A stretch of DNA of 64,000 bases, from the NCBI RefSeq assembly GCF_000715505.1, contig NZ_JHEH01000002.1:186001-250000 (forward strand), read 5' to 3'. Shown here in pieces: positions 1-64,000 of this stretch (positions are counted from its first letter, which is position 1; every line of letters begins with the position of its first letter). Made by a program: the position numbers and the translations under genes. A model generated the notes under the pieces. The model saw only the letters and a program-made list of their open reading frames with translations, ran no database searches and had not been told where the DNA came from. The DNA is from Thioclava dalianensis. GTDB taxonomy: Bacteria > Pseudomonadota > Alphaproteobacteria > Rhodobacterales > Rhodobacteraceae.

Positions 1-493
1 CATAGAGCGAGTCCTCGAGACCCTCGGCGTGGACCTTGCCCATCGACCCGTCGAGCCAGATTTCTTCGGCAGCAACCGGTGTGTCATCGAGCCTGCGCAG
101 GCGGCGGATCCGGCTGGCCCGGCGCGAGATGCCAAAGCGTGGTAGATCGTCAGGCTTGTCGCAAAGATCGACACTCAGGATCTGCGCATGCGGGAAGCCG
201 CCGCCTGCCAACAGCTCAAGCCGGAACATCGCGTAGAAATGCTCGCGCAGTTCAGAGGTGCGGATGTAATTGCCCGAGCCCTGCACCCGCTCCAGCAGCC
301 TCTTTGTCTCAAGATCTGCCAGCGCACGGCGCAAGGTGCCAACGGCAATCCCAAGCTGCGCGGCCATCGCGCGTTCCGGCGGCAGGCGCTCGCCATCGGA
401 CAGCCGCCCGGCTGCGATGTCGCGAATCAGCATCTCCGAGATCTGCTGGTAAATCGGCAATCCGGTGCGTGTGGCCCCCTGATTTCCCTGCAT
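1..493 (-). CDS. GntR-family transcriptional regulator (HutC/UTRA type), partial
   Basis: Reading the minus strand from the ATG at 493 gives an uninterrupted frame that runs off the window edge (about 164 residues). The first 75 residues form a GntR winged helix: GLPIYQQISEMLIRDIAAG, then RLPPERAMAAQLGIAVGTLRR split over the recognition helix. A HutC-like effector domain follows (HFYAMFRLELLAGG, then SRRASRIRRLRRLDDTPV and EEIWLDG), typical of UTRA proteins that bind small metabolites. It is divergent from the flavin monooxygenase operon starting at 587 and probably represses it. The C-terminus is missing only because of the window boundary. Confidence 0.85.
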   Translation of the reverse strand, partial: MQGNQGATRTGLPIYQQISEMLIRDIAAGRLSDGERLPPERAMAAQLGIAVGTLRRALADLETKRLLERVQGSGNYIRTSELREHFYAMFRLELLAGGGFPHAQILSVDLCDKPDDLPRFGISRRASRIRRLRRLDDTPVAAEEIWLDGSMGKVHAEGLEDSLY

Positions 494-513
494 GTTCTGG
501 CAGCCTCGAAAAT

Positions 514-536
514 TGATACAACATTGATTTATATCA
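514..536. promoter_or_regulatory. Possible GntR operator in the divergent promoter
   Basis: An inverted repeat, TGATA at 514-518 and TATCA at 532-536, sits in the 93-bp AT-rich gap between the HutC-type regulator and the monooxygenase operon. The arms are short and the spacer long, so the assignment rests mainly on position. Confidence 0.25.
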
Positions 537-586
537 TGGCGACTGCTAAGTGAAGGGAAATCGAACGGATTCGTCAGGAGCTCCCA

Positions 587-1741
587 ATGACTGTTGTGCC
601 GGTAAAATCGCAGGATCTCGATGCCGCGGAGGTGTCGTGGTTTTCGGCCCTCTGCTCGGATGATTATCGCCATCTGGGCGTGCCGGAGGGCGATCTGCGC
701 TCAAGCTGGGCGCATTGTTCGGATATCGTGCGCGAGGCCGAGCGGCAGGGCTTTCGCAACATCCTGTGCCCGTCGAGCTATCAGGTCGGGCAGGACACGC
801 TGAGCTTCGTCGCCGGGGCCTCGCAGGTCACCAACCGGATCAATTTCCTCGCCGCCGTGCGCTGTGGCGAGATGCAGCCGATCATGCTGGCGCGCACCAT
901 CGCGACGCTCGATCACATGCTTGAGGGGCGGTTGACGGTCAATATCATCTCCTCCGACTTCCCCGGGCAGAGCGAACCCAGTGAGTATCGCTACCAGCGC
1001 TCGCGCGAGGTCGTTGAGATCCTCAAACAGGCATGGACCCGCGACGAGATCAATTTCGAGGGCGAGATCTACAATTTCAAAGGGCTCACCACCGACCCGG
1101 CCAAGCCCTACCAGACCGGCGGGCCGCTGTTGTATTTCGGCGGCTATTCTCCGGCGGCGGTCGAGCTGTGCGCCGAGCATTGCGATGTCTATCTGATGTG
1201 GCCCGAACCCCGCGAGGATCTCGCCGCCCGGATGCAGACCGTCCATGCCGCCGCCGAGCGCTACGGGCGTGTGCTCGATTACGGGCTGCGAGTGCATGTG
1301 ATCGTGCGCGACACCGAGGCCGAAGCGAAAGAATACGCCGACCATCTCGTCTCACAGCTTGACGATGAGGAAGGCCGCAAGATCCGCGAGCGCGCCCATG
1401 ACGCAGCCTCGCTGGGCGTCTCGCGACAGGCCCGCAACCGCGACCTCGCGGATCAGAGCGGCTATGTCGAACCCAACCTTTGGACCGGCGTGGGCCGTGC
1501 GCGCTCGGGCTGTGGTGCGGCGCTGGTGGGGTCCGCCGATCAGGTGCTCTCCAAGCTGGAGGATTACCGCAAGATGGGCATTCGCTCCTTCATCCTGTCG
1601 GGGTATCCGCATATCGACGAGGCGCGCCAGTTCGGGCGGCTCGTGATGCCGCATCTCGACACGGTGTCCCTCCCCGAGGTCTATGGCCGAGCGCCGATGG
1701 GCCCGCCCGCAACCCCTCTGGCCGCAGGAGAGCGCCGCTGA
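587..1741 (+). CDS. LLM-class flavin-dependent monooxygenase (SsuD-like)
   Basis: The 384-residue protein has the bacterial-luciferase/alkanesulfonate monooxygenase fold: an early FHWF-like start region, the NFLAAVRCGEMQP strand, GRLTVNIISSDFPG, and the helix YQRSREVVEILKQAW typical of SsuD. Such enzymes use reduced FMN and oxygen to oxidise organosulfur or other small molecules. The ATG at 587 follows AGGAG with good spacing. The stop overlaps the start of the aldo/keto reductase by one base, and a flavin reductase that could supply FMNH2 is third in the operon. The substrate cannot be read from sequence; assignment to alkanesulfonates is only by family. Confidence 0.85.
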   Translation: MTVVPVKSQDLDAAEVSWFSALCSDDYRHLGVPEGDLRSSWAHCSDIVREAERQGFRNILCPSSYQVGQDTLSFVAGASQVTNRINFLAAVRCGEMQPIMLARTIATLDHMLEGRLTVNIISSDFPGQSEPSEYRYQRSREVVEILKQAWTRDEINFEGEIYNFKGLTTDPAKPYQTGGPLLYFGGYSPAAVELCAEHCDVYLMWPEPREDLAARMQTVHAAAERYGRVLDYGLRVHVIVRDTEAEAKEYADHLVSQLDDEEGRKIRERAHDAASLGVSRQARNRDLADQSGYVEPNLWTGVGRARSGCGAALVGSADQVLSKLEDYRKMGIRSFILSGYPHIDEARQFGRLVMPHLDTVSLPEVYGRAPMGPPATPLAAGERR

Positions 1742-2634
1742 TGGATAAGATTTCGCTAACCGAAACGCTCGCACTGAGCCGCATCGTCTACGGGATGTGG
1801 CGGCTGGGCGATGATGCCGACACCTCGCCTGCCCATGTACGCGCCAAGATCGATGCCTGCCTTGACCAGGGTATTACCAGCTTCGATCATGCCGATATTT
1901 ATGGCGATTACGGCGCGGAGGGCATTTTCGGCACCGCCATGCGCGAGGCGGCCCCTTCGCTGCGCGATCAGATCGAGATCGTCACGAAATGCGATATCGT
2001 AGCCCCGATCGGGCGCTACGCGGATCGCCCGGTCAAGCATTACGACACCTCCCGCGCTCATATCCTGCTCTCGGTCGAGACCTCCTTGCGAGAACTCGCA
2101 ACCGACCGCATCGACCTGCTGCTGATCCACCGTCCCGATCCGTTCATGGACCCGCATGAGACGGGGGCGGCCCTTGACGAAGTGGTGGCCTCGGGCAAGG
2201 TCCGCGCGGTGGGCGTGTCGAATTTCCGCCCCTGGGACTGGAAGCTGCTGCAATCGGCGATGAAAACGCCGCTCGTCACGAACCAGATCGAGATCAGCCT
2301 GAGCCGGCTGTCCCCCTTCACCGATGGCGATCTGTCCTTCCACCAGCGCCACGCGCATCCGGTCATGGCATGGTCACCGCTGGGCGGCGGTGCGCTGATG
2401 ACGGGCACGGGCACCGCGCAAGAGGTGCTCGACGAGATCGCCGCGGCGCAGGGCGTGGATCGGGCGGCCGTCGCCACCGCTTTCCTGCTGGCCCATCCCG
2501 CCCGGATCATTCCCGTCATGGGCACCAATACCCTGTCGCGTATCGCGAAGCTCTCGGATGCGCTCAAAGTCACGCTGGACCGTGAAACATGGTTCCGGCT
2601 CTATCAGGCCGGGCTCGGTCAGGAGGTGCCATGA
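1741..2634 (+). CDS. Aldo/keto reductase (YdhF-like)
   Basis: A 297-residue NADPH-dependent aldo/keto reductase. The barrel motifs are visible: FDHADIYGDYG near residues 44-54, the lysine in IVTKCDI, LLIHRPDPFMDP, and GVSNFRPWDW. The start at 1741 overlaps the upstream stop (TGATG), so the two are translationally coupled. A longer frame exists upstream but lies inside the monooxygenase gene. The 3' end overlaps the flavin reductase start by four bases. It probably reduces a carbonyl released by the monooxygenase, which is inference from gene order. Confidence 0.85.
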   Translation: MDKISLTETLALSRIVYGMWRLGDDADTSPAHVRAKIDACLDQGITSFDHADIYGDYGAEGIFGTAMREAAPSLRDQIEIVTKCDIVAPIGRYADRPVKHYDTSRAHILLSVETSLRELATDRIDLLLIHRPDPFMDPHETGAALDEVVASGKVRAVGVSNFRPWDWKLLQSAMKTPLVTNQIEISLSRLSPFTDGDLSFHQRHAHPVMAWSPLGGGALMTGTGTAQEVLDEIAAAQGVDRAAVATAFLLAHPARIIPVMGTNTLSRIAKLSDALKVTLDRETWFRLYQAGLGQEVP

Positions 2635-3155
2635 TGACCGCCGCTCAGCAGTTTGAACCGCCGCATACTTTCGTGCCCGGCCCCGAGACAACCCGGACGC
2701 TGCGCGACGCTTTTGGCCGTTTCGCAACCGGCGTGACCATCGTGACCGCGCCGAGCGAGGCCGGTCCGGTCGCGATCACCGCCAACAGCTTCTCGTCGGT
2801 GTCGCTCGATCCGCCGCTGGTGATCTGGGCGCCCGACCGCAACTCGCGCCGGTTCGAGCATTTCGAGCGCGCCGAGTATTATGCGATCCATGTGCTTGCC
2901 GCCGATCAGGATGCGCTGTGTCTTGCCACCGCGCGCAATGCGCATGCGCTGCAAGAGCATCCCCATGAGCTTAACGCACAGGGCGTGCCGCTGATCGCGG
3001 GCTGTCTGGCGCGGTTCGAATGTCGCCGCGTCGCCTGCCACGAGGGCGGAGACCACATTCTGGTGCTGGGCCATGTCGAACGCGCCGTTCTGGGCCATGA
3101 CGGCGATGCGCTGACCTTCTTTCGCGGACAGATGCGGCGGATCGAGACCACCTGA
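2631..3155 (+). CDS. Flavin reductase family protein (DIM6/NTAB)
   Basis: A 174-residue FMN-binding split-barrel protein with the family signature FGRFATGVTIVTA at about residues 28-40, ITANSFSSVSLDPPL, and the LGHVERAVLG strand. These proteins use NAD(P)H to reduce free FMN for two-component monooxygenases, so it fits as partner of the LLM enzyme two genes upstream. The ATG at 2631 has a strong AGGAGG site and overlaps the aldo/keto reductase stop (ATGA). Confidence 0.87.
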   Translation: MMTAAQQFEPPHTFVPGPETTRTLRDAFGRFATGVTIVTAPSEAGPVAITANSFSSVSLDPPLVIWAPDRNSRRFEHFERAEYYAIHVLAADQDALCLATARNAHALQEHPHELNAQGVPLIAGCLARFECRRVACHEGGDHILVLGHVERAVLGHDGDALTFFRGQMRRIETT

Positions 3156-3438
3156 ACCGCCGCCCTCTCGCTGAGGCTCACGTTGCGTGGCCCCGAGGCC
3201 CCGCGAAGATCCCCACGCGCGCTGCTGCGGCGGGCGTGAGACTGCGGCTGCCTGCCACGCCAGCCCTTGCCCCGCGCCGCACAAACGATATGTCTATCCG
3301 GGCTCAGGTCGCGCCGAGCGACCAAACGGAGTTGGGCGCGCTCTTTGCCCCATCCCGTGCGTGCGCCACAGGGACCGAGGTCAATCTCTGGCGCGCCTGA
3401 ACCGACCCGCCCGTCTTGCCACATTAGGATCGTTCTTC

Positions 3439-4371
3439 ATGACATTCCCCGCCACCTTGCCCGCCTTCACCGCCCCCGGATCGTTCTGGCGCGGCAATCT
3501 GCACACCCATTCGACACTGTCCGATGGCGCGCTGTCGCCCGAAGAGGTCTGCCGCCGCTACAAGGCGGAGGGCTATGACTTCATCGCGCTGACCGATCAT
3601 TTCGTGGGGCTGTTCGACTATCCGATTGCCGATACTGTGCCGATGCGGGACGCGGGTTTCACCACGCTGCTCGGGGCAGAGCTGCATTCGGGCGCGCAGG
3701 AAAATGGCGAGCTGTGGCACATCCTCGCGGTTGGGCTGCCTCGCGATTTTGCGCCTTCCAACACGCCCTTTTTCACCCCCTCCGCCGATCAGGAAACCGG
3801 CCCCGAGATCGCGGCGCGCGCCGTGGCCGCCGGAGCCTTCGTCGCGATCGCGCATCCGCAATGGTCGGGGCTGACGCTGGCCGATGCGCGCTCGGTCAGT
3901 GCCGCCCATGCCGTTGAGATCTACAACCATGGCTGTGCGACGGGCTCTGACCGTCCCGACGGGTTCTCGATCGCCGATCTGCTTTTGTCCGAAGGACGCG
4001 CACTGAGCATGATTGCGACCGATGATGCGCATTTCTCCGAGCCCGATCATTTCGGCGGCTGGGTGATGGTGAAAGCGCCCGAGAACACGCCCGAGGCGCT
4101 TCTCGCGGCATTGAAAGCCGGCGCGTTCTACTCCAGCCAAGGCCCAGAGCTGCGCGACATCCGCATCACCGAGCGCTACATCGAAGTGGAATGCAGCGCC
4201 TGTGCGAGCGTAATCGTGCAAGGCCCCGGCAATGCCGCCCTGGCCGTACATGGCCAATCCATGACCCGCGCGCAGATCCCGCTGTCGCGCTTTGCCAAGG
4301 GGCGCTGGCTGCGCGTGACGGTGATCGACGCGGCGGGCAAGCGGGCCTGGAGCAACCCGGTCATCCGCTGA
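3439..4371 (+). CDS. CehA/McbA-like PHP-family metallohydrolase
   Basis: A 310-residue PHP-domain protein. Metal ligands are visible in NLHTHSTLSDG (H22, H24, D29), the ALTDHF motif, HPQWSG and the ATDDAHF motif near the C-terminal third. PHP proteins hydrolyse phosphoesters or, in the CehA/McbA branch, carbamate or other esters. It follows the monooxygenase operon on the same strand after a 283-bp gap with no convincing gene, so it may belong to the same catabolic set but with its own promoter. The chosen ATG has only a weak AGGAT site; longer starts upstream give composition unlike a protein. Confidence 0.8.
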   Translation: MTFPATLPAFTAPGSFWRGNLHTHSTLSDGALSPEEVCRRYKAEGYDFIALTDHFVGLFDYPIADTVPMRDAGFTTLLGAELHSGAQENGELWHILAVGLPRDFAPSNTPFFTPSADQETGPEIAARAVAAGAFVAIAHPQWSGLTLADARSVSAAHAVEIYNHGCATGSDRPDGFSIADLLLSEGRALSMIATDDAHFSEPDHFGGWVMVKAPENTPEALLAALKAGAFYSSQGPELRDIRITERYIEVECSACASVIVQGPGNAALAVHGQSMTRAQIPLSRFAKGRWLRVTVIDAAGKRAWSNPVIR

Positions 4372-4463
4372 AGCTCAGGCACGGCGGGCGGGCTGGGATA
4401 AGACCCATAGCCCGTTCGCTGCAGTTTCGCCAATGGCCCAATGCCGGATACCTGCGATGCCGG

Positions 4464-5117
4464 TCACACGTCCGCTCGTCCGGGCGCTGAGCCCTTGGAG
4501 GCAGATGTGATGATCGCCAGAATTTCTGAGGCCTGTTGTTCGAACCCGGCCGGGGCTGACGTACTGCCCGACAGGAATTTTTGTAGATGGAACCGGAAGA
4601 TCGCATCCAGCATGAGATAGGCTGACCCCGGCTCTACATCCGTGTGTCCGGTGCGCGAGAGGAACACCGAGACAAGTCTGACGAGGCCATCTTCGATTTC
4701 CTCCACGACATCGTTGAACGCCGCGTCGAACAGTGCCTGCGACCGGATATCATACCACAATCGGTGCGTCTCGGCATCCCGGCGGATCGAGAGAGCCAAT
4801 CCTTTCACGAGGCGGGCGGCAAGCTGGTCCGGTGCGACATCTCCGGAGAGGATTGACTGCATGTCCGCCATGAAGCCGGTCTTGTAGCGCCGGACGCAGT
4901 AGGTAATCAGGTCGACCTTATCTTCGAAATAGTAATGCAGCGTGCCGACGGCGACGCCCGACAGCTCGGCGATGTCGCGCAGGCTGGTGCGGGCATAGCC
5001 AAGCTGTTTGAGCGCCGCGATCGCGTTGTCGGCAAGCTCATCCTTTTTGCGGGCACGCTTGGCTGACTTAGCGTCGGCCTTCTCGGCCAGGCGTGCAATC
5101 TTGTCGAGTTTGGTCAC
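4464..5117 (-). CDS. TetR-family transcriptional regulator
   Basis: A 217-residue regulator with a TetR helix-turn-helix at residues about 27-75: the conserved YARTSLRDIAELSGVAVG and LHYYFEDKVDL blocks are present. It has an unusually basic N-terminal lead (KSAKRARKKDE). It is the last gene of the GMC oxidoreductase - ligase - aldehyde dehydrogenase series on the same strand, 19 bases after the dehydrogenase stop, which suggests autoregulation of a catabolic operon. A 14-bp palindrome upstream of the first gene (9488-9501) is the likely operator. Confidence 0.88.
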   Translation of the reverse strand: MTKLDKIARLAEKADAKSAKRARKKDELADNAIAALKQLGYARTSLRDIAELSGVAVGTLHYYFEDKVDLITYCVRRYKTGFMADMQSILSGDVAPDQLAARLVKGLALSIRRDAETHRLWYDIRSQALFDAAFNDVVEEIEDGLVRLVSVFLSRTGHTDVEPGSAYLMLDAIFRFHLQKFLSGSTSAPAGFEQQASEILAIITSASKGSAPGRADV

Positions 5118-5136
5118 GTCGCGGTCTTTCCCATGC

Positions 5137-6870
5137 TCACCCCCTCAAGGCATTGACGAAGATACGCGGAAGTTTCAACCATCCGGGGCTGTGCTGGAAC
5201 CGGGTCAGAAGCCTGCCGAGAACATGCTGCCGCCTGTTGGTCACGAACCATGGCGGCCGCGGCAACAGCGTCATACTGCCTGTGGCCAGACTGCTTGGAA
5301 ACGGCTTCCACGGCGCCCGCACGACAACGCGCTGAGGACGGTCGAACATGAAGGTGTTGTGTGCAAAGCCAATACCGCTGCCCACGTCGTCCAGCGTGTG
5401 ACCGGGGAAAGCCCCCCAAGGGCAGGCGGCCGCCAAGAAGGCCAGACCGGTCCAGGCGTTGATCGCGATGGTGCCATAGCGCAGCTCGGCGATAATCTCC
5501 TCGAACCGTTTGTGGCCGACCTGCCGGATCGTGTCGGGATGGATCAGGATATTCGCGCCAAGCGTGCCGTGCAGCGTGTCGTTGGCGTAGCGGATGGCCT
5601 CGATCAGGTAGGCTGCGGGATCGGCGACGGCAATCTCATGGATCGACATGGCCGGGGCAAAGACCTCGGTTGAGGTAAACCAGCCCGGCCCGGCCCCCAC
5701 GGGGGCCACGATGCAGGCGGGGGCAGTGCCGCGGTTGAACCGTTCGGCTTCGGGCGCCTCGCGGGCGAAACGCTCCATCCTGTCGGCAGCGCCGGGGTAA
5801 TAAGCCTGCCGCGCGTCAACGTCACGCATCACTGCGCGCAACTCGGCCAGCAGAGCATCCTTCTGCGGCCACTCACCGGGCAGGACCAGCATCTGGCACG
5901 CCACGCAGTTGAAGCCCGAGTTGTGCAGTTTTTGCGTCGCAAGGTGTTCGGCCTGAAACCGCAGGTCGGCCTTCGACCAGTTGCCGGGGACAACGATCGT
6001 CGGGCAGACCGCACCGAGTTCCGACGTGATCGGTTTCGTCAGCTTCGGCGTGCCGGCGGCCTTGTTGTCTGCGCCCTCCTTGCCGGGCCCCCAGACGATA
6101 GCGTCGTGAGATGCGGCGGCGCCAGTGATATGGACCTCGTCCACCAGATCATGCGCACACAGATAGCTGCCAATCTCGGCCCCGCCCTTCACGATCCGCA
6201 GCGTATCCCGGTCGATCAGCGGTTTGAGCGCGGCTTCGAGATACGGGGTCAGATACTCGTTCACCGGGTTCATCTTGAGGATGACCACCTTGTGCTCCGA
6301 GAATGCTTTGGTGAACACGTCGAGCGGCGCGATGGAGGCGATGTTCCCTGCGCCCAACACCAGCGCGACGCCGCCTTCGCGGGCCTCGGGCGGGTCGTCA
6401 TAGGCGGTGGCAGTATTGGCGGCGAGCGTCTCTTCGGTGACACCGGGCTCCATCCAAACGTCCGCCTCAACGCCAGACAGCAGCAGGCGATCCCAGATGG
6501 TATTCGGCACAACGCGCACGGCCAGTTGACCATTCGCGGTCTTGCGGGTCTTCAGGTGGTTGAGAAAGCTCTTCCCCTCCATCCCCGCCAGTGTCTGCAT
6601 CAGCCCGTTGCAGGCGGACATAACCGCATAGGGACCCGAAATCCATTCCTCGCCTGCCAATGGCGAGCCGGGCGGGATCAGCTTGTGCCGGGCCGCCGAT
6701 TCGGCCCAGCCGTCAGCGACCTCCAGCAGGCGATCCTTGATCTCCGACAGCACCGCGATGCGCGCGTCCGTCGTTGTGCGCGCCCAGCTGTCCTTGGCCG
6801 CGGCAAGCGTTTCGAGGTCGCGGTCGAGCGAGGACAGGTTCGGCGTGATATCTTGCTTGATCTGATTCAT
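5137..6870 (-). CDS. Aldehyde dehydrogenase family protein
   Basis: A 577-residue NAD(P)-dependent aldehyde dehydrogenase homologue. The nucleotide-binding region reads VALVLGAGNIASI, the glutamate loop is TSELGAVCP, and the nucleophilic cysteine lies in HNSGFNCVAC near residue 320. It is about 80 residues longer than classical ALDH, with a C-terminal tail (PWKPFPSSLATG onward) found in a distinct subgroup. Two bases separate it from the ligase gene upstream. With the GMC oxidoreductase it would convert an alcohol to an aldehyde and then to an acid; the substrate is unknown. Confidence 0.85.
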   Translation of the reverse strand: MNQIKQDITPNLSSLDRDLETLAAAKDSWARTTTDARIAVLSEIKDRLLEVADGWAESAARHKLIPPGSPLAGEEWISGPYAVMSACNGLMQTLAGMEGKSFLNHLKTRKTANGQLAVRVVPNTIWDRLLLSGVEADVWMEPGVTEETLAANTATAYDDPPEAREGGVALVLGAGNIASIAPLDVFTKAFSEHKVVILKMNPVNEYLTPYLEAALKPLIDRDTLRIVKGGAEIGSYLCAHDLVDEVHITGAAASHDAIVWGPGKEGADNKAAGTPKLTKPITSELGAVCPTIVVPGNWSKADLRFQAEHLATQKLHNSGFNCVACQMLVLPGEWPQKDALLAELRAVMRDVDARQAYYPGAADRMERFAREAPEAERFNRGTAPACIVAPVGAGPGWFTSTEVFAPAMSIHEIAVADPAAYLIEAIRYANDTLHGTLGANILIHPDTIRQVGHKRFEEIIAELRYGTIAINAWTGLAFLAAACPWGAFPGHTLDDVGSGIGFAHNTFMFDRPQRVVVRAPWKPFPSSLATGSMTLLPRPPWFVTNRRQHVLGRLLTRFQHSPGWLKLPRIFVNALRG

Positions 6871-6871
6871 A

Positions 6872-7789
6872 TCATGCGTCCTGCATCAGCGCGCCGCCAT
6901 AGGTTTCGTGCAGCTTGTTCTTCAGCACCTTGCCCGTCGCGCCAAGGGGCAACGCTTCGACAAAAATCACGCGATCCGGCACCTGCCTATGGGCGACCTT
7001 GCCATCGTAGAAGACCTCAGTCTCAAGCTCCACCGTCGAGATCCTTTCGCCCCCGGACTTGATGATGTCCTTGGACCTGTCGCAGATTACCATGTAGCCA
7101 TCGGCATCCAGCGTTGCGACATCACAGGTGCCGAACCAACCGTCGTCGGTCAGTGCACTGCCGTCTTGTCCGAAATAGCTGTCCACGATCCAGTGACCCC
7201 GGATCTGCAATTCGCCCGGCGTAGCCACGTCGCGGGGAAGTTCCGCCCTCGCCTCGTCCACAATGCGCAGGTCCATGCCCCAGGGCGGGCGCCCCTGTCC
7301 TTCGCGCAGTTTGGCCTGCTCATCCTCATTCAGCCCGGAACGCTTTTCCAACAGCTGGTTCAGCGGGCCAAGCGGCGAGGTTTCCGTCATCCCAGAGGCG
7401 TGGATCAACGCCACCCCGTATTGGTCACGGAATGCGCGGATCAAGGATGGCGGCAGCGCCGAACCACCGACCACCGTGCGTTTCATCGAGGTCGGCTTGC
7501 CCCCGGTAGCCTTCAATCTGACCAGCAAGCCCATCCAGATCATCGGCACGCCAAACGACAGTGTCTCCCCTTCCGCATCGATCAATCTGGCAGGGCTTTC
7601 TCCATCCAGTTGGGGCCCCGGCAGCACCAGCTTGGCCCCGACCTCACGCCATGTCGAGCGGGTCAATGAGCCGTCGGTTTCGACCGAAACGATCTCGGTT
7701 CCGGCATGGTATTTTTCGGCATCGGCGATCAGCGACCCGGTCGTCAAGGCTTGCCACATCATCGTTCCGGACATGCTGTCTTCCTTCAT
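6872..7789 (-). pseudogene. AMP-dependent acyl-CoA ligase with two internal in-frame deletions
   Basis: The 305-residue frame is clearly a fatty-acyl-CoA synthetase relative but far below the usual ~540 residues. The N-terminus up to STWREV jumps straight to GAKLVLPGP, omitting roughly 190 residues that normally hold the AMP-binding P-loop (TSGTTGxPKG). A second gap after STVELET leads directly to DGKVAHRQVPD, losing about 35 residues of the C-terminal lid. The GWFRTGD motif reads GWFGTCD. The hinge region CDRSKDIIKSGGE and the C-terminal TGKVLKNKL remain. The frame is open and coupled to the GMC gene by ATGA. It is probably catalytically dead, though a shortened expressed protein cannot be excluded. 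Confidence 0.75.
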
Positions 7790-9432
7790 TCTGCTGCGAT
7801 CGCTGCAGGGGTCTTGCCACGGATCATGTCGGCCGCGCGCTCCGCGATCATGATTGTCGGGGCGTTGGTGTTTCCGCCGATCAGCGTCGGCATGATCGAG
7901 GCATCGACCACGCGCAGCCCCTCCATCCCGTGCACCTTCAGTTCGGGGTCCACAACGGCCATGTCATCCGTGCCCATCTTGCAGGTGCCGACAGGGTGAT
8001 AGATCGTGTCGGCGCGCGCGCGGATATGGCCCTCCCAGTCCTTGTCGCTCATGCCGTCGGTCATGCCGAAGAGCTCCTTGTCGCGATAGGGCGTCATGGC
8101 CGGGGCCTTCAGGATTTCGCGCGTCATCTTCGCGCCCTTGATCGTCGTCGCAAGATCGCGCGGGTCTGACAGGAACTGCGGATCGATCCCCGGCGCTTTC
8201 ATCGGGTCGCCGCTTTCCAAGAAGACCTCACCGCGGCTGTAGGGCCGCAGGGCGCAGACGTGGCATGAAAATCCATAGCCCATATGTAATTTACGCGCGT
8301 GATCGTCCACGATCGAGATCACGAAATGCAACTGGATGTCGGGTCTGTCCAAGCTGGGATCGGTCTTCAGAAACCCAGCGCCTTCGGCAAAGGGCGTCGC
8401 GATCATCGACGCGCCATCCCTGCGCCATTTCAGGATATGCTTGGTCAAGCCGATAGCGCCTGCCAGACCAATGCCGAAATTGTCGGTGTCCTTCGACGTG
8501 TAGGCAAGGATGAAATCCAAGTGATCCTGCAAGTTCTTGCCCACGCCGGGCAGGTCATGCACGACCTCGATCCCATGGCGCTGGACCTCTTCGGCAGCGC
8601 CGATGCCGGAGAGTTGCAGAAGCTGAGGCGAGTTGAACGTCCCGCCGCACAGGATAACTTCTCTCGTGGCGCTCACATGCGCGTCCTTCCCGCCCTTGCG
8701 ATAGGCGACACCGGTGGCGCGCTTGCCTTCGGTCAGGACCCGCGTCGCATGTGCCCCGGTGATCACCGTCAGGTTCATGCGCGTGGTCATGATCGGGTGA
8801 AGGTAGGCCGCCGCAGCCGAACACCGCTCGCCGTTGCGGGCTTGGTCGTGAAACTGTGTGACTTGGTACAGGCCGACGCCCTCATTGTCTCCGGTGTTGA
8901 AATCGGCGGCCCTGCGGTGCTGGCATTCCGTGGCTGCCTGAACGAAGGCACGGCTGATCGGTCGCGGAGCCTTCTGATCCGAGACATGCAGCGGACCGCT
9001 GTCACCATGATACGCACCTGCTCCGGCGTCGTTGTTTTCGGATTTCAGGAAATAGGGCAGGCAGTCGTCCCAAGCCCAGCCCTCGCACCCCATGTCGGCC
9101 CAGCCGTCATAATCAGACCTGTGCCCCCGGACGTAAAGCATCGCGTTGATCGCGCTCGATCCTCCCAACCCCTTACCGCGCGGCTGGTAGCCTCGGCGTC
9201 CGTTCAGCGCCGGCTGAGGTACCGTGTTGTAGGCCCAGTTCGAGACCTTTCCATGCCCCGGCAGCATGGCCACGACCCCTGCGGGGGCGCGGATCAGAAT
9301 GTGGTCGCCCTTGCCGCCCGCCTCAAGCAGGCACACGGATACTGAAGAGTCCTCGGACAGGCGGGACGCAAGGACCGACCCCGCCGAACCGCCGCCCACG
9401 ATCACGTACTCGAATGACGTCTTAAGTTGCAT
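7786..9432 (-). CDS. GMC-family alcohol oxidoreductase (choline dehydrogenase-like)
   Basis: A 548-residue FAD-dependent GMC oxidoreductase. The dinucleotide-binding motif EYVIVGGGSAGSVLASRL is at residues 7-25, the GMC signature RGKGLGGSSAINAMLYVRG at about 80-98, and the C-terminal catalytic block IYHPVGTCKMG carries the active-site histidine. The ATG at 9432 follows GGGAGGACAAT; an in-frame start at 9483 lacks a ribosome site. It heads a four-gene operon with a defective ligase, an aldehyde dehydrogenase and TetR, consistent with oxidation of an alcohol. Confidence 0.88.
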   Translation of the reverse strand: MQLKTSFEYVIVGGGSAGSVLASRLSEDSSVSVCLLEAGGKGDHILIRAPAGVVAMLPGHGKVSNWAYNTVPQPALNGRRGYQPRGKGLGGSSAINAMLYVRGHRSDYDGWADMGCEGWAWDDCLPYFLKSENNDAGAGAYHGDSGPLHVSDQKAPRPISRAFVQAATECQHRRAADFNTGDNEGVGLYQVTQFHDQARNGERCSAAAAYLHPIMTTRMNLTVITGAHATRVLTEGKRATGVAYRKGGKDAHVSATREVILCGGTFNSPQLLQLSGIGAAEEVQRHGIEVVHDLPGVGKNLQDHLDFILAYTSKDTDNFGIGLAGAIGLTKHILKWRRDGASMIATPFAEGAGFLKTDPSLDRPDIQLHFVISIVDDHARKLHMGYGFSCHVCALRPYSRGEVFLESGDPMKAPGIDPQFLSDPRDLATTIKGAKMTREILKAPAMTPYRDKELFGMTDGMSDKDWEGHIRARADTIYHPVGTCKMGTDDMAVVDPELKVHGMEGLRVVDASIMPTLIGGNTNAPTIMIAERAADMIRGKTPAAIAAE

Positions 9433-9487
9433 ATTGTCCTCCCTAAGCGGAGCCTCCGTCTCCACATAAAAAGATGAACACATTCAC

Positions 9488-9501
9488 TGGACAGTCGTCC
9501 A
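9488..9501. promoter_or_regulatory. Probable TetR operator
   Basis: TGGAC-AGTC-GTCCA is a perfect 5+4+5 inverted repeat, 55 bases upstream of the GMC oxidoreductase start in an AT-rich promoter region. TetR regulators commonly bind palindromes of this form, and a TetR gene closes the operon. The link is inferred from position and symmetry. Confidence 0.6.
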
Positions 9502-10044
9502 ATAAATATTTCAAAACAATATAAAATACTGAAATACAAACTTAATTTATCGAAATATGCGCCAAAATCGATTATCGGGAAACCGTTTCAGAGGTTCGGC
9601 AGGATTGCCCTTTCGTAGAATCTCGCCCTTGGGCGGCGGGGCAAGCGTTGCGTTTTGCACAAGACCAACAGCAGCGTGCGGAACTTCTTCGGCGCGAACC
9701 GATGACCTATCGGACCAACAGCGACGGGCCCGCCCTGCCTTTCAGAGCGCCACCACATCGGCGATCCCGAAGCCTGCCTCGTGTCACCCCGGAACATCTT
9801 GCGTTCATCGTCATTGCCAAGGGACAGTCACGCTCACGGGCTGCGTGCCCTGCGGGCCGCAATGTTTCGGGAGAACCGGGCGAGACAGGATCCGCGCATG
9901 ACGATTCTGGACCAAAGGACGATAGAGGAGGCGGAGCATTCCGATAAATCGGCCGACTTTCCGTCGGTGATGCGCGCGATCAAATATCCAGATCAATGTC
10001 CAACTCAAAACAAAGACATTGTATTTATTGAAAAAATTTCAGAC
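9502..10044. other. 543-bp intergenic region without a convincing gene
   Basis: An AT-rich stretch to about 9560 probably holds the operon promoter for the GMC gene. The remainder has several overlapping short frames with no recognisable domain, no ribosome sites and mixed composition; it may be a decayed remnant. Confidence 0.5.
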
Positions 10045-10121
10045 TGGCGATCCCGGAAGGACTCGAACCCTCAACATCCTGATTAGAAGTCAGGTGCTCT
10101 ATCCAGTTGAGCTACGGGACC
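10045..10121 (-). tRNA. tRNA-Arg (TCT anticodon)
   Basis: On the minus strand the 77-nt sequence folds as a cloverleaf. The acceptor GGTCCCG pairs with CGGGATC (one G-T pair), the anticodon stem CCTGA/TCAGG encloses loop CTTCTAA (anticodon TCT), the T-loop is GTTCGAGTC, and the discriminator G is followed by encoded CCA. Confidence 0.95.
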
Positions 10122-10162
10122 GCGTTGCTCCTAAATGCTGCAGATTGCGGTAGCGTGCAAGT

Positions 10163-10621
10163 TCAGATCTCGCGCGTGTAGAAGACGGAATAGGGATCAA
10201 GCCGATAGTCCGCGAAGGGCGGACATTCCGCAAAGCCCGCCTTTTCGTAGAGCATGCGAGCGGGGCCAAACGCATCTTGTGTCCCGGTCTCAAGACTCAA
10301 CCGTACGGCCCCCTCAGCGCGAGCCTCCGCGACGAGATGGTCAAGCAGGCGACGCGCAAGGCCGCGCCCGCGCAGTTCCGAGAGCACATGCATCGATTTG
10401 ATTTCGGCCAGCTCGGGGGAATGGCGCTTATAGGCGCCCATGCCGATCACGGCGCCGTCCTCGCGCATCACGAAAAACGAGATGCCGGGGGCTGCGAGTG
10501 CGTCTGCAGGCAGCATGTGGATTGACTCAGGGGGCGACTCGGCATGCATGGCGGCCCGGTGGCGGGCGTGCAGCTCGGTGAGTTCGGGGCTCAGCGGGGT
10601 TTCGCGGGCAATCGTGATCAT
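10163..10621 (-). CDS. GNAT-family N-acetyltransferase
   Basis: A 152-residue GNAT protein. The acetyl-CoA-binding motif A is visible as IKSMHVLSELRGRGLARRLL (about residues 73-92), preceded by GAVIGMGAYKRH and followed by the LSLETGTQDAFGPARMLYEKAGF strand and helix (motif B). The acceptor substrate is unknown. It stands between tRNA-Arg and the catechol genes and is separated from catA by a strong hairpin, so it is probably a separate unit. Confidence 0.85.
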   Translation of the reverse strand: MITIARETPLSPELTELHARHRAAMHAESPPESIHMLPADALAAPGISFFVMREDGAVIGMGAYKRHSPELAEIKSMHVLSELRGRGLARRLLDHLVAEARAEGAVRLSLETGTQDAFGPARMLYEKAGFAECPPFADYRLDPYSVFYTREI

Positions 10622-10681
10622 CGTCGGCAGCTATCCTTGCAAGTCGCTGAGATCTGCCCGCACCGCCGCGCTGATGTCAAG

Positions 10682-10708
10682 CGCGCCCGACCTGATCGAG
10701 CGGGCGCG
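10682..10708 (-). terminator. Hairpin downstream of catA
   Basis: CGCGCCCG at 10682-10689 pairs with CGGGCGCG at 10701-10708 over an 11-base loop, 31 bases past the catA stop. The T-rich tail (TCTGTTTT) lies on the plus side, so it is not a textbook terminator in the minus direction. Confidence 0.45.
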
Positions 10709-10738
10709 TCTGTTTTCAAGGTTTGCTCTAAGGCGCGC

Positions 10739-11662
10739 TTAGCTCAGCGCCTCGACGCGCGCACGGCTCGATTCGTGCTCTTCATCATGATCGGCGGCCT
10801 TCACCATCGTGAAGTCGAACTCGATCTCGGCATAGGGGCCAGAGACGCCCTCGACACCGCTTTTGGTGGCGTCCTCGTGATGCGTCACTTCCGGGATCAG
10901 ATCGTCTTTCGTGGCATAGGCGAAATCGTCATGCAGGTAGGGGTCACCGTCGATATTGATCTGGGTCGTCAGGTGGCGCTGCCCATGTGCAGAGACGAAG
11001 AAGTGGATATGGGCCGGGCGTTTGCCGTGGCGCCCGAGGGCTGCAAGATAGGTCTCGATATTCGAGCCGGGCGGGCAGCCATAGCCCGAGGGAAGGATCG
11101 AGCGGAACTTGTAGCGCCCCTCGGCATCCGTTTCGATCCGGCGGCGCAGGTTATAGTCGCTCTGCGTCTGGTCGAAATACGAATAGTTGCCCATCGTATT
11201 GGCGTGCCAGACATCGACGATCGCCCCCGCCAGCGGTTTGCCATCGGCATCGCGGACCTGACCGTGCATGATCAACAGCTCGCCCTCGTCGGATCCGTCA
11301 TCGAGCCGGGCAAAGCCTTTTTCGAGCGGCGCGCCGGGCACGTAGAGCGGCCCTTCGATGGTGCGCGGCGTGACGTTTTCGATCCCGGCTTCGCGGTCCT
11401 TGATGTCGTTGCGAATATCGAGCATCGCCTCGATCCCGACACCTGCGGCCCAAAGACCATATTCCGGAGCGGCAGCCGCCATGTAGTTGAGCGCGAACCA
11501 GAACTCGTCGTCGCTCACGTCGAACTCGTCCATGGTTTCGAAAATCGCCTCGATCAGCTTACGGCTGATCTGCTTGAGGCGCGGATTGCCGCCCGCCTGA
11601 TCGAGCCCTGCGATCTTGTCGAGAAACTTCTGCATCTCGGCGCTTTGTGTCAGTTCAGTCAT
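10739..11662 (-). CDS. catA: Catechol 1,2-dioxygenase (intradiol)
   Basis: A 307-residue intradiol dioxygenase, the usual length for CatA. It has the N-terminal helical domain (YMAAAAPEYGLWAAGVGIE) and the catalytic domain with the iron ligands: tyrosines in NYSYFDQTQSDYNLRRR and ILPSGYGCPPGS, histidines in RPAHIHFFVSA. It opens catechol to cis,cis-muconate using Fe(III) and oxygen. The ATG at 11662 follows GGAGGAG; an in-frame start further upstream has no better site. It lies 56 bases downstream of catB in the same direction. A hydroxyquinol dioxygenase is a less likely alternative because its partner here is a muconate cycloisomerase. Confidence 0.88.
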   Translation of the reverse strand: MTELTQSAEMQKFLDKIAGLDQAGGNPRLKQISRKLIEAIFETMDEFDVSDDEFWFALNYMAAAAPEYGLWAAGVGIEAMLDIRNDIKDREAGIENVTPRTIEGPLYVPGAPLEKGFARLDDGSDEGELLIMHGQVRDADGKPLAGAIVDVWHANTMGNYSYFDQTQSDYNLRRRIETDAEGRYKFRSILPSGYGCPPGSNIETYLAALGRHGKRPAHIHFFVSAHGQRHLTTQINIDGDPYLHDDFAYATKDDLIPEVTHHEDATKSGVEGVSGPYAEIEFDFTMVKAADHDEEHESSRARVEALS

Positions 11663-11718
11663 GGTCTCCTCCTTCGGTCTGGTCAAATCATCGGGGCATG
11701 CGCGCATCCCGCGCGGCC

Positions 11719-12867
11719 CTATACTGCGTGAATCCGTCGGGCAGTGCTTCCGTCACGGCGAAACCGGTCGATCTTCTCGGCGTCGAGCGCGATCCCGAGA
11801 CCGGGGCCGTTGGGGACGCCAAGCGAGAAATCTGAATAGTCGAGCGGTGTCTCGAGGATTTCCTCGGTCAGCAAGAGCGGGCCGAACAATTCCGTGCCCC
11901 AGGCCAGATCGGACAGGGTCGCGCAGAGATGCGCTGAGGCCACGGTGCCAACCCCGCCTTCGAGCATCGTGCCGCCATAGAGCTCGATCCCTGCGGCCTT
12001 GGCAATCGCACAGAGTTCCTGTGCCGCGAGCAACCCGCCCGCCTGCGCGATCTTGATGGCAAACACCCGCGCCGAGGATTGCATCGCAAGGGCGAACCCG
12101 TCTTCGGGGCCCTGAAGCGACTCGTCGGCCATGATCGGCAGGCTGTGCCGGGCCGAGAGCCGTTTCATGGCAGCATGGGCATGGCCGCGCACGGGTTGCT
12201 CGACCAGATCGCATCCGGCCTCGAGAAGCCCGGCCATACCGCGATCCGCGTCGGTTTCGCTCCAGCCCTGATTGACGTCGACGCGCAGGCTGACTTCATT
12301 TCCAAGCGCAGCCTTGATCGCCGCGACATGGGCCACGTCTTCATCGACGCTGCGTTTGCCGATCTTGAGCTTGAATATGTTGTGCCGGCGCGCGTCGAGC
12401 ATCGCTTCGGCCTCAGCGATATCGGTTGCCGTCTTGCCTGAGGCCAGCGTCCAAGCCACCGGCAGGCGCTCGCGCAGGCGTCCGCCGCCCAGCAGTTCCG
12501 AGACAGACACGCCCAGCCGCTTGCCCTTGGCATCGAGCAGAGCCGTCTCAAGCGCGCATTTGGCGAAGTGATTGCCCACAACGCGCTTGCTGATCGCGGC
12601 CATCGTGGCCCCCACCTGCGCCAGATCGCAACCCTCCAGAATCGGCCGCATATAAGTATCGAGTGTGAGCTTGATGCTTTCGGGGCTTTCGGGGCCGTAG
12701 CTCAGCCCGCCAATCGTCGAGGCCTCGCCGATGCCCTCGACCCCATCCGATGCGCGCAGCCGCACGATGACGATGGATTGCGCGCGCATCGTGGCGACCG
12801 ACAGCACATGCGGCCGGATTGTGGGCACATCGACAATAAATGTCTCGAACGTCGCCAGCTTGATCAC
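11719..12867 (-). CDS. catB: Muconate cycloisomerase (enolase superfamily)
   Basis: A 382-residue enolase-superfamily enzyme that converts cis,cis-muconate to muconolactone. The catalytic lysine motif FKLKIGKRS, metal ligands in LRVDVNQGWSE, DLVEQPV and IMADESLQG, and FAIKIAQAGG are in order. The GTG at 12867 has a strong GGAGGGAGG site; an upstream ATG frame start at 12948 would cross the promoter. It is followed by catA. No muconolactone isomerase (catC) or regulator lies beside it, so the pathway must be completed elsewhere. Confidence 0.88.
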   Translation of the reverse strand: MIKLATFETFIVDVPTIRPHVLSVATMRAQSIVIVRLRASDGVEGIGEASTIGGLSYGPESPESIKLTLDTYMRPILEGCDLAQVGATMAAISKRVVGNHFAKCALETALLDAKGKRLGVSVSELLGGGRLRERLPVAWTLASGKTATDIAEAEAMLDARRHNIFKLKIGKRSVDEDVAHVAAIKAALGNEVSLRVDVNQGWSETDADRGMAGLLEAGCDLVEQPVRGHAHAAMKRLSARHSLPIMADESLQGPEDGFALAMQSSARVFAIKIAQAGGLLAAQELCAIAKAAGIELYGGTMLEGGVGTVASAHLCATLSDLAWGTELFGPLLLTEEILETPLDYSDFSLGVPNGPGLGIALDAEKIDRFRRDGSTARRIHAV

Positions 12868-12946
12868 GCGTGCCTCCCTCCAGCATTGCTGCCAGAGTAT
12901 GTCGCACCGCGGCGGCGTTATGCCATGCCGCGCCCGGTCTGATGTC

Positions 12947-12961
12947 ATACCTCAAAGGTAT
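12947..12961. promoter_or_regulatory. CatM/BenM-type LysR binding site
   Basis: ATAC-CTCAAAG-GTAT matches the known ATAC-N7-GTAT consensus of the muconate-responsive LysR regulators CatM and BenM, and is itself a perfect ATACCT-CAA-AGGTAT palindrome. It lies 80 bases upstream of the catB start. No LysR gene is adjacent. Confidence 0.65.
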
Positions 12962-13001
12962 CACGTAGTCGCATTCAATGCCGCGTGAGGCATGGGATGC
13001 G

Positions 13002-14192
13002 TCAGGCTGCCTGCCCAGCGGCCCAGCCCGACGCCCACGCCCATTGGAAGTTATACCCGCCGAGCCAGCCCGTCACATCGACGACTTCGCCGATGAAGTA
13101 GAGCCCCGGATGCGCCCGCGCCTGCAGGGACTTGGCGTCGAGATCGGTTGTGTCGACACCGCCCAGCGTGACCTCGGCGGTACGATAGCCCTCGGAGCCT
13201 ACCGGTTTGAGCTGCCAGCGATGGGCACGCTCTGCCAGAGCCGCAAGCGCCTTGTTTGACTGATCCGCCAGCCGCCCTGTCAAACCCGCCTGCGCCACAA
13301 GATACTGCGCAAGCTTGTCGGGCATCGCACGCGAAAGCGCGTTATGCACCGCCTGCCGCCCCGTCTCACCGCGCAGGTTGGCAAGCTCAGCGGCAATGTC
13401 GCGCCCGGGAAACAGGTCCACCTCAATCGCATCGCCCTCGCGCCAATAGCTCGAGATTTGCAGGATCGCCGGCCCCGACACGCCGCGATGAGTGAACAGC
13501 AACGCCTCGTCAAAGCTGGTCTTGCCGCGGCGCACCTTTACATCGAGCGCGATCCCCGCCAACGCCGCCGATTGTGCCAGCTCTTGCTCGGCGAAGGTCA
13601 GCGGCACCAGCGCAGGTCGGGTCTCGACCAGCTTCAGCCCGAAATCGCGCGCGATCTGGTAGCCAATGCCGCTGGCCCCCATTTTCGGGATCGACTTGCC
13701 GCCCGTCGCCACGATGACTGACTGCGCGAGGATCGGTCCTTGAGAGGTCTCAACCCTAAAGGACTCGCCCGCGCGCGCGAGCGAGTGCACCGAAACCTCA
13801 AGCCGCAGGTCGCCCCCAGCCGCGCGCAGATCGCGCACCAGCATGTCGACCACCTGCGTCGCCTTGCCGTCGCAAAACAACTGACCGAGATGTTTCTCGT
13901 GCCATGCGATCCCCGCGGCATCCATCCGGGCAATGAAATCCTCAGGCGTGTAGCGCGACAGCGCCGAGAGCGCGAAACGCGGATTGCGCGACAGGAATCG
14001 CTGCATCGCATTCTGCCGCGTCAGCAGGCGATTGGTGAAATTGCACCGCCCGCCCCCGGAGATTCGGATTTTTTCACCGGGGCTGCGCGCATGATCAATC
14101 ACGATCACCCGACGACCGCGCCGTCCGGCCTCGATCCCGGCCATCAGCCCTGCGGCCCCAGCGCCCAATATGACTACATCGGTCGTTTCCAT
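13002..14192 (-). CDS. BaiN/RdsA-family NAD(P)/FAD-dependent oxidoreductase (HI0933-like)
   Basis: A 396-residue flavoprotein. It begins METTDVVILGAGAAGLMAG (FAD-binding Rossmann motif), then GEKIRISGGGRCNFTNR, which is diagnostic of the HI0933/YhiN family, and ends with YFIGEVVDVTGWLGGYN and WAWASGWAAG. Members are uncharacterised or act in bile-acid or redox metabolism. The start at 14192 is chosen because the longer frame to 14366 runs through the tRNA-Gln gene. Confidence 0.88.
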   Translation of the reverse strand: METTDVVILGAGAAGLMAGIEAGRRGRRVIVIDHARSPGEKIRISGGGRCNFTNRLLTRQNAMQRFLSRNPRFALSALSRYTPEDFIARMDAAGIAWHEKHLGQLFCDGKATQVVDMLVRDLRAAGGDLRLEVSVHSLARAGESFRVETSQGPILAQSVIVATGGKSIPKMGASGIGYQIARDFGLKLVETRPALVPLTFAEQELAQSAALAGIALDVKVRRGKTSFDEALLFTHRGVSGPAILQISSYWREGDAIEVDLFPGRDIAAELANLRGETGRQAVHNALSRAMPDKLAQYLVAQAGLTGRLADQSNKALAALAERAHRWQLKPVGSEGYRTAEVTLGGVDTTDLDAKSLQARAHPGLYFIGEVVDVTGWLGGYNFQWAWASGWAAGQAA

Positions 14193-14290
14193 CTTTGCCC
14201 CTTGCCCGAGCACGCGATCGCACGCAATCGAAATTTGTCGGATTTTCCTCTTGCAGCGCCGCGGCTCCTTGGCTAGAAACCGCGCCAAGT

Positions 14291-14365
14291 TGGGATGTAG
14301 CCAAGTGGTAAGGCAACTGTTTTTGGTACAGTGTACCGTAGGTTCGAATCCTACCATCCCAGCCA
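14291..14365 (+). tRNA. tRNA-Gln (TTG anticodon)
   Basis: A 75-nt cloverleaf: acceptor TGGGATG pairs with CATCCCA, the anticodon stem CTGTT/TACAG region encloses TTTTGGT giving anticodon TTG, the T-loop is GTTCGAATC, and GCCA ends the gene. Confidence 0.95.
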
Positions 14366-14942
14366 AACTTTCCCTTTTCCGAGATAGTTATTTGCCAGCG
14401 CCCTGAGGGCTTGGCAGACAAGCGTCTTTTCGCGCATGCAGCATCTGGGTGCCTTAGCCGAGAAATACCGCAGGTGCCGCTCATGAGCATAGGACCGCCA
14501 AGGCTCGTGAACCCCGCACCTTGCGCGCGATCGCATCCACCTCGATCCGTCGCTTCATCGTTCCAGGTCGCGCAACTACCTCATAGGACGACATAGTTTC
14601 GCCGCCCCCCTAAGGAAGACTGAACGAACGCGGTGCTCACGTGATTCTCATCGTCACGCGAGGAGTGTGATGTAGGCCTCTCACTCGGATCGTTGATCCT
14701 GTGCCGAAAAATTAACCATTTGAGCTACCGCAGCGTCAAGAAGAGCGGCGGGTTTCCTCAGCTCGGCGTGTTTTCGCCCAGATTCCGTCACAATCCATTT
14801 GAAATTTCTGCAAGTGCGAATAGCCTCTGGTACAAGATGATAACTCTGGGTTAACGGAGTATACCGAGGCAGTAGAAATCCAGGCTAGCGATCTCACGCG
14901 GGTTGTGCGGGGAAAATACGGTTAGTTTTAGGGAGCCGAAGA
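14366..14942. other. 577-bp region upstream of exoY with no recognised gene
   Basis: No frame here has a domain or a ribosome site. It precedes the first exopolysaccharide gene and becomes more AT-rich towards it, so it probably holds the exoY promoter. No clear inverted repeat was found. Confidence 0.45.
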
Positions 14943-15653
14943 ATGTCATTCGATCTTTTCCGGATATTCGAATCCGGAGGAACTTCTCTTGTCGAGGTTC
15001 CCTACACTGTCAAAAAACCGAAACAGTATTTTTACACACCCGTTGGCGGTGGCACGAAACGCTGTATAGATCTGGTTTTGATCGCGCTTTTTATTCCGCT
15101 TTTTCTGCCCCTGTTGGCGGGATTATGCCTATTGGTGAAATTAAGCGATAAAGGGCCGATTTTTTATGGCCATAAACGGATCGGATTTAATGGCCGAGAA
15201 TTCCGTTGCTGGAAATTCCGCACGATGGTGGTCGATGGCGACGCGGTTTTGGAGCGCCATTTGAAAGCCAATCCCCAAGCGCGCGCCATGTGGCTGCGTG
15301 AGCGCAAGCTGGACGATGATCCGCGCGTCACCGCGCTGGGGGTCGTGCTGCGGAAACTCAGCCTCGACGAGCTGCCGCAACTCTATAATGTACTGAGCGG
15401 CGAGATGAGCATTGTCGGTCCGCGCCCGGTCGTTCACGCCGAGCTGGCCAATTACTCGGGCTCCGTGAAGCACTATCTTCGCACCCGTCCCGGCGTGACC
15501 GGGTTGTGGCAGGTCTCGGGACGTTCGGACATGTCCTATCGTGATCGCGTCAAGCTGGACCGCTTCTATGCTTCGCGCTGGTCCAATATCCTCGATTTGT
15601 GGGTTCTCGCGCGCACTGTGCCTGCGGTCCTCATGAGCCGCGGCGCGCGCTGA
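14943..15653 (+). CDS. exoY: Undecaprenyl-phosphate sugar-1-phosphate transferase (ExoY-like)
   Basis: A 236-residue bacterial sugar transferase that primes exopolysaccharide repeat units on undecaprenyl phosphate at the inner membrane. One hydrophobic segment (residues about 41-65) precedes the cytoplasmic catalytic domain with CWKFRTMVVDGD, DELPQLYNVL, GEMSIVGPRP and RPGVTGLWQVSGRS. The length matches ExoY of succinoglycan synthesis. The ATG follows TAGGGAG. ExoF-like export protein follows 13 bases later. Acceptance of galactose versus another sugar is inferred from locus similarity. Confidence 0.88.
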   Translation: MSFDLFRIFESGGTSLVEVPYTVKKPKQYFYTPVGGGTKRCIDLVLIALFIPLFLPLLAGLCLLVKLSDKGPIFYGHKRIGFNGREFRCWKFRTMVVDGDAVLERHLKANPQARAMWLRERKLDDDPRVTALGVVLRKLSLDELPQLYNVLSGEMSIVGPRPVVHAELANYSGSVKHYLRTRPGVTGLWQVSGRSDMSYRDRVKLDRFYASRWSNILDLWVLARTVPAVLMSRGAR

Positions 15654-15666
15654 ACAACAGGATCTC

Positions 15667-16854
15667 ATGAAACATCTTTGTCTTGCCCTCCTCGCCTCCG
15701 TGCTGTTCGCAGGCTCGGCGCTCTCTGCCACGATTGCCCCCGAGGACCAGCTGACGATCTCAATCGTCGATTGGGATTCAACCACCGGGCGCGTGCAGCC
15801 TTGGCAATCCATGCCCACCGCGTTCAGCGTCGACACTGATGGTGAGATATCCGTTCCATTTCTGGGCCTTATGCCCGTGGCCGGCATGTCCCCGGATGCA
15901 CTCGGGCAGACCATCGCGACGGGATTGTTGCGGCAACTGGCCCTCGCAACTCCGCCCTCTGTGACCGTGACGATCTCCCAGCGCCCGCCCGTTCTCGTGA
16001 CAGGCCTTGTGCGTGACAGTGGCCCGCAGGTCTATCAAGACGGGCTCACGGCGCGCATGGCGATGGCGATGGCGGGCGGCGTGCCGCTCTCGGGCCTGTC
16101 CGCCTCAGATCCGATGCGCACTCAGGCACAGGCGGTGGCCGATCTCAAAGGTTTGCGCCAAAGCGAAGACGAACTGGCGATGCGCGTCGCTCGCCTTCAG
16201 GCCGAGCGCACGGGCGCAGAGACAATCGAATTCCCGCCGCTACTGCTGAGCGGCGCACATGGCACGATGCTTCAGACGCAGGAGACGAACCTGCTGCAAC
16301 TCCATCAGGAGCAAACCAAGCGGTCGCTGACGCTGATCGCGGGGCGCATCAACAATCTCAACAGCGAGATCGACTCGCTGAACAAGAAATCCGAAGTGCT
16401 CGAAGAGCAACGTACGCTGGCCCAGAAGCAGCAAGACGCGATGACCCAGCTTGCGGATCGCGGCCTTGCCGTCAATTCCCGACAGTTTGATGCGCAGCGT
16501 GCCCTGTCGCTGATCGAGACCCAGAGCTTGGACGTTCAGACCTCTATTTTGCGGGCAAAACAAGATCTTGCGAAAGCCGAGGCTGACCGGCTGGAAGCCG
16601 TTGAAGGGCGCTCGGCGGACCTTTTGGGGCAGTTGCAGACGGCGCAGGCCAAACTCGCCGACACCCAGACCAAACGCGTATTGCAAGAGCAGCTCGTGGC
16701 GATGCTTGGTGCCGCGCAGGATCCCGATGCCTATGTGCATGTCACACTGCGTCGGCGTGGCGAGGCCAAGCCAATCGAGGCGGATCTCGACACCGTTCTC
16801 AAACCCGGTGACATCCTCACGATCGGCCTCGACCCGAAACAGGTCGCGGGCTGA
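15667..16854 (+). CDS. exoF: Polysaccharide export protein (ExoF-like)
   Basis: A 395-residue periplasmic/outer-membrane protein with a signal peptide (residues 1-20, ending SALSA). A polysaccharide-export (poly_export) domain begins at ATIAPEDQLTISIVDW and an SLBB-like segment follows (ISQRPPVLVTGLV). Residues about 155-330 are a long coiled coil (ESEVLEEQRTLAQKQQ-like heptads). This layout matches ExoF of succinoglycan export. It is coupled with exoY and ends 9 bases before the convergent glycosyltransferase stop. Confidence 0.83.
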   Translation: MKHLCLALLASVLFAGSALSATIAPEDQLTISIVDWDSTTGRVQPWQSMPTAFSVDTDGEISVPFLGLMPVAGMSPDALGQTIATGLLRQLALATPPSVTVTISQRPPVLVTGLVRDSGPQVYQDGLTARMAMAMAGGVPLSGLSASDPMRTQAQAVADLKGLRQSEDELAMRVARLQAERTGAETIEFPPLLLSGAHGTMLQTQETNLLQLHQEQTKRSLTLIAGRINNLNSEIDSLNKKSEVLEEQRTLAQKQQDAMTQLADRGLAVNSRQFDAQRALSLIETQSLDVQTSILRAKQDLAKAEADRLEAVEGRSADLLGQLQTAQAKLADTQTKRVLQEQLVAMLGAAQDPDAYVHVTLRRRGEAKPIEADLDTVLKPGDILTIGLDPKQVAG

Positions 16855-16862
16855 TTGGGCCC

Positions 16863-17837
16863 CTAACCGACCGGCAGCAGGTAGCGCCGCTCCACCACTT
16901 TGGGCTTGATCACAACGCGGATCTTGTCGCGCAAAACGCCCCGCGCGATGGGCATGAAATTCTGCGGCGGGGCGAGCGCGAACTGGATCGCCGCCCCAAA
17001 GCCATCCGCCCTCTTACGCTCTAGAAACGCGCTCAGCAGATAGCGATTGCGCAGGCTGCGGGCATGGGTCTCAAGGGCGCTGCGTGCCTGCGGCTCAAGG
17101 CCCGGAAGCGCAAGATGCGCCCGGGCAGCCGCCAAAAACCCTCCGAGATCATGGGTGCGATGTTGACCGCTGAGGCTATTGGCGCGCACCCGGGCGGCAT
17201 ATCCGACCCGCGCGCTGACCTTGAACCGCGCGCCCGCCGCAAGCATGCGGACATATAGGTCAAAATCCTCGCCCAATCGCAGCGCGGGATCGTATCCAAG
17301 CGCGTATTTTTCGATGAATGTCCGAGAAATCAAAGGCTTGAGAAAGCCCAACTCGCCGCGAGACACGCCCCGCCTTGGCAGGTTTCCGATCGCGAATTCC
17401 GCCAGACCCAGACCTGAAAGCGGCCCGTCCGAGGCGCTTGGCAGCTCATCGGGGGCGATCAGATCCGCGCGGCTCTCCGGCACAAAGACGATATTGTCGG
17501 CGATCATGTCCCAATCCGACTGCGCCAACAGCGCCGCGAAGCGCCCCGGCAGCAGGTAGTCATCCGCATCGAGGATCGCGAGGATCGGCGCGCGCGAGGC
17601 GGCGATTGCGAGATTGCGCGCGGCGGCGGGGCCGATATTGCTGTTCTGGCGCAGCACCGTGAGGCGCGCATCGCCCCCCGCCGCCGCGCGGGCGCATTCG
17701 CTCGTGTCATCGGTTGAAGCATCATCGACGACGAGCAGCTCGGCAAGCTCGGGCTGCGCAAGGGCCGAACGCACCGAATCGCCAATCGTGGCCGCCGCAT
17801 TATGCGCCGGGATGATCACACAGACAGTCGCGCTCAT
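16863..17837 (-). CDS. Family 2 glycosyltransferase (ExoO/ExoU-like), coupled to the lasso nucleotidyltransferase
   Basis: A 324-residue GT-A glycosyltransferase. It has CVIIPAHNAAATIGDSVRSA, VVDDASTDDT, AILDADDYLLPGR (DxD) and the later LGEDFDLYVRMLAAGARF block that is shared with the transferase at 33401-34621. The ATG at 17837 overlaps the nucleotidyltransferase stop by four bases and has AGGAGAGC upstream. It may add a sugar to the exopolysaccharide or, given the coupling, act on the lasso peptide; sequence alone does not decide. Confidence 0.8.
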   Translation of the reverse strand: MSATVCVIIPAHNAAATIGDSVRSALAQPELAELLVVDDASTDDTSECARAAAGGDARLTVLRQNSNIGPAAARNLAIAASRAPILAILDADDYLLPGRFAALLAQSDWDMIADNIVFVPESRADLIAPDELPSASDGPLSGLGLAEFAIGNLPRRGVSRGELGFLKPLISRTFIEKYALGYDPALRLGEDFDLYVRMLAAGARFKVSARVGYAARVRANSLSGQHRTHDLGGFLAAARAHLALPGLEPQARSALETHARSLRNRYLLSAFLERKRADGFGAAIQFALAPPQNFMPIARGVLRDKIRVVIKPKVVERRYLLPVG

Positions 17838-18967
17838 GGCTTGCTCTCCTGTTGTCTCAACGCGCCGGCATTCCACGAGCTGATCGCCTTATGTGACAGC
17901 TCGGACAGCCCGGCTCGCAGGCTTTCGCGGAGGAACCGGGGCAATCCGGGACCACACAGCGCCTTGAGGAAATGCCGACGGCGCGGCCAGCACAAGCCCT
18001 CGATCCAAGGGGTGCAGAGCATACGGCGCAAATCCGCCTCTGAAACCTCAGGAAAAATCGCCTGTGACAGCGCGGGCGTGCGCGGCAGCTCAGGGAAAAC
18101 ACTGTGCACGGCCCGCATCGCCAGCGCCAAGGTGCCCGCCATCCCGTTCTGCGCCGCGTGACCCGCAAGGGCAGTGTGATCGGCAGGCGTCAGGCTGTGC
18201 AACGCGGCGCGCATATCGGTGACATTGCCAAGCGCGGGCTCACGCGCCAGCATTGCCTTGCTGATCGAGATCGCGGCCAGCAAACACCGATCCAGCGGTG
18301 AGGGCACCTGAAAAGTCATCTCCTCGAACACAAGCTCGGAGCGCCGCTGCAAGAATCCCTCAAGATTATAGGGTCTTGGCAGGCCCGCCTGCTGAAGCCC
18401 GTGATGCAGATCGACGACGATGCCGCTCTCCGGGTCGCGCAGATGGATCTCGCTGAGAAACCGCGTCCACCACAGCGACATCGCGCGTTCGGTCTCGTCA
18501 TATCCCAGCTCGCGCAACAGCTCTGCGGCCTGTTTGCGATGGGCCGGGTGCACGAGGATATCGATATCGCCCGAGGGCTTCTGAAGATAGCTGCCATAAA
18601 GCGCTATCTGCTGGAGCGGCCCTTTGAAATGAACATGCGGGATCTCTGCGCGGGCCAGACAGCGTGACACGGCCGCACCGCTCACGATCCCACGGCGATT
18701 GAGCGCCAAGATCCGCAGGCGCACCTGATCGACTTTCGGCGCGAGCCCCGCACAGCCCGGCGGCAACGCCTCAGCGCGTGCGGGCAGAAAGGCCAGCATC
18801 TTGTTGAGCCGCGCGACATCGAAGAGGCGCTGCGGGTCAAGCCCCGGATGCGTCTTTCCCGCATCAACGCCGCCAAAAACCTGGGACGCCAAGGCCGTCA
18901 GATACCGAACCTCAGTCTCACACTCATAGGCGCGCACGTTTTTGAATTGTTCGGGCGTGTAAGGCAA
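17834..18967 (-). CDS. Nucleotidyltransferase-family protein (NTP_transf_5), lasso-associated
   Basis: A 377-residue protein with the nucleotidyltransferase core: HVHFKGPLQQIALYGSYLQK, then SGDIDILVH with the D134/D136 metal pair, and VVDLHHGL further on. Proteins of this family (PF14907) recur in lasso peptide clusters that also carry an HPr-kinase-like gene; in the pseudomycoidin system the homologue is reported to glycosylate the phosphorylated C-terminus. It is divergent from the lasso precursor with a 331-bp promoter gap and coupled to the downstream glycosyltransferase. Confidence 0.78.
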   Translation of the reverse strand: MPYTPEQFKNVRAYECETEVRYLTALASQVFGGVDAGKTHPGLDPQRLFDVARLNKMLAFLPARAEALPPGCAGLAPKVDQVRLRILALNRRGIVSGAAVSRCLARAEIPHVHFKGPLQQIALYGSYLQKPSGDIDILVHPAHRKQAAELLRELGYDETERAMSLWWTRFLSEIHLRDPESGIVVDLHHGLQQAGLPRPYNLEGFLQRRSELVFEEMTFQVPSPLDRCLLAAISISKAMLAREPALGNVTDMRAALHSLTPADHTALAGHAAQNGMAGTLALAMRAVHSVFPELPRTPALSQAIFPEVSEADLRRMLCTPWIEGLCWPRRRHFLKALCGPGLPRFLRESLRAGLSELSHKAISSWNAGALRQQESKP

Positions 18968-19298
18968 TTGTTCGCTCCCACGAAGCTGGTCGTCTCAGGT
19001 CACCATAAATCGATGAAATTTGATTCGGAATAAGCGATTCGTTTTGCCCCTGTATGTGAATTATTTAAGTCATATTTTTTTCAAATGTGCCCGTTTTTTA
19101 AACAGGTATTTTTTTGAATCTCCCAATGGTGCGAAAATAAAAACAATCTCGTTACCAATGCAATTTAGGGTTGTAAAATCGGGTAAGGTATTCCTGAGAA
19201 TCTTTTGGTCACGTTGACAGATCTCCCCCAGTCTCGGAAGCATTTATCTTGGCAAAAGCCAACGACTTGAATCTTAAATCCTGAAGGGGGAATTTCAG
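18968..19298. promoter_or_regulatory. AT-rich divergent promoter region of the lasso cluster
   Basis: This 331-bp gap between the nucleotidyltransferase and the precursor gene is markedly more AT-rich than its surroundings, with several T-tracts between 19050 and 19115. A TTGACA hexamer is at 19214-19219, but no matching -10 box occurs at normal spacing, so the exact promoter is uncertain. No gene is seen. Confidence 0.45.
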
Positions 19299-19439
19299 AT
19301 GCAAAAGAAAACCTACTCCACCCCGATGCTGCAGAAGCACGGTAAGCTTGAAGCCCGTACCCATGGCGCTTCGACCGGTTCGTCGCTGGACGCGGCTTTC
19401 CCGTCCGGGACCGACTTCGGCGATCTCACCTTCTCGTAA
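19299..19439 (+). CDS. Lasso peptide precursor (A gene)
   Basis: A 46-residue peptide. The leader carries Y6, P9, L11, G15 and T21, an exact fit to the Y-x2-P-x-L-x3-G-x5-T motif that lasso RRE proteins recognise, with the conserved Thr at position -2 of the cleavage site after H22. The predicted core begins GASTGSSLD, giving a nine-residue macrolactam between the Gly1 amine and the Asp9 side chain, then a 15-residue tail AAFPSGTDFGDLTFS with bulky F and P residues and a C-terminal serine. AGGGGG lies upstream of the ATG. The dedicated B1, B2, C, kinase and exporter genes follow. Confidence 0.93.
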   Translation: MQKKTYSTPMLQKHGKLEARTHGASTGSSLDAAFPSGTDFGDLTFS

Positions 19440-19458
19440 GGTCTGAGAAATGACTGTT

Positions 19459-19480
19459 CGAGGCGGCCTCTGCCGCCTCG
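19459..19480 (+). terminator. Stem-loop between the lasso precursor and B1
   Basis: CGAGGCGGC (19459-19467) pairs perfectly with GCCGCCTCG (19472-19480) around a CTCT loop, 20 bases after the precursor stop. There is no U-tract, so it is better read as an attenuator or 3'-end stabiliser that raises precursor mRNA over the processing genes. Confidence 0.6.
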
Positions 19481-19506
19481 GGCAGATGCCATGGGGAAAT
19501 TCTAAA

Positions 19507-19788
19507 ATGCTCGATCAAGATATTCAGGGCTACCGGCCCGCGAAGGACTGTGTCGTGTGTTCCTACGGCGATGGACTTGCCGTGCTCGACATGCGCTCGA
19601 ATCAATATTTCAGCCTTGATGCCGTAGGCGCTGTCGTCTGGGAGGTCATCGCGCGCGCGGGCAATCGCGACGAGATGATCACGGCTGTGACAGAGGCGTA
19701 TGATGTCACGCCCGAAGTGTGTGCCGCCGATATCGCTGCCTTGCTCTCAGAGCTACACGCCCAGAATCTGATTGAGCCGGTCCAGTGA
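19507..19788 (+). CDS. Lasso peptide B1 protein (PqqD-like RiPP recognition element)
   Basis: A 93-residue PqqD-like winged-helix protein. It has the strand pattern VVCSYGDGLAVLDMRSNQYF, then LDAVGAVVWEVI and the helical end VCAADIAALLSELHAQNLI, all typical of discrete lasso RREs. It would bind the leader and deliver it to B2 and C. The ATG at 19507 is chosen because the longer frame from 19450 would run through the stem-loop and encode atypical sequence. Its stop overlaps the B2 GTG start by four bases. Confidence 0.9.
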   Translation: MLDQDIQGYRPAKDCVVCSYGDGLAVLDMRSNQYFSLDAVGAVVWEVIARAGNRDEMITAVTEAYDVTPEVCAADIAALLSELHAQNLIEPVQ

Positions 19789-20267
19789 TTTTCGACCTCG
19801 CGCGCGGACGAACCGTTGCGCATAAGCTGCAACTGGGACTGGTCGCGCTTGCAACGGTCCTGCGCGTACGTATCGCGCTGAGCCTGAACCGCGCCGATAT
19901 CTGGCGGGCCCGCAATGCGGCACTCTGTGCGCAGGTCCCGTCCGGCGCGCCGCAAAACTGCGATCACCATCTGCGCGAAATTGCATGGTCGGTTGGTGCC
20001 GCCGCGCGCCTCGTGCCGGTGGCAAGCTGTCTGACGCAGGCGCTTGCCGGGCAATATTTGCTCGCGCAGCGCGGCGTTGCCAGTGACCTGCGGCTCTCGC
20101 TGCCCGCCGGGCAAGGCGATGCGTTTCGCCCCCATGCCTGGCTGCTGCATGAGGGACAGATCGTGCTCGGAGGCTCTGCCGAGATGTTGCGCACCCACCA
20201 ATTCTTCGTGCCCCCGGACCGCAGCCGCCCGGCAGAGGGCCGCACCCTGAGGGCCGTTTCGAAATGA
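19785..20267 (+). CDS. Lasso peptide B2 leader peptidase (transglutaminase-like)
   Basis: A 160-residue cysteine protease of the McjB C-terminal type that removes the leader. The nucleophile is C82 in LVPVASCLTQALA and the general base H117 in RPHAWLLHEG. The expected acidic third residue is not obvious, as in several lasso B2 proteins. Start is GTG, overlapping the B1 stop (GTGA); the stop overlaps the C gene ATG. Split B1/B2 as here is common outside enterobacterial microcin J25-type clusters. Confidence 0.88.
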   Translation: MIFDLARGRTVAHKLQLGLVALATVLRVRIALSLNRADIWRARNAALCAQVPSGAPQNCDHHLREIAWSVGAAARLVPVASCLTQALAGQYLLAQRGVASDLRLSLPAGQGDAFRPHAWLLHEGQIVLGGSAEMLRTHQFFVPPDRSRPAEGRTLRAVSK

Positions 20268-22153
20268 GCGGCTTTGCGATCTGCCAGATGCTGTCAGGCA
20301 ATCCCGCGCAGCTTCCAAGCCTGTTGCAGGCGGTCACCGCCGCGATGGCAGATCGCGGCCCCGATGGCATCGCAAAGAAGACCGACGGCAAGGTTGCGAT
20401 GAGCCACCTCTATCTCGACAGTGCCGGGCAAGGGCCCTCCGGTCTGGGCCCGTGGCAGGCCGAGGATCACGGCACGCTGCTGACGGGCGATCTTGCAATC
20501 ATCAACGGACGGGAGCTCGCGCAGGAAGCGGGCGCGGCCTATCGCGGGGATGCGGAGGCGATCTTGCAGGCCTATGCCCGCTGGGGCCTCGACGCCATCG
20601 CGCGGATCGAGGGCGAGTTTGCCTTCGGTCTGTGGGATCCGCGCAGCGCACGGCTGATCGTTGTGCGCGACCGGTTCGGTGTGAAACCCGTGGCGTATCG
20701 GGTCGATCCTGATCTGATCTGCGTGGCCAGCGCGCCCTACCCGCTCGCGCAGCTCGGATCTCAGCCCGCCCGCCCTGACGCCGCTTGGATCGCGGAATAC
20801 CTGACCGACCGAACCTTCGACACGCAGCGGACCGCTTATGCGGATGTGCAGCGCCTGCCACCCGGCCATATGATGATCGTCGAGCGCGGGAGCGTTCTGA
20901 TGCGGCAATGGTGGCAGCTTGAGGCCAGCGAGCTGTCCGCGCGCGATGCCCCCGAGGCTCTGGCCGAGGCGCTGCGCCGTGCCGTTACCCGCAGAATGCG
21001 GGGCCGCACCGCCTGCCTGCTGAGCGGCGGGCTGGATTCCGGCTCGATCACGCGGCTGGCGGCAGATCACGCGGCGCGCCCAGTCCCGGCCTATTCGCTG
21101 CGCTTTCCGGGGATGCCGGAGATGGATGAGGGGGTCTATATCGACGCGCTGCGGGAGACGGGCAATATCGAGGGGATCGACCTGCCCGCGCTGATCGGCG
21201 GCGCGTTCGATGACCCCGACACGCTTCTCGACGAGCATCATCAGCCTGTTCTGGGCCTTGGCCATGTCACCACGCGCCAATTGCACCGCAGGCTGGCTCA
21301 GGATGGGATGCGCACGGTGCTCGACGGGCATGGCGGCGACGAGGTGATCGGCATGGGCACATGGCATCTCGATACGCTGGCGCGCAACGGGAACTGGGCG
21401 GCGCTTTATCTCGCCTGCCGCGCCCATGCCCGCTTTAGCGGCGATCCGCGCGGCCCCCGTGGGCTGATGCTGGAATTGCTCGGCCATCACGCCCCCCGCC
21501 CCTTGCGCGGCGCGTTGCGGCGTCTGGGACGCGCCGAGCGGCCCGACACGCTGAGCTGGCGCGCGCTGGTCGATCCCGATCTGGCCGAGCGCAGCGCTAT
21601 TGTTGCGAATATCCAAACCTCCCTGCGCGACACCCACGCCCATCTGCCAGAGCATCAACGCTTTCACGCGGCGCTGCTTTCCAATGCGGGCACGGCGGAT
21701 GCGTTCGAGTTCTTCGACCGCGCGGCCTCTGCGCAGGGGATCGAGCTGCGCTTCCCGTTCTATGACCGCGAGGTCGTAGCCATCGCTTTGGGTCAGCCGG
21801 ACGCGGCGAAGATCGCGCAAGGCCGCACCCGGGCGCCCTTGCGCGCGGCGATGCAGGGCATTTTGCCCGATCGCGTGCGGCTGCGCCCGGACAAGACCGA
21901 CTTCACCCCCAATCTGATGCGCGGTCTGCGCGCGGATCCGCACGGCCATCTGAGCCGCTACCAAGGCGCAATGCCTGAGGTTCTTGAGGGCTATGTCGCC
22001 CCCGATGCGCTCAGCGCGCTGGCCGCGCGACTGACGCAAGATCCATCCGATACGACCGCGATGCGCAGGCTGTGGCGCGTGTTCTGGCTTGAGCAATGGC
22101 TCATGCGCCTGAGCGCAACTCGACAAACACTGGCATATGAGGGACGGGCATGA
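20264..22153 (+). CDS. Lasso peptide C protein (asparagine synthetase-like macrolactam synthetase)
   Basis: A 629-residue asparagine-synthetase B homologue. The N-terminal glutaminase-like domain shows RGPDGIAKK and EGEFAFGLWDPRS but has no Cys2, as expected when glutamine is not hydrolysed. The ATP-binding P-loop SGGLDS is at residues 254-259, and DGHGGDEVIGMGTW follows. It would adenylate the core Asp9 side chain and close the ring onto the Gly1 amine. Coupled by four-base overlaps to B2 and to the kinase. Confidence 0.92.
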   Translation: MSGFAICQMLSGNPAQLPSLLQAVTAAMADRGPDGIAKKTDGKVAMSHLYLDSAGQGPSGLGPWQAEDHGTLLTGDLAIINGRELAQEAGAAYRGDAEAILQAYARWGLDAIARIEGEFAFGLWDPRSARLIVVRDRFGVKPVAYRVDPDLICVASAPYPLAQLGSQPARPDAAWIAEYLTDRTFDTQRTAYADVQRLPPGHMMIVERGSVLMRQWWQLEASELSARDAPEALAEALRRAVTRRMRGRTACLLSGGLDSGSITRLAADHAARPVPAYSLRFPGMPEMDEGVYIDALRETGNIEGIDLPALIGGAFDDPDTLLDEHHQPVLGLGHVTTRQLHRRLAQDGMRTVLDGHGGDEVIGMGTWHLDTLARNGNWAALYLACRAHARFSGDPRGPRGLMLELLGHHAPRPLRGALRRLGRAERPDTLSWRALVDPDLAERSAIVANIQTSLRDTHAHLPEHQRFHAALLSNAGTADAFEFFDRAASAQGIELRFPFYDREVVAIALGQPDAAKIAQGRTRAPLRAAMQGILPDRVRLRPDKTDFTPNLMRGLRADPHGHLSRYQGAMPEVLEGYVAPDALSALAARLTQDPSDTTAMRRLWRVFWLEQWLMRLSATRQTLAYEGRA

Positions 22154-23148
22154 GTAATTTTGGTCAGGTAGCTGCGCAATTGGAACGGCACGCAGGGACC
22201 GCTCGAGGCCCCATGCATCGCTACCAAAGCTACGGGCTTTTGTTCCTGTCCGATATCGAACTGCCCGAGCTTTCGCCCGCCGGTCCCGACGCGCTGCCCG
22301 AGGACGGCTCGGTGCGCATTCACCGCCGCGCGATTGAGCTGCCCGCAGGGGTGCGCGATCTGCCGACATGGACGGCCTTTGGCCCTGAAGGCGTGCGGTT
22401 CTGGTGGCAGACCGTGGGCGCATTCGAGGTCTGCGATGGCGGGCGCACGATCCTGGTCGATCCGGCCCCCGATGTGAGCGACGATTTGATCGCCTTTCCG
22501 TTGCTTGGCCCGGTGCTCTCAGAATGCCTGCGCCGCTGCGGCTATTTCGTGCTCCATGCCAGCGCTGTCGATCTTGACGGTCAGGGCATCGTGCTGATGG
22601 CCGACAAGGGCACGGGAAAGTCCTCCAGCAGTGCCGCATTGCTGCGGGCGGGCGCGCGCCTGCTGGCCGATGATCTGGTCGCCATCGATCCTGCGACGGG
22701 GTTGATCTGGCCGGGCTTCGGGCAGGTCAAGCTGGCCCAGGAAAACCTCTCGCATCAATTGCCCGGTCAGGACTGGCAGGCCCGTCCGCAGGTCCATGAA
22801 CAGATCGACAAGGTGCGCGTGATGGTGCCCGAATTGCTTGCGCGCGCACCGATCCCCGCAGCCCGGCTCTGCCTGCTCTCGCGCGGACGCGGCGAGATCC
22901 CGGAGCTAAGCCCGCTTGCCCTGCAGGATCGGATCTCCGCCGTTCTCGATTTCTCCTACGCGGTCCGCTTCGGCAAGGACGGGATGACCGGGGATCTGGC
23001 CGCACGCCACTTTCAGGGTGCCGTCATGCTGGCCCGCAGCGTCCCTCTGCGCCGGCTCGAGCTGCCCTGCGGCATCGACCGGCTCGACACGCTTGCACCT
23101 GCCTTGCGGCGCGATCTGGACACCCAATCGGAAGATCGCAGCGAATGA
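22150..23148 (+). CDS. HPr kinase-like lasso peptide kinase
   Basis: A 332-residue protein related to HPr kinase/phosphorylase. The conserved block reads FVLHASAVDLDGQGIVLMAD, then the Walker A KGTGKSS with K157 and S158, and LLADDLVAIDP supplies the acidic pair. In paeninodin-type clusters the equivalent enzyme (PadeK, ThcoK) phosphorylates the C-terminal serine of the precursor; the precursor here ends in Ser. It overlaps the C gene and exporter by ATGA on both sides. Function in this cluster is inferred from family and context. Confidence 0.85.
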   Translation: MSNFGQVAAQLERHAGTARGPMHRYQSYGLLFLSDIELPELSPAGPDALPEDGSVRIHRRAIELPAGVRDLPTWTAFGPEGVRFWWQTVGAFEVCDGGRTILVDPAPDVSDDLIAFPLLGPVLSECLRRCGYFVLHASAVDLDGQGIVLMADKGTGKSSSSAALLRAGARLLADDLVAIDPATGLIWPGFGQVKLAQENLSHQLPGQDWQARPQVHEQIDKVRVMVPELLARAPIPAARLCLLSRGRGEIPELSPLALQDRISAVLDFSYAVRFGKDGMTGDLAARHFQGAVMLARSVPLRRLELPCGIDRLDTLAPALRRDLDTQSEDRSE

Positions 23149-25022
23149 CACGCGCCCCCGCCCCGCCTCAACCCGAACCGCTTGCCCCGGGCGAGGCGCT
23201 TAGAAACGCGCTCAGCCTGATCCGCGAGCTGCGTGCCACTGGGGCGGGGCGGTTCTGGATCGCGCTGGTTTTGCTGGTTCTGGGCAGCCTGACCGAAGGG
23301 CTCTCGGTGCTGCTTCTGCTGCCGGTCCTGCATCTTTTATCGCAATCCGATGGCGGGCTGGGTCGGATCGAGCTGGGGCAGCACCATATTGGCGCGCTCA
23401 ACCTGCCGGACTGGAGCATCGGGCTACCGACCTTACTGCTGATCTTCGTCGGGCTTGCGGTGTTTCAGATGCTCTTCAATCGCGGCAAGAGCGTCTATCT
23501 CAGCGATGTGCTACTGGATTTCACCAATCGTCAGCGGCTGTCGCTGTTCCGCGCGCTCTCCAAGGCGCGCTGGGACCGGGTCAGCCGGATGAGCGGGGCC
23601 GAGCTGGAGCATGCGCTCACCGGCGAGATCGAGCGGATCTACATGTGCGCCTTCTACGTGCTCTCGATCCTGCAGGCGATGATCGGTCTTGCGATCTACC
23701 TCGCGGTCTGCCTTGCGATTTCGTGGCCGATGACGCTTATCACGCTGGGCTTCGGGACGGTGGCGCTGCTGGTGATGCGCCCCTTTCGGCGCCGGGCCGC
23801 GCGTTTCGGCCATCGGCTGCAAAGCCGCCGGATGGAGCAATTCCGCACCGTCGCGGATTTCTTGGGTGGCCTGAAAAGCGCACGCGCCTCGAACCGGGAG
23901 GCGCGCCACCTCGATGCTTTCGCAGCCTCGCTCGATCAGACCAAACACGACACCCGCGAGTTCACACGCTCCAACGCGACCGGATCGGGCCTGTTTCAGC
24001 TGTCTCTGACGACCGGGGCCGCCGCTTTCATCTTTCTCGCGATCACCTGGGCTGGGCTGGATCTGACGCGTATCGTGGCCCTTTTGCTTGTCGCGATGCG
24101 CATCGCGCCGCGCTTTTTGGGCCTTCAGGGACAGGCCCAGCAATTGCTGGTCTCGCTGCCCGCATGGCGCCACGTTCGCACGCTGTCGCGCAAATTGACC
24201 GCAGCGCAGGACGACTCTGCAGGCGAGGCCACACATGTGCCGCCGCTGGCGCGCTCGATCCAGCTTCAAGACGTGTCTTACAGCTACGAGGATAGCGCGC
24301 GCGCCGCACTGGACGGGCTGTCGCTCACCATCCGCGCAGGCGAAGTCACGGCCCTGATCGGCGCCTCCGGTTCGGGGAAAAGCACGGTGGCGGATCTGTT
24401 GATGGGGCTGATCCGCGCGCAATCCGGCACACTGAGCGTCGACGGCACCGTGCTGGACGCCAAAGCCCTGCGCGGCTGGCGCGAACAGACCGCCTATGTC
24501 GCGCAGGAGAGCTTCTTGATCCACGGCTCTGTGCGCGCCAATCTCGAAGGCGGCGCACATGGGCAGCTCGCAGATACAGAGATCTGGCACGCGCTTGAGA
24601 TGGCCAATGCTGATGCTTTCGTTCGGGAACTGCCCGAGGGGCTTGAAACGCGGATCGGCGATCGCGGCGTTTTGCTATCAGGCGGTCAGCGGCAGCGGAT
24701 TGCGCTGGCGGCGGCCTTCCTGCGCAAACCGGCCTTTCTGGTGCTCGATGAGGCCACCAGCGCGCTGGACTGGCAGGCGCAGGACTGTATCGCGCATTCG
24801 GTCAAACGGATCGCGCGAAGCGGCACCACCGTGGTCACCATCGCGCATCGCCCCTCGATGGTGCGCTTTGCAGATCACATCTATGCTTTGAAGGACGGCC
24901 GCGTAGTCGAGGACGGCCGCGGGCCGGAGCTGATGGCGCGCCCGGACGGCACGTTCCGCCTGATGCTGCAGCATGAAGGCTATGAGAATGTGGTTCCGCT
25001 CAAAACCGGCGAGAGCCACTGA
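23145..25022 (+). CDS. ABC transporter for lasso peptide export (D protein)
   Basis: A 625-residue half-transporter with the membrane domain first (about six hydrophobic segments between residues 35 and 320) and the ATPase second: Walker A GASGSGKST around K412, LLSGGQRQR signature, VLDEATSALDW Walker B and a TIAHRP switch histidine. No C39 peptidase domain is present, consistent with a separate B2 protease. It is last in the coupled lasso operon and gives export and self-protection. No lasso isopeptidase gene is present, as usual for clusters with an exporter. Confidence 0.9.
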   Translation: MTRAPAPPQPEPLAPGEALRNALSLIRELRATGAGRFWIALVLLVLGSLTEGLSVLLLLPVLHLLSQSDGGLGRIELGQHHIGALNLPDWSIGLPTLLLIFVGLAVFQMLFNRGKSVYLSDVLLDFTNRQRLSLFRALSKARWDRVSRMSGAELEHALTGEIERIYMCAFYVLSILQAMIGLAIYLAVCLAISWPMTLITLGFGTVALLVMRPFRRRAARFGHRLQSRRMEQFRTVADFLGGLKSARASNREARHLDAFAASLDQTKHDTREFTRSNATGSGLFQLSLTTGAAAFIFLAITWAGLDLTRIVALLLVAMRIAPRFLGLQGQAQQLLVSLPAWRHVRTLSRKLTAAQDDSAGEATHVPPLARSIQLQDVSYSYEDSARAALDGLSLTIRAGEVTALIGASGSGKSTVADLLMGLIRAQSGTLSVDGTVLDAKALRGWREQTAYVAQESFLIHGSVRANLEGGAHGQLADTEIWHALEMANADAFVRELPEGLETRIGDRGVLLSGGQRQRIALAAAFLRKPAFLVLDEATSALDWQAQDCIAHSVKRIARSGTTVVTIAHRPSMVRFADHIYALKDGRVVEDGRGPELMARPDGTFRLMLQHEGYENVVPLKTGESH

Positions 25023-25025
25023 GGC

Positions 25026-25283
25026 TTAATGGGCCTCGTCATGCCGGGTCTTGATGACACTGCCCGAGCTCACCTTGCGCCGCACCGGATCGACCTCCTC
25101 GCGGGAGCGCTGTTCGCCCCGAGCCATCACGGCAATCCATCCAAGATAGAGGAATTGCGCCAGAACGAGCGCCGCGAGGGCCAATGTAACGATGGTCCAA
25201 AAGCCGAACCCTGCCAGCGCGCAGACCACGCAAAGCACAGCGATAAACGCCAAAAGGCCTCTGATGAAGGATGAAAAATTCAC
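25026..25283 (-). CDS. Small two-helix membrane protein, ExoX-like exopolysaccharide regulator candidate
   Basis: An 85-residue protein with two hydrophobic helices (about residues 8-30 and 33-52) and a charged cytoplasmic-looking tail (ARGEQRSREEVDPVRRK). Size, two-helix form and position in an exoY/exoP locus resemble ExoX/PsiA-type repressors that act on ExoY, but no diagnostic motif can be confirmed by eye. It stands alone, three bases after the lasso exporter stop on the opposite strand. Confidence 0.5.
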   Translation of the reverse strand: MNFSSFIRGLLAFIAVLCVVCALAGFGFWTIVTLALAALVLAQFLYLGWIAVMARGEQRSREEVDPVRRKVSSGSVIKTRHDEAH

Positions 25284-25391
25284 AAATTCCCCCCCGGCAA
25301 ACGCAGACTCGCCGTCGTTACGCTAAGGTCACCCTACACAAAGCTGACACAAAAATGAACCTCGAAACCGCGCGCGGTTCCATAAGCTTGA

Positions 25392-27788
25392 TCAGCTGTG
25401 TCCGGTCTGCAAATAATCTCCGTATTCTTCCAGGTAGTTAACGCTATCTTCACTGTCGACGTAGTCACGCAGCTGCGTCAAATCGACCTTGCTCAGAACG
25501 ACGCCGAGCAGTTTTTCCGGGATCTTGGGATGCGAGCTGATCAATGATCTCAGCAGCGCGCGCGTGGTTTTCCCCCATTCTGCGACGAACAAAAGCTGGT
25601 CCAGCTCTCCGATCACGATGCGCACATCGACGACCGGCCCAAGCGGCGGTAGATCGAGCAGGACATAGTCATACTCCCCGCGCAGCTCGTGCAGGAAGCG
25701 CCGGAACCCCTCGCCGCCAAGCATTTCGCTGGCCTGCACGAATCCCTCCGGTGTCGGACAGGACAGGAACTCGACGCCGGTATCGCCAATTTCCTTCGTG
25801 CTCGAACGCCAGCTTGCCACCCCGGTCAACACCTCAAGCAGACCCGCCCCCGTGGTCTGCCCCAGAACACGGCTTAGCCCCTGACGATGCGCATCGGCAT
25901 CGATCAGCAAGACGCTCGCGCCGGTCGATGCGATCACCGCGGCCAGATTGAGCGATGTCGAGGTCTTGCCTTCCGCAGGCCGCGCCGAGGTGATCCCTAG
26001 GATGCGGGTGTCTGTAGAGCTGTCGGACAGACGCATCGCAAGGCGAATATTGCGCAGCGTCTCGGTATAGAGCGAACGCGGATGCGACAGTGCATAGATC
26101 GCGGAGCGTCCGCTGATGCGTGCCAGTTGACGCGACGCCTCGCCCGGTCTGGACAGGGGAACTTGCCCCCGCGCAGGCGTTTGCGGCATCCCTTTGACAA
26201 GGCCGGGGCGGTCGGTCGTGCGATAGATCGGCAGGTAGCCAAGGAACGGCACCCCGACGCTCTCGGCCAGCTGATCGCCCGTACGCAGCCAGCGGTCGCG
26301 CCATTCGCCGATCGCGGCCAGCACAAGCCCCATCATCAGCCCCACAAGGATCGTGAAGGCCAAGACGAAACGCGCACGCGGCCCGGCTGCGGCTTTGGGC
26401 GGCTCGGCCCGAGACAGCATCCGCACATTCGACACCGGGAAACTCTTTTGCTGATCGATCTGCTGAAACTTCGCAAGGAAGGTTTGATACAGCGTCGAGA
26501 GCGTCTGGGCGCGTTGTTCCAGCGCACGCAGCTGCACCTGCGCCGAGCCAGAGCTGGCATCCGTGTCTACCGCCCCCTGAACACTATCGCGCAGCGCCTG
26601 CACGCGGGCCTCGGACAGGCGTTCCTCGCCCTTAGCCTGTGCCAATAGCTGTTTGATCTCGCCGTAAAGCTGGGTCGCACTTTCTTGCAGACGCGCCTTA
26701 TAGGGCGCGAGTTGCGGATCGTCGGGGCCAAGCTGGGCCTTGATCCGGTCAAAGTTGGCAATCGCGTTGGACAGGCTGCGCTGCAACCCGTCAAACTTGG
26801 CAGAGCCATCCGGCGAGAGCCCGCCCGGCACGCCTTTCATCAACGCGTCCGGCCCCGCATCGACCGCCGCCTGCAAGGCCACGACCTGCGCCTTGGCCCG
26901 CGCCGCATCGCTGACGGCATTCGACAGATCGGAGTTCAGATTGACGACGGAATCCTGCGAAATCGTGGTGTCACGGGTCGTCACGAGCCCATTTTGCACG
27001 CGGAAAGTTTCGGCGGCTTCGGCGGCCTTCTGGGCATCCTGCTGCAGATTGCTCAACCGACCCTGCATCCATTCCGTCATCCGCTCCGTCGCGCTGTAAT
27101 TGGCGTTGAGCACGTCCGAAATATAGACATCGGCAAAAGCATTCACGACATTGGCCGCAAGCACCGGATCGTTCGATTTGAACGAGATCGAAAAGGCAGA
27201 GCTGCGCCCGATCCGACCCACGCGCACGTTTTGCTGCAAGTAGCGGGCCACCGCCTCTTGCTGGCGCTCGGTGATCTGCGCGGGCGTGAGCGGGGTTCTG
27301 GGCGCGCTTCCGGTTGTCGCCTCGGGCGGGGCCCCGCGCAGCCAGCCGATGGGCTTTTTGATCGCCCCCATCACCGTGCCCATCACCTTTGACAGCAGCG
27401 ATTGCGGCGGGTTGGTGAAGGACGGATTGTCTTGCAGGTTCAACTGCGCCGCCACCCGATTGGCCACGTCATCGGATGTAATGACCAGCCGGGCGCTCTC
27501 GAGCGCGGACTCATTCGTGGAGAGATCTTCGGATTGCGAGACCTGCTGGATCGTGCGGCTGATATTGCTATCGAGCAGGATCGACGACCCCGCGTAGTAA
27601 TAGCGCGGCGTCGTCGCGAGATAGACGATCCCCAGCACGATCCAGACCGCCACACAGACAAAGATCACACGCCGCCTACGGCGCAGCGCCGAGATCAGAC
27701 GCGACAGATCAATCGGATCGGGTTCATGGCGGGTGGGTGGTGTCATGGAATTCGGACTATCCCCGATCTGAAATCGCAATTTTGTCAT
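25392..27788 (-). CDS. exoP: Chain-length determinant / tyrosine autokinase (ExoP/Wzc-like)
   Basis: A 798-residue inner-membrane polysaccharide co-polymerase. A Wzz domain with an N-terminal transmembrane helix (VIFVCVAVWIVLGIVYLA) comes first, a long periplasmic coiled coil (about residues 200-430) next, a second helix (FVLAFTILVGLMMGLVLAA), and a cytoplasmic BY-kinase domain with Walker A ARPAEGKTSTS and VLLIDADAHRQG. The tyrosine-rich tail ends YLEEYGDYLQTGHS. It controls polymer length and export by tyrosine phosphorylation. The ATG at 27788 overlaps the upstream transferase stop; an alternative is 27746. Confidence 0.88.
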   Translation of the reverse strand: MTKLRFQIGDSPNSMTPPTRHEPDPIDLSRLISALRRRRRVIFVCVAVWIVLGIVYLATTPRYYYAGSSILLDSNISRTIQQVSQSEDLSTNESALESARLVITSDDVANRVAAQLNLQDNPSFTNPPQSLLSKVMGTVMGAIKKPIGWLRGAPPEATTGSAPRTPLTPAQITERQQEAVARYLQQNVRVGRIGRSSAFSISFKSNDPVLAANVVNAFADVYISDVLNANYSATERMTEWMQGRLSNLQQDAQKAAEAAETFRVQNGLVTTRDTTISQDSVVNLNSDLSNAVSDAARAKAQVVALQAAVDAGPDALMKGVPGGLSPDGSAKFDGLQRSLSNAIANFDRIKAQLGPDDPQLAPYKARLQESATQLYGEIKQLLAQAKGEERLSEARVQALRDSVQGAVDTDASSGSAQVQLRALEQRAQTLSTLYQTFLAKFQQIDQQKSFPVSNVRMLSRAEPPKAAAGPRARFVLAFTILVGLMMGLVLAAIGEWRDRWLRTGDQLAESVGVPFLGYLPIYRTTDRPGLVKGMPQTPARGQVPLSRPGEASRQLARISGRSAIYALSHPRSLYTETLRNIRLAMRLSDSSTDTRILGITSARPAEGKTSTSLNLAAVIASTGASVLLIDADAHRQGLSRVLGQTTGAGLLEVLTGVASWRSSTKEIGDTGVEFLSCPTPEGFVQASEMLGGEGFRRFLHELRGEYDYVLLDLPPLGPVVDVRIVIGELDQLLFVAEWGKTTRALLRSLISSHPKIPEKLLGVVLSKVDLTQLRDYVDSEDSVNYLEEYGDYLQTGHS

Positions 27789-28744
27789 GTCCGCGCCCCT
27801 TCAGTCTCGGGCGCGTCACCAGAGGCACCATAGAGAGTTATTTCCTCATTGCCCAAACATGCAGAGATCACGCCGATATGGAGCGCCCCGCGTGTCAGCG
27901 CCGTATTCCGCCCCAGCGGCGCGCCCAGATGGCGCACGTAAAGCCCACCGCAGGCCAGCGCCTTGGCACCTGCCACCAGTGCATGTTTCAGCCGCGCACC
28001 GCCGCCCGCGCCCGCGCAAAGCAGGCGTCCATGGGTCTGCCCCATCCGGTAGCGGCGTGCCAAAAGCCAGCTCAGCCGCGCGCGCTCGGGCGGGACCGTT
28101 TCATGTACGACAGCCGCATCGGTGTAGAAAATTTCGCCGCCCCGCTTACGGATCTGATCGAAGAAGACCGTATCCTCACCGCCGCTGCGCCCACGCGACA
28201 GATCGAAGCGCAGATCGCGCAGCGCGTCATCCTCAAGCGAAATCAACGTGTTGCAGGTGTACCCGGTCTGCGCACGGCTCTGCGCATCGCAGCGCGCGAC
28301 AGTATCATGCACCGCGCCGCGCACCATCCATGGCGGCGCATCTTTTGCGTAATGCGCGCGCACCGGGCCGATCACCGCGGCAGAGCCCCGCGCCTGCCAG
28401 CCGTGCCACAACGCGACCAACCATCCCGGCTCGACCGTCTCATCATCATCGATGAAGACCAGCGCCTTGGCCCCACGTGCTCGCGCTGCATCGAGGATCG
28501 CATTGCGCGCAATTGAGATGTTTTGCGAGGGCGCATGAAGATAGGTGCCGGGAAATGGCAGCCCTGCGAGCACCGCCTCGATCTCCGCGCGCGCCTTGGG
28601 CTCGATATCATTATCCGCGACGATCACTGAGAGCGCGGCCTCCGATGGCTGCTCGATCGCAGCCAGAGACTGCAGCGTCGCCGCGATATGGGCGCGCCGA
28701 AAGGTGCAGATGCCGATGATGATGTCGCAGGCCTCGGAGGTCAT
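27785..28744 (-). CDS. Family 2 glycosyltransferase (ExoM-like)
   Basis: A 319-residue GT-A transferase with CDIIIGICTFRRAHIAATLQSL, VIVADNDIEPKA, ISIARNAILDAARARG and FIDDDETVEPGWL (DDD metal site). The second half has GYTCNTLISL and SGGEDTVFFDQIRKRG. The pattern resembles ExoM of succinoglycan, a beta-1,4 glucosyltransferase. The ATG at 28744 overlaps the upstream stop by one base (TGATG); the longer frame would extend into the previous gene. Sugar specificity is unproven. Confidence 0.82.
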   Translation of the reverse strand: MTSEACDIIIGICTFRRAHIAATLQSLAAIEQPSEAALSVIVADNDIEPKARAEIEAVLAGLPFPGTYLHAPSQNISIARNAILDAARARGAKALVFIDDDETVEPGWLVALWHGWQARGSAAVIGPVRAHYAKDAPPWMVRGAVHDTVARCDAQSRAQTGYTCNTLISLEDDALRDLRFDLSRGRSGGEDTVFFDQIRKRGGEIFYTDAAVVHETVPPERARLSWLLARRYRMGQTHGRLLCAGAGGGARLKHALVAGAKALACGGLYVRHLGAPLGRNTALTRGALHIGVISACLGNEEITLYGASGDAPETEGART

Positions 28745-29721
28745 CAGATGCCCCGGCTCGGGGTGAACCGCTGGCGCAGGACTTGCACCCAATAGCCCGC
28801 CGACCACGAGACCTGCATCAGCCCCGCGAGAAAGCCGGTGGCAAGGCTGCGATGGTCCTTATGCGCAATCGCGAGTGACAGCCCCGCCACGAGACACCCA
28901 AGAACCCAGACCAGAAGCGGCCAGATAAAGATCGCGCTGAACGGCACGAAAACCGTCAGCAGCAAGGCGGGCACAAGCGCCATCACCAGACATTGGCGTG
29001 CCCCCGGGCGGGCGTGGTGCTTGGCGAAATTGCGTGCCCGCCCCTGCCCGAAAAAGAAATACTGGCGCATCAGCGGCTTGATGGATTGGCGCGGATGGTA
29101 CTCCATCTCGGTCTTTGCGGTCAGCCAGATCGAATGCCCGGCAAGGCGCAGCCGGTAATCCAGCTCGGCATCCTCATTATGGCTGAAGCTCGGGTCGTAG
29201 CCGCCGACGATATTGAAGACCGGCAGGCGCATGAGCGCATGGTGCCCGTGATCGACCCAACGCCCGTCGCTTGCGTTGCGATGGGCCGCGCTGCCATTCC
29301 CAAAGCGCGAATTCTGCGCCTCCGCGATCAGCTTTTGCAGCGGTGTTTTGCCCACCGCGCGCATCGAGACGACAACGCTGTCGGCAGATTGCGCCTCGGC
29401 CTCGGCCACCAGAATGTCGCAGAAATCCGCTGGATAATCGGCATGGGCATCGATGCGGATCAGCAGTTCGCAATCATTGCCATATTGCGCGACAGCCCGG
29501 TTGATCCCCGCCGATTGATAGCGCTCGGGATTGTCCAGAAGATGCAGCCACGGGCGAGCGCGTTGCATTCGCTTGACCGTCGCCCGGGTGCTGTCTTGAG
29601 AGCCACCATCGACCACCACGACCAGCGCAGGATGGCGCCCCACAAACCCGCGCAGCCCATGGATGGTCTGTGCGATATGTTCGGCTTCATTGAGCGTCGG
29701 AATGACAACCAGCGTTTTCAA
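28744..29721 (-). CDS. Family 2 glycosyltransferase with C-terminal membrane helices (ExoA-like)
   Basis: A 325-residue transferase: LVVIPTLNEAEHIAQTI, VVDGGSQDSTR, RIDAHADYPADFC, and VDHGHHALMRLPVFNIVGGYD, a block characteristic of ExoA. HNEDAELDYRLRLAG holds the acceptor-side acidic pair. Three hydrophobic segments follow near residues 235-300. ExoA adds the second sugar of the succinoglycan unit by a beta-1,3 linkage; specificity here is by homology. It sits 21 bases after the ExoL-like gene and is coupled to the ExoM-like gene. Confidence 0.85.
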   Translation of the reverse strand: MKTLVVIPTLNEAEHIAQTIHGLRGFVGRHPALVVVVDGGSQDSTRATVKRMQRARPWLHLLDNPERYQSAGINRAVAQYGNDCELLIRIDAHADYPADFCDILVAEAEAQSADSVVVSMRAVGKTPLQKLIAEAQNSRFGNGSAAHRNASDGRWVDHGHHALMRLPVFNIVGGYDPSFSHNEDAELDYRLRLAGHSIWLTAKTEMEYHPRQSIKPLMRQYFFFGQGRARNFAKHHARPGARQCLVMALVPALLLTVFVPFSAIFIWPLLVWVLGCLVAGLSLAIAHKDHRSLATGFLAGLMQVSWSAGYWVQVLRQRFTPSRGI

Positions 29722-29742
29722 GATCGATCCCTTTCCCCTGTT

Positions 29743-30900
29743 TCAGGCGACATATTTTTGCGGCGGATCAGCCGCGTCTTGGGTAGGAAGACATTCACGC
29801 AGGCGTTCTACGAGATCGGCGCAGTCCGTCGCATCGGCATACCAAGTCTCGCGCGGGAGGCCCGCCAGTGTCGCGCGCAGCCCCGCCAAGGCCTCCGGCG
29901 TGACGGCGGCCAGCGAATCGATCGTCGCCTCGGGAGACGTCACGCGCAATCCGACGCCGCGCGCGGCAAGAGAGTGCCCCAGCTCTGTGTCGCTCAGCGA
30001 AATCGGCACAGCACCGAACAGACAGCCTTCATACAGGCGATTGGGCAAAAGCCAATCGGAATTGGCGCCAGCGTCGTAGCGATCGATCAACATCGCCATG
30101 TCACAGGCGGAATAAATCTCGGGCAGGTCATCAGGCCAGCGATACGCCCCCTCAAAAGACATGTCTGGATTATCTGCCACGGTCTCATGAAATTTCGGCA
30201 ACACATCGAGCGCCGGTTTGCCGCGCAGCACGATATGGAAGCGTCCCGGATGGCGGCGGGTCAAAAGATCCAGCGTCTCAAGCGTCCATTGGCAGCGCAG
30301 AATACCGAACCAGCCAATCGTGATGCAATTTGGGGTGATCGGCGCGGTGCGAGCCGTCGCGGGCCCCGGACCGTTCAGCATCAGCGGCTTGTTCTCGACC
30401 AGCGCCACGGCGCGCGCAGGCTGACGGTAGCGCTCAAGATAGTGGCGCACGAAGCCTTGCGACGAGACCAGAACCAAAGCGCAGCGCGCCATCAGCCACG
30501 CCTCGATCTTGCGCAAACCACGCGCCACGCGGCCCTGCCCGATCATCAACCGGTGAATATCGAGCAGCTCATAGATCAGCGGGATCGCCGCACGACCGCG
30601 CAGATAGGACCGCCCCAGCGCCAGCATCTCGAGGTTCCGGGCCAAAACGAGATCGGGTGTCTCGACCCCAGACGCCTCAAGACGGGCGCGAATCTGCGGC
30701 ACAAGTGCTGCGACCGAGCGCATCCGGGCAACCATCCGGCCATTCGCAGTCTGCCCGAGAACAAGCGCGGGCCGCTCAAGCGCCCCGCTGCCCCGACGAA
30801 ACCCGGCAACCGAAACAGAGGCACCGCCCGCCTCCAGCATGGCCACACGCCGCCAGATTGCCGCATCGTCGAGATCATGTGCGAGATAGAGTATTCGCAC
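29743..30900 (-). CDS. Glycosyltransferase (ExoL-like)
   Basis: A 385-residue GT-B-type protein beginning VRILYLAHDLDDAAIWRRV. The mid region IPLIYELLDIHRLMIG and LVLVSSQGFVRHYLERY, and the C-terminal ANSDWLLPNRLYEGCLFGAVPI nucleotide-sugar block, are like ExoL. The GTG at 30900 is preferred because AAGGAGAAGAC precedes it; the ATG six codons upstream has no site. It starts the minus-strand run ExoL-ExoA-ExoM-ExoP. Confidence 0.78.
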   Translation of the reverse strand: MRILYLAHDLDDAAIWRRVAMLEAGGASVSVAGFRRGSGALERPALVLGQTANGRMVARMRSVAALVPQIRARLEASGVETPDLVLARNLEMLALGRSYLRGRAAIPLIYELLDIHRLMIGQGRVARGLRKIEAWLMARCALVLVSSQGFVRHYLERYRQPARAVALVENKPLMLNGPGPATARTAPITPNCITIGWFGILRCQWTLETLDLLTRRHPGRFHIVLRGKPALDVLPKFHETVADNPDMSFEGAYRWPDDLPEIYSACDMAMLIDRYDAGANSDWLLPNRLYEGCLFGAVPISLSDTELGHSLAARGVGLRVTSPEATIDSLAAVTPEALAGLRATLAGLPRETWYADATDCADLVERLRECLPTQDAADPPQKYVA

Positions 30901-31127
30901 GTCTTCTCCTTCACCCATTGCAGCATCGCGCGACGCCGCGCATCGAGGCTTGCGCCCCTTGCAAACCCCACTGCACCTCGTAGCAGTTTCTGCACCTGCA
31001 AACAGACAAACAAGCTTGCACAGCGTTTAAGTGAGCGAGAAGGCGCGCATCCGCCCGTTTGTCATCATTTTCAACACGCCGTCGAAATTAATGCCTGTTT
31101 TTGTGGCAGATGGGGCCGGCTACCTAC

Positions 31128-32405
31128 TCAGACGGCGGTCCGTTGCGCGCGCTCTTGCCAGCGGGCCTGATTCCGACGCTGCACCAGCACAACAGACAGC
31201 ACCGTCAGCACTGTGACCGTCATGAACTGGTTGAACGCGACCAGTTCGGTATTCATCAAGATCAGCTGGCGCAGCATGAACCCCGCAACAAACAGCGCCT
31301 CGGCGCAGGGATCTTCAATTGCCCAGCGCAGCGCACCCCAGAGAGCGTAGAAAATCAGCCCCGCCTGAAGGATGACGCCAATCAAGCCGATCTCGACCGC
31401 GTTCGAGATCAGGGTGTTGTGGAAGTGAAAGCCGGTCCGCGTGGAGATGCCAAACTGGGCCCAAAGCTCCTCTGCCAGCGGATTGCCAATCACCCAAAAC
31501 CCCTTGAACCCCTGCCCCAGAAGCGGATGCTCGGCGATCTGCCCAAAGGCCACGCGCCACAGATCGGTCCGTCCGGTCAGCGTCGCGTCCTTGCCCGTCA
31601 GCTCAAGAAGCAGATCGGATAGCTGCGTGAAAAATCCACTGACCAGCAGGATCGTGGTCAGGGTGAGCAAGATCGCGGAAAAGCCCAGAAATACCCGTTG
31701 CCACGGCGTCGTGCGGCGCAAGGACCGGATCATCACGAGCAGCGACAGCGTCACCAGCATTGCGATTGTCCCGCCCGCGGAATCGGCCTTGAGCAGCAAA
31801 AAGGCACTCATCAGAAAGGTGATCACCGCCGCGAGGCGCCACGTGCGCGAGCCCAAAAGTAGCGCGCTGCTGGCCACGAACACGACCGTTGCCGCCTGCG
31901 ATAGCGCGTTCTTGGAGGCGAAGATCCCAAGCCATGCGCCATCATCCCCACGCACCCGGCCAAAGACAAAGCAGCCAAGGCACATGATGATTCCCGAGAC
32001 CATGACAGCCTTGAGGAGATTGGTCGGCGACATCCTGTAGCCCGCTGAAATCCCGATTGCGAAGGTAAAGGCAAGCTGGATCGCATAGCGCAATGTGACA
32101 TCGGGATAGTTCGACCAGAACACCGACAACAGGCACCAGCCCACCAGCAGCCACAAGGCGCGCGCCGCATAGACCTCGCTCAGGATCTCTTTCGGGCGGC
32201 GCAGAACGAAGAGCAGCGTTGCCACGAGAAAGAGCAACGCCGCCTTGCTGTTGAATTTGCTGATATAATCGAGCGCCACGAGGGCTGTCCCGAAAAGCAC
32301 AGCATTGGGGCAGATGCCGATTGTGTAGGCCTTCGTATCAGGCCATCGCACGGCGCGCCCGCTGATCGGGTGAAAGGCCCGGTTATGCGGCAGGCCCGGG
32401 ATCAC
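31128..32405 (-). CDS. exoQ: Exopolysaccharide polymerase / O-antigen ligase family (ExoQ-like)
   Basis: A 425-residue integral membrane protein with about ten hydrophobic segments and the Wzy/ligase-type periplasmic loop LTGRTDLWRVAFGQIAEHPLLGQG, here seen as the conserved GRTDLW and HPLLGQGF pieces, with HFHNTLISNAVEIGLIG after it. It would polymerise repeat units in the periplasm. Start is GTG at 32405, overlapping the glycanase stop (GTGA), which agrees with coupling. Confidence 0.83.
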   Translation of the reverse strand: MIPGLPHNRAFHPISGRAVRWPDTKAYTIGICPNAVLFGTALVALDYISKFNSKAALLFLVATLLFVLRRPKEILSEVYAARALWLLVGWCLLSVFWSNYPDVTLRYAIQLAFTFAIGISAGYRMSPTNLLKAVMVSGIIMCLGCFVFGRVRGDDGAWLGIFASKNALSQAATVVFVASSALLLGSRTWRLAAVITFLMSAFLLLKADSAGGTIAMLVTLSLLVMIRSLRRTTPWQRVFLGFSAILLTLTTILLVSGFFTQLSDLLLELTGKDATLTGRTDLWRVAFGQIAEHPLLGQGFKGFWVIGNPLAEELWAQFGISTRTGFHFHNTLISNAVEIGLIGVILQAGLIFYALWGALRWAIEDPCAEALFVAGFMLRQLILMNTELVAFNQFMTVTVLTVLSVVLVQRRNQARWQERAQRTAV

Positions 32406-33199
32406 GGCTGAGCGCAGGTGATGGAGCCCTTGAAGGCGCATGTCGTCCCCAAAGGCGTGTAGGTCAGGGATTTGATCTGCATGACAACCGGGGCCGCGGG
32501 CATCTCAAACTTGCCCATCCAGTCGGACAGGGTATCGGTGCCCCAATGGCTGAAATAAATCTTCATCGGATGGCTGGGGATGTTCTGCGTCTCGCTGCGC
32601 ACCAGCTTGCCGTCAATATACCAGCGCAGGCTGTCGGGCGTCCAAGTGAAGGCGAAATCATGCCACGCCTCATTGATCGGGCAGGAGAGATCCTCAAGCC
32701 GCCCCTCGCCGAAATCCTTGCCAGACACGTAGCGATTGACCCAGACCTTCGAGGGGTAACGCGTGAGCAGTTCGAAATCGATCTCGTCATGGGGCTGGTT
32801 ATGCACCGGGCCGATATAGGTGAAGAACGCCGCGTTGAGTCCAGAGGCCACCTGCGTCTTGATCCGCGCCTCAAACGTCCCGTAGAGGAAGCGCGGCTTG
32901 GTCTGGATCTCGCCACACAAAGCCTTCCCGCCGGCCGTCGCGGGCGGCAGATAGCTCAGCGTCAGCCCATCGGGGCCGATGCCCACTGCCTTGCGCGACC
33001 AAGTGCAGTTTTGATGCGCGCCATTGCTCCAGCCATCGGAAATATACCAGAAATCCGGTGTCAGCCGCTGGAATGTCTCGTTGAGCGGTGTTTTCCGGAT
33101 CGAATCCTGCGCCATGCTCATGCCGGGGAGGCCGCATAGCATCAGAAAACTCGCGGCCCGCAGACCCCGACCCAGAACGGTCCTAATCCTCGTGGTCAT
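32402..33199 (-). CDS. exoK: Family 16 endo-glycanase (ExoK-like), secreted
   Basis: A 265-residue GH16 protein. A signal peptide covers about residues 1-30 (ending GMSMAQ). The catalytic signature HDEIDFELL contains the nucleophile and acid/base glutamates. Other family blocks are LYGTFEARIKTQVASG and HDFAFTWTPDSLRWYIDG. ExoK trims nascent succinoglycan to low-molecular-weight forms. It is translationally coupled with the polymerase gene, which suits cleavage during synthesis. Confidence 0.87.
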   Translation of the reverse strand: MTTRIRTVLGRGLRAASFLMLCGLPGMSMAQDSIRKTPLNETFQRLTPDFWYISDGWSNGAHQNCTWSRKAVGIGPDGLTLSYLPPATAGGKALCGEIQTKPRFLYGTFEARIKTQVASGLNAAFFTYIGPVHNQPHDEIDFELLTRYPSKVWVNRYVSGKDFGEGRLEDLSCPINEAWHDFAFTWTPDSLRWYIDGKLVRSETQNIPSHPMKIYFSHWGTDTLSDWMGKFEMPAAPVVMQIKSLTYTPLGTTCAFKGSITCAQP

Positions 33200-33400
33200 A
33201 ACAGACCCCTTTTCCGTTCGTCCTCGTCATATCCGCCGATTCGTGTTTTGAGTGATACCAAATTCGCTAGAACGTGCGGCAATAGCGACAATCTGCACAA
33301 TAAACAGGCACCTCACAGCATGGGCGATCATGTCCGTTGCAAGGCCACGCCAAAGCTGCGCGAACAGGCTAGGGTTCGAGGGGCACAGAGGGAAGGCACG

Positions 33401-34621
33401 ATGCAGTTGATCTCCGTCATCATGGCGAACTTTCGCGCAGTGCAGCATTTGTCCGCCGCCATCGACTCGGTGCTGCGGCAGACGCATGACAGGCTCGAGC
33501 TGATCATCTCGGACGACGCCTCGGGAGATGGGTCGCTCGACGTGATCCGCGCGGCGATGGCACGCGATCCCCGGGTCATCCTGATCGAGGCCGAGACGAA
33601 TGGGGGCGCGGCGGCCGCGCGCAATCGCGCGCTTGAGGCCGCAACAGGCGACTGGGTCGCGATCATGGACAGCGATGACGTGATCCATCCCGACCGCCTG
33701 CGCCGGATGCTGGCGGCGGCAGGACAGAGCGGGGCTCAAATCGTCTCGGATGATCTGGTGTTTTTCGGCGAGACGGAGGCTGCGAGCGGGCGCACCCTGC
33801 TTCAGGCGCTGGACCTCGACGCGCCGCAGATGCTGGACGCAGCGCGCTTGATGGCCTCGGAAGGCGCAGATCCCACGCTTCCGAAATTCGGCTATCTCAA
33901 GCCCCTGATTGCGCGCGCAGCGCTGGGGGAGATGCGCTATGACACTTCGCTGAGCATCGCCGAGGATCTGGATCTCTACCTGCGCCTGCTAATGGCGGGG
34001 CATCGCTGGGTGATGCTGCCGGACCCGATGTATCTATACCGCAGGCACTCGGCCTCACTGTCCTACCGGCTGAGCGCGGCCTCGATCGCCGCGATGATCG
34101 CCGCTCAAGAGCGGCTTTCGCTCTCTGATGCCCCACGCGCGCTGCAAGAGGCGGGCCGGGCGCGCAGCGCCCATCTGCGCCATCAAGAGCGCTATCTGCA
34201 TCTTGTCGACGCGATCAAGGCCCGCAAGATGTCCCGCGTAGCAGGACTTTTGTTGCGCGCGCCCGGCTTGCTGGGTGATTTGACTTGGTCCGTGCGCGAT
34301 CGTCTGGCGCGGCGCAGCGAGAGCGACGGGGCGCGCAGCGCGCAAACGCTGTCGCTCGGCGGTCAGGCGACACCCGGCGAGGGGCTCTCCCTGTCCCCGC
34401 CCAGCGCGCCGGAACCAGCGGGCACATGGTCCGAGCCGCCGCATCGGATGGCAGCCCAGCTCAGCGCTCTGGCCGCGCGTCACGATCTGTCGGTAGAGGT
34501 CACCGACCGCGCGGCGCTGTGGGCGGCATGGCTCCTGCCGCGCTACGCGCAGATGCGGATCGATTTCGATACAGGGGAGGACGCGGACGGGCTGCCCCTG
34601 CCCGCCCAAACGGCTCAGTAG
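33401..34621 (+). CDS. Family 2 glycosyltransferase (ExoO/ExoU-like)
   Basis: A 406-residue GT-A transferase: LISVIMANFRAVQHLSAAID, IISDDASGDGSLDVI, AIMDSDDVIHPDRLR, then FGYLKPLIARAAL and IAEDLDLYLRLLMAGHRW, the same block as in the transferase at 16863-17837. The last 90 residues are low-complexity and poorly conserved. ATG at 33401 follows GAGGGAAGG. It is divergent from exoK and its stop overlaps the anti-sigma factor stop by seven bases in convergent orientation. Confidence 0.82.
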   Translation: MQLISVIMANFRAVQHLSAAIDSVLRQTHDRLELIISDDASGDGSLDVIRAAMARDPRVILIEAETNGGAAAARNRALEAATGDWVAIMDSDDVIHPDRLRRMLAAAGQSGAQIVSDDLVFFGETEAASGRTLLQALDLDAPQMLDAARLMASEGADPTLPKFGYLKPLIARAALGEMRYDTSLSIAEDLDLYLRLLMAGHRWVMLPDPMYLYRRHSASLSYRLSAASIAAMIAAQERLSLSDAPRALQEAGRARSAHLRHQERYLHLVDAIKARKMSRVAGLLLRAPGLLGDLTWSVRDRLARRSESDGARSAQTLSLGGQATPGEGLSLSPPSAPEPAGTWSEPPHRMAAQLSALAARHDLSVEVTDRAALWAAWLLPRYAQMRIDFDTGEDADGLPLPAQTAQ

Positions 34622-35355
34622 ACTGGCGATTTGGCAAAGCCCTTGCCGTAGATCGGGCCGGTTGGCAGGTTCGTGGGCGATCCGCCCGAGGGCTCGAAAG
34701 TGATCTCATAGAGCTGATCGGGATGCGGCGGCGGCAGGTTTTCGCCCGAGAGCGTGCGCGATGCGCCCGGATCCAGCAGGCCCAGCGACACGGGTGGGCC
34801 GTCGTCGCGCGGCTTCGTCCAGACCTGCATCACCTGCCCGCCCGGCACATTGGCGGCCTCAAGCAGCGTCACCAAGGTCGTGTTATCCTTACGCCCGTCG
34901 ATCACCGCGACCGGCTGGCCCTGCGCATCGAGCAGCACGGCCACGACGGCGGGCTGCGTCGGCGTCATCAGCGTGGCGCCAAGCACAGCGACCATCAACA
35001 GCGCCGCAGCCACCCCGCTCAGCGCAACCGCGCGCCAGCGTGTCGCGGCCCGGCGCAGCGGTGCCAGCTCGATCACCTCGGCGGAGGCGGGCGGCGCGGG
35101 CTCAAGCGGCGCGCTTTGCGTCATCTCCTCGGGCGCGCCCTCAAGAGAAGCCTCGATCCGATCCCAGAAATCCGCGGGAATTGAGAGCGGCTCGGCGGTT
35201 TCGTCAAGCGCGGCAAACCGGGCACGGACCCGCTCGACGCGAGCTGCCACCTCGGCGTCGCGCTCGCATAGCGCCTCGAGCGCCTGCGCCTCGGCCTCAC
35301 TCGCAAGCCCCAGCACCCATTCGTCGATCCGTTCCTCCAAAGCGCGCTGCGTCAT
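34615..35355 (-). CDS. Anti-sigma factor (RskA-like)
   Basis: A 246-residue single-pass membrane protein. The N-terminal domain has the RskA-type start RIDEWVLGLASEAEAQALEAL, the transmembrane helix is AVALSGVAAALLMVAVLGATLM (about residues 110-131), and the periplasmic domain with GGQVMQVWTKPRDD and SLGLLDPG is typical of RskA. It would hold the ECF sigma factor until signalled. ATG overlaps the sigma stop (ATGA). Confidence 0.87.
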   Translation of the reverse strand: MTQRALEERIDEWVLGLASEAEAQALEALCERDAEVAARVERVRARFAALDETAEPLSIPADFWDRIEASLEGAPEEMTQSAPLEPAPPASAEVIELAPLRRAATRWRAVALSGVAAALLMVAVLGATLMTPTQPAVVAVLLDAQGQPVAVIDGRKDNTTLVTLLEAANVPGGQVMQVWTKPRDDGPPVSLGLLDPGASRTLSGENLPPPHPDQLYEITFEPSGGSPTNLPTGPIYGKGFAKSPVY

Positions 35356-35882
35356 GACAGGCACTCCCGGAGCTTGAGCAGACCACGCCGCACCCAAGCC
35401 TTCACGGATCCCAGCGGCGCGTCCATGCGCCCGGCGATCTCGCCATGGCTGTAGCCGAGGATATAGGAAGACAGGATTGCCATGCGTTTTTGCGGGTCCA
35501 GAGTTTCGAGACACAGGCGCAGATCATGCGCCTGATCCAGTCGGTCAAACGCGGCCTCAAGCACGGTGGCATCGCCCTCGCGCTCCAGATCCGCCGGGTC
35601 CATATGGATCTCGCGATCCGCATTGCGCAGCAAAGTCAGGCACTTATTGCGCAAGATCGTATAGAGCCAACCCTTGGCAGAGCCGCGTGTCTCATCAAAC
35701 TGATGCGCCTTGCGCCATGTCAGAACAAAGGATTCCTGCACCGCGTCTTCGGCAAGATCCTGACGGCGCAGCATGCGACGTGCGACGCCCAGCATCCGTC
35801 CACCCTCGGCATCCATCAGATGCTTGAGCGCGGATCGATCCCCTGTCGCACAGGCTTTGATCAAGGCGGCATGGTCCGTCAC
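35352..35882 (-). CDS. ECF RNA polymerase sigma factor
   Basis: A group IV sigma factor. Region 2 is visible as DLAEDAVQESFVLTWRKAHQF with RGSAKGWLYTILRNKCLTLLR, region 4 as ILSSYILGYSHGEIAGRMDAPLGSVKAWVRRGL split over the helix-turn-helix. The GTG at 35882 gives 176 residues, normal for ECF factors; an in-frame ATG at 36008 would add 42 residues with no family similarity. It is paired with an RskA-like anti-sigma and follows the DUF4394 gene, a known association. Confidence 0.83.
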   Translation of the reverse strand: MTDHAALIKACATGDRSALKHLMDAEGGRMLGVARRMLRRQDLAEDAVQESFVLTWRKAHQFDETRGSAKGWLYTILRNKCLTLLRNADREIHMDPADLEREGDATVLEAAFDRLDQAHDLRLCLETLDPQKRMAILSSYILGYSHGEIAGRMDAPLGSVKAWVRRGLLKLRECLS

Positions 35883-36017
35883 GGTCGGGCGGGTCTCCTG
35901 CGCGCAACGACATGTCGCGCCCTCGCGCAAAGGGTTACGTATCGGGGCCGCCCCTGTCAAATCGTGTGTTGCGCTCGGCGTGGCCCACGTATCTTTCATC
36001 GGCATCATTCGCGTCTT

Positions 36018-36053
36018 GCGCCCGGGCCGCAGGTCTTCCCCCGGCCCGGGCGC
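36018..36053 (-). terminator. Hairpin between the DUF4394 gene and the sigma factor gene
   Basis: GCGCCCGGGCC (36018-36028) pairs with GGCCCGGGCGC (36043-36053) over a 14-base loop, ten bases past the DUF4394 stop. No U-tract follows, so it may reduce rather than stop read-through into the sigma gene. Confidence 0.5.
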
Positions 36054-36062
36054 TTGATCTGC

Positions 36063-36881
36063 TTACATGTCGTGCTTGGCGGTCATGAAGGTGATGTCGC
36101 GCACAGACGCGCCATCGGCCCCTTTCAGCTCCCAGCTATCGCCAACCTTGCCGGTCTCAAGCGAGACATTGTAGAGCATCCCGCCCGACACCAGCCATGC
36201 AGTGTTCATCCCTTCGGCATCGGTGGCGATGTCGAACGCATAGGGCTCGGAGCCGTCAATGCCCAGCTTGCCAATCGCGGCCAGCGTCCCGTCATTGGGC
36301 GAGATCTGCTGGATCAAGGCCACGATCGTGCTGTCGATGTCATACATCGCCGTGCTGTCTGGCTTGCCATAAGAGTTAATATAGGCGGCGGCTGCGATGG
36401 CGGGCATTTCGCCTGCATGCATGTCCTTGTCCTCATAGGCGAGGCTGCCATCGACCGTCACAGCGCCGCTTTCGATATCGACGCGGTGGTTGGTCGTGCC
36501 GGACATGAAGCGCAGCTTGTCGGCCATCGGGTTGAAATCGACGATCACCGGCGCACCGGCCTCAATCGGCAGTTCCTTGTCCATCTTGGACAGCACGGTC
36601 GCCTTGCCCGTCGCGGGGTCGATCTCGACGATCTCGAAACCATCGGTCACACCGATCAGCTGACCGGTGGCGGGGCGCAGGTCGATGCCGAGCAGCTTGT
36701 CAGCGCCATCGACGGCCATCGAGCCGGTGACGGTCGCAGTCTTGGCGTCGACCATGTGCAGCATGTTGTCGCCCGAAAGCGCAATCGCGGTCAGGCCATG
36801 ATCACCGTGGCTTTCAGCGAATGCGAAGGTGGTGGTAGCCATCAGGGCAGCGAGCGAAAGCGCGGAAGTCATCTTGGTCAT
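36063..36881 (-). CDS. Secreted DUF4394-domain protein
   Basis: A 272-residue protein with a signal peptide (MTKMTSALSLAALMATTTF, cleavage near AFA-ES). DUF4394 features are evident: LTAIALSGDNMLHMVDAKT, LLGIDLRPATGQLIGVTDG, PVIVDFNPMADKLRFMSG, with repeated WD/lactonase-like beta blades. Function is unknown. The downstream sigma/anti-sigma pair suggests membership of the same envelope or oxidative stress response, which is inference. A CCGCAG-GCAAT-CTGCGG hairpin lies in its leader near 36907-36923. Confidence 0.82.
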   Translation of the reverse strand: MTKMTSALSLAALMATTTFAFAESHGDHGLTAIALSGDNMLHMVDAKTATVTGSMAVDGADKLLGIDLRPATGQLIGVTDGFEIVEIDPATGKATVLSKMDKELPIEAGAPVIVDFNPMADKLRFMSGTTNHRVDIESGAVTVDGSLAYEDKDMHAGEMPAIAAAAYINSYGKPDSTAMYDIDSTIVALIQQISPNDGTLAAIGKLGIDGSEPYAFDIATDAEGMNTAWLVSGGMLYNVSLETGKVGDSWELKGADGASVRDITFMTAKHDM

Positions 36882-37161
36882 GATATCGATCCTTTTGCGT
36901 ATCGGACCGCAGGCAATCTGCGGCCTTGATATACTGAAGACTCACGCAAGGACGGCTTTGGATGCACCACCCCTCAAAAAACTTTCAAAAAGTCGCGGCG
37001 CGGATATTTTGGGGGGCCATAGCCTGCGATCTCGCAGTTTCCCCCTGTCTTTGGCCCAAACTGCCCTAGGTGAAGAGAAAGACGCGGCGTCCGGGACTGC
37101 CCCTCGGACACGAAGACGCCCCCGACGCCTCGATTTCGAACCAGATCGCAGGAGCACCCGG

Positions 37162-38115
37162 ATGCAGCGCAGACCTCTCGGAACCACAGGGCTTTCGATC
37201 AGCCCGATCGTCTTTGGTGGCAATGTCCTTGGATGGACCGCCGATGAAGCCACGAGCTTTCGTGTCCTCGATGCCTTTGTCGATCATGGCTTTGATACGA
37301 TCGACACGGCCGATGTCTATTCCCGCTGGGCCGAGGGTCACTCGGGCGGCGAGTCCGAGACCGTGCTTGGGCGCTGGTTCGCGGCGCGTCCGGGGATGCG
37401 CGGGCGGATCACGCTGTTTACCAAGGTCGGCTCGGATATGGGCGGGCCGGGCGAAATGGGGCTTGGGCCGACATGGATCTCGCAGGCTATCGACCGCTCG
37501 CTCAAGCGGCTCAATCTTGAAACGGTGGATCTTTATTTCTCGCATTGGCCCGATGCCGAGGCTGACGAGGCCGACACGCTTGGCGCCTATACCCAGTTGA
37601 TCAGCGCGGGCAAGATCCGGGCGATTGGTGCATCAAATTACGATGCCGAACAGCTTGCCCATTCGCTGAAGGTCGCGCGCGACACCGGCCTGCCCCGCTA
37701 TCAGGTGATCCAGCCCGAATACAATCTCTACAAGCGCGACAGTTTCGAGGGGCCCTTGCGCGATCTGTGCCGCGAGAACGAGATCGGCGTCGTGACCTAT
37801 TTCAGCCTCGCCGCCGGGTTTCTGACCGGGAAGTACCGCTCCAAGGACGATCTGGAAGGCCGCGCGCGTGGGGCCATGGTCGAGAAGTATCTCGACGCGC
37901 GGGGCGAGCGGATTCTCGAAGCGCTCGATGATGTGGCCTCGGCCAAGAATGTCACCTGCGCGGAAGTCTCGCTGGCCTGGCTCATTGCGCGCGAAGGGGT
38001 CAGCGCACCGATTGCCTCTGCCACCAGCGTGGCGCAGGTCGAAAGCTTTGCGCGGGCCGCAACACTGACCCTGTCGGACGAAGAGATGTCACAGCTCACC
38101 GATGCCGGGGCCTAA
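37162..38115 (+). CDS. Aldo/keto reductase
   Basis: A 317-residue aldo/keto reductase. It has MQRRPLGTTGLSISPIVFGG at the start, FDTIDTADVYSRW with the catalytic Tyr, the lysine in LFTKVGSD, DLYFSHWPD, and the YLDARGERILEAL helix. ATG follows AGGAGCACC. It is divergent from DUF4394 and convergent with the amine oxidase gene, from which an 11-bp hairpin separates it. Substrate unknown. Confidence 0.87.
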   Translation: MQRRPLGTTGLSISPIVFGGNVLGWTADEATSFRVLDAFVDHGFDTIDTADVYSRWAEGHSGGESETVLGRWFAARPGMRGRITLFTKVGSDMGGPGEMGLGPTWISQAIDRSLKRLNLETVDLYFSHWPDAEADEADTLGAYTQLISAGKIRAIGASNYDAEQLAHSLKVARDTGLPRYQVIQPEYNLYKRDSFEGPLRDLCRENEIGVVTYFSLAAGFLTGKYRSKDDLEGRARGAMVEKYLDARGERILEALDDVASAKNVTCAEVSLAWLIAREGVSAPIASATSVAQVESFARAATLTLSDEEMSQLTDAGA

Positions 38116-38131
38116 CCTACCGGGCGCGACT

Positions 38132-38161
38132 GGCCGGGCGGCCCCAAAGCGCCGCCCGGCC
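38132..38161. terminator. Bidirectional terminator
   Basis: GGCCGGGCGGC (38132-38142) pairs perfectly with GCCGCCCGGCC (38151-38161) over an 8-base loop, in the 48-bp gap between two convergent genes. Confidence 0.65.
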
Positions 38162-38163
38162 CC

Positions 38164-39513
38164 CTACAGGCGATCCAGCACGCGGTATCTCACAAGCGCC
38201 AACGGCAGTGCCGCGCGCCGCCATGGCCCCATCTCAAAGCGCTTGGGCGTGCGGCTGAAGAATTGCGGCAAATCGCTTGCTTGGCCCAGCAGCCGACGCG
38301 CAAGCTGATCGCCGCACCAATTGGCCATCGCGACCCCGTTACCGTGATAGGCAAACGCGCCATGCACGCCGCTGCCCGCGCCCATCTCGCCCACGAAGGG
38401 CACCATCTCGCGCGAAAAGCACAGCAGGCCCGACCAGAAATGCGGCGCCTCGACATCGCGCCATGCCGGAAACATCGCGTCGAAATGGGCCCGCGTCTCG
38501 CGGCGATGCGTCTCCAGCGCATTCGGCGTCCACCGCGTCGCGCCGCGCATGCCAAACAGCATCCGGCGATCTGGCATCAGGCGGAAGTAATGTAGCAGAT
38601 GGCGGGAATCGTAGGCCATCAGATCGCTCGACCAGCCCTGCGCGGCGATCTCGGCGTCGCTGAGCGGGCGGGTGACGAGGACCGAGGATTGCAGCGGCAG
38701 ATAGCGCCAGCGAAGCCAGCCCGGCACATTATCGGAGGAATAGCCATTGGTCGCGATCACCAGATGTTTCGCGCGGATCTCGCCCTGCGTGGTGCGCAGA
38801 ACGTGATACCCATCGGCCTGCGTGATCTCAAGCACGGCGCTGTCGCCATGGATCCGTCCGCCCGCAGCGCGCACCGCCCCCGCCAGCCCAAGCGCTAATT
38901 TGCGCGGGTTGAGCGCGAAGCCCAGATCGAGATGCAGCGCTCCATGCATGCCAGCCGCGCCCAGCCCGCGCTCGGCCAACTCAGCCGGCGCGATCAGGGA
39001 GGCCTCAACGCCATGGCGCTTGGCCAGATCTGGGGCATCGCGCGTCATCTCGGCAAAGGCCTTGGGCGAATGGGCCAGTTGCAGCTCACCGCGCGAATGG
39101 CGGTCGACCTCCAGCCCAAGGCGTTCGATCTGCGTGCTTACATGATTGATGGCGGCCCGTTCGGTGGCGTGGAAGCGCTCGGCCTCGGTCGCGCCGTAGC
39201 GCGCGCGGATCTGCCCACTCGTGGCCGATGCGCCGCCCACGCAACAAAACCCGCCATTGCGACCAGAGGCCCCCCAGCCGGGACGGTGCATGTCGAGCAC
39301 CGCCACATCCGCCCCGCCCTGCGCCAGCCGCAAAGCGGCGGAGAGGCCGGTGAACCCCGCGCCGATCACCGCAAACTCGACCTTCGCCGCGCCGCTGACG
39401 GGCCCGTCATCCGGGCAATCGGGCGCGGTCTGCGCCCAATAGCACCCTGCCAGAGAGCCCGCCTCATAGGCGCCTGGCTCGAAGATGTGGCCGCGCAATT
39501 CGGAGGGGCTCAC
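38164..39513 (-). CDS. FAD-dependent amine oxidase (PuuB/DAO family)
   Basis: A 449-residue D-amino-acid-oxidase-fold protein with VEFAVIGAGFTGLSAALRLA (FAD motif at about 46-65), PGWGASGRNGGFCCVG, and the C-terminal FAYHGNGVAMANWCGDQLA typical of gamma-glutamylputrescine oxidase relatives. It probably oxidises a polyamine or its glutamylated form. Start is GTG at 39513, overlapping the permease stop (GTGA). It is the last gene of the Pot-like operon. Confidence 0.83.
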   Translation of the reverse strand: MSPSELRGHIFEPGAYEAGSLAGCYWAQTAPDCPDDGPVSGAAKVEFAVIGAGFTGLSAALRLAQGGADVAVLDMHRPGWGASGRNGGFCCVGGASATSGQIRARYGATEAERFHATERAAINHVSTQIERLGLEVDRHSRGELQLAHSPKAFAEMTRDAPDLAKRHGVEASLIAPAELAERGLGAAGMHGALHLDLGFALNPRKLALGLAGAVRAAGGRIHGDSAVLEITQADGYHVLRTTQGEIRAKHLVIATNGYSSDNVPGWLRWRYLPLQSSVLVTRPLSDAEIAAQGWSSDLMAYDSRHLLHYFRLMPDRRMLFGMRGATRWTPNALETHRRETRAHFDAMFPAWRDVEAPHFWSGLLCFSREMVPFVGEMGAGSGVHGAFAYHGNGVAMANWCGDQLARRLLGQASDLPQFFSRTPKRFEMGPWRRAALPLALVRYRVLDRL

Positions 39514-40328
39514 GCGCGCCCCCCTTCTTGCTCTTCGCGGCGCTGCCGGATGATCGCGCGTTTCGAGATCAGCGAGGCCGAAATCACCCCGATCGCCACG
39601 ACTGAGATCATCAGCGTCGAGAGCGCGTTGATCTCGGGGCTGACCCCAAGCCGCACCGCCGAGAAGATCTTCATCGGCAAGGTGGTGGCCGATGGGCCGG
39701 TCGTGAAGCTTGCGATCACCAGATCATCGAGCGAAAGCGTGAAGGCCAAAAGCCAGCCCGACACAACCGCAGGCAGGATAATCGGCAGGGTCACAAGCCG
39801 GAAGCTCTCGAAGGGCGAGGCTCCCAGATCCAGTGCCGCCTCTTCGAGAGAATGATCAAAGGTCATCAGCCGCGACGAAACCACCACCGAGACATAGCAC
39901 ATCGAGAAGGTCGTATGCGCCAGCATGATGGTGAAGACCCCGCGATCCAGCCCGATGGCAATGAACAGCAGCAGCAGCGACAGGCCGGTGATCACGTCAG
40001 GCATCACCAGCGGTGCATAGATCATACCCGAAAACAGGGTGCGCCCGCGAAAGCGCCCCATCCGCACCATCACGATTGCCGCCATCGTCCCCAGGATCGT
40101 GGCCAGCGTCGAGGAACTGACCGCGACTTTCAGCGTAACCCATGCCGCATCGAGGAAGGGTTGGTCGTGAAACAACTCGACATACCAGCGCGTCGAGAAT
40201 CCGGCCCAGACCGTCACCAGCTTCGAGGCGTTGAAGCTGTAGATGATCAGGATCAGCATCGGCAGATAGAGGAAAGCAAATCCCAGCGTCAGGGAGGTGA
40301 CATTGAACCAGCTCAGACGTTTGTTCAT
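39510..40328 (-). CDS. potI: Polyamine ABC transporter permease (PotI-like)
   Basis: A 272-residue permease with six hydrophobic segments and the cytoplasmic coupling block EEAALDLGASPFESFRLVTLP typical of type I permeases. The family trait is the hydrophobic start LTLGFAFLYLPMLILIIYSF. It overlaps PotH by four bases and the oxidase by four. Import of putrescine or spermidine is inferred from operon content. Confidence 0.87.
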   Translation of the reverse strand: MNKRLSWFNVTSLTLGFAFLYLPMLILIIYSFNASKLVTVWAGFSTRWYVELFHDQPFLDAAWVTLKVAVSSSTLATILGTMAAIVMVRMGRFRGRTLFSGMIYAPLVMPDVITGLSLLLLFIAIGLDRGVFTIMLAHTTFSMCYVSVVVSSRLMTFDHSLEEAALDLGASPFESFRLVTLPIILPAVVSGWLLAFTLSLDDLVIASFTTGPSATTLPMKIFSAVRLGVSPEINALSTLMISVVAIGVISASLISKRAIIRQRREEQEGGRA

Positions 40329-41221
40329 CGGCCCGCCTCCTCATTTTTCTGCTGGTTACGCTGGAACAGCATGATCGGGATGATCAGGATCAGCAGCAAC
40401 ACCACCGCGACCGAGGAGGCCAGCGGCCAGTCGGCATTCGAGAAGAACTCTGTCCAGAGCACCTTGCCGATCATCAGCGTGTTCGATCCGCCCAAGAGCT
40501 GCGGGATCACATATTCCCCGATGGCCGGAATGAAGACGAGAAAGCACCCCGCGATCACGCCGGGGCGCGACATCGGCACGGTCACCAGCCAGAACGAAGA
40601 CAACCGCGAGGCGCCCAGATCGACGGCGGCCTCACCCAGCGAGTCGTCCATCTTCTCAAGGGCCGCATAGATCGGCAGGATCATGAAGGGCAGATAAGTA
40701 TAGACGATGCCCAGATAGACCGCCTTGGAGGTGTTCATGATATGCAGCGGCTCGGCGATGATCCCAAGCCACATCAGGAACTGGTTAAGCAGCCCCTGAT
40801 CCGAGATGATCCCCATCCACGAATAAACCCGGATCAGGAACGAGGTCCAGAACGGCAAGATCACCAGCATCAGCAGGGTCGGACGCCATTCATCGGGCGC
40901 GCGCGCCATGCCATAGGCCATCGGATAGGCGACAATCAGCGTCAGCACGGTCGAGATCGCGGCAATCTGAAGGCTCGACAGATAGGCCTTCCAGTAAAGA
41001 TCGTCCTGCGTGAGGAAGACGAAATTGTCGACGCTGAGCTGTGAGAAGAAATTCTCGATCCCAGCCCAGCCCTGCGTGAGGCTGAAGGTGGGCGTGTAAG
41101 GTGGCATTGAGATCGCGGCGCTCGAGAAAGAGATCTTTACAACGATCAGGAACGGCACGAGGAACAGAGCCACCAGCCACAGATAGGGCACGGCGATCAG
41201 GATGAAACGGCGCAGGTTCAT
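40325..41221 (-). CDS. potH: Polyamine ABC transporter permease (PotH-like)
   Basis: A 298-residue permease with six membrane segments. LPFWTSFLIRVYSWMGIISD and GEAAVDLGASRLSSFWLVTVP are hallmark PotB/PotH blocks, the second contacting the ATPase. It lies nine bases after the ATPase gene and overlaps PotI. Confidence 0.88.
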   Translation of the reverse strand: MNLRRFILIAVPYLWLVALFLVPFLIVVKISFSSAAISMPPYTPTFSLTQGWAGIENFFSQLSVDNFVFLTQDDLYWKAYLSSLQIAAISTVLTLIVAYPMAYGMARAPDEWRPTLLMLVILPFWTSFLIRVYSWMGIISDQGLLNQFLMWLGIIAEPLHIMNTSKAVYLGIVYTYLPFMILPIYAALEKMDDSLGEAAVDLGASRLSSFWLVTVPMSRPGVIAGCFLVFIPAIGEYVIPQLLGGSNTLMIGKVLWTEFFSNADWPLASSVAVVLLLILIIPIMLFQRNQQKNEEAGR

Positions 41222-41230
41222 AACGATACC

Positions 41231-42379
41231 TCAGCTTTCCAGCACGATGCCGGCAGTCTGGGTCCAGCTCAGCCAGACCTCATCCTCCCAGGTGAATGCG
41301 CGACGCTCTAGCCGGCGCGCGTTGGTCATCGTCGCCGAGATCACCTTGCCGCCGGGCAGTTCGACCCGGTAGGTCGAGACATTTCCGAGATAGGCGATAT
41401 CGATCACCCGACCCTGCGCGTGATTGGCGCGATCCGGATCGGGCTCGAACCCAACGCTGATCTTTTCGGGCCGGATCGCATAAGAGACCCGGCTGCCCTG
41501 CGCGATCGGTGCGTTTGCGACCGCGCGCACCGGCGGCTCGCCCTCGGCATAATGGATCTGCACCGCGTTCTCGGGACCGTCGGGACCCGGGCTGGCATTG
41601 CCCTCAAGAATATTCACGTCCCCGATGAAATCGGCGACATAGACGGAGTTGGGCTGCTCGTAGATATCGGCGGGCGTCGCGACCTGCATGATGACGCCAT
41701 TGTTCATCACAGCCACCCGGCTTGCGACGGTCATCGCCTCTTCCTGATCGTGGGTCACGATGACGAAGGTGGTGCCGGTGCGCTCCTGAATATCCATCAG
41801 TTCGAACTGCGTATCTTGGCGCAGCTTCTTGTCGAGCGCGCCCAGCGGCTCGTCGAGCAACAACAGCTTGGGTGCCTTGGCCAGTGACCGGGCGAGCGCT
41901 ACACGCTGGCGCTGGCCGCCGGAAATCTGGTGCGGCTTGCGGCGCGCGAATTTCTCCAGCCGGGTCAGGCGCAACATCTCGGAGACCCGCTCCTCGATGC
42001 GCTCTTTCGAGGCCCGCTCGCGCTTGAGTCCGAAGGCGATATTTTCCCAAACCGACAGATGCGGAAACAGCGCGTAGCTTTGAAACATCATGTTCACGGC
42101 GCGCTTGTTGGGCGGCACATCGGCGACATTCTGGCCGTCTATGGTGATCGCGCCCTCGGAGGGCGCCTCAAAGCCCGCAAGCATGCGCATCAAGGTGGTC
42201 TTGCCGCAGCCCGACGGCCCGAGAAGCGCGAAGAACTCGCGTTCGTAGATATTGAGATCGATATTGTCGATGGCCGTAAAATCGCCGAAGCGCTTGGTGA
42301 TGCCGCGACATTCGATCAGCGGTTTCGCCTTAGGATCGTTCCAAGGGTCAAAAACGATTTTCGGCTTTGCCTGCGCCAT
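41231..42379 (-). CDS. Polyamine ABC transporter ATP-binding protein (PotG/PotA-like)
   Basis: A 382-residue ATPase. Walker A GPSGCGKT is at residues 54-61, signature ISGGQRQRVALARSLAK, Walker B LLLLDEPLGALD and switch VTHDQEEAM follow. The C-terminal 130 residues are a TOBE regulatory domain (VSYAIRPEKISVG). It energises the PotH/PotI channel. A strong hairpin (42413-42438) separates it from the binding-protein gene. Confidence 0.9.
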   Translation of the reverse strand: MAQAKPKIVFDPWNDPKAKPLIECRGITKRFGDFTAIDNIDLNIYEREFFALLGPSGCGKTTLMRMLAGFEAPSEGAITIDGQNVADVPPNKRAVNMMFQSYALFPHLSVWENIAFGLKRERASKERIEERVSEMLRLTRLEKFARRKPHQISGGQRQRVALARSLAKAPKLLLLDEPLGALDKKLRQDTQFELMDIQERTGTTFVIVTHDQEEAMTVASRVAVMNNGVIMQVATPADIYEQPNSVYVADFIGDVNILEGNASPGPDGPENAVQIHYAEGEPPVRAVANAPIAQGSRVSYAIRPEKISVGFEPDPDRANHAQGRVIDIAYLGNVSTYRVELPGGKVISATMTNARRLERRAFTWEDEVWLSWTQTAGIVLES

Positions 42380-42412
42380 GGGGACCTCGATTTGTCTGGA
42401 GTATAAACGAGT

Positions 42413-42438
42413 ACCGCGCCGGGCTGACCCGGCGCGGT
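42413..42438 (-). terminator. Attenuator-like hairpin between binding-protein and ATPase genes
   Basis: ACCGCGCCGGG (42413-42423) and CCCGGCGCGGT (42428-42438) form an 11-bp stem with a 4-base loop, 17 bases after the potF-like stop. No run of U follows. Such stems commonly give more binding protein than permease. Confidence 0.6.
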
Positions 42439-42455
42439 TGCATGTCTGGAGGTGA

Positions 42456-43538
42456 TCAGGTCCCGGACTTCACTTTGGTCCAGAGCCGGGTGACGATGCG
42501 CTTCACCTTCGGCGGATAGGCGGTCACGGTGTAGAGGTTGTCCATCGTCGCGGCAGGCGGGTAGATCGCCGGATCATCAATGACCGATTTGTCGAGATAT
42601 TTCTGCGATTCCTTGTTGCCATTGGCATAGTTCACATAGTTCGACGCAGCGGCGATATTTTCGGGGTCCATCATGAAGTTGATGAATTTCTCCGCGCCCG
42701 AGGGGTTCGGAGCGTCCGCCGGGATCGCCATCATGTCAAACCACATCAGCGCCCCTTCCTTGGGGATGTGATAGGAGATCGTCACGCCGTTCTTAGCCTC
42801 GGCGGCACGGTCGCGCGCCTGCAGAATGTCGCCCGACCAGCCGAAGGCCACGCAGATATCGCCATTGGCCAGCGAGTTGATATATTCTGAGCTGTTGAAT
42901 TTCCGCACATAGGGGCGGATCGCTTCGAGCACGGGCTCGGCCTTCTCGATCACCTTGGGATCCTTCGAGTTCGGATCCTCGCCCAGATAGCGCAGCGCAG
43001 CCGGGATCATCTCTGTCGGCGCATCGAGCATCATCACGCCGCAGCTTTGCAGCTTTTTCATGTATTTCGGATCGAAGACCAGCGAGAGGCTGTCGACCGG
43101 CGCATCCGCCCCCAAGACTTCCTTCACCTTTTCATCGTTGATCCCGATGCCGGTGGTGCCCCACATGTAGTTGACGGCATATTGGTTGCCCGGATCGTAT
43201 TGCGCGGTGCGCTCTTTGATCTTGTCCCAAAGATATTTCGAATTGGGCATCTTGGAGTAATCGAGCTTCTGGAACACGCCCGCCTGGATCTGGCGCTCAA
43301 GGAACGAGCCGGTCGGCACGACCACATCATAGCCCGAACTGCCCGACAGAAGCTTGGTCTCCAGCACTTCGTTCGAGTCGAACACGTCATAGACGAGCTT
43401 GATCCCCGTCTGATCTTCGAACTTCTGCAAAAGCGCAGGATCGATGTAGTCCGACCAGTTGTAGACATGCACCTCTTCGGCGGCTGCCATAGTGCCACTG
43501 ATCGCGATTAGTGTCGCTGGAATGAGTGTCTTGAACAT
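42456..43538 (-). CDS. potF: Polyamine-binding periplasmic protein (PotF-like)
   Basis: A 360-residue binding protein with a signal peptide ending TMAAA-EE. The mature start VHVYNWSDYIDPALLQKFE is the PotD/PotF signature; DVFDSNEVLETKLLSG, NYMWGTTGIGINDEKV and CVAFGWSGDILQARD are further family blocks with ligand-binding W and D residues. It captures putrescine or a related amine. First gene of the operon, divergent from the GntR regulator. Confidence 0.9.
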   Translation of the reverse strand: MFKTLIPATLIAISGTMAAAEEVHVYNWSDYIDPALLQKFEDQTGIKLVYDVFDSNEVLETKLLSGSSGYDVVVPTGSFLERQIQAGVFQKLDYSKMPNSKYLWDKIKERTAQYDPGNQYAVNYMWGTTGIGINDEKVKEVLGADAPVDSLSLVFDPKYMKKLQSCGVMMLDAPTEMIPAALRYLGEDPNSKDPKVIEKAEPVLEAIRPYVRKFNSSEYINSLANGDICVAFGWSGDILQARDRAAEAKNGVTISYHIPKEGALMWFDMMAIPADAPNPSGAEKFINFMMDPENIAAASNYVNYANGNKESQKYLDKSVIDDPAIYPPAATMDNLYTVTAYPPKVKRIVTRLWTKVKSGT

Positions 43539-43584
43539 CTAGTTTCCCCGTTGGTTGTTCTTTACAGACAAGCCTTGCGGCATT

Positions 43585-43596
43585 ATTTGATCAAAT
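43585..43596. promoter_or_regulatory. GntR (FCD) operator, site 1
   Basis: ATTTGATCAAAT is a perfect 12-bp palindrome in the promoter gap between the PotF-like gene and the GntR gene. It recurs with one change at 44399. Confidence 0.55.
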
Positions 43597-43697
43597 CAAG
43601 CGCCTTTCTGCAGAATGTCCCGAACCACCGACCACATTTGTGTTTTTTTCAGGCATCGGCGCATTTTTGGGCGCCTCAAAAACGACAAGGATCTCAA

Positions 43698-44390
43698 GTG
43701 GCACGCATCTCTTTGGACAAACAGCCCGCACATTTGAGCATCTACACCGCTTTGCGCAACATGATTCTAAGCGGCGACCTGGCCCCCGGTCAGGCGGTGA
43801 CGATCCAAGGATTATGCGAGCTTTTGGGCGGCTCGACGACGCCCGTGCGCGAGGCGATCAGGCGCCTGACCTCAGAGAGGGCACTGCATTTCCAGGGCAA
43901 TCGGCGGGTCTCGGTGCCGGTGCTCACTCTTCCCCAGATCGACGAGCTGACATTCGCGCGGGTCGCGCTTGAGCCGGAACTTGCCCGTCGCGCTTTGAAA
44001 AACATGACATCTGAGTTGATTGACGAGCTTGCGCAGATCGATGCGCAGGTGGATCTGGCCATCGAGCTGGGCGACGTGAAGAGCTACCTGCAAACCAATC
44101 ACCGCTTTCACATGACGCTCTATGATGCCGCACATTCGGACATACTGCTGCCTGCGGTGAACAGTTTCTGGCTGCGTTCATCGCCTTCCCTGCGGGTGAT
44201 TTGCGGCCGCAAGGGCACCCAACATCTGCCCGACAAACACCAAGAGACGATCGCCGCGCTGCGTGCGGGTGACGGCGAAGCCGTGGCCCGCGCCATCGGG
44301 CAAGATATCCGGCAGGGCATGGACAATATCCGCGCCGCACTGCTCGAAACACGGGCGCAGGACGGCGAGGTCACGCGCAAGGTTTCTTGA
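43698..44390 (+). CDS. GntR-family regulator with FCD domain
   Basis: A 230-residue regulator starting at GTG 43698 (AAGGAT upstream). The DNA-binding part has HLSIYTALRNMILSGDLAPG and STTPVREAIRRLTSERAL; the FCD effector domain carries RVALEPELARRAL and the metal/ligand helix with YLQTNHRFHMTLYDAAH. It lies between the polyamine transporter operon and the aminotransferase and probably controls both. Confidence 0.87.
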   Translation: MARISLDKQPAHLSIYTALRNMILSGDLAPGQAVTIQGLCELLGGSTTPVREAIRRLTSERALHFQGNRRVSVPVLTLPQIDELTFARVALEPELARRALKNMTSELIDELAQIDAQVDLAIELGDVKSYLQTNHRFHMTLYDAAHSDILLPAVNSFWLRSSPSLRVICGRKGTQHLPDKHQETIAALRAGDGEAVARAIGQDIRQGMDNIRAALLETRAQDGEVTRKVS

Positions 44391-44398
44391 CCTTACAA

Positions 44399-44410
44399 AT
44401 TTGATCATAT
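44399..44410. promoter_or_regulatory. GntR (FCD) operator, site 2
   Basis: ATTTGATCATAT differs from site 1 by one base and lies just after the GntR gene, 75 bases before the aminotransferase start. Confidence 0.5.
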
Positions 44411-44484
44411 TATCTAGCTACAATCCGGGCGCACGACGCGAGTCGCGCCCCGCTCTCCTTCACAGTCTCAACAGGATGCGCCCC

Positions 44485-45882
44485 ATGTCGGAAAACCACC
44501 TGCCCACCGCCGAGTTGCAAGCTCTCGATGCCGCCCATCACATGCACCCTTTCACCGAAGGGGACGCGCTTAATGCCAAAGGCGCGCGCATCATCACTGC
44601 GGCGCAGGGCTGCTATCTGACCGATAGCGACGGGATCGAGATCCTCGACGGCATGGCCGGTCTGTGGTGCGTCAATATCGGCTATGGACGCCAAGAGATG
44701 GCCGATGCCGCCGCCCGCCAGATGCGCCAGCTTCCGTTCTACAACACCTTTTTCCAGACGAGCCATCCGCCCGCGATCCACCTTGCCGCGAAACTGGCCG
44801 AGATCGCCCCGGGCGATCTGAATCACGTGTTCTTCAACGGTTCGGGTTCGGACAGCAACGACACCAACCTGCGCATGGCGCGCGTCTACTGGGCCCATCA
44901 GGGCAAGCCCGAAAAGCAGGTCGTGATCTCGCGCTGGAATGGCTATCACGGCTCGACGATGGGGGCGGCAAGCCTCGGCGGGATGAAGGGCATGCATAAG
45001 CAAGGCGGCCTGCCGATCCCGGGCATCGTGCATATCAACCAGCCCGACTGGTGGGCCGAGGGCGGCGATATGAGCCCCGAAGAATTCGGCATCGCCCGCG
45101 CACGCGAGCTGGAAGAGATGATCCTTGAGGTCGGCGAAGACAAGGTCGCGGCCTTCATCGCAGAGCCCGTTCAGGGTGCAGGCGGCGTGATCGTGCCCCC
45201 CGACAGCTACTGGCCCGAGATCAAGCGCATCTTGGCGAAATACGACATCCTGTTCATCGCCGATGAGGTGATCTGCGGCTTCGGGCGCACGGGCAACTGG
45301 TTCGGCTGCCAGACCTATGACCTGCATCCCGACATCATGACGATCGCCAAGGGCCTGTCCTCAGGCTATCTGCCGATCGGCGGCAGTCTGGTATCGGACA
45401 AGGTGGCGCAGGTGATCAATGCGGGCGACGAATTCGCCCATGGCTACACCTATTCCGCCCATCCGGTTGCGGCGGCGGTCGCGCTCGAAAACCTGCGCAT
45501 CTTGCAAGACGAAAAGATCATCGAGACGGTGCAGGCCGAAACTGGCCCCTATCTCAAGGAGAAATGGGAGGCGCTGACCGATCACCCGATGGTGGGCGAG
45601 GCCAAGATCGTGGGTATGATGGCCTCAATCGCGCTGACACCTGACAAGGCCAGCCGCGCGAAATTTGCCGCCAAAGCGGGCACGGTCGGGCTGATGGCTC
45701 GCGAGCGCTGCTTTGCCAACCATCTGGTGATGCGCCATGTCGGCGACCGGATGATCATCTCGCCGCCGCTGGTGATCACCAAGCCTGAGATCGACTTGCT
45801 GATCGAGCGCGCCCGCAAGGCGCTCGATGAAACCTATGCGCAGGTGAAGGCCGACGGCTTGTGGAAGGCCGCGGAGGCCTAA
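44485..45882 (+). CDS. Class III aminotransferase (putrescine/omega-amine:pyruvate type)
   Basis: A 465-residue PLP enzyme. Family blocks: DGIEILDGMAGLWCVNIGYG, FFNGSGSDSNDTNLRMARVY, FIAEPVQGAGGVIVPP, LFIADEVICGFGRTG and the PLP lysine K289 in MTIAKGLSSGYLP. This set matches SpuC-like putrescine:pyruvate aminotransferases. ATG at 44485 follows AGGAT. The neighbouring transporter, oxidase and GntR support a role in diamine breakdown. Its stop overlaps that of the convergent HlyD gene. Confidence 0.88.
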   Translation: MSENHLPTAELQALDAAHHMHPFTEGDALNAKGARIITAAQGCYLTDSDGIEILDGMAGLWCVNIGYGRQEMADAAARQMRQLPFYNTFFQTSHPPAIHLAAKLAEIAPGDLNHVFFNGSGSDSNDTNLRMARVYWAHQGKPEKQVVISRWNGYHGSTMGAASLGGMKGMHKQGGLPIPGIVHINQPDWWAEGGDMSPEEFGIARARELEEMILEVGEDKVAAFIAEPVQGAGGVIVPPDSYWPEIKRILAKYDILFIADEVICGFGRTGNWFGCQTYDLHPDIMTIAKGLSSGYLPIGGSLVSDKVAQVINAGDEFAHGYTYSAHPVAAAVALENLRILQDEKIIETVQAETGPYLKEKWEALTDHPMVGEAKIVGMMASIALTPDKASRAKFAAKAGTVGLMARERCFANHLVMRHVGDRMIISPPLVITKPEIDLLIERARKALDETYAQVKADGLWKAAEA

Positions 45883-46979
45883 GCGCCCCCCGCACTTGCC
45901 CCCTTGGACTTGGACGGGCCCGCGTCTGTGCTCACAGGCACGACGCGGGCCTTGTTCACCCGCACCTCGACGGACAGACCGGGGACAAGTTTGTCCAGAT
46001 CGGGCTGACCCGGATCAATCGAGATCCGCACCGGCACGCGCTGCGCCACTTTGGTGAAGTTGCCCGTCGCGTTGGAGCTGGACAGCAGCGAGAACTGCGC
46101 AGCCGTCGCGGGCGAGAACCGCTCGATGCGCCCGGTGAAGGTCTCGCCGCCCAGAGCATCAACGCTGAACTGTACCGCATCGCCGACCGTCATCCCTTTC
46201 AGCTCGGTCTCTTTGTAATTCGCGATCAGCCACAGATCGTGGGGGACCAACCCCATCAAGGACGACCCCGCCGACACGAATTGCCCGACCCGGACGCCGA
46301 CTTGCCCCAGAGTACCAGCCTCCGGGGCGCGGATCACGGCATGATCAAGCTGCACCTTCGCGGAATCGAGCGCCGCCTGAGCTGCATCGACATTTGCGTC
46401 AAGCGAATGGCGGTTCAACTCGGCTGTCTTGACCGCCTGCGTCGCAACCTCGATGGCGCTTTTGGCCTCGCGCAGATTGGCATTGGCCTGATCGAGCGCA
46501 AGCTGGGCCTGATCGGTGTCGGATTGCGACATGTAATTCTTGGCATTCAGCTTGGTCGCGCGATCCATCGTGGTTTGCGCGGTTCGCGCGCTCGCCTGCG
46601 CCGACGCCAGCGCCGCATTGCGCGCATCGAGCGTTGCTTTGGCCGAGGCCACGGCCTGCTCGCCATTGGCCTGTGCCGCACGGGCCGCTTCCAGCTGGGC
46701 CTTGGCCTGCGCAAGGGCTGCAACGAGCGAGCGGTCATCGAGCTTCACCAAGACTTCGCCCTTGCTGACCGTGTCGAAATCCTTGACCGGGACTTCGGTC
46801 ACCAGCGACGAGACTTGCGACGACAGCGTGGTCACGCGGCCATGCAGATAGGCATTGTCGGTCCACGCCACTTGGCTGGTGAAAGGCGGCAGACGCCATG
46901 CATAGAGCACGACCAACAGCCCCAAGACCCCCATCAGCACGACGATGCCGGTATTGATATGACGTTTACTCAAAGACAT
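45879..46979 (-). CDS. HlyD-family membrane fusion protein (EmrA-like)
   Basis: A 366-residue periplasmic adaptor with one N-terminal membrane helix (INTGIVVLMGVLGLLVVLYAW), a lipoyl half-motif VPVKDFDTVSKGEVLVKLDD, a long coiled-coil hairpin rich in Ala/Gln (about residues 75-205), and the second lipoyl half VIRAPEAGTLGQVGVRVGQ. It links the MFS pump to an outer-membrane channel. Start at 46979 chosen because upstream extension overlaps the pump gene. Confidence 0.87.
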   Translation of the reverse strand: MSLSKRHINTGIVVLMGVLGLLVVLYAWRLPPFTSQVAWTDNAYLHGRVTTLSSQVSSLVTEVPVKDFDTVSKGEVLVKLDDRSLVAALAQAKAQLEAARAAQANGEQAVASAKATLDARNAALASAQASARTAQTTMDRATKLNAKNYMSQSDTDQAQLALDQANANLREAKSAIEVATQAVKTAELNRHSLDANVDAAQAALDSAKVQLDHAVIRAPEAGTLGQVGVRVGQFVSAGSSLMGLVPHDLWLIANYKETELKGMTVGDAVQFSVDALGGETFTGRIERFSPATAAQFSLLSSSNATGNFTKVAQRVPVRISIDPGQPDLDKLVPGLSVEVRVNKARVVPVSTDAGPSKSKGASAGGA

Positions 46980-46990
46980 GAGAGACCTCG

Positions 46991-48697
46991 TTACGCTAAA
47001 GACGGCGCAGCGCCGCGCGCTGGGTGGCGCGCAAACCAAGCGTCCATACAGACATGAAGGATCAGGCCAGCCAGCGCCGCGAGGGCAAGCCAGCACACAA
47101 GAAGAAAGGAGTCGTTATAGGCCAGCACACTGCTTTGCTGTGACAGGGACGCGCCGATCTGCTGCATCGCGCCCGCTTTGCGCATCGCCCCATCCGAGAT
47201 CGTCGGCGCATATTGCGCCGCCAGCGCCTGCACCTGCCCCGCAAGCTGCGGATTGGCCGTGGAGATCTGCGGCGAGAGCTGCGCTGCGTGATAGGCGGTG
47301 CGCTCGATCACGAAAGTTCGGTACAGCCCAGAGCCCACCACGCCGCCAAGGCTTTGCGTGGCAAGAAACACGATCACGAAGCTCAGCAGGTAATTGGGCC
47401 CCTTGGCCAGCGCCGAGGCCAGCCCTTTGGCCATGGCAGGCGGCAGGAAGAGAATGCTCGCAAGACCGATCAGCGCTTGGCTGAAATACATCTGCTCGGG
47501 CCGTGTCAGGACGGTGGAGTGCGAATCCAGAAATGCGCCCGCTGCAATCAGCACAAGCGAGATGGCATGAAACAGAGGCGCCCGCTCGGCCTTGGTGAAC
47601 AGCGCGCAGATCCCGCCCGCCACCGCCGTCGCAAGCGTCACGATCCCCCACAGCCCGATCTGCTGGTCGGGCACGAGACCAAAGGTGCGAAACATGCCCA
47701 CCACGCCCGCGCTCTGCTCGGACAGCAGGATGCGAAACAGCAACAGCGTGCAGGCGAGGTGAAAGATCGTCGGGCTGAAGACCCAGTTGAGATCCACCAA
47801 CGGCTCCTTGCGGTTCAGCTCGATGGCGGCTGCCGCGACCAGCGACAGCACCACATAGGCCAGCAGCACACCGATCCAGCGCGTCTGCGTCCAGTAGTCA
47901 TAAGCGCCGAACATCGAGGCCACGACCAGCCCGCCGAACCCCGTCGCGATCAACCCGAAGCTGAGAAAATCGAGCGGCGCGATCACCTTCTCCAGCGGCT
48001 TGGGCGTGAGCGGCAGCAGATAGACGAAAGCCAACGCGATCATCGCCATGCCGATCTCGAATTCGGTCACGCCAACCCAGCCATTTGGGGCCGAGAGGAA
48101 GGGAAGCAGCATGCGTGCAAGCGGACGTCCCGCCATGATCATCGTGAGCGCCACCGAGAGCCCCACCGAAAGTTTGTATTTCGCCGGGAGGTGCTCGAGC
48201 ATGTAGAGGATCGCAAGGCTCGAGAGCGGGGCGGCCGCGATCCCGCTGATCAGCGCGACGATGATGGCCGAATGCAGGTCGTCCACCCAGAAGTTCAGAA
48301 AAGACGCGCCGAAAAAGCACAGGATGCCGATTTCTGCGAAACGACGCAGGCCGAACTGGGTGCGGATCTTGATCAGCATCAGCGACATCGAGGCGCGCGG
48401 CGCAAGGAATGCCGCCATCACCCATGTCGCCTGAATGGTCGTGGCGTGCAGATCACCCGCAAGCTGCGGCACATTGGCCGACACGAACCCCATCGAAAGC
48501 GATTGCGACAGCGCAATGATCGACGAGGCGAGCACGTAAATCAGGATCTTACCCAGCGGCGCGGGGGTCTCGGCCGGGGCCTGAGACGGGGCTGGGGCTT
48601 CCTGGGGCTGCAACTCAGCGCGGGGCTCAGGTGCCTCTGCGGCCCCTGCCCCGGGCTTCACGGAAAGCGCCGCGTTTATGTCAGCGCGCTGGTTCAT
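46991..48697 (-). CDS. MFS multidrug transporter (DHA2/EmrB-like)
   Basis: A 568-residue proton antiporter with about 14 membrane segments after a Pro/Ala-rich 45-residue lead. SANVPQLAGDLHATTIQATWVM and the GRPLARMLLP loop fit EmrB-type. It is 12 bases before the EmrA-like gene in transcription order and overlaps MarR by four bases. The long periplasmic loop near the C-terminus (about residues 465-525) is typical of this group. Confidence 0.86.
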   Translation of the reverse strand: MNQRADINAALSVKPGAGAAEAPEPRAELQPQEAPAPSQAPAETPAPLGKILIYVLASSIIALSQSLSMGFVSANVPQLAGDLHATTIQATWVMAAFLAPRASMSLMLIKIRTQFGLRRFAEIGILCFFGASFLNFWVDDLHSAIIVALISGIAAAPLSSLAILYMLEHLPAKYKLSVGLSVALTMIMAGRPLARMLLPFLSAPNGWVGVTEFEIGMAMIALAFVYLLPLTPKPLEKVIAPLDFLSFGLIATGFGGLVVASMFGAYDYWTQTRWIGVLLAYVVLSLVAAAAIELNRKEPLVDLNWVFSPTIFHLACTLLLFRILLSEQSAGVVGMFRTFGLVPDQQIGLWGIVTLATAVAGGICALFTKAERAPLFHAISLVLIAAGAFLDSHSTVLTRPEQMYFSQALIGLASILFLPPAMAKGLASALAKGPNYLLSFVIVFLATQSLGGVVGSGLYRTFVIERTAYHAAQLSPQISTANPQLAGQVQALAAQYAPTISDGAMRKAGAMQQIGASLSQQSSVLAYNDSFLLVCWLALAALAGLILHVCMDAWFARHPARGAAPSLA

Positions 48698-49167
48698 AGC
48701 AGACGCATCTCCGCCATGTTGGCCGCCATCTTGTCGAGCGTGCGCTGTAGCTGCGCCATCTCCTGCACAGAGACGCCCTTGTAGACCTGAGCCCGCAGAT
48801 CCTGCAGAAATCTCTCGATCTGATCGGCATTGGCGCGGGCATGCGCGGTCAGGTAGATCTGGCGCACACGTTTGTCATCAGGATCGGGGCGGCGCTCGAG
48901 AAAGCCAAGCTTCTCCAGCCCGTCCAGCGTGCGGTTGAGCGTCGGCGTCTCGATATCAAGGCACTCGGCCAGAGCGGTCTGGTTCAACCCCTCGCGGCGC
49001 GAGACCTCGAGGATCGTCTGCGCACGGGCATAGGTCAGGCCCATATCATGCGCCTGATCATCAAAGACTGAGCGCATCCGACGCACCAACCGTACCATCG
49101 CGCGCGACGCGGTCAGGCGCGGATCGGTATCATGTGCCGCCACTGGATCTTTGTATGTCTCTGTCAT
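48694..49167 (-). CDS. MarR-family transcriptional regulator
   Basis: A 157-residue MarR protein. The winged helix shows LTYARAQTILEVSRREGL, QTALAECLDIETPTLNRTLDGLEKLG and ERRPDPDDKRVRQIYLT. It is first in the marR-emrB-emrA operon and has a perfect palindrome in its own promoter, so it probably represses the pump in the absence of a toxic ligand. Confidence 0.9.
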   Translation of the reverse strand: MTETYKDPVAAHDTDPRLTASRAMVRLVRRMRSVFDDQAHDMGLTYARAQTILEVSRREGLNQTALAECLDIETPTLNRTLDGLEKLGFLERRPDPDDKRVRQIYLTAHARANADQIERFLQDLRAQVYKGVSVQEMAQLQRTLDKMAANMAEMRLL

Positions 49168-49181
49168 CTCGGCCCCAACAA

Positions 49182-49195
49182 GTTAGCTAGCTAAC
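49182..49195. promoter_or_regulatory. Probable MarR operator
   Basis: GTTAGCTAGCTAAC is a perfect 14-bp palindrome of the TTAG/CTAA type bound by MarR proteins, 15 bases upstream of the marR start. Confidence 0.65.
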
Positions 49196-49306
49196 ATTTC
49201 GCATGCGAACGAGATAACGCGGCCCTCGCGTCTCTTCAACACGAAGGACTGCACAGGGGGGCGTGCAAATCTGCAAAGAGGTTGATTGGAACCCCGCCCG
49301 CGCGCC

Positions 49307-50428
49307 TCAGAGAGCGAGAAGCGCGATCAGTCCCAGCGACAGCACCACCAGAAGCAGCAACGACATCGTGACCGTTGCGATCACACGCGGACCGGCTGCG
49401 GCGACGGCGCGGGCATCAACCCCAAGCCCCAGTGCCGCCATCGCAATCACCGTGAACACGGACGCGCCGCCATCGAGCACTGGCAGGGCTTGGTCCGGGA
49501 TTGCCCCGAGTGACCGCAGCGCGATCATGGTAAGAAAGCCCAAGATGAACAGCGGCGGGATCAGCGCCGCGCGCGGCACGGCGCGCAGCCCCATGCCCCG
49601 AGGCGCGACCTCTGCCCGGCCCTCCGAGGGCAGCGTGGCGGCCATGATTGAGAGCACGACCGTGATCGGGCCCAGCATCAACACACGCACCAGTTTGACC
49701 AGCGTGCCGATCTGGATCGCCGCCGCCCCCATCGGTGCGGCCGCCGCCAAGACCTGCGGCACGGCGTAAACGGTCAAGCCCGAGAGCACGCCATAAGACA
49801 GAGCGGGCATGTGGATCGCATGACCAAGGACCGGCAGCAACAAGACGACGAGCACGCCCAGCACAGCGGTAAAGGCAATGGCCGCGCTCACATCGTCACT
49901 ATCCGCGTCGATCACGGGGGCCACGGCGGCGATGGCGGAGTTTCCGCAAATCCCGTTTCCGCAGGCAATCAGCAAGGCCATGCGCGCAGGCAGGCCGAAG
50001 GCGCGGCCCAGCAGATAGGCGCCGGGCACGACAAGCGCCACCACGGCGACCACGCCGATCAACATCTCCGGCCCGACCGATAGCAGAGTCTGCGCCGAGA
50101 CCGACGCCCCGAGCATAACGATCGCGATCTCAAGCACGGTCTTTGCGGCAAAATCGATCCCGGCCTTGCAGCGCGCGGGCGGCACCCACAGGCTACGCAA
50201 AGCGGCGCCCAGCACGATGGCCAGCACCAACGGCTCCAGCCATTGCGCCCCGAACACAGCCTCCTCCACGCGCCCCAGCGCCACGGCTGCGATGCCGACC
50301 GCCGCGCTCAGGGCAAGCCCCGGCGCATAGGTACGGATCGATGAGAGCTGATGCTCGAACGCGGGTCTGGCTTTCAGGGGTTTTGGCAACACGGCGGGCC
50401 TCGCGGCTGGCTTGAACACCTGCGACAT
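49307..50428 (-). CDS. YeiH/UPF0324-family putative sulfate exporter
   Basis: A 373-residue membrane protein with about ten hydrophobic segments. KAGIDFAAKTVLEIAIVMLG, ALLIACGNGICGNSAIAAVAP and GVLSGLTVYAVPQVLAAA are YeiH hallmarks. Members are thought to export sulfate or related anions but direct evidence is limited. It is divergent from a LysR gene, the usual YeiH/YeiE arrangement. Confidence 0.85.
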   Translation of the reverse strand: MSQVFKPAARPAVLPKPLKARPAFEHQLSSIRTYAPGLALSAAVGIAAVALGRVEEAVFGAQWLEPLVLAIVLGAALRSLWVPPARCKAGIDFAAKTVLEIAIVMLGASVSAQTLLSVGPEMLIGVVAVVALVVPGAYLLGRAFGLPARMALLIACGNGICGNSAIAAVAPVIDADSDDVSAAIAFTAVLGVLVVLLLPVLGHAIHMPALSYGVLSGLTVYAVPQVLAAAAPMGAAAIQIGTLVKLVRVLMLGPITVVLSIMAATLPSEGRAEVAPRGMGLRAVPRAALIPPLFILGFLTMIALRSLGAIPDQALPVLDGGASVFTVIAMAALGLGVDARAVAAAGPRVIATVTMSLLLLVVLSLGLIALLAL

Positions 50429-50504
50429 GTTGTCCAGTGAAACCAATTGTTCAAACGAAATGTTTTTGTCATTATGATCGAGAAAATCGATTGAAAGACC
50501 TCGC

Positions 50505-51389
50505 ATGACCCCCGATCAACTCCGTGTCTTTCTCGCCGTGGCCGAAACCGAGCACATGACACGCGCTGCGCAGACGCTGAACATGACGCAATCGACCGCC
50601 TCTGCGGCCATCGCAGCACTGGAGCGGCGCCATGACGTCAAACTGTTCGACCGGGTCGGGCGGGGCATCGTGCTGACCCAAGAGGGACGCGCGTTTCTGC
50701 CCGAGGCCCGCGCGGTGCTTGCGCGCATCGCCGAAGCCGAAGCAGCACTTGCCGAGACGCGCGGGCTGGCGCGAGGCCATATCCGCATGATCGCGAGCCA
50801 GACGATTGCGGGCTATTGGCTGCCGGGCCATCTCGCGGCGTTTCGGGCGCGCTACCCGGGGATCTCGCTCACGCTCGATATCGGCAATACGGAGGAGGCC
50901 GCCGCTCAGATCGGGGCCGGCGGTTTCGATCTGGGCTTTGTCGAGGGGTGGATCGACGAGAGCCATCTGGTGCGCCACGAGATCGGATCGGACCGCATGC
51001 ATCTCGTGGGCGCGCGTCCCGCACCCGAAGCCCCGCTGCGCCCAGAGACGCTCTCACGCCAGCCTTGGGTGCTGCGCGAAGCCGGATCCGGCACCCGCTC
51101 GACGGCGCAGGCGGCGATGGCAGAACTGGGGGTCTCGGGCCGTGCGGCAAAGCAGGCGCTGATCCTGCCCTCGAATGAGGCGGTAATGAGCGCGGTTGAG
51201 GCAGGCGCCGGGATCTCGATCCTCTCGGCCCATGTCACCGCCCGCTCGCTCGCCAGCGGCGCGCTTTTCGATTGGGGGATCGCCCTGCCCCCGCGCAGCT
51301 TCTACGCGCTGCGCCACCGGGACCACCACACCAGCCGCGCGATGCACGCCTTTCTTGAGCATTTGCAAACGGGCGCAGGCGGCACCTAA
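50505..51389 (+). CDS. LysR-family regulator (YeiE-like)
   Basis: A 294-residue LysR protein. The winged helix has LRVFLAVAETEHMTRAAQTL and QSTASAAIAALERRHDVKLF. The effector domain follows from RGHIRMIASQTIAGYWLP, with SNEAVMSAVEAGAGISILS near the end. The 76-bp gap to the divergent YeiH gene would hold its site. It probably responds to a sulfur compound, an inference from YeiE and context. Confidence 0.87.
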   Translation: MTPDQLRVFLAVAETEHMTRAAQTLNMTQSTASAAIAALERRHDVKLFDRVGRGIVLTQEGRAFLPEARAVLARIAEAEAALAETRGLARGHIRMIASQTIAGYWLPGHLAAFRARYPGISLTLDIGNTEEAAAQIGAGGFDLGFVEGWIDESHLVRHEIGSDRMHLVGARPAPEAPLRPETLSRQPWVLREAGSGTRSTAQAAMAELGVSGRAAKQALILPSNEAVMSAVEAGAGISILSAHVTARSLASGALFDWGIALPPRSFYALRHRDHHTSRAMHAFLEHLQTGAGGT

Positions 51390-51412
51390 GCCGCCGGTCG
51401 TTCGGCGCTAGA

Positions 51413-51814
51413 TCAGGCCCCGGGGGGCTGCTGAGGCCGCACGATATCGTCGAGCTTGGATTCGAGATCCGAGGGGATCGCGGGCTTGGGGCACAGACGC
51501 GCCTCGGGATAGCGTTGCAACAGTTCGCGCGCATCGGCATGGCCGGAATGGAACAGGATCGTCACCCCGGCTGCATACAAAAGGTCGGCGAGCTCATAGA
51601 CTTCGCCATCCGCGAGCATGACATCCAACACAGCCGCCGTGGGCATCTCCCGCTGGGCCTCGGCCAATGCGCCGCGCACCGTGGCACAGGGCCCGATCAC
51701 GCGCGCGCCCAGATCCTCGAACATAAGCTGTAAATCCAAGGCGACGACCGCCTCATCTTCCGCAATCAATATCCGGCATGTCTGCTCGCAGGTGCCTGCT
51801 TCAAATGTCTTCAT
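51413..51814 (-). CDS. Single-domain response regulator
   Basis: A 133-residue receiver domain: RILIAEDEAVVALDLQLMFEDL with the acidic pair, phosphoacceptor Asp in AAVLDVMLADG, Thr/Ser in ILFHSGHAD, and Lys in LCPKPA. No output domain follows. ATG at 51814 overlaps the end of the hybrid kinase gene by 14 bases, so it is the cognate receiver by position. Confidence 0.83.
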   Translation of the reverse strand: MKTFEAGTCEQTCRILIAEDEAVVALDLQLMFEDLGARVIGPCATVRGALAEAQREMPTAAVLDVMLADGEVYELADLLYAAGVTILFHSGHADARELLQRYPEARLCPKPAIPSDLESKLDDIVRPQQPPGA

Positions 51815-54800
51815 CTGCGTCAAAGGCAATCCTGTAAGTCCGATGCGTCTCTGTTACGTCCTCAGTTACCTCAGCGCCAATTTGCGCAGCAGAAATCTGA
51901 ACGAGCGTCGAGCCAAACCCGGGCGTCGATGGAGTGGAACTCGCTTTTAACGTCTCATCGTAGATTTCGTTCCATTCAAATGTCACTTTTTTGTCGTCAA
52001 CGACCGACCAGCGCAATTGAAGGCGGCCCGCGACCGGCCCGAGCACCCCGTATTTGGCGGCATTCGTGCTCCATTCATGCAAGATCAGCGCAAGCGAGGT
52101 CAGCTTTTCAGCCCCCACGGCGCAGGGCGGCCCGTCGATATCGACCGTATCGCCAAGCTGATAGGGCGAAAGCGTGGTGCGCACCAGCTCCTCAAGCGCG
52201 ATCTTGGCCCCGTCACGTCGCGCACGCGCCAGATCATGCGAACGGGCCAGCGCGTTGATCCGCTGGGTGACATCTTCCACCAACGCGCGCGGCGTCTCGG
52301 CCTTGCGTGAGGCGATCCGCAGCATGCCCGACACGATGGAGAACAGGTTCTTCACCCGATGGTTCATCTCGCGCAGCATCAGCTCACGCATCCGCTCGTT
52401 CTCGATCTCCGAGGTGATGTCGACGCTGAGACCGATCATGCGCTGCGCGTCAGGCTCGGAGACCATGCGCCCCATCCCGCGCAGATGCATCTGCTTGCCT
52501 GAGGGCAGCGAGACTTGGAAGGTGGCGTCATATTCTTCACCGCCCGCGGCAGCTGTCGTGACCGCGCTCCAGACCTGTGACCGATCGCTTTCGATCACAC
52601 GCTCCAGCAATGTTTCAGCCGAGTAAATACCTGGGCTCTCTTCACCAAAGAAGCGGGCTGTGCGCTCGTCAATTTCGATCAAGCCCGAGGCCGGATCGAG
52701 CGACCAGATCCCGATCTGCGCCACCTCAACGGCCAGCCGGACGCGCTCGGCCTCACGCGCAAGGCTGCGCTCCAGCATGAACGCCTCGGTCACATCCGTG
52801 AAGATCAGCGTGACCCCGTCGACCTTGTTATCCGCCGAGCGATAGGGCGTGGCCGAGAGCGACCAGACCTTGGCGCCATCGCCAGAGCGGATCTGAACCG
52901 GGCGCGCCTCATCACCCGACAACGTCGCTTCGATCTGACGCTCGATTTCTGCGGGCGTATCGACGTTGAATTGCAGGTCGTTGATCGGTCGCCCGCGATC
53001 ACTCTGGCGCAGTCTCATAACCTCGCTTGCGCCTTCGGTGAAGTTGCGCAGCCGCCGCTTGCGATCCACGGTGATCAAGGCGTTGACATCGGAATCGAAG
53101 AAGTTCCGCAGATCGGAATTGACCTGAGACAGCTCCTCGACCTTGCTCTTGAGCTCGTCATTGACGGTGGCCAGCTCTTCATTGGTCGATTGAAGCTCTT
53201 CGTTCATCGACATCATTTCCTCGTTCGAGGATTTGAGCTCTTCGTTCGCGGTCTCCAGCTCTTCGACCGTCATGCGCAGGCGCGAGCGGGTGGCGCGCAA
53301 CTCGGCCTCCAGCACCTGCACGTGGCTTTCGCTGGGCGTAATCTCGTCGAATTCTTCCTCGCTGATCGCCTCGAAGGGCGCGCGGTCGCGGAACACCACA
53401 AGGATCGTCTCGTCGGGCAAGGGATCGGCCACGACGTCTACGCGCTGGCGACCGGTCTCCGAGATCACCTCGACATCGCGGGCCATCTTGCGCTTGCCGT
53501 CCTGATTGGCGCTGCGCAGCAGGGCAGAGAGCGACTCGCGCAGTCCGGGGCGGGCCACGCTTTGCGCGAAATCCTGTCCGGTCTCAGCCGGGTCGGTCTC
53601 GATATAGCGCGAGAGCCGCCCCGTGGTCGCAAGGATCGCCCCGTCTCGACCCAACTGCATCGTTGGGGGGGCATAAATATCTATGATGCGGTTCTTCGCC
53701 ACGTCACTCTTCCACTCACTATCGTCATAATTCAGACGCGCGACAGGCCGTCGGGGCGAGACGCGCGGTTTGCTCGGAGAGCCAGAAAATTCCACCGGAT
53801 AGGGCGAGCGCCCGCCGGTGCTTTTGAACAGCCGCGCCTTGCTGGACACGGCTTCAAACAACTCTTCCACCCGACCGATGCTCTCGGACGGACCCAGGAA
53901 GAGAAAGCCCTCGCTGTTGAGGGCGTAGTGAAACAGCGGCAACACTTTCGATTGCAGCTTGTCGTCGAAATAGATCAGCAGATTGCGGCACGAGATCAAA
54001 TCCATGCGCGAAAACGGCGGATCCTTGATCAGCGAATGGCACGAGAAGCGCACCATGTCGCGCAGGCGGAGATTGAGCTGAAAGCTGCCTTCGCGCCCAA
54101 TTGCATAGCGATCGCGTAGCGTCTCGGGGATGTCGAGCAGCGCCGAGATCGGGTAGCGCCCGGCGCGCGCGATCTCGAGCATCCGCTCGTCGATATCCGA
54201 AGCGAAAACCTGCACCGGAACGGTCTTACCAGTGCGCATCATCTCGTCATCAAAGAGCATTGCGATGGTATAGGCCTCTTCGCCGCTCGAGCAGCCGGGC
54301 ACCCAGACCCGGATTTCACGATCGGCGGTGGCACCTGCGACCAAAGGCGCGATCACCTCCTCGCGCAGCTGGTTGAAGTGATCCTTGTCGCGGAAAAACT
54401 TCGTGACGTTGATCAGCAGATCGCCCAGCAAGGCCTCGGCTTCCTGCGGGTCCGAATTCAGCTTGTCGAGGTATTTCAAGCTGTCGGTCAGCTCGACCAC
54501 CTGCATCCGGCGCTGGATCCGGCGCTCCAGTGTCGAGCGCTTGTAATTGCCGAAATCATGACCGGTAAGCTGACGCAGCGCGGCGCAGATCTCGGCCAAA
54601 GTACCCGAGACCGGCACCGCCTCTGCGGCACTCACCACAGCAGGGTCGACATTGCGGTAGCGCGCGATGCGGTCCGTGACCTCGCCGGGGGCGCAGACGA
54701 AATCGACAAGCCCTGTGGCCACCGCCGAATTAGGCATCGAGTCGTAGCGCGCCGAGGCATCCTGCGCGATGCACAGACCGCCATATTCCTTGAGCGCACG

Positions 54801-55220
54801 CAAACCGACCGAGCCGTCCGACCCGGTGCCCGACAAGATCACGCAGATCGCACGATTCTGCTGATCGCGCGCAAGGCTTTCGAAGAAATCATCAATCGGA
54901 CGGCGCAATCCGCGCGGCTGCTCAAAGGGCTCCAGCCGCAGCACGCCCTGCTCCAGCCGCAACCCGCTGCCCGGGGGAATGGTGTAGACATGCCCCACCT
55001 GAACCACCGTGCCATCCTCGGCCTGCCGCACGCTCAGCTCGGTCTGTCGATCCAGCAACTCTGCCAGAAGCGAATCGTGGTTGGGGTCGAGATGCTGGAC
55101 CACGACAAAAGCATAGGGGTCATTCGCGCGCGCGGGCTCCAGCAACTCGCTGATTGCTTCCAGCCCACCCGCAGACGCCCCGATCCCCACGATATAGAAG
55201 GGATCAGGCTGGGTTTGCAT
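51801..55220 (-). CDS. CheB-CheR-PAS-HWE hybrid histidine kinase
   Basis: About 1139 residues. Domains in order: CheB methylesterase with the S-H-D triad in GIGASAGGLEA, QHLDPNHDSLL and SGTGSDGSVGL; CheR methyltransferase with VWVPGCSSGEEAYTIAM; a coiled coil of repeated EELKSSNEEMMSMNEELQ type; two PAS domains; and an HWE-family kinase with MNHRVKNLFSIVSGMLR and LILHEWSTNAAKYG, plus a W-x-E motif. It probably senses a signal through PAS and autophosphorylates. The start is uncertain: no ribosome site precedes the ATG at 55220 or alternatives up to 55295. Confidence 0.87.
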   Translation of the reverse strand: MQTQPDPFYIVGIGASAGGLEAISELLEPARANDPYAFVVVQHLDPNHDSLLAELLDRQTELSVRQAEDGTVVQVGHVYTIPPGSGLRLEQGVLRLEPFEQPRGLRRPIDDFFESLARDQQNRAICVILSGTGSDGSVGLRALKEYGGLCIAQDASARYDSMPNSAVATGLVDFVCAPGEVTDRIARYRNVDPAVVSAAEAVPVSGTLAEICAALRQLTGHDFGNYKRSTLERRIQRRMQVVELTDSLKYLDKLNSDPQEAEALLGDLLINVTKFFRDKDHFNQLREEVIAPLVAGATADREIRVWVPGCSSGEEAYTIAMLFDDEMMRTGKTVPVQVFASDIDERMLEIARAGRYPISALLDIPETLRDRYAIGREGSFQLNLRLRDMVRFSCHSLIKDPPFSRMDLISCRNLLIYFDDKLQSKVLPLFHYALNSEGFLFLGPSESIGRVEELFEAVSSKARLFKSTGGRSPYPVEFSGSPSKPRVSPRRPVARLNYDDSEWKSDVAKNRIIDIYAPPTMQLGRDGAILATTGRLSRYIETDPAETGQDFAQSVARPGLRESLSALLRSANQDGKRKMARDVEVISETGRQRVDVVADPLPDETILVVFRDRAPFEAISEEEFDEITPSESHVQVLEAELRATRSRLRMTVEELETANEELKSSNEEMMSMNEELQSTNEELATVNDELKSKVEELSQVNSDLRNFFDSDVNALITVDRKRRLRNFTEGASEVMRLRQSDRGRPINDLQFNVDTPAEIERQIEATLSGDEARPVQIRSGDGAKVWSLSATPYRSADNKVDGVTLIFTDVTEAFMLERSLAREAERVRLAVEVAQIGIWSLDPASGLIEIDERTARFFGEESPGIYSAETLLERVIESDRSQVWSAVTTAAAGGEEYDATFQVSLPSGKQMHLRGMGRMVSEPDAQRMIGLSVDITSEIENERMRELMLREMNHRVKNLFSIVSGMLRIASRKAETPRALVEDVTQRINALARSHDLARARRDGAKIALEELVRTTLSPYQLGDTVDIDGPPCAVGAEKLTSLALILHEWSTNAAKYGVLGPVAGRLQLRWSVVDDKKVTFEWNEIYDETLKASSTPSTPGFGSTLVQISAAQIGAEVTEDVTETHRTYRIAFDADEDI

Positions 55221-55371
55221 GTCGGGAGAGGACGTCACAAGGCACCGCCCAACGGGCTTTGCCCCGCCACATGCCTCCGAAAGGAGCGCGCGCAACAGTT
55301 CATATTGCCCGGAGCGATCTCACTGTCAGAGTATTCGCGCAATAAGATATGACATACCGGCGGCATAGAGT

Positions 55372-55929
55372 TCACGAGCCTTCATCGCGATAGATCAAGT
55401 TCGCCATCATCGCGACACTTTCGCTCAGCACTTTGGCCGAGCCGATCATCGCAAGCCCGAAGCCACGTGAAATAATGTCGATATCGCCTACGGCCGCATC
55501 GAGAGCGGCATCATTTTGTGACAGTCCGGCCCGCCGGGAGGCTTGGCTGAGATCGAATTGCGACCCCAGAAACAGACGCGTCGCGCCCGAGGCGTCACGC
55601 ATTCGTGACATGAAAACAAAGTTTTCGAACACATCGCCAGATTTGCGCTGATTTGCGATGCGAAACCGCCCTGCATCCTGCGCCTCGTCCCTCAGAAAGG
55701 CCCGCACCTCGTCGCGTTGCGACTCGGTGGTCTCGTCGCATTGCAAGAAGCGGCAATTGCGATCGAGAACCTCATGGGCTTCATAGCCCGTCAGCTTGAG
55801 GAAAGCCGCGTTGACATAGACCAAAGGCAGGTCGTCCCGATCGGCGGTCGCAAGGGTCAGGGCCACGTTGGACTTGTCGCAATAGGCGATCAAGGGCTCC
55901 GGCAGGGTCGTAATTTCAGAATAGGCCAT
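55372..55929 (-). CDS. Short LOV photoreceptor
   Basis: A 185-residue LOV/PAS protein. The flavin-adduct cysteine C59 lies in DRNCRFLQCD, with conserved VYVNAAFLKLTGYEAHEVL before it and NQRKSGDVFENFVFMSRM and FLGSQFDLS after, covering the FMN-contacting Asn and Gln positions. A helical C-terminal cap follows, as in the Rhodobacter sphaeroides short LOV protein. It has no output domain. It lies just upstream of the hybrid kinase on the same strand and probably signals to it. Confidence 0.85.
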   Translation of the reverse strand: MAYSEITTLPEPLIAYCDKSNVALTLATADRDDLPLVYVNAAFLKLTGYEAHEVLDRNCRFLQCDETTESQRDEVRAFLRDEAQDAGRFRIANQRKSGDVFENFVFMSRMRDASGATRLFLGSQFDLSQASRRAGLSQNDAALDAAVGDIDIISRGFGLAMIGSAKVLSESVAMMANLIYRDEGS

Positions 55930-56059
55930 TCGTTTCCCGATGCTCTCCGGCGCCGCGCATGGATCAGAAGATTGCACGATCCGGTCAAAAGTCCAGAAAG
56001 AACTTGGTTTTGCGCAGGATACGCATGCATCCGCAATCCAGATTTCCTGCAAGGGGAGA

Positions 56060-56136
56060 TGGTACCGCCTCCCCGGCTTGAACGGGGGACCTCTGGATCC
56101 ACAATCCAGCGCTCTAACCAACTGAGCTAAGGCGGC
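56060..56136 (-). tRNA. tRNA-His (GTG anticodon)
   Basis: On the minus strand the 77-nt cloverleaf has acceptor GCCGCCT/AGGCGGT, anticodon loop TTGTGGA (GTG), T-loop GTTCAAGCC and encoded CCA. The discriminator is A73 and the base before position 1 is T, so no G-1 is encoded, the alphaproteobacterial form. Confidence 0.95.
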
Positions 56137-56267
56137 ACTGGCGGCGGATTTAGACCGGGCTGCGCCGGAATGCAAGCCCGATGCGGTACGAATTTTACGC
56201 CGAGGCTTGCTTGACGCGCAGTTGAGCGTTACCTGAGTTTTCTCTCATGAGGGTCAGGAGGCTACCG

Positions 56268-56483
56268 ATGGGCATCGACAAGCAAAGCGATATTTCGGCC
56301 AATCTGCAAATCGGGCCGACCGATCTGGGTATGGTCCGGCTTTATGTCGAAGGGGACGGCATCGAATTGCCACTCGATTTCGACCCCGAAGAAGCCGAAG
56401 AAATCGCCGAAGAATTGCAGGCAGCGGCCCAAGCGGCGCGCGAAATGGGCAAGGGTGGCAAAGGCAAGAAGGGCAAGCGCTAA
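56268..56483 (+). CDS. Small conserved acidic/basic protein of unknown function
   Basis: A 71-residue protein starting at ATG 56268 with a clear AGGAGG site. It has a beta-like front half (LQIGPTDLGMVRLYVEGDGIE, split here), an acidic helix DPEEAEEIAEELQAAAQ, and a lysine/glycine tail ending KGKKGKR. The pattern is that of a small family seen in Rhodobacterales; no function is assigned. It is convergent with mmcB. Confidence 0.7.
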   Translation: MGIDKQSDISANLQIGPTDLGMVRLYVEGDGIELPLDFDPEEAEEIAEELQAAAQAAREMGKGGKGKKGKR

Positions 56484-56492
56484 CGCCTTGCC

Positions 56493-56969
56493 CTAAAACG
56501 CGCCCGGGGCACCGGCCTCTCCCGCCAGCCCCGGATCGCACAGACGATGCAGGCGCCGGGCGGCGGCCCGCGCGAAATCCAGCGTCAGAGCCTTCCGGCG
56601 TGCGGGTGCCAACTGGCTCAGAGGGGCCTCGCGGATCATCTCTGCCCCGTAACCATCCGCGATGAACAGCCCCGTCTCCTCCGGCAAAAGCTCGGTCGGG
56701 AAATCGGCATCTACCGCCCAGAAATAGCGGTCGCACCACTCCAGATAGCCCTGCCACTTGCGGTCGGACTGAAAATCGCTCCGGCTCGATTTGCACTCAA
56801 CAATCCAGATCTCGCCCTTGCGCCCCACAGCCATCAGATCGGCGCGCAGGCGGGGGCGCAGAACCATCTCGGGCAGGCTGTCAAAGCCTAGCGAGGCGAG
56901 CGCGCGGGCAGTCCCACGCGCGAGCACCTGGCCCGGTTGCAGATCGGAGAGCGGCGGTTGCATCATCAT
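56493..56969 (-). CDS. mmcB: MmcB-family DNA repair protein
   Basis: A 158-residue PD-(D/E)XK-like protein. RPRLRADLMAV and the catalytic IWIVECKSSRSDFQSD stretch (E-C-K) are followed by RKWQGYLEWCDRYFWAV, as in MmcB. In Caulobacter it is an SOS-induced nuclease. It is a single-copy alphaproteobacterial gene. Confidence 0.86.
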   Translation of the reverse strand: MMMQPPLSDLQPGQVLARGTARALASLGFDSLPEMVLRPRLRADLMAVGRKGEIWIVECKSSRSDFQSDRKWQGYLEWCDRYFWAVDADFPTELLPEETGLFIADGYGAEMIREAPLSQLAPARRKALTLDFARAAARRLHRLCDPGLAGEAGAPGAF

Positions 56970-57078
56970 CTCGCAATGATGAACGAAAGGCGAACATCTG
57001 TCCAGCCGTGCAGCCGTGTTTCCGTGCCCCCTTGTCGACGCCGGTCTGCGCGCCTATCTGTCATCCCGACGGTTACTG

Positions 57079-57215
57079 CTCCTTGCGTGAGAGACCCTTT
57101 TCCAGTGGCCTATACCATTCCTGAGGGAGCTGGCTCTGTCGTGGCCCTGGCCTCGTTACCTGGCACCCACCTGACTTTTCAGGTCTCCGGGAATTCTCGT
57201 CTCCACCTCCGCTGC
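57079..57215 (+). ncRNA. Structured RNA, candidate 6S RNA
   Basis: The 346-bp gap between mmcB and the LapA gene has no frame but is strongly structured on the plus strand. Segments around 57085-57093 and 57195-57207 (GAGAC/GTCTC and neighbours) can close a long stem, and a perfect hairpin ACCTGA-CTTT-TCAGGT near 57170-57184 sits in the 3' half, where 6S RNA carries a similar stem. Size and shape fit 6S but boundaries are estimates. Confidence 0.4.
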
Positions 57216-57246
57216 GGTTTCCGTCACTTTCCAATCTGCGCAGCAA

Positions 57247-57274
57247 AAAGCCCCGTCCGATCCGGCGGGGCTTT
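57247..57274 (-). terminator. Rho-independent terminator of the rib-nusB-lapA operon
   Basis: On the minus strand AAAGCCCCG and CGGGGCTTT form a 9-bp stem followed by a TTTTT-type tail, 43 bases past the LapA stop. Confidence 0.8.
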
Positions 57275-57316
57275 GCGCTATCTGGTAGTTGCGGCCTCCG
57301 GAACCCGGAGTAAGAA

Positions 57317-57661
57317 TCAGCGGCGGCGGTGCAACTGACGATCGCGCTGCGTGCGGGTATCGATCGTCTCGACCGGGATACGGATCGCAATGCGCTCGGG
57401 GCTTCCCGGATAGTCACGCAGACCACCAGAGCTGTCTGAATCGTCTGCCAAGCGCATCACGGAGATCGCGAACTGCACGCCTGCAAAGACGATGGTGTTG
57501 AAGACGATGAGCAGCGAAAGCGCGATATAACCGACATCCGAAGTGGAAATCAGGTGCCACAGGTTCGCAACATTGAACCAAAGCAAAAGGCCTACAAAGG
57601 CCAGCGCGAGGCCGAAACCAAAGGCGATATTTTTAACATAGAGACGCACGAGTTCAGGCAT
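57317..57661 (-). CDS. LapA-domain membrane protein
   Basis: A 114-residue protein with two hydrophobic helices (about residues 12-30 and 44-66) linked by NVANLWHLISTSDVG, the LapA (DUF1049) pattern, and a basic tail (RTQRDRQLHRRR). LapA takes part in lipopolysaccharide assembly in enterobacteria. ATG has GGAG upstream. It is last after nusB. Confidence 0.78.
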   Translation of the reverse strand: MPELVRLYVKNIAFGFGLALAFVGLLLWFNVANLWHLISTSDVGYIALSLLIVFNTIVFAGVQFAISVMRLADDSDSSGGLRDYPGSPERIAIRIPVETIDTRTQRDRQLHRRR

Positions 57662-57800
57662 TGTGACTCCTCTCACTTGGACTCTAAGATAATGCCTGAC
57701 GCCAGAATTTCCAGTGCGAATGCGTCGATTGGCGGCGCAATCGGCGGCCCCCCGCCACCGCATCGCACGCGCCCCGTGTCGGCCCGGTCTCAGCCCGATC

Positions 57801-58307
57801 TCAGAACGCGTCGGGGCGCATCGCATGGGCCATGTGATCGAGCACGGCATTGACGAATTTCGGCTCTTTGCCTTCGGGGAAGAAGGCCCGGGCCACGTCG
57901 ACGAATTCCGAGATCACCACGCGGGGCGGCGTCGCGGGGCTCGACAGCTCGGCGCCTGCGGCACGAAACAGCGCGCGCAGCACCGGATCGATCCGGTCGA
58001 TCGGCCATTTCGCCACCAAGGCGCGGTCGGTCGCTTGGTCGATCTTGCCCTGCCACGTCACCGCGTCATCGATCAGGCGGCGAAACAGGTTGAGATCGCC
58101 TTCGGCCATCTCGCCCTGATCTTCGTAAACGGCACCGAAACGGTGAGTTTCGAACTCCGCGCGCACGCGGTCAGCCCCCTGCCCGGCGGCTTCCATCTGG
58201 AACAGCGCCTGCACGGCGTAAAGCCGCGAGGCGGATTTCATCTGGCGCTTTTCGTCCTGCGTCGGCTTGCGGCGCTTGGGGGCGTCTTGGGCGGGCTCTT
58301 CGGTCAT
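57801..58307 (-). CDS. nusB: Transcription antitermination factor NusB
   Basis: A 168-residue NusB with a lysine-rich N-terminal extension. SASRLYAVQALFQMEAAG and FRAAGAELSSPATPPRVVISEFVDVA with FVNAVLDHMA are the conserved helices. It binds boxA with S10. Overlaps the ribH stop (ATGA), the common alphaproteobacterial order. Confidence 0.92.
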   Translation of the reverse strand: MTEEPAQDAPKRRKPTQDEKRQMKSASRLYAVQALFQMEAAGQGADRVRAEFETHRFGAVYEDQGEMAEGDLNLFRRLIDDAVTWQGKIDQATDRALVAKWPIDRIDPVLRALFRAAGAELSSPATPPRVVISEFVDVARAFFPEGKEPKFVNAVLDHMAHAMRPDAF

Positions 58308-58849
58308 GCTTGGCTCGATCCGTCAGTATCACCGGCGACGCGGAAGGATTGGGTGGGCTTGAACCCAATACCTTTCGTCCGGCGCGCCCATTTGCGCGAC
58401 AATGAGATAAGATGCAAGGCCGCAGCGGCCGCACCGCCGCCTTTGTTTTGATCGGCAGGGTCGGCGCGCACCGCCGCTTGCTCGTAGGTTTCGACCGTCA
58501 GGATGCCGTTGCCGATGCAAATCCCTTCCAAACCCATGAGGGTCAACCCGCGCGAGCTGTCATTGCAAACTGTCTCGTAATGCGTGGTCTCGCCACGGAT
58601 CACGCAGCCCAGCGCGACAAAGCCGTCATAATCGGCCATCCGGGCCGCCATCGCGATGGCTGAGGGCACTTCAAGCGCGCCCGGCACCTCAATCAGATCG
58701 ACATATGCGCCGCAGGCCTCAGCGACGCCGCGCGCGCCTGCGACGAGATTGTCGGCGATGTCTTTGTAGTAAGGGGCCACCACAATCAGCAGCCGCGGGG
58801 CGCTGTCGAATTGCGGCAGATCGAGCGTGTAATGCGAAACGCCAGCCAT
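58304..58849 (-). CDS. ribH: 6,7-dimethyl-8-ribityllumazine synthase
   Basis: A 181-residue lumazine synthase. PGALEVPSAIAMAAR, FVALGCVIRGETTHYETV and GNGILTVETYEQA are the active-site blocks. It joins the ribityl pyrimidine with dihydroxybutanone phosphate. Four bases follow ribBX. Confidence 0.93.
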   Translation of the reverse strand: MAGVSHYTLDLPQFDSAPRLLIVVAPYYKDIADNLVAGARGVAEACGAYVDLIEVPGALEVPSAIAMAARMADYDGFVALGCVIRGETTHYETVCNDSSRGLTLMGLEGICIGNGILTVETYEQAAVRADPADQNKGGGAAAAALHLISLSRKWARRTKGIGFKPTQSFRVAGDTDGSSQA

Positions 58850-58853
58850 GGCT

Positions 58854-60002
58854 TCACTCCTCGGAAATGGGGCGCGTGCCCACGATGCTCAGCCCGTAGG
58901 CGTCAAGCCCGACATAGCGGGTTGCGGGGTTATCTGTCAGCAAGATCAGCTCGTTCAATCCCATGGTCGACAGGATCTGCGAGCCAAGCCCGATCTGTTT
59001 GATCGTGCGGGGGCCCTGCTCTTCTTCGCGCAGCAGCTTGGCGCTTGGGTCGCGGAACAGGCAGACCGCGCCGCGGCCTTCTGCGGCCACGATTTCCATA
59101 GCCCGGCGCACCTCGTTGGCCGGGCTCGTGCCAATGCCCAGCACGTCATCAAGAATATTGAGCGAATGGGTCCGCACCAGCACCGGCTCGGGTGTGGTGA
59201 CATCGCCTTTGGTCAGCACGACGTGATCCACGCCCTCGGCCTGATCGGTGAACACCCGCATCTGCCACGTGCCGCCAAATTCCGAATTCACGCTCTGGCT
59301 CAGCGTCTCGCGCACGAGATTGTCGTGGCGGCGGCGATAGGAGATCAGATCCGAAATCGTCCCGATCTTCAGCCCGTGCTGCCGCCCGAACGCGATCAGC
59401 CCCGGCAGATGCAGCATATGGCCGTCATCACCCATAATCTCGCAGATCACACCGGCAGGCGGCAGTCCGGCCAGCCGCGCGATATCGACGGCGGCCTCAG
59501 TATGGCCCGCACGCACCAGCACGCCTCCCTCGCGGGCACGCAGCGGGAAGACATGGCCCGGAGATGCCAGATTTTGCGGCCCCTTGGACGGATCGATCGC
59601 GATCGCCACGGTCTGCGCCCGATCATGCGCCGAGATCCCGGTCGTGATGCCTTCGCGCGCCTCGATAGAGACGGTAAACGCGGTCTCATGGCGCATCGAA
59701 TTGGCCCGCACCATCGGCGCCAGCCCAAGCTGGTCGACCCGCTCGGCGGTCAGCGGCAGACAGATCAGCCCGCGCCCATGCATCGCCATGAAATTGACCG
59801 CCTCGGGCGTGCATTTGGCGGCAGGGATATAGAGATCCCCCTCGTTCTCGCGATCCTCGTGATCGACCAGAATGACCATCCGTCCCGCGCGCGCATCCGC
59901 GATGATCTCTTCGATTGGCGAGATTGCGTGGCGCAGGCTTTCCTCGACCGCGCCGGGCACGTCATGAGTGCCGGATTTATCGACGGGCGTCGGCGTTTTC
60001 AT
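58854..60002 (-). CDS. ribB: RibBX: dihydroxybutanone phosphate synthase fused to a degenerate GTP cyclohydrolase II domain
   Basis: A 382-residue fusion. The N-terminal DHBP synthase is intact: VILVDHEDRENEGDL, and VRAGHTEAAVDIARLAG. The C-terminal RibA-like half lacks the three zinc cysteines; the region reads LVRTHSLNILDDVLG where CxxxxxxxxxxCxC is expected. It therefore makes DHBP but not the pyrimidine precursor. ATG at 60002 has AGGAG and overlaps ribE. Confidence 0.88.
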   Translation of the reverse strand: MKTPTPVDKSGTHDVPGAVEESLRHAISPIEEIIADARAGRMVILVDHEDRENEGDLYIPAAKCTPEAVNFMAMHGRGLICLPLTAERVDQLGLAPMVRANSMRHETAFTVSIEAREGITTGISAHDRAQTVAIAIDPSKGPQNLASPGHVFPLRAREGGVLVRAGHTEAAVDIARLAGLPPAGVICEIMGDDGHMLHLPGLIAFGRQHGLKIGTISDLISYRRRHDNLVRETLSQSVNSEFGGTWQMRVFTDQAEGVDHVVLTKGDVTTPEPVLVRTHSLNILDDVLGIGTSPANEVRRAMEIVAAEGRGAVCLFRDPSAKLLREEEQGPRTIKQIGLGSQILSTMGLNELILLTDNPATRYVGLDAYGLSIVGTRPISEE

Positions 60003-60604
60003 GCGTTCCACTCCTGAAGACGGGCGACGTAGCGCGCCAGCGTGTCTATCTCGAGATTGATCCGATCACCGACTTTCGCCCGCCCCCAATTGGTGACCTG
60101 CTTGGTATGCGGAATAATGTTGACGCCGAACGTGTCGCCCTCAACTTCGTTGACCGTCAGCGAGGTGCCGTTGAGCGTGATCGAGCCTTTCGGCGCGATG
60201 AACTTCTCCAGACCCGACGGGGCGCGAAAGGTAAAGCGGGTGCTGTCGCCCTCATCGGTCATCGCGACAATCTCGGCCACGCCATCGACATGGCCCGAGA
60301 CGATATGCCCGCCCAGCTCATCGCCGACCTTCAGCGCACGCTCCAGATTGATGGAATGGCCCAGCTCCCAGCTGTTGCGCCCGATATTGGTCTTCTCGAC
60401 GCTCTCCGCCGAGATCTCGACGTCGAACCAATTGCGCGGTGAGGTGCCGGTTGCGATCACCGTCAGGCAGCAGCCGTCACAGGCGATGGACGCGCCGATC
60501 TCGATGCCATCCACATCGTATTCGGTCGCGATCCGCGCACGCAGATCGCCGCGCTGCTCCAGCTCCAAAATCTCTCCAATATCGGTGACGATCCCGGTGA
60601 ACAT
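59999..60604 (-). CDS. ribE: Riboflavin synthase alpha subunit
   Basis: A 201-residue two-repeat lumazine-binding protein. MFTGIVTDIGEI and DGCCLTV in repeat 1, GGHIVSGHVDGVAEI and LNGTSLTVNEV in repeat 2. It dismutates lumazine to riboflavin. First gene of the ribE-ribBX-ribH-nusB-lapA operon; no ribD or FMN riboswitch was seen upstream. Confidence 0.93.
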   Translation of the reverse strand: MFTGIVTDIGEILELEQRGDLRARIATEYDVDGIEIGASIACDGCCLTVIATGTSPRNWFDVEISAESVEKTNIGRNSWELGHSINLERALKVGDELGGHIVSGHVDGVAEIVAMTDEGDSTRFTFRAPSGLEKFIAPKGSITLNGTSLTVNEVEGDTFGVNIIPHTKQVTNWGRAKVGDRINLEIDTLARYVARLQEWNA

Positions 60605-60814
60605 CGCTCTTTTCCTCTCAGATTGCGGTCCTCACCTAGCCCGCACAGATCGAAGCTGCAAGGTTATGCGCGCACAAGCCCCCTGCACCGCTTAACAGTT
60701 TGGTCGCACCTGCGCCCTATTATTGCCGCAAGATTGCGGGAAAATCCTTCTCAACCCGTGACTTCGTGGACAAATTGCGCGATCACCAAAGCGCGTCCAA
60801 GGAACCGACCCGCA

Positions 60815-62101
60815 ATGACTGCCGCGACCCAAAACACCTTCTTGCTGCTTCAGGGACCGCATGGCCCCTTCTTCCACCAATTGGGGAAGATCCTGCGCAA
60901 GGCAGGCAGCACGGTCTGGCGCGTCAGTTTTAACAAGGGCGATGAGAATTTCTGGTTCGATCCCGCCTCGCTGATCCGCTACCAAGGCCGCCCCGAGGAG
61001 TGGCCCGCGCGGGTTGAGGCGCTGATCCACGAAAAGGCCATCACCGATCTGGTGGTCTATGGCGACACCCGCCCGATCCATGCGCAGGCCATCGCGGCTG
61101 CGCGCGCGGCGGGGCTTCGGGTGCATGTCTTCGAAGAGGGCTACTTGCGCCCATATTGGGTCAGCTATGAACGCAACGGCTCGAACGGCTACTCACGGCT
61201 GATGGATATGAGCGTGGCGCAGATGCGCGAAGCACTGGCGCGCCTTGAGATCGAGCATCCCGACGCCCCCTCGCGCTGGGGCGATACGCGCCATCACATC
61301 TTCTATGGCGCGCTTTACCATTTCTTCGTGCTGACCCGAAACCGCCCCTATCGCAAGATGCAGACCCATCGGGCGATCTCGGTTTTCGCCGAGTTCCGCC
61401 TGTGGCTCAATCGGCTGCTGCTGCTGCCGATGCATATGATGGAGCGCAAGATCGCGACGGCGCGGGTCAAATATAGCGGCTTTCCCTATCACCTCGTGCT
61501 GCTTCAACTGGAGCATGACGCGAGCTTTCGCATGCATTCGGAGTTCAAAAGCCAGACCGATTTCATCGATACGGTCATGGCGGGCTTTTCCAAAGGCGCG
61601 CCCACGCATCATCACCTCGTGTTCAAGGCCCATCCGCTGGAGGACGGGCGCGCGCCTATCCGCAAGGCGATCCGCGATGCCGCCGACCGCCACGGGCTGC
61701 GCGAACGGGTTCATTTCGTACGCGGCGGCAAGCTGGCAGAGCTGCTCTCGCAGGCGCGCTCTGCGGTGACGGTGAACTCGACATCTGCGCAACAGGCCTT
61801 GTGGCGCGGCCTGCCGGTGAAGTGTTTTGGCCGGGCGGTTTTTGCAAAGCCCGAGTTCACGTCAAGCCAAGAGATCACCGATTTCTTCCAGGCACCGAAC
61901 CGCCCCGACGCCCGCGCCTATCGGGAGTACCGCCACTTCCTGCTCGAAACCAGTCAGGTTCCCGGCGGTTTTTATTCGGCGCGCGGGAGGCGGGCACTGC
62001 TGCGTCAGGTCATCGACATGATGCTTGCACTCGAAGATCCCTATGACGCGCTCATTTCAGGCAAAGCGGCACCGCGGCAACAGTTGCGGGTCGTCAAATA
62101 G
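60815..62101 (+). CDS. kpsS: Capsule polysaccharide export protein KpsS
   Basis: A 428-residue KpsS, a beta-Kdo transferase that builds the lipid linker of group 2 capsules. TFLLLQGPHGPFFHQLGKIL opens it, then VYGDTRPIHAQAI, VFEEGYLRPYWV, HLVFKAHPLEDGRAPI and TVNSTSAQQALWRGLPV. ATG at 60815. It starts the capsule block with kpsD and kpsC. Confidence 0.87.
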   Translation: MTAATQNTFLLLQGPHGPFFHQLGKILRKAGSTVWRVSFNKGDENFWFDPASLIRYQGRPEEWPARVEALIHEKAITDLVVYGDTRPIHAQAIAAARAAGLRVHVFEEGYLRPYWVSYERNGSNGYSRLMDMSVAQMREALARLEIEHPDAPSRWGDTRHHIFYGALYHFFVLTRNRPYRKMQTHRAISVFAEFRLWLNRLLLLPMHMMERKIATARVKYSGFPYHLVLLQLEHDASFRMHSEFKSQTDFIDTVMAGFSKGAPTHHHLVFKAHPLEDGRAPIRKAIRDAADRHGLRERVHFVRGGKLAELLSQARSAVTVNSTSAQQALWRGLPVKCFGRAVFAKPEFTSSQEITDFFQAPNRPDARAYREYRHFLLETSQVPGGFYSARGRRALLRQVIDMMLALEDPYDALISGKAAPRQQLRVVK

Positions 62102-62183
62102 TTTATCTGGTTTTCTTTCAAAGATTTGAGTAGGCTTTATCGCAAAACAACAAGGCAGCATCCCGAAACGAGGAGCTCGAGCA

Positions 62184-63311
62184 GTGACAGGTACTTTGAA
62201 CCGCAGGGCCGTTTTGACGGGCCTATCGGCGACGCTATTGACCGCTTCTTGCGGTTTGCCGCGTTCCGGCCCCAATAAACGGCAAATCTATTCCGGTTCC
62301 GTTTTGCGCCATGGCGACGCATTCGTCGTCAAGGTCAATGATTTCGTAACCCGCGAAACCGCAGTGCAACCGGCATTGGGTTTCACCAGCCAATTCATCA
62401 ATGCCGGACCGATCGGCTCGGACACGATCCGCGCAGGCGACACGCTGAGCCTGACGATCTGGGAGAACGTCGATGACGGGCTTCTCGCCAATAAAGGCGC
62501 CAACGCGACCCAGCTTCAGCAGGTGCAGGTCGACGGATCGGGCTATATTTTCGTGCCCTATGCCGGTCGCATCAAGGCCGCTGGCAACACACCCGACGGG
62601 CTGCGCCGCATCATCACCGCCAAGCTCGACACCCAGACCCCCGATCCGCAGGTGCTCGTCACCCGGACGGCAGGCGATGGCGCCACCGTCTCGGTCATGG
62701 GCGCGATCAATGGTCAGGGCGTGTACCCGATCGAACGGCCCACCCGCACGCTGTCTGCAATGATCGCCCGCGCAGGCGGCGTCTCGATCAAGCCCGAAGT
62801 AGCGCGCATCACCGTCAAACGCGGCAAGATGGCGGAATCGATCTGGCTCAAGGATCTCTACGACAATCCGCAGATGGATATCGCGCTGCGCGCCAATGAC
62901 GTGATCCTTGTCGAACAAGATCAGCGCGCCTTCACAGCGCTTGGTGCCACCGGCAGTCAGGCACGCGTGCCCTTCGAAACCCAGACGCTCTCGGCGCTCG
63001 ACGCCATCGCGACCGTCGGCGGGCTGCAAACCAACCTCGCCGATCCAACGGGTGTGTTCGTGCTGCGCAATGAGCCCGCCGCAATCGCCAACAAGGTGCT
63101 TGGACGCACGGATCTGGTGGGCGATCAGCGCATGATCTACGTGCTGGATCTGACCGAGCCGAACGGCATGTTCATGGCCCGCGATTTCGTGATCCGCGAC
63201 GGCGATACGGTCTATGTCACAGAGGCGCCCTTCGTGCAATGGCAAAAGACGCTCTCGGCGATCACCTCTCCGCTTGGCACGGCGGCGACGATCAACAACC
63301 TCGCCAATTGA
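62184..63311 (+). CDS. kpsD: Capsule export outer-membrane lipoprotein (KpsD/Wza family)
   Basis: A 375-residue polysaccharide export protein. It is a lipoprotein: the lipobox LTASC places the modified Cys at about residue 23. The export domain has IRAGDTLSLTIWENVDDG and GYIFVPYAGRIKAAG, and SLBB-like segments include VSVMGAINGQGVYPI. GTG start after GAGGAGC. Its stop overlaps kpsC by one base. Confidence 0.85.
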   Translation: MTGTLNRRAVLTGLSATLLTASCGLPRSGPNKRQIYSGSVLRHGDAFVVKVNDFVTRETAVQPALGFTSQFINAGPIGSDTIRAGDTLSLTIWENVDDGLLANKGANATQLQQVQVDGSGYIFVPYAGRIKAAGNTPDGLRRIITAKLDTQTPDPQVLVTRTAGDGATVSVMGAINGQGVYPIERPTRTLSAMIARAGGVSIKPEVARITVKRGKMAESIWLKDLYDNPQMDIALRANDVILVEQDQRAFTALGATGSQARVPFETQTLSALDAIATVGGLQTNLADPTGVFVLRNEPAAIANKVLGRTDLVGDQRMIYVLDLTEPNGMFMARDFVIRDGDTVYVTEAPFVQWQKTLSAITSPLGTAATINNLAN

Positions 63312-64000
63312 TGACGCAGCGAGACGACAACATGGCCGCCGGGAATACGTCCCGGCGGCTTTTCTATTACAATGCGGGCATGCTGCGCCAAAGACGGCTG
63401 CGCGCCATCTTGCATGCGGCGGACTATCAGCTGCGGCTGGGTCTTCCCGGCCCTGAAGACGCCGTGGCCGTCTGGGGCCGCTCGCCCTATGCCGCGCGTG
63501 GCGAGGCGATCGCGGCGCGGCGCGGGAGCGGGCTGATCCGGCTGGAAGACGCTTTCCTGCGCTCGGTACACCCCGGACGGATGGGCAGCGCGCCGCTTGG
63601 GATCTTGATCGACCCCGAAGGCGTGCATTTCGACAGCGCCACCCCGTCACGCATCGAGCGCATGCTGGCTCGCGAGCCGCTGGACGATGGTGCGGTTTTA
63701 CAGCGCGCCCGTGATGGAATTGCCCGACTTCGCGCTCTGAACTTGTCGAAATACAACAATTTCGACCCGACGCTTGCCGCGCCACCGCCCGGCTATGTGC
63801 TGGTCATCGACCAGACAAAGGGCGATGCGTCCGTCACCCATGGCGGTGGCTCGGTTGCGATGTTTCGCGAAATGCTGGCGGTTGCACGCATCGAAAACCC
63901 CGGCGCGCCCATCGTCATAAAGAGCCATCCCGAGACGCGGGCCGGTCTGCGCGCCGGGCACTATGATGCGCAAAGCGGCGATGCCAACACCACGCTTTGT
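63311..64000 (+). CDS. kpsC: Capsule polysaccharide biosynthesis protein KpsC, partial
   Basis: Open to the window end (230 residues seen). RRLFYYNAGMLRQRR, LRLGLPGPEDAVAVWGRSP, SAPLGILIDPEGVHFDS, and YVLVIDQTKGDASVTHGG are KpsC blocks. It makes the Kdo linker with KpsS. The first 14 codons contain a strong hairpin; starts at 63311 and 63332 are possible, so the N-terminus is uncertain. Confidence 0.82.
   Translation, partial: MTQRDDNMAAGNTSRRLFYYNAGMLRQRRLRAILHAADYQLRLGLPGPEDAVAVWGRSPYAARGEAIAARRGSGLIRLEDAFLRSVHPGRMGSAPLGILIDPEGVHFDSATPSRIERMLAREPLDDGAVLQRARDGIARLRALNLSKYNNFDPTLAAPPPGYVLVIDQTKGDASVTHGGGSVAMFREMLAVARIENPGAPIVIKSHPETRAGLRAGHYDAQSGDANTTLC
63335..63363 (+). terminator. Terminator-like hairpin within the kpsC 5' end
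   Basis: GCCGCCGGGA (63335-63344) pairs with TCCCGGCGGC (63350-63359) over a 5-base loop, then TTTT. This is a canonical intrinsic terminator shape located just after kpsD and inside the kpsC frame. Confidence 0.65.

What the first reader, a model, noticed from the sequence alone, without database searches (positions are those of the whole stretch)
16863..25022. Complete lasso peptide gene cluster inside an exopolysaccharide locus
The sequence shows, in order, a precursor, B1 (RRE), B2 (protease), C (asparagine synthetase-like), an HPr-kinase-like gene and an ABC exporter, each pair from B1 on joined by a 4-bp overlap. Divergently there is a nucleotidyltransferase-family gene coupled to a glycosyltransferase. 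It splits exoY-exoF from the remaining exo genes. The set A-B1-B2-C-K-D plus N is known from phosphorylated lasso peptides; its placement in a Rhodobacterales succinoglycan-type locus seems undescribed to my knowledge.
Basis: partly seen in the sequence, partly recalled or inferred. Interest (0 to 1): 0.95.

Follow-up and report, generated by a model that had tools for sequence, protein, structure and literature searches.

The report
Lasso peptide wired into exopolysaccharide locus
A complete gene set for a knotted, probably phosphorylated and sugar-decorated peptide sits inside a slime-sugar gene cluster, and relatives in other alphaproteobacteria keep the two together, which suggests that the peptide works with the bacterium's slime layer rather than as a stand-alone antibiotic.

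Summary
The lasso cluster is real: A (46 aa), B1, B2, C, K and D, with N and a glycosyltransferase divergent, and the 4-bp overlaps as described. The genus is Thioclava. Catalytic residues of K, B2, C and N are invariant in the relatives aligned.

It is no chance insertion. A search with the kinase returned 80 loci (best of 142) from 11 named genera and some bins. In 79 of 79 testable loci exopolysaccharide genes lie within 5.4 kb of K, in several gene orders. Other alphaproteobacterial lasso loci have a polysaccharide marker within 10 kb in 1 of 39 cases. The precursor is conserved: of 40 distinct cores, 39 have Gly1, 39 Asp9, 38 a terminal Ser.

Best reading: a phosphorylated, probably glycosylated class II lasso peptide that belongs functionally to an exopolysaccharide pathway. 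The chemistry follows paeninodin and pseudomycoidin. Paeninodin-like clusters in capsule loci of Bacilli, role unknown, are in print (PMC13381572, 2026). My searches listed no such report for Proteobacteria. The role in the matrix is inferred, not shown.

The parts
19299..19439 (+). lasso precursor A, 46 aa; leader 1-22 (YSTPML..HG..EART-H), core 23-46 GASTGSSLDAAFPSGTDFGDLTFS, predicted Gly1-Asp9 ring and C-terminal Ser
19507..19788 (+). B1, discrete PqqD-like leader-binding protein (RRE)
   Evidence: (PF05402 3.2e-16)
19785..20267 (+). B2, transglutaminase-like leader peptidase; Cys82 and His117 invariant in 24 of 24 aligned
   Evidence: (NF033537 over cut-off)
20264..22153 (+). C, asparagine-synthetase-like macrolactam synthetase; SGGLDS motif invariant in 19 of 19 aligned
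22150..23148 (+). K, HPr-kinase-like; His136, Lys157, Asp174, Asp175 invariant in 9 of 9 (A1) and in at least 97% of 84
23145..25022 (+). D, ABC exporter (HepA/MsbA-like)
17834..18967 (-). N, PF14907 nucleotidyltransferase with Asp134, Asp136, Asp186 invariant in 23 of 23; divergent from A
16863..17837 (-). GT2-family glycosyltransferase, 4-bp overlap with N
14943..15653 (+). exoY-like undecaprenyl-phosphate sugar phosphotransferase (PF02397)
15667..16854 (+). exoF-like outer-membrane polysaccharide export protein (PF02563)
25026..25283 (-). small membrane protein, weak DUF2244 match (below cut-off)
25392..27788 (-). exoP-like Wzz/co-polymerase with ATPase domain
27785..30918 (-). three glycosyltransferase-like genes of the exo locus (the one at 29743-30918 below the Pfam cut-off)
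31128..32441 (-). Wzy-type polymerase / O-antigen-ligase family (PF04932)
32402..33199 (-). GH16 glycan hydrolase (exoK-like)

Best explanation
The genes make a class II lasso peptide that is part of an exopolysaccharide system. Steps: (1) B1 binds the leader. (2) K phosphorylates the C-terminal Ser of the precursor. (3) B2 cuts after Thr-His and C closes the Gly1-Asp9 ring, giving a 24-residue lasso. (4) N, perhaps with the coupled glycosyltransferase, adds sugar to the phosphoserine. (5) D exports the product. The sugars and the site of action are those of the exopolysaccharide made by the same locus, so the peptide most likely acts in or on the matrix (binding, anchoring, capping or tuning the polymer) rather than as a stand-alone antibiotic. 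Shown here: the gene set, the invariant catalytic residues, the conserved precursor, and the tight, repeated linkage to exopolysaccharide genes. Taken from published relatives: steps 2 and 4 (PadeK, PsmK, PsmN). Inferred: the role in the matrix.
For: In the genus, 5 of 16 genomes carry C and 6 of 16 carry exoF; the five lasso genomes are all among the six, and lasso and exo lie together although C is only 40-49% identical to the window's. Of 80 K loci (best of 142 relatives), 79 of 79 testable have an exoY, exoF or exoP reading frame within 5,332 bp of that of K, median 2,714; gene orders differ between genera while B1-B2-C-K-D stays fixed wherever it is complete. Control: of 39 other B2 loci from 385 class genomes, 1 lies within 10 kb and 3 within 20 kb of PF02397 or PF02563. 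78 precursors, 40 distinct cores: Gly1 39, Asp9 39, Thr-Phe at -3/-2 40, last residue Ser 38 or Thr 2. Purifying selection in 55 distinct Mesorhizobium-type DNAs (pN/pS 0.03 leader, 0.25 core). Distances of C, K, D and N correlate with those of exo proteins at r 0.67-0.94 over 10-17 loci. Catalytic residues invariant. Published kinase and N chemistry: PMC9266682 (passages). Independent parallel in Bacilli: PMC13381572.
Against: Nothing is known of expression or product. Exopolysaccharide loci of the same type can lack the lasso genes: G305 in the same genus has exoY, exoF, exoP and even a close homologue of the N-coupled glycosyltransferase, but no lasso genes, so the glycosyltransferase may serve the polymer and the polymer does not need the peptide. 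In the family sample, 48 of 56 genomes with an exoP match have no K above 300 bits. One locus (L055, Paracoccus) keeps K without A, B1, B2, C and D. The glycosyltransferase follows exoY only weakly (r 0.56, 9 loci). Physical linkage and co-divergence would also follow from joint transfer of an island without a shared function.
Confidence: 0.6

Rival explanations
1. An ordinary lasso bacteriocin or signal that only travels with a polysaccharide island; the linkage is transfer history or shared regulation (made when biofilm is made), with no action on the polymer.
For: D is an ABC exporter of the kind that also gives lasso immunity (recalled); the locus is patchy within the genus, 5 of 16; exo loci without lasso exist (G305).
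Against: Linkage is kept through different gene orders and two orders of bacteria; the core is conserved over the 11 genera instead of diversifying; other lasso clusters of the class seldom show the linkage.
Confidence: 0.25
2. The lasso peptide is covalently joined to the exopolysaccharide: the glycosylated phosphoserine is a primer, cap or anchor of the polymer.
For: C-terminal Thr-Phe-Ser nearly invariant; N overlaps the glycosyltransferase in the window and 68 of 70 loci with both keep them within 200 bases; the Mesorhizobium ciceri locus annotated (L096) has exoY, exoF, a Wzy-type enzyme, GH16, one GT and a UDP-sugar dehydrogenase around the lasso genes.
Against: The Wzy-type enzyme matches PF04932 only, no protein-ligase model; the glycosyltransferase also occurs in a lasso-free locus; I know of no precedent for a lasso-linked polymer.
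Confidence: 0.2
3. The peptide is a regulator of polymer export or chain length (for example by binding exoP or exoF) and is not attached to the polymer.
For: Among the genes modelled, exoY (59) or exoP (16) is the next one after D in 75 of 79 loci with D (my count); C, K, D and N distances correlate with exoP distances at r 0.82-0.93.
Against: exoP was found in 17 of 80 loci and in none of the Mesorhizobium rows within the stretches fetched; export by D would place the peptide outside.
Confidence: 0.15
4. Not a lasso system: C is an amidotransferase of the polysaccharide pathway like those of exosortase loci.
For: C also matches the XrtA/PEP-CTERM amidotransferase model, 157 bits against a cut-off of 817.
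Against: Precursor, B1 and B2 with lasso features co-occur, C scores higher against a lasso cyclase model (334 bits, itself below the cut-off of 525), and Gly1/Asp9 spacing is kept in 39 of 40 distinct cores.
Confidence: 0.04

Closest known systems
Pseudomycoidin cluster (Bacillus pseudomycoides; PsmK, PsmN)
   Same: lasso set with a kinase K and nucleotidyltransferase-family N; C-terminal Ser phosphorylated, then hexosylated (PMC9266682, passages)
   Different: Bacillota; here N is coupled to a GT2 gene and the set sits in an exoY/exoF/exoP locus of Alphaproteobacteria with a conserved -TFS core
Paeninodin (PadeK) and SyanA (SyanK, Sphingobium yanoikuyae)
   Same: His-Lys-Asp-Asp kinase motif and C-terminal Ser as substrate; both present here
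   Different: the review passages seen do not describe a polysaccharide locus; I did not compare the Syan sequences or their context
Paeninodin-like lasso clusters in capsular polysaccharide loci of Bacilli, and LPP peptides (PMC13381572, 2026)
   Same: lasso genes with K, N and an MsbA-like exporter among polysaccharide genes; role unknown, biofilm raised by the authors as a speculation
   Different: other phylum; there a group with a second RRE and a SipW-like peptidase; no mention of Proteobacteria, Pseudomonadota or rhizobia
Succinoglycan-type exo loci
   Same: exoY, exoF, exoP, Wzy, GH16 (exoK-like) and glycosyltransferases
   Different: carries the lasso cassette; the polymer structure is unknown

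Membership tests
lasso peptide biosynthetic cluster | precursor with YxxPxL-type leader and Thr at the penultimate leader position | tested here: met
   leader models just below cut-off
lasso peptide biosynthetic cluster | core residue 1 with free amine and Asp/Glu at 7-9 | tested here: met
   Gly1 and Asp9 in the window and 39 of 40 distinct cores; exception L056
lasso peptide biosynthetic cluster | RRE, transglutaminase-like peptidase with Cys/His, asparagine-synthetase-like cyclase | tested here: met
   of the curated lasso models only B2's cut-off is passed
lasso peptide biosynthetic cluster | threaded, ring-closed product | not testable with these tools
   needs mass spectrometry or NMR
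paeninodin/pseudomycoidin-type (phosphorylated) lasso | HprK-like kinase with His-Lys-Asp-Asp | tested here: met
   H136, K157, D174, D175 invariant; by sequence its only solved relatives with clear E-values are HPr kinases
paeninodin/pseudomycoidin-type (phosphorylated) lasso | C-terminal Ser acceptor | tested here: met
   Ser in 38 and Thr in 2 of 40 distinct cores
pseudomycoidin-type (glycosylated) | nucleotidyltransferase-family N | tested here: met
   PF14907 in 23 of 23; three Asp invariant
pseudomycoidin-type (glycosylated) | hexose added to the phosphoserine | not testable with these tools
   needs expression and mass spectrometry
LPP (linear polyphosphorylated peptides) | SipW-like peptidase and no macrolactam cyclase | tested here: not met
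   C and B2 present, no signal peptidase among the ten proteins scanned
Wzx/Wzy exopolysaccharide locus | initiating transferase, Wzy, co-polymerase, export protein | tested here: met
Wzx/Wzy exopolysaccharide locus | flippase in the locus | tested here: inconclusive
   within about 2-4 kb of exoF in G297, G298, G303, G305 and G307, but on another contig in the window's genome

The most novel reading that the evidence does not exclude
A lasso peptide is a covalent building part of a bacterial exopolysaccharide: its phosphorylated C-terminal Ser is glycosylated by N and the coupled glycosyltransferase and serves as a cap, primer or surface anchor of the polymer, a knotted-peptide glycoconjugate kept by Alphaproteobacteria of two orders (including 59 Mesorhizobium-type precursors here) and, by parallel, in Bacilli.
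Probability: 0.2. Interest if true: 0.92.

Novelty: new variant of a known kind. Interest (0 to 1): 0.72.

Why it matters
The role of paeninodin-type lasso peptides is stated to be unknown (PMC13381572). A family with a conserved core, kept next to exopolysaccharide genes in Rhodobacterales and in Mesorhizobium, gives culturable hosts in which a matrix or symbiosis role can be tested directly. Together with the Bacilli report it suggests that one use of lasso peptides is in building or tuning the extracellular matrix, not in killing.

Tried and rejected
Rejected: insertion of a foreign cassette into an intact exo locus. In relatives the cassette neighbours different exo genes, and the lasso-free locus G305 has other genes in that slot (a glycosyltransferase-like gene, an aldo/keto reductase and a GMC-type oxidoreductase, by my reading of the translations). 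Rejected: D as the polymer flippase. A Wzx-type flippase lies near exoY both in four lasso-bearing Thioclava and in the lasso-free G305. Rejected: C as a polysaccharide amidotransferase. Led nowhere: solved relatives of N by sequence (chance-level matches only); Rfam over 14000-26000 found only a tRNA; the promoter and terminator scan of 18900-19560 was at chance level. A weaker hint: among the other B2 loci, those with a weak K match lie within 35 kb of a polysaccharide marker in 8 of 22 cases, those without K in 1 of 17.

Limits: in the control, 23 of the 39 places have no marker on their contig at all, some because the contig is short. The exoP profile A2 was built from lasso-bearing loci, so the family-level exoP counts favour them. 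The scan kept 80 of 142 relatives, so 62 were not seen. Most of the 80 are Mesorhizobium and not independent. Distances run between stop-to-stop reading frames. Correlated distances do not separate shared function from joint inheritance. Papers: PMC9266682, PMC13352647, PMC11676352, PMC9723273 and PMC9332814 were seen as passages only; PMC13381572 as section 6 and passages; all others as listings.

The same for Proteobacteria in PMC13381572. Three listed papers that hold both subjects were looked into; none links lasso and polysaccharide genes in the passages shown.
Full report
What is there. The window lies in a Thioclava genome: the same-genus genome G298 carries a 42,154-base contig of the same length as the Thioclava indica record found, and T. 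indica is Rhodobacterales, Paracoccaceae. The reported genes are present as described. B1, B2, C, K and D overlap by 4 bp each, and so do N and the glycosyltransferase on the other strand. The precursor is MQKKTYSTPMLQKHGKLEARTH-GASTGSSLDAAFPSGTDFGDLTFS. It has the lasso leader pattern with Thr at the penultimate leader position, Gly at core position 1, Asp at core position 9 and Ser at the end. There is no Cys in the core, so it would be class II. The genome has one match to this C. Around it are exoY and exoF upstream, and exoP, three glycosyltransferase-like genes, a Wzy-type gene and a GH16 hydrolase downstream.

First sign that this is more than a visitor. In the genus, 5 of 16 genomes have C. 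exoF has a match in 6 of 16. exoP has a match in 8 of 16, strong (over 700 bits) in the same 6 and weak (about 110 bits) in two others. The five lasso genomes are all among these six, and in each C lies near exoF, although C is only 40-49% identical to the window's C. The sixth, G305, has the exo locus without lasso genes. In the other four lasso genomes (L035-L038; precursors) the order is exoY, exoF, then glycosyltransferase-N facing A-B1-B2-C-K-D; in three of them a Wzy-type gene, GH16 and another glycosyltransferase lie between exoF and the N block.

Family and class samples. In 295 genomes of the family, 18 match the K profile; K scores above 300 bits in 8 and at most 157 in the others. 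All 8 have an exoP match, out of 56 genomes that do; in the 7 where both lie on one contig the gap is under 9 kb, and G147 has them on separate contigs. The exoP profile was built from lasso-bearing loci, so this count leans in favour. In 385 genomes of the class only the window's K exceeds 300 bits, the next being 189: in these samples the family is discrete.

Relatives with names. A pattern from the K alignment (A1) was scanned over the GTDB species genomes: 142 relatives, of which the best 80 were kept. They come from 11 named genera (Thioclava, Palleronia, Salipiger, Paracoccus, Cognatishimia, Pseudaestuariivita, Falsirhodobacter, Defluviimonas, Luteovulum, Salinarimonas, Mesorhizobium) and some bins; most are Mesorhizobium. 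Salinarimonas and Mesorhizobium are Hyphomicrobiales. Profiles built from the window and L035-L044 were run on all reading frames. Found in the 80: A 78, B1 78, B2 77, C 78, D 79, N 75, exoY 73, exoF 68, exoP 17. Incomplete rows are short contigs or stretches (L067, L088, L103), two Paracoccus loci without N in the stretch fetched (L060, L108) and L055. exoY, exoF or exoP lies within 5,332 bp of K, median 2,714, in 79 of 79; L067 is a whole 6.8 kb contig without an exo hit and was not testable.

Gene order. The cassette B1-B2-C-K-D is constant where complete. Its neighbours are not. In Mesorhizobium-type loci it runs GH16, GT, N, then the cassette, then exoY and exoF (57 of 80 in two variants differing in the direction of the Wzy-type gene). 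In L051, L118, L053, L124 and others D faces exoP. In Paracoccus loci such as L054 and L058 exoY lies upstream of B1 and N is elsewhere in the locus. Linkage that survives such rearrangement is hard to explain by one old insertion.

Control. Of 385 class genomes, 33 have a lasso B2 (NF033537), 40 places in all. For the 39 places other than the window, a PF02397 or PF02563 gene lies within 10 kb in 1, within 20 kb in 3 and within 35 kb in 9. In 23 of the 39 no such gene is on the same contig, partly because contigs are short. Closeness to polysaccharide genes is therefore not a general trait of lasso clusters in the class, though K-bearing ones lean that way (8 of 22 within 35 kb, against 1 of 17 without K).

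The precursor. Of 78 precursors, 50 are distinct and 40 cores are distinct. Gly1 occurs in 39, Asp9 in 39, Thr-Phe before the last residue in 40, and the last residue is Ser in 38 and Thr in 2. The odd core is L056. Among 59 Mesorhizobium-type precursors (55 distinct DNAs), pN/pS is 0.03 for the leader and 0.25 for the core. This is a conserved peptide, not one under diversifying selection.

Enzymes. K keeps His136, Lys157, Asp174 and Asp175, which I equate with the His-Lys-Asp-Asp motif needed in PadeK-type kinases (PMC9266682, passages). B2 keeps Cys82 and His117 in 24 of 24. C keeps SGGLDS in 19 of 19. N belongs to PF14907 in 23 of 23, keeps Asp134, Asp136 and Asp186 and gives a confident AlphaFold model (mean pLDDT 94), but has no solved relative by sequence. 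The assignment of the three Asp residues to a nucleotidyltransferase active site is from recalled knowledge of that superfamily. The glycosyltransferase is within 200 bases of N in 68 of the 70 loci where both were found, but a close homologue (446 bits) also lies in the lasso-free locus of G305, so it may belong to the polymer pathway.

Co-inheritance. Distances of C, K, D and N against exo proteins over 10-17 non-Mesorhizobium loci correlate at r 0.67-0.94, like those within the lasso set (C-K 0.90) and within the exo set (0.83-0.84); the glycosyltransferase correlates at 0.80 with C and only 0.56 with exoY. This shows joint inheritance; by itself it does not show joint function.

Mechanism. 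Published work shows that homologous kinases phosphorylate the C-terminal Ser of the precursor and that PsmN adds one or two hexoses to the phosphoserine, with the exact role of PsmN still open (PMC9266682, passages). I apply this here by homology and by the conserved Ser and active sites. In G305 D is missing together with the rest of the cassette while a Wzx-type flippase remains near exoY, so D most likely exports the peptide and not the polymer. That the product acts in the matrix is inferred from the conserved linkage and the conserved core.

What is known. A paper of May 2026 (PMC13381572; section 6 read in full, passages of sections 7, 11, 12 and 18) reports paeninodin-like lasso clusters embedded in capsular polysaccharide loci of Bacilli. 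It describes a related linear family with K, N and an MsbA-like exporter, a synchronous rise of one lasso gene, one such linear-peptide gene and an exopolysaccharide gene in stationary phase, and says that the roles are unknown and that a part in biofilm is yet to be tested. It does not contain proteobacteri-, Pseudomonadota or rhizobi-. A 2026 review of interlocked peptides does not contain 'polysaccharide'. Searches for lasso peptides with exopolysaccharide, Mesorhizobium, succinoglycan, Paracoccus/Rhodobacter or capsular polysaccharide listed no report of this family. Genome papers on Cereibacter and Erythrobacter list lasso clusters and exopolysaccharide genes separately in the passages shown. 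Most subscription papers are not in the library, including the paeninodin and pseudomycoidin papers.

Verdict. The biosynthesis is a new member of a known kind. The conserved exopolysaccharide-linked family in Alphaproteobacteria, with its -TFS core and N-coupled glycosyltransferase, is a new variant, and it makes the open question of what phosphorylated lasso peptides do directly testable.

Noticed in passing
L055:9959-10933: A Paracoccus locus keeps an intact K between exoY and exoP with no A, B1, B2, C or D in the stretch; either a remnant or a sign that K has a role of its own.
   Followed up: partly
L049:9697-15643: In the lasso-free exo locus of G305 the slot holds a glycosyltransferase-like gene, an aldo/keto reductase and a GMC-type oxidoreductase (read from translations), yet a close homologue of the N-coupled glycosyltransferase remains.
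   Followed up: partly
L056, precursor upstream of B1: Cognatishimia activa has an odd core (starts Ala, Leu at position 9, ends TFT) with lower-scoring N and D; ring size unclear.
   Followed up: no
window 25026-25283 (-): Small membrane protein between D and exoP with a sub-threshold DUF2244 match; a small membrane-like ORF also lies beside exoP in L055 (11100-11324).
   Followed up: no
L046 (G132 contig C114) and L134 (G576 contig C20): More distant HprK-type lasso-like clusters also have an exoP-like gene about 5-7 kb away, so the polysaccharide link may extend beyond this family.
   Followed up: no
G000 contig C8:108718-109590: The best Wzx-type flippase match of the window's genome is on another contig, while the five other exoF-bearing Thioclava genomes have one near exoY.
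   Followed up: no
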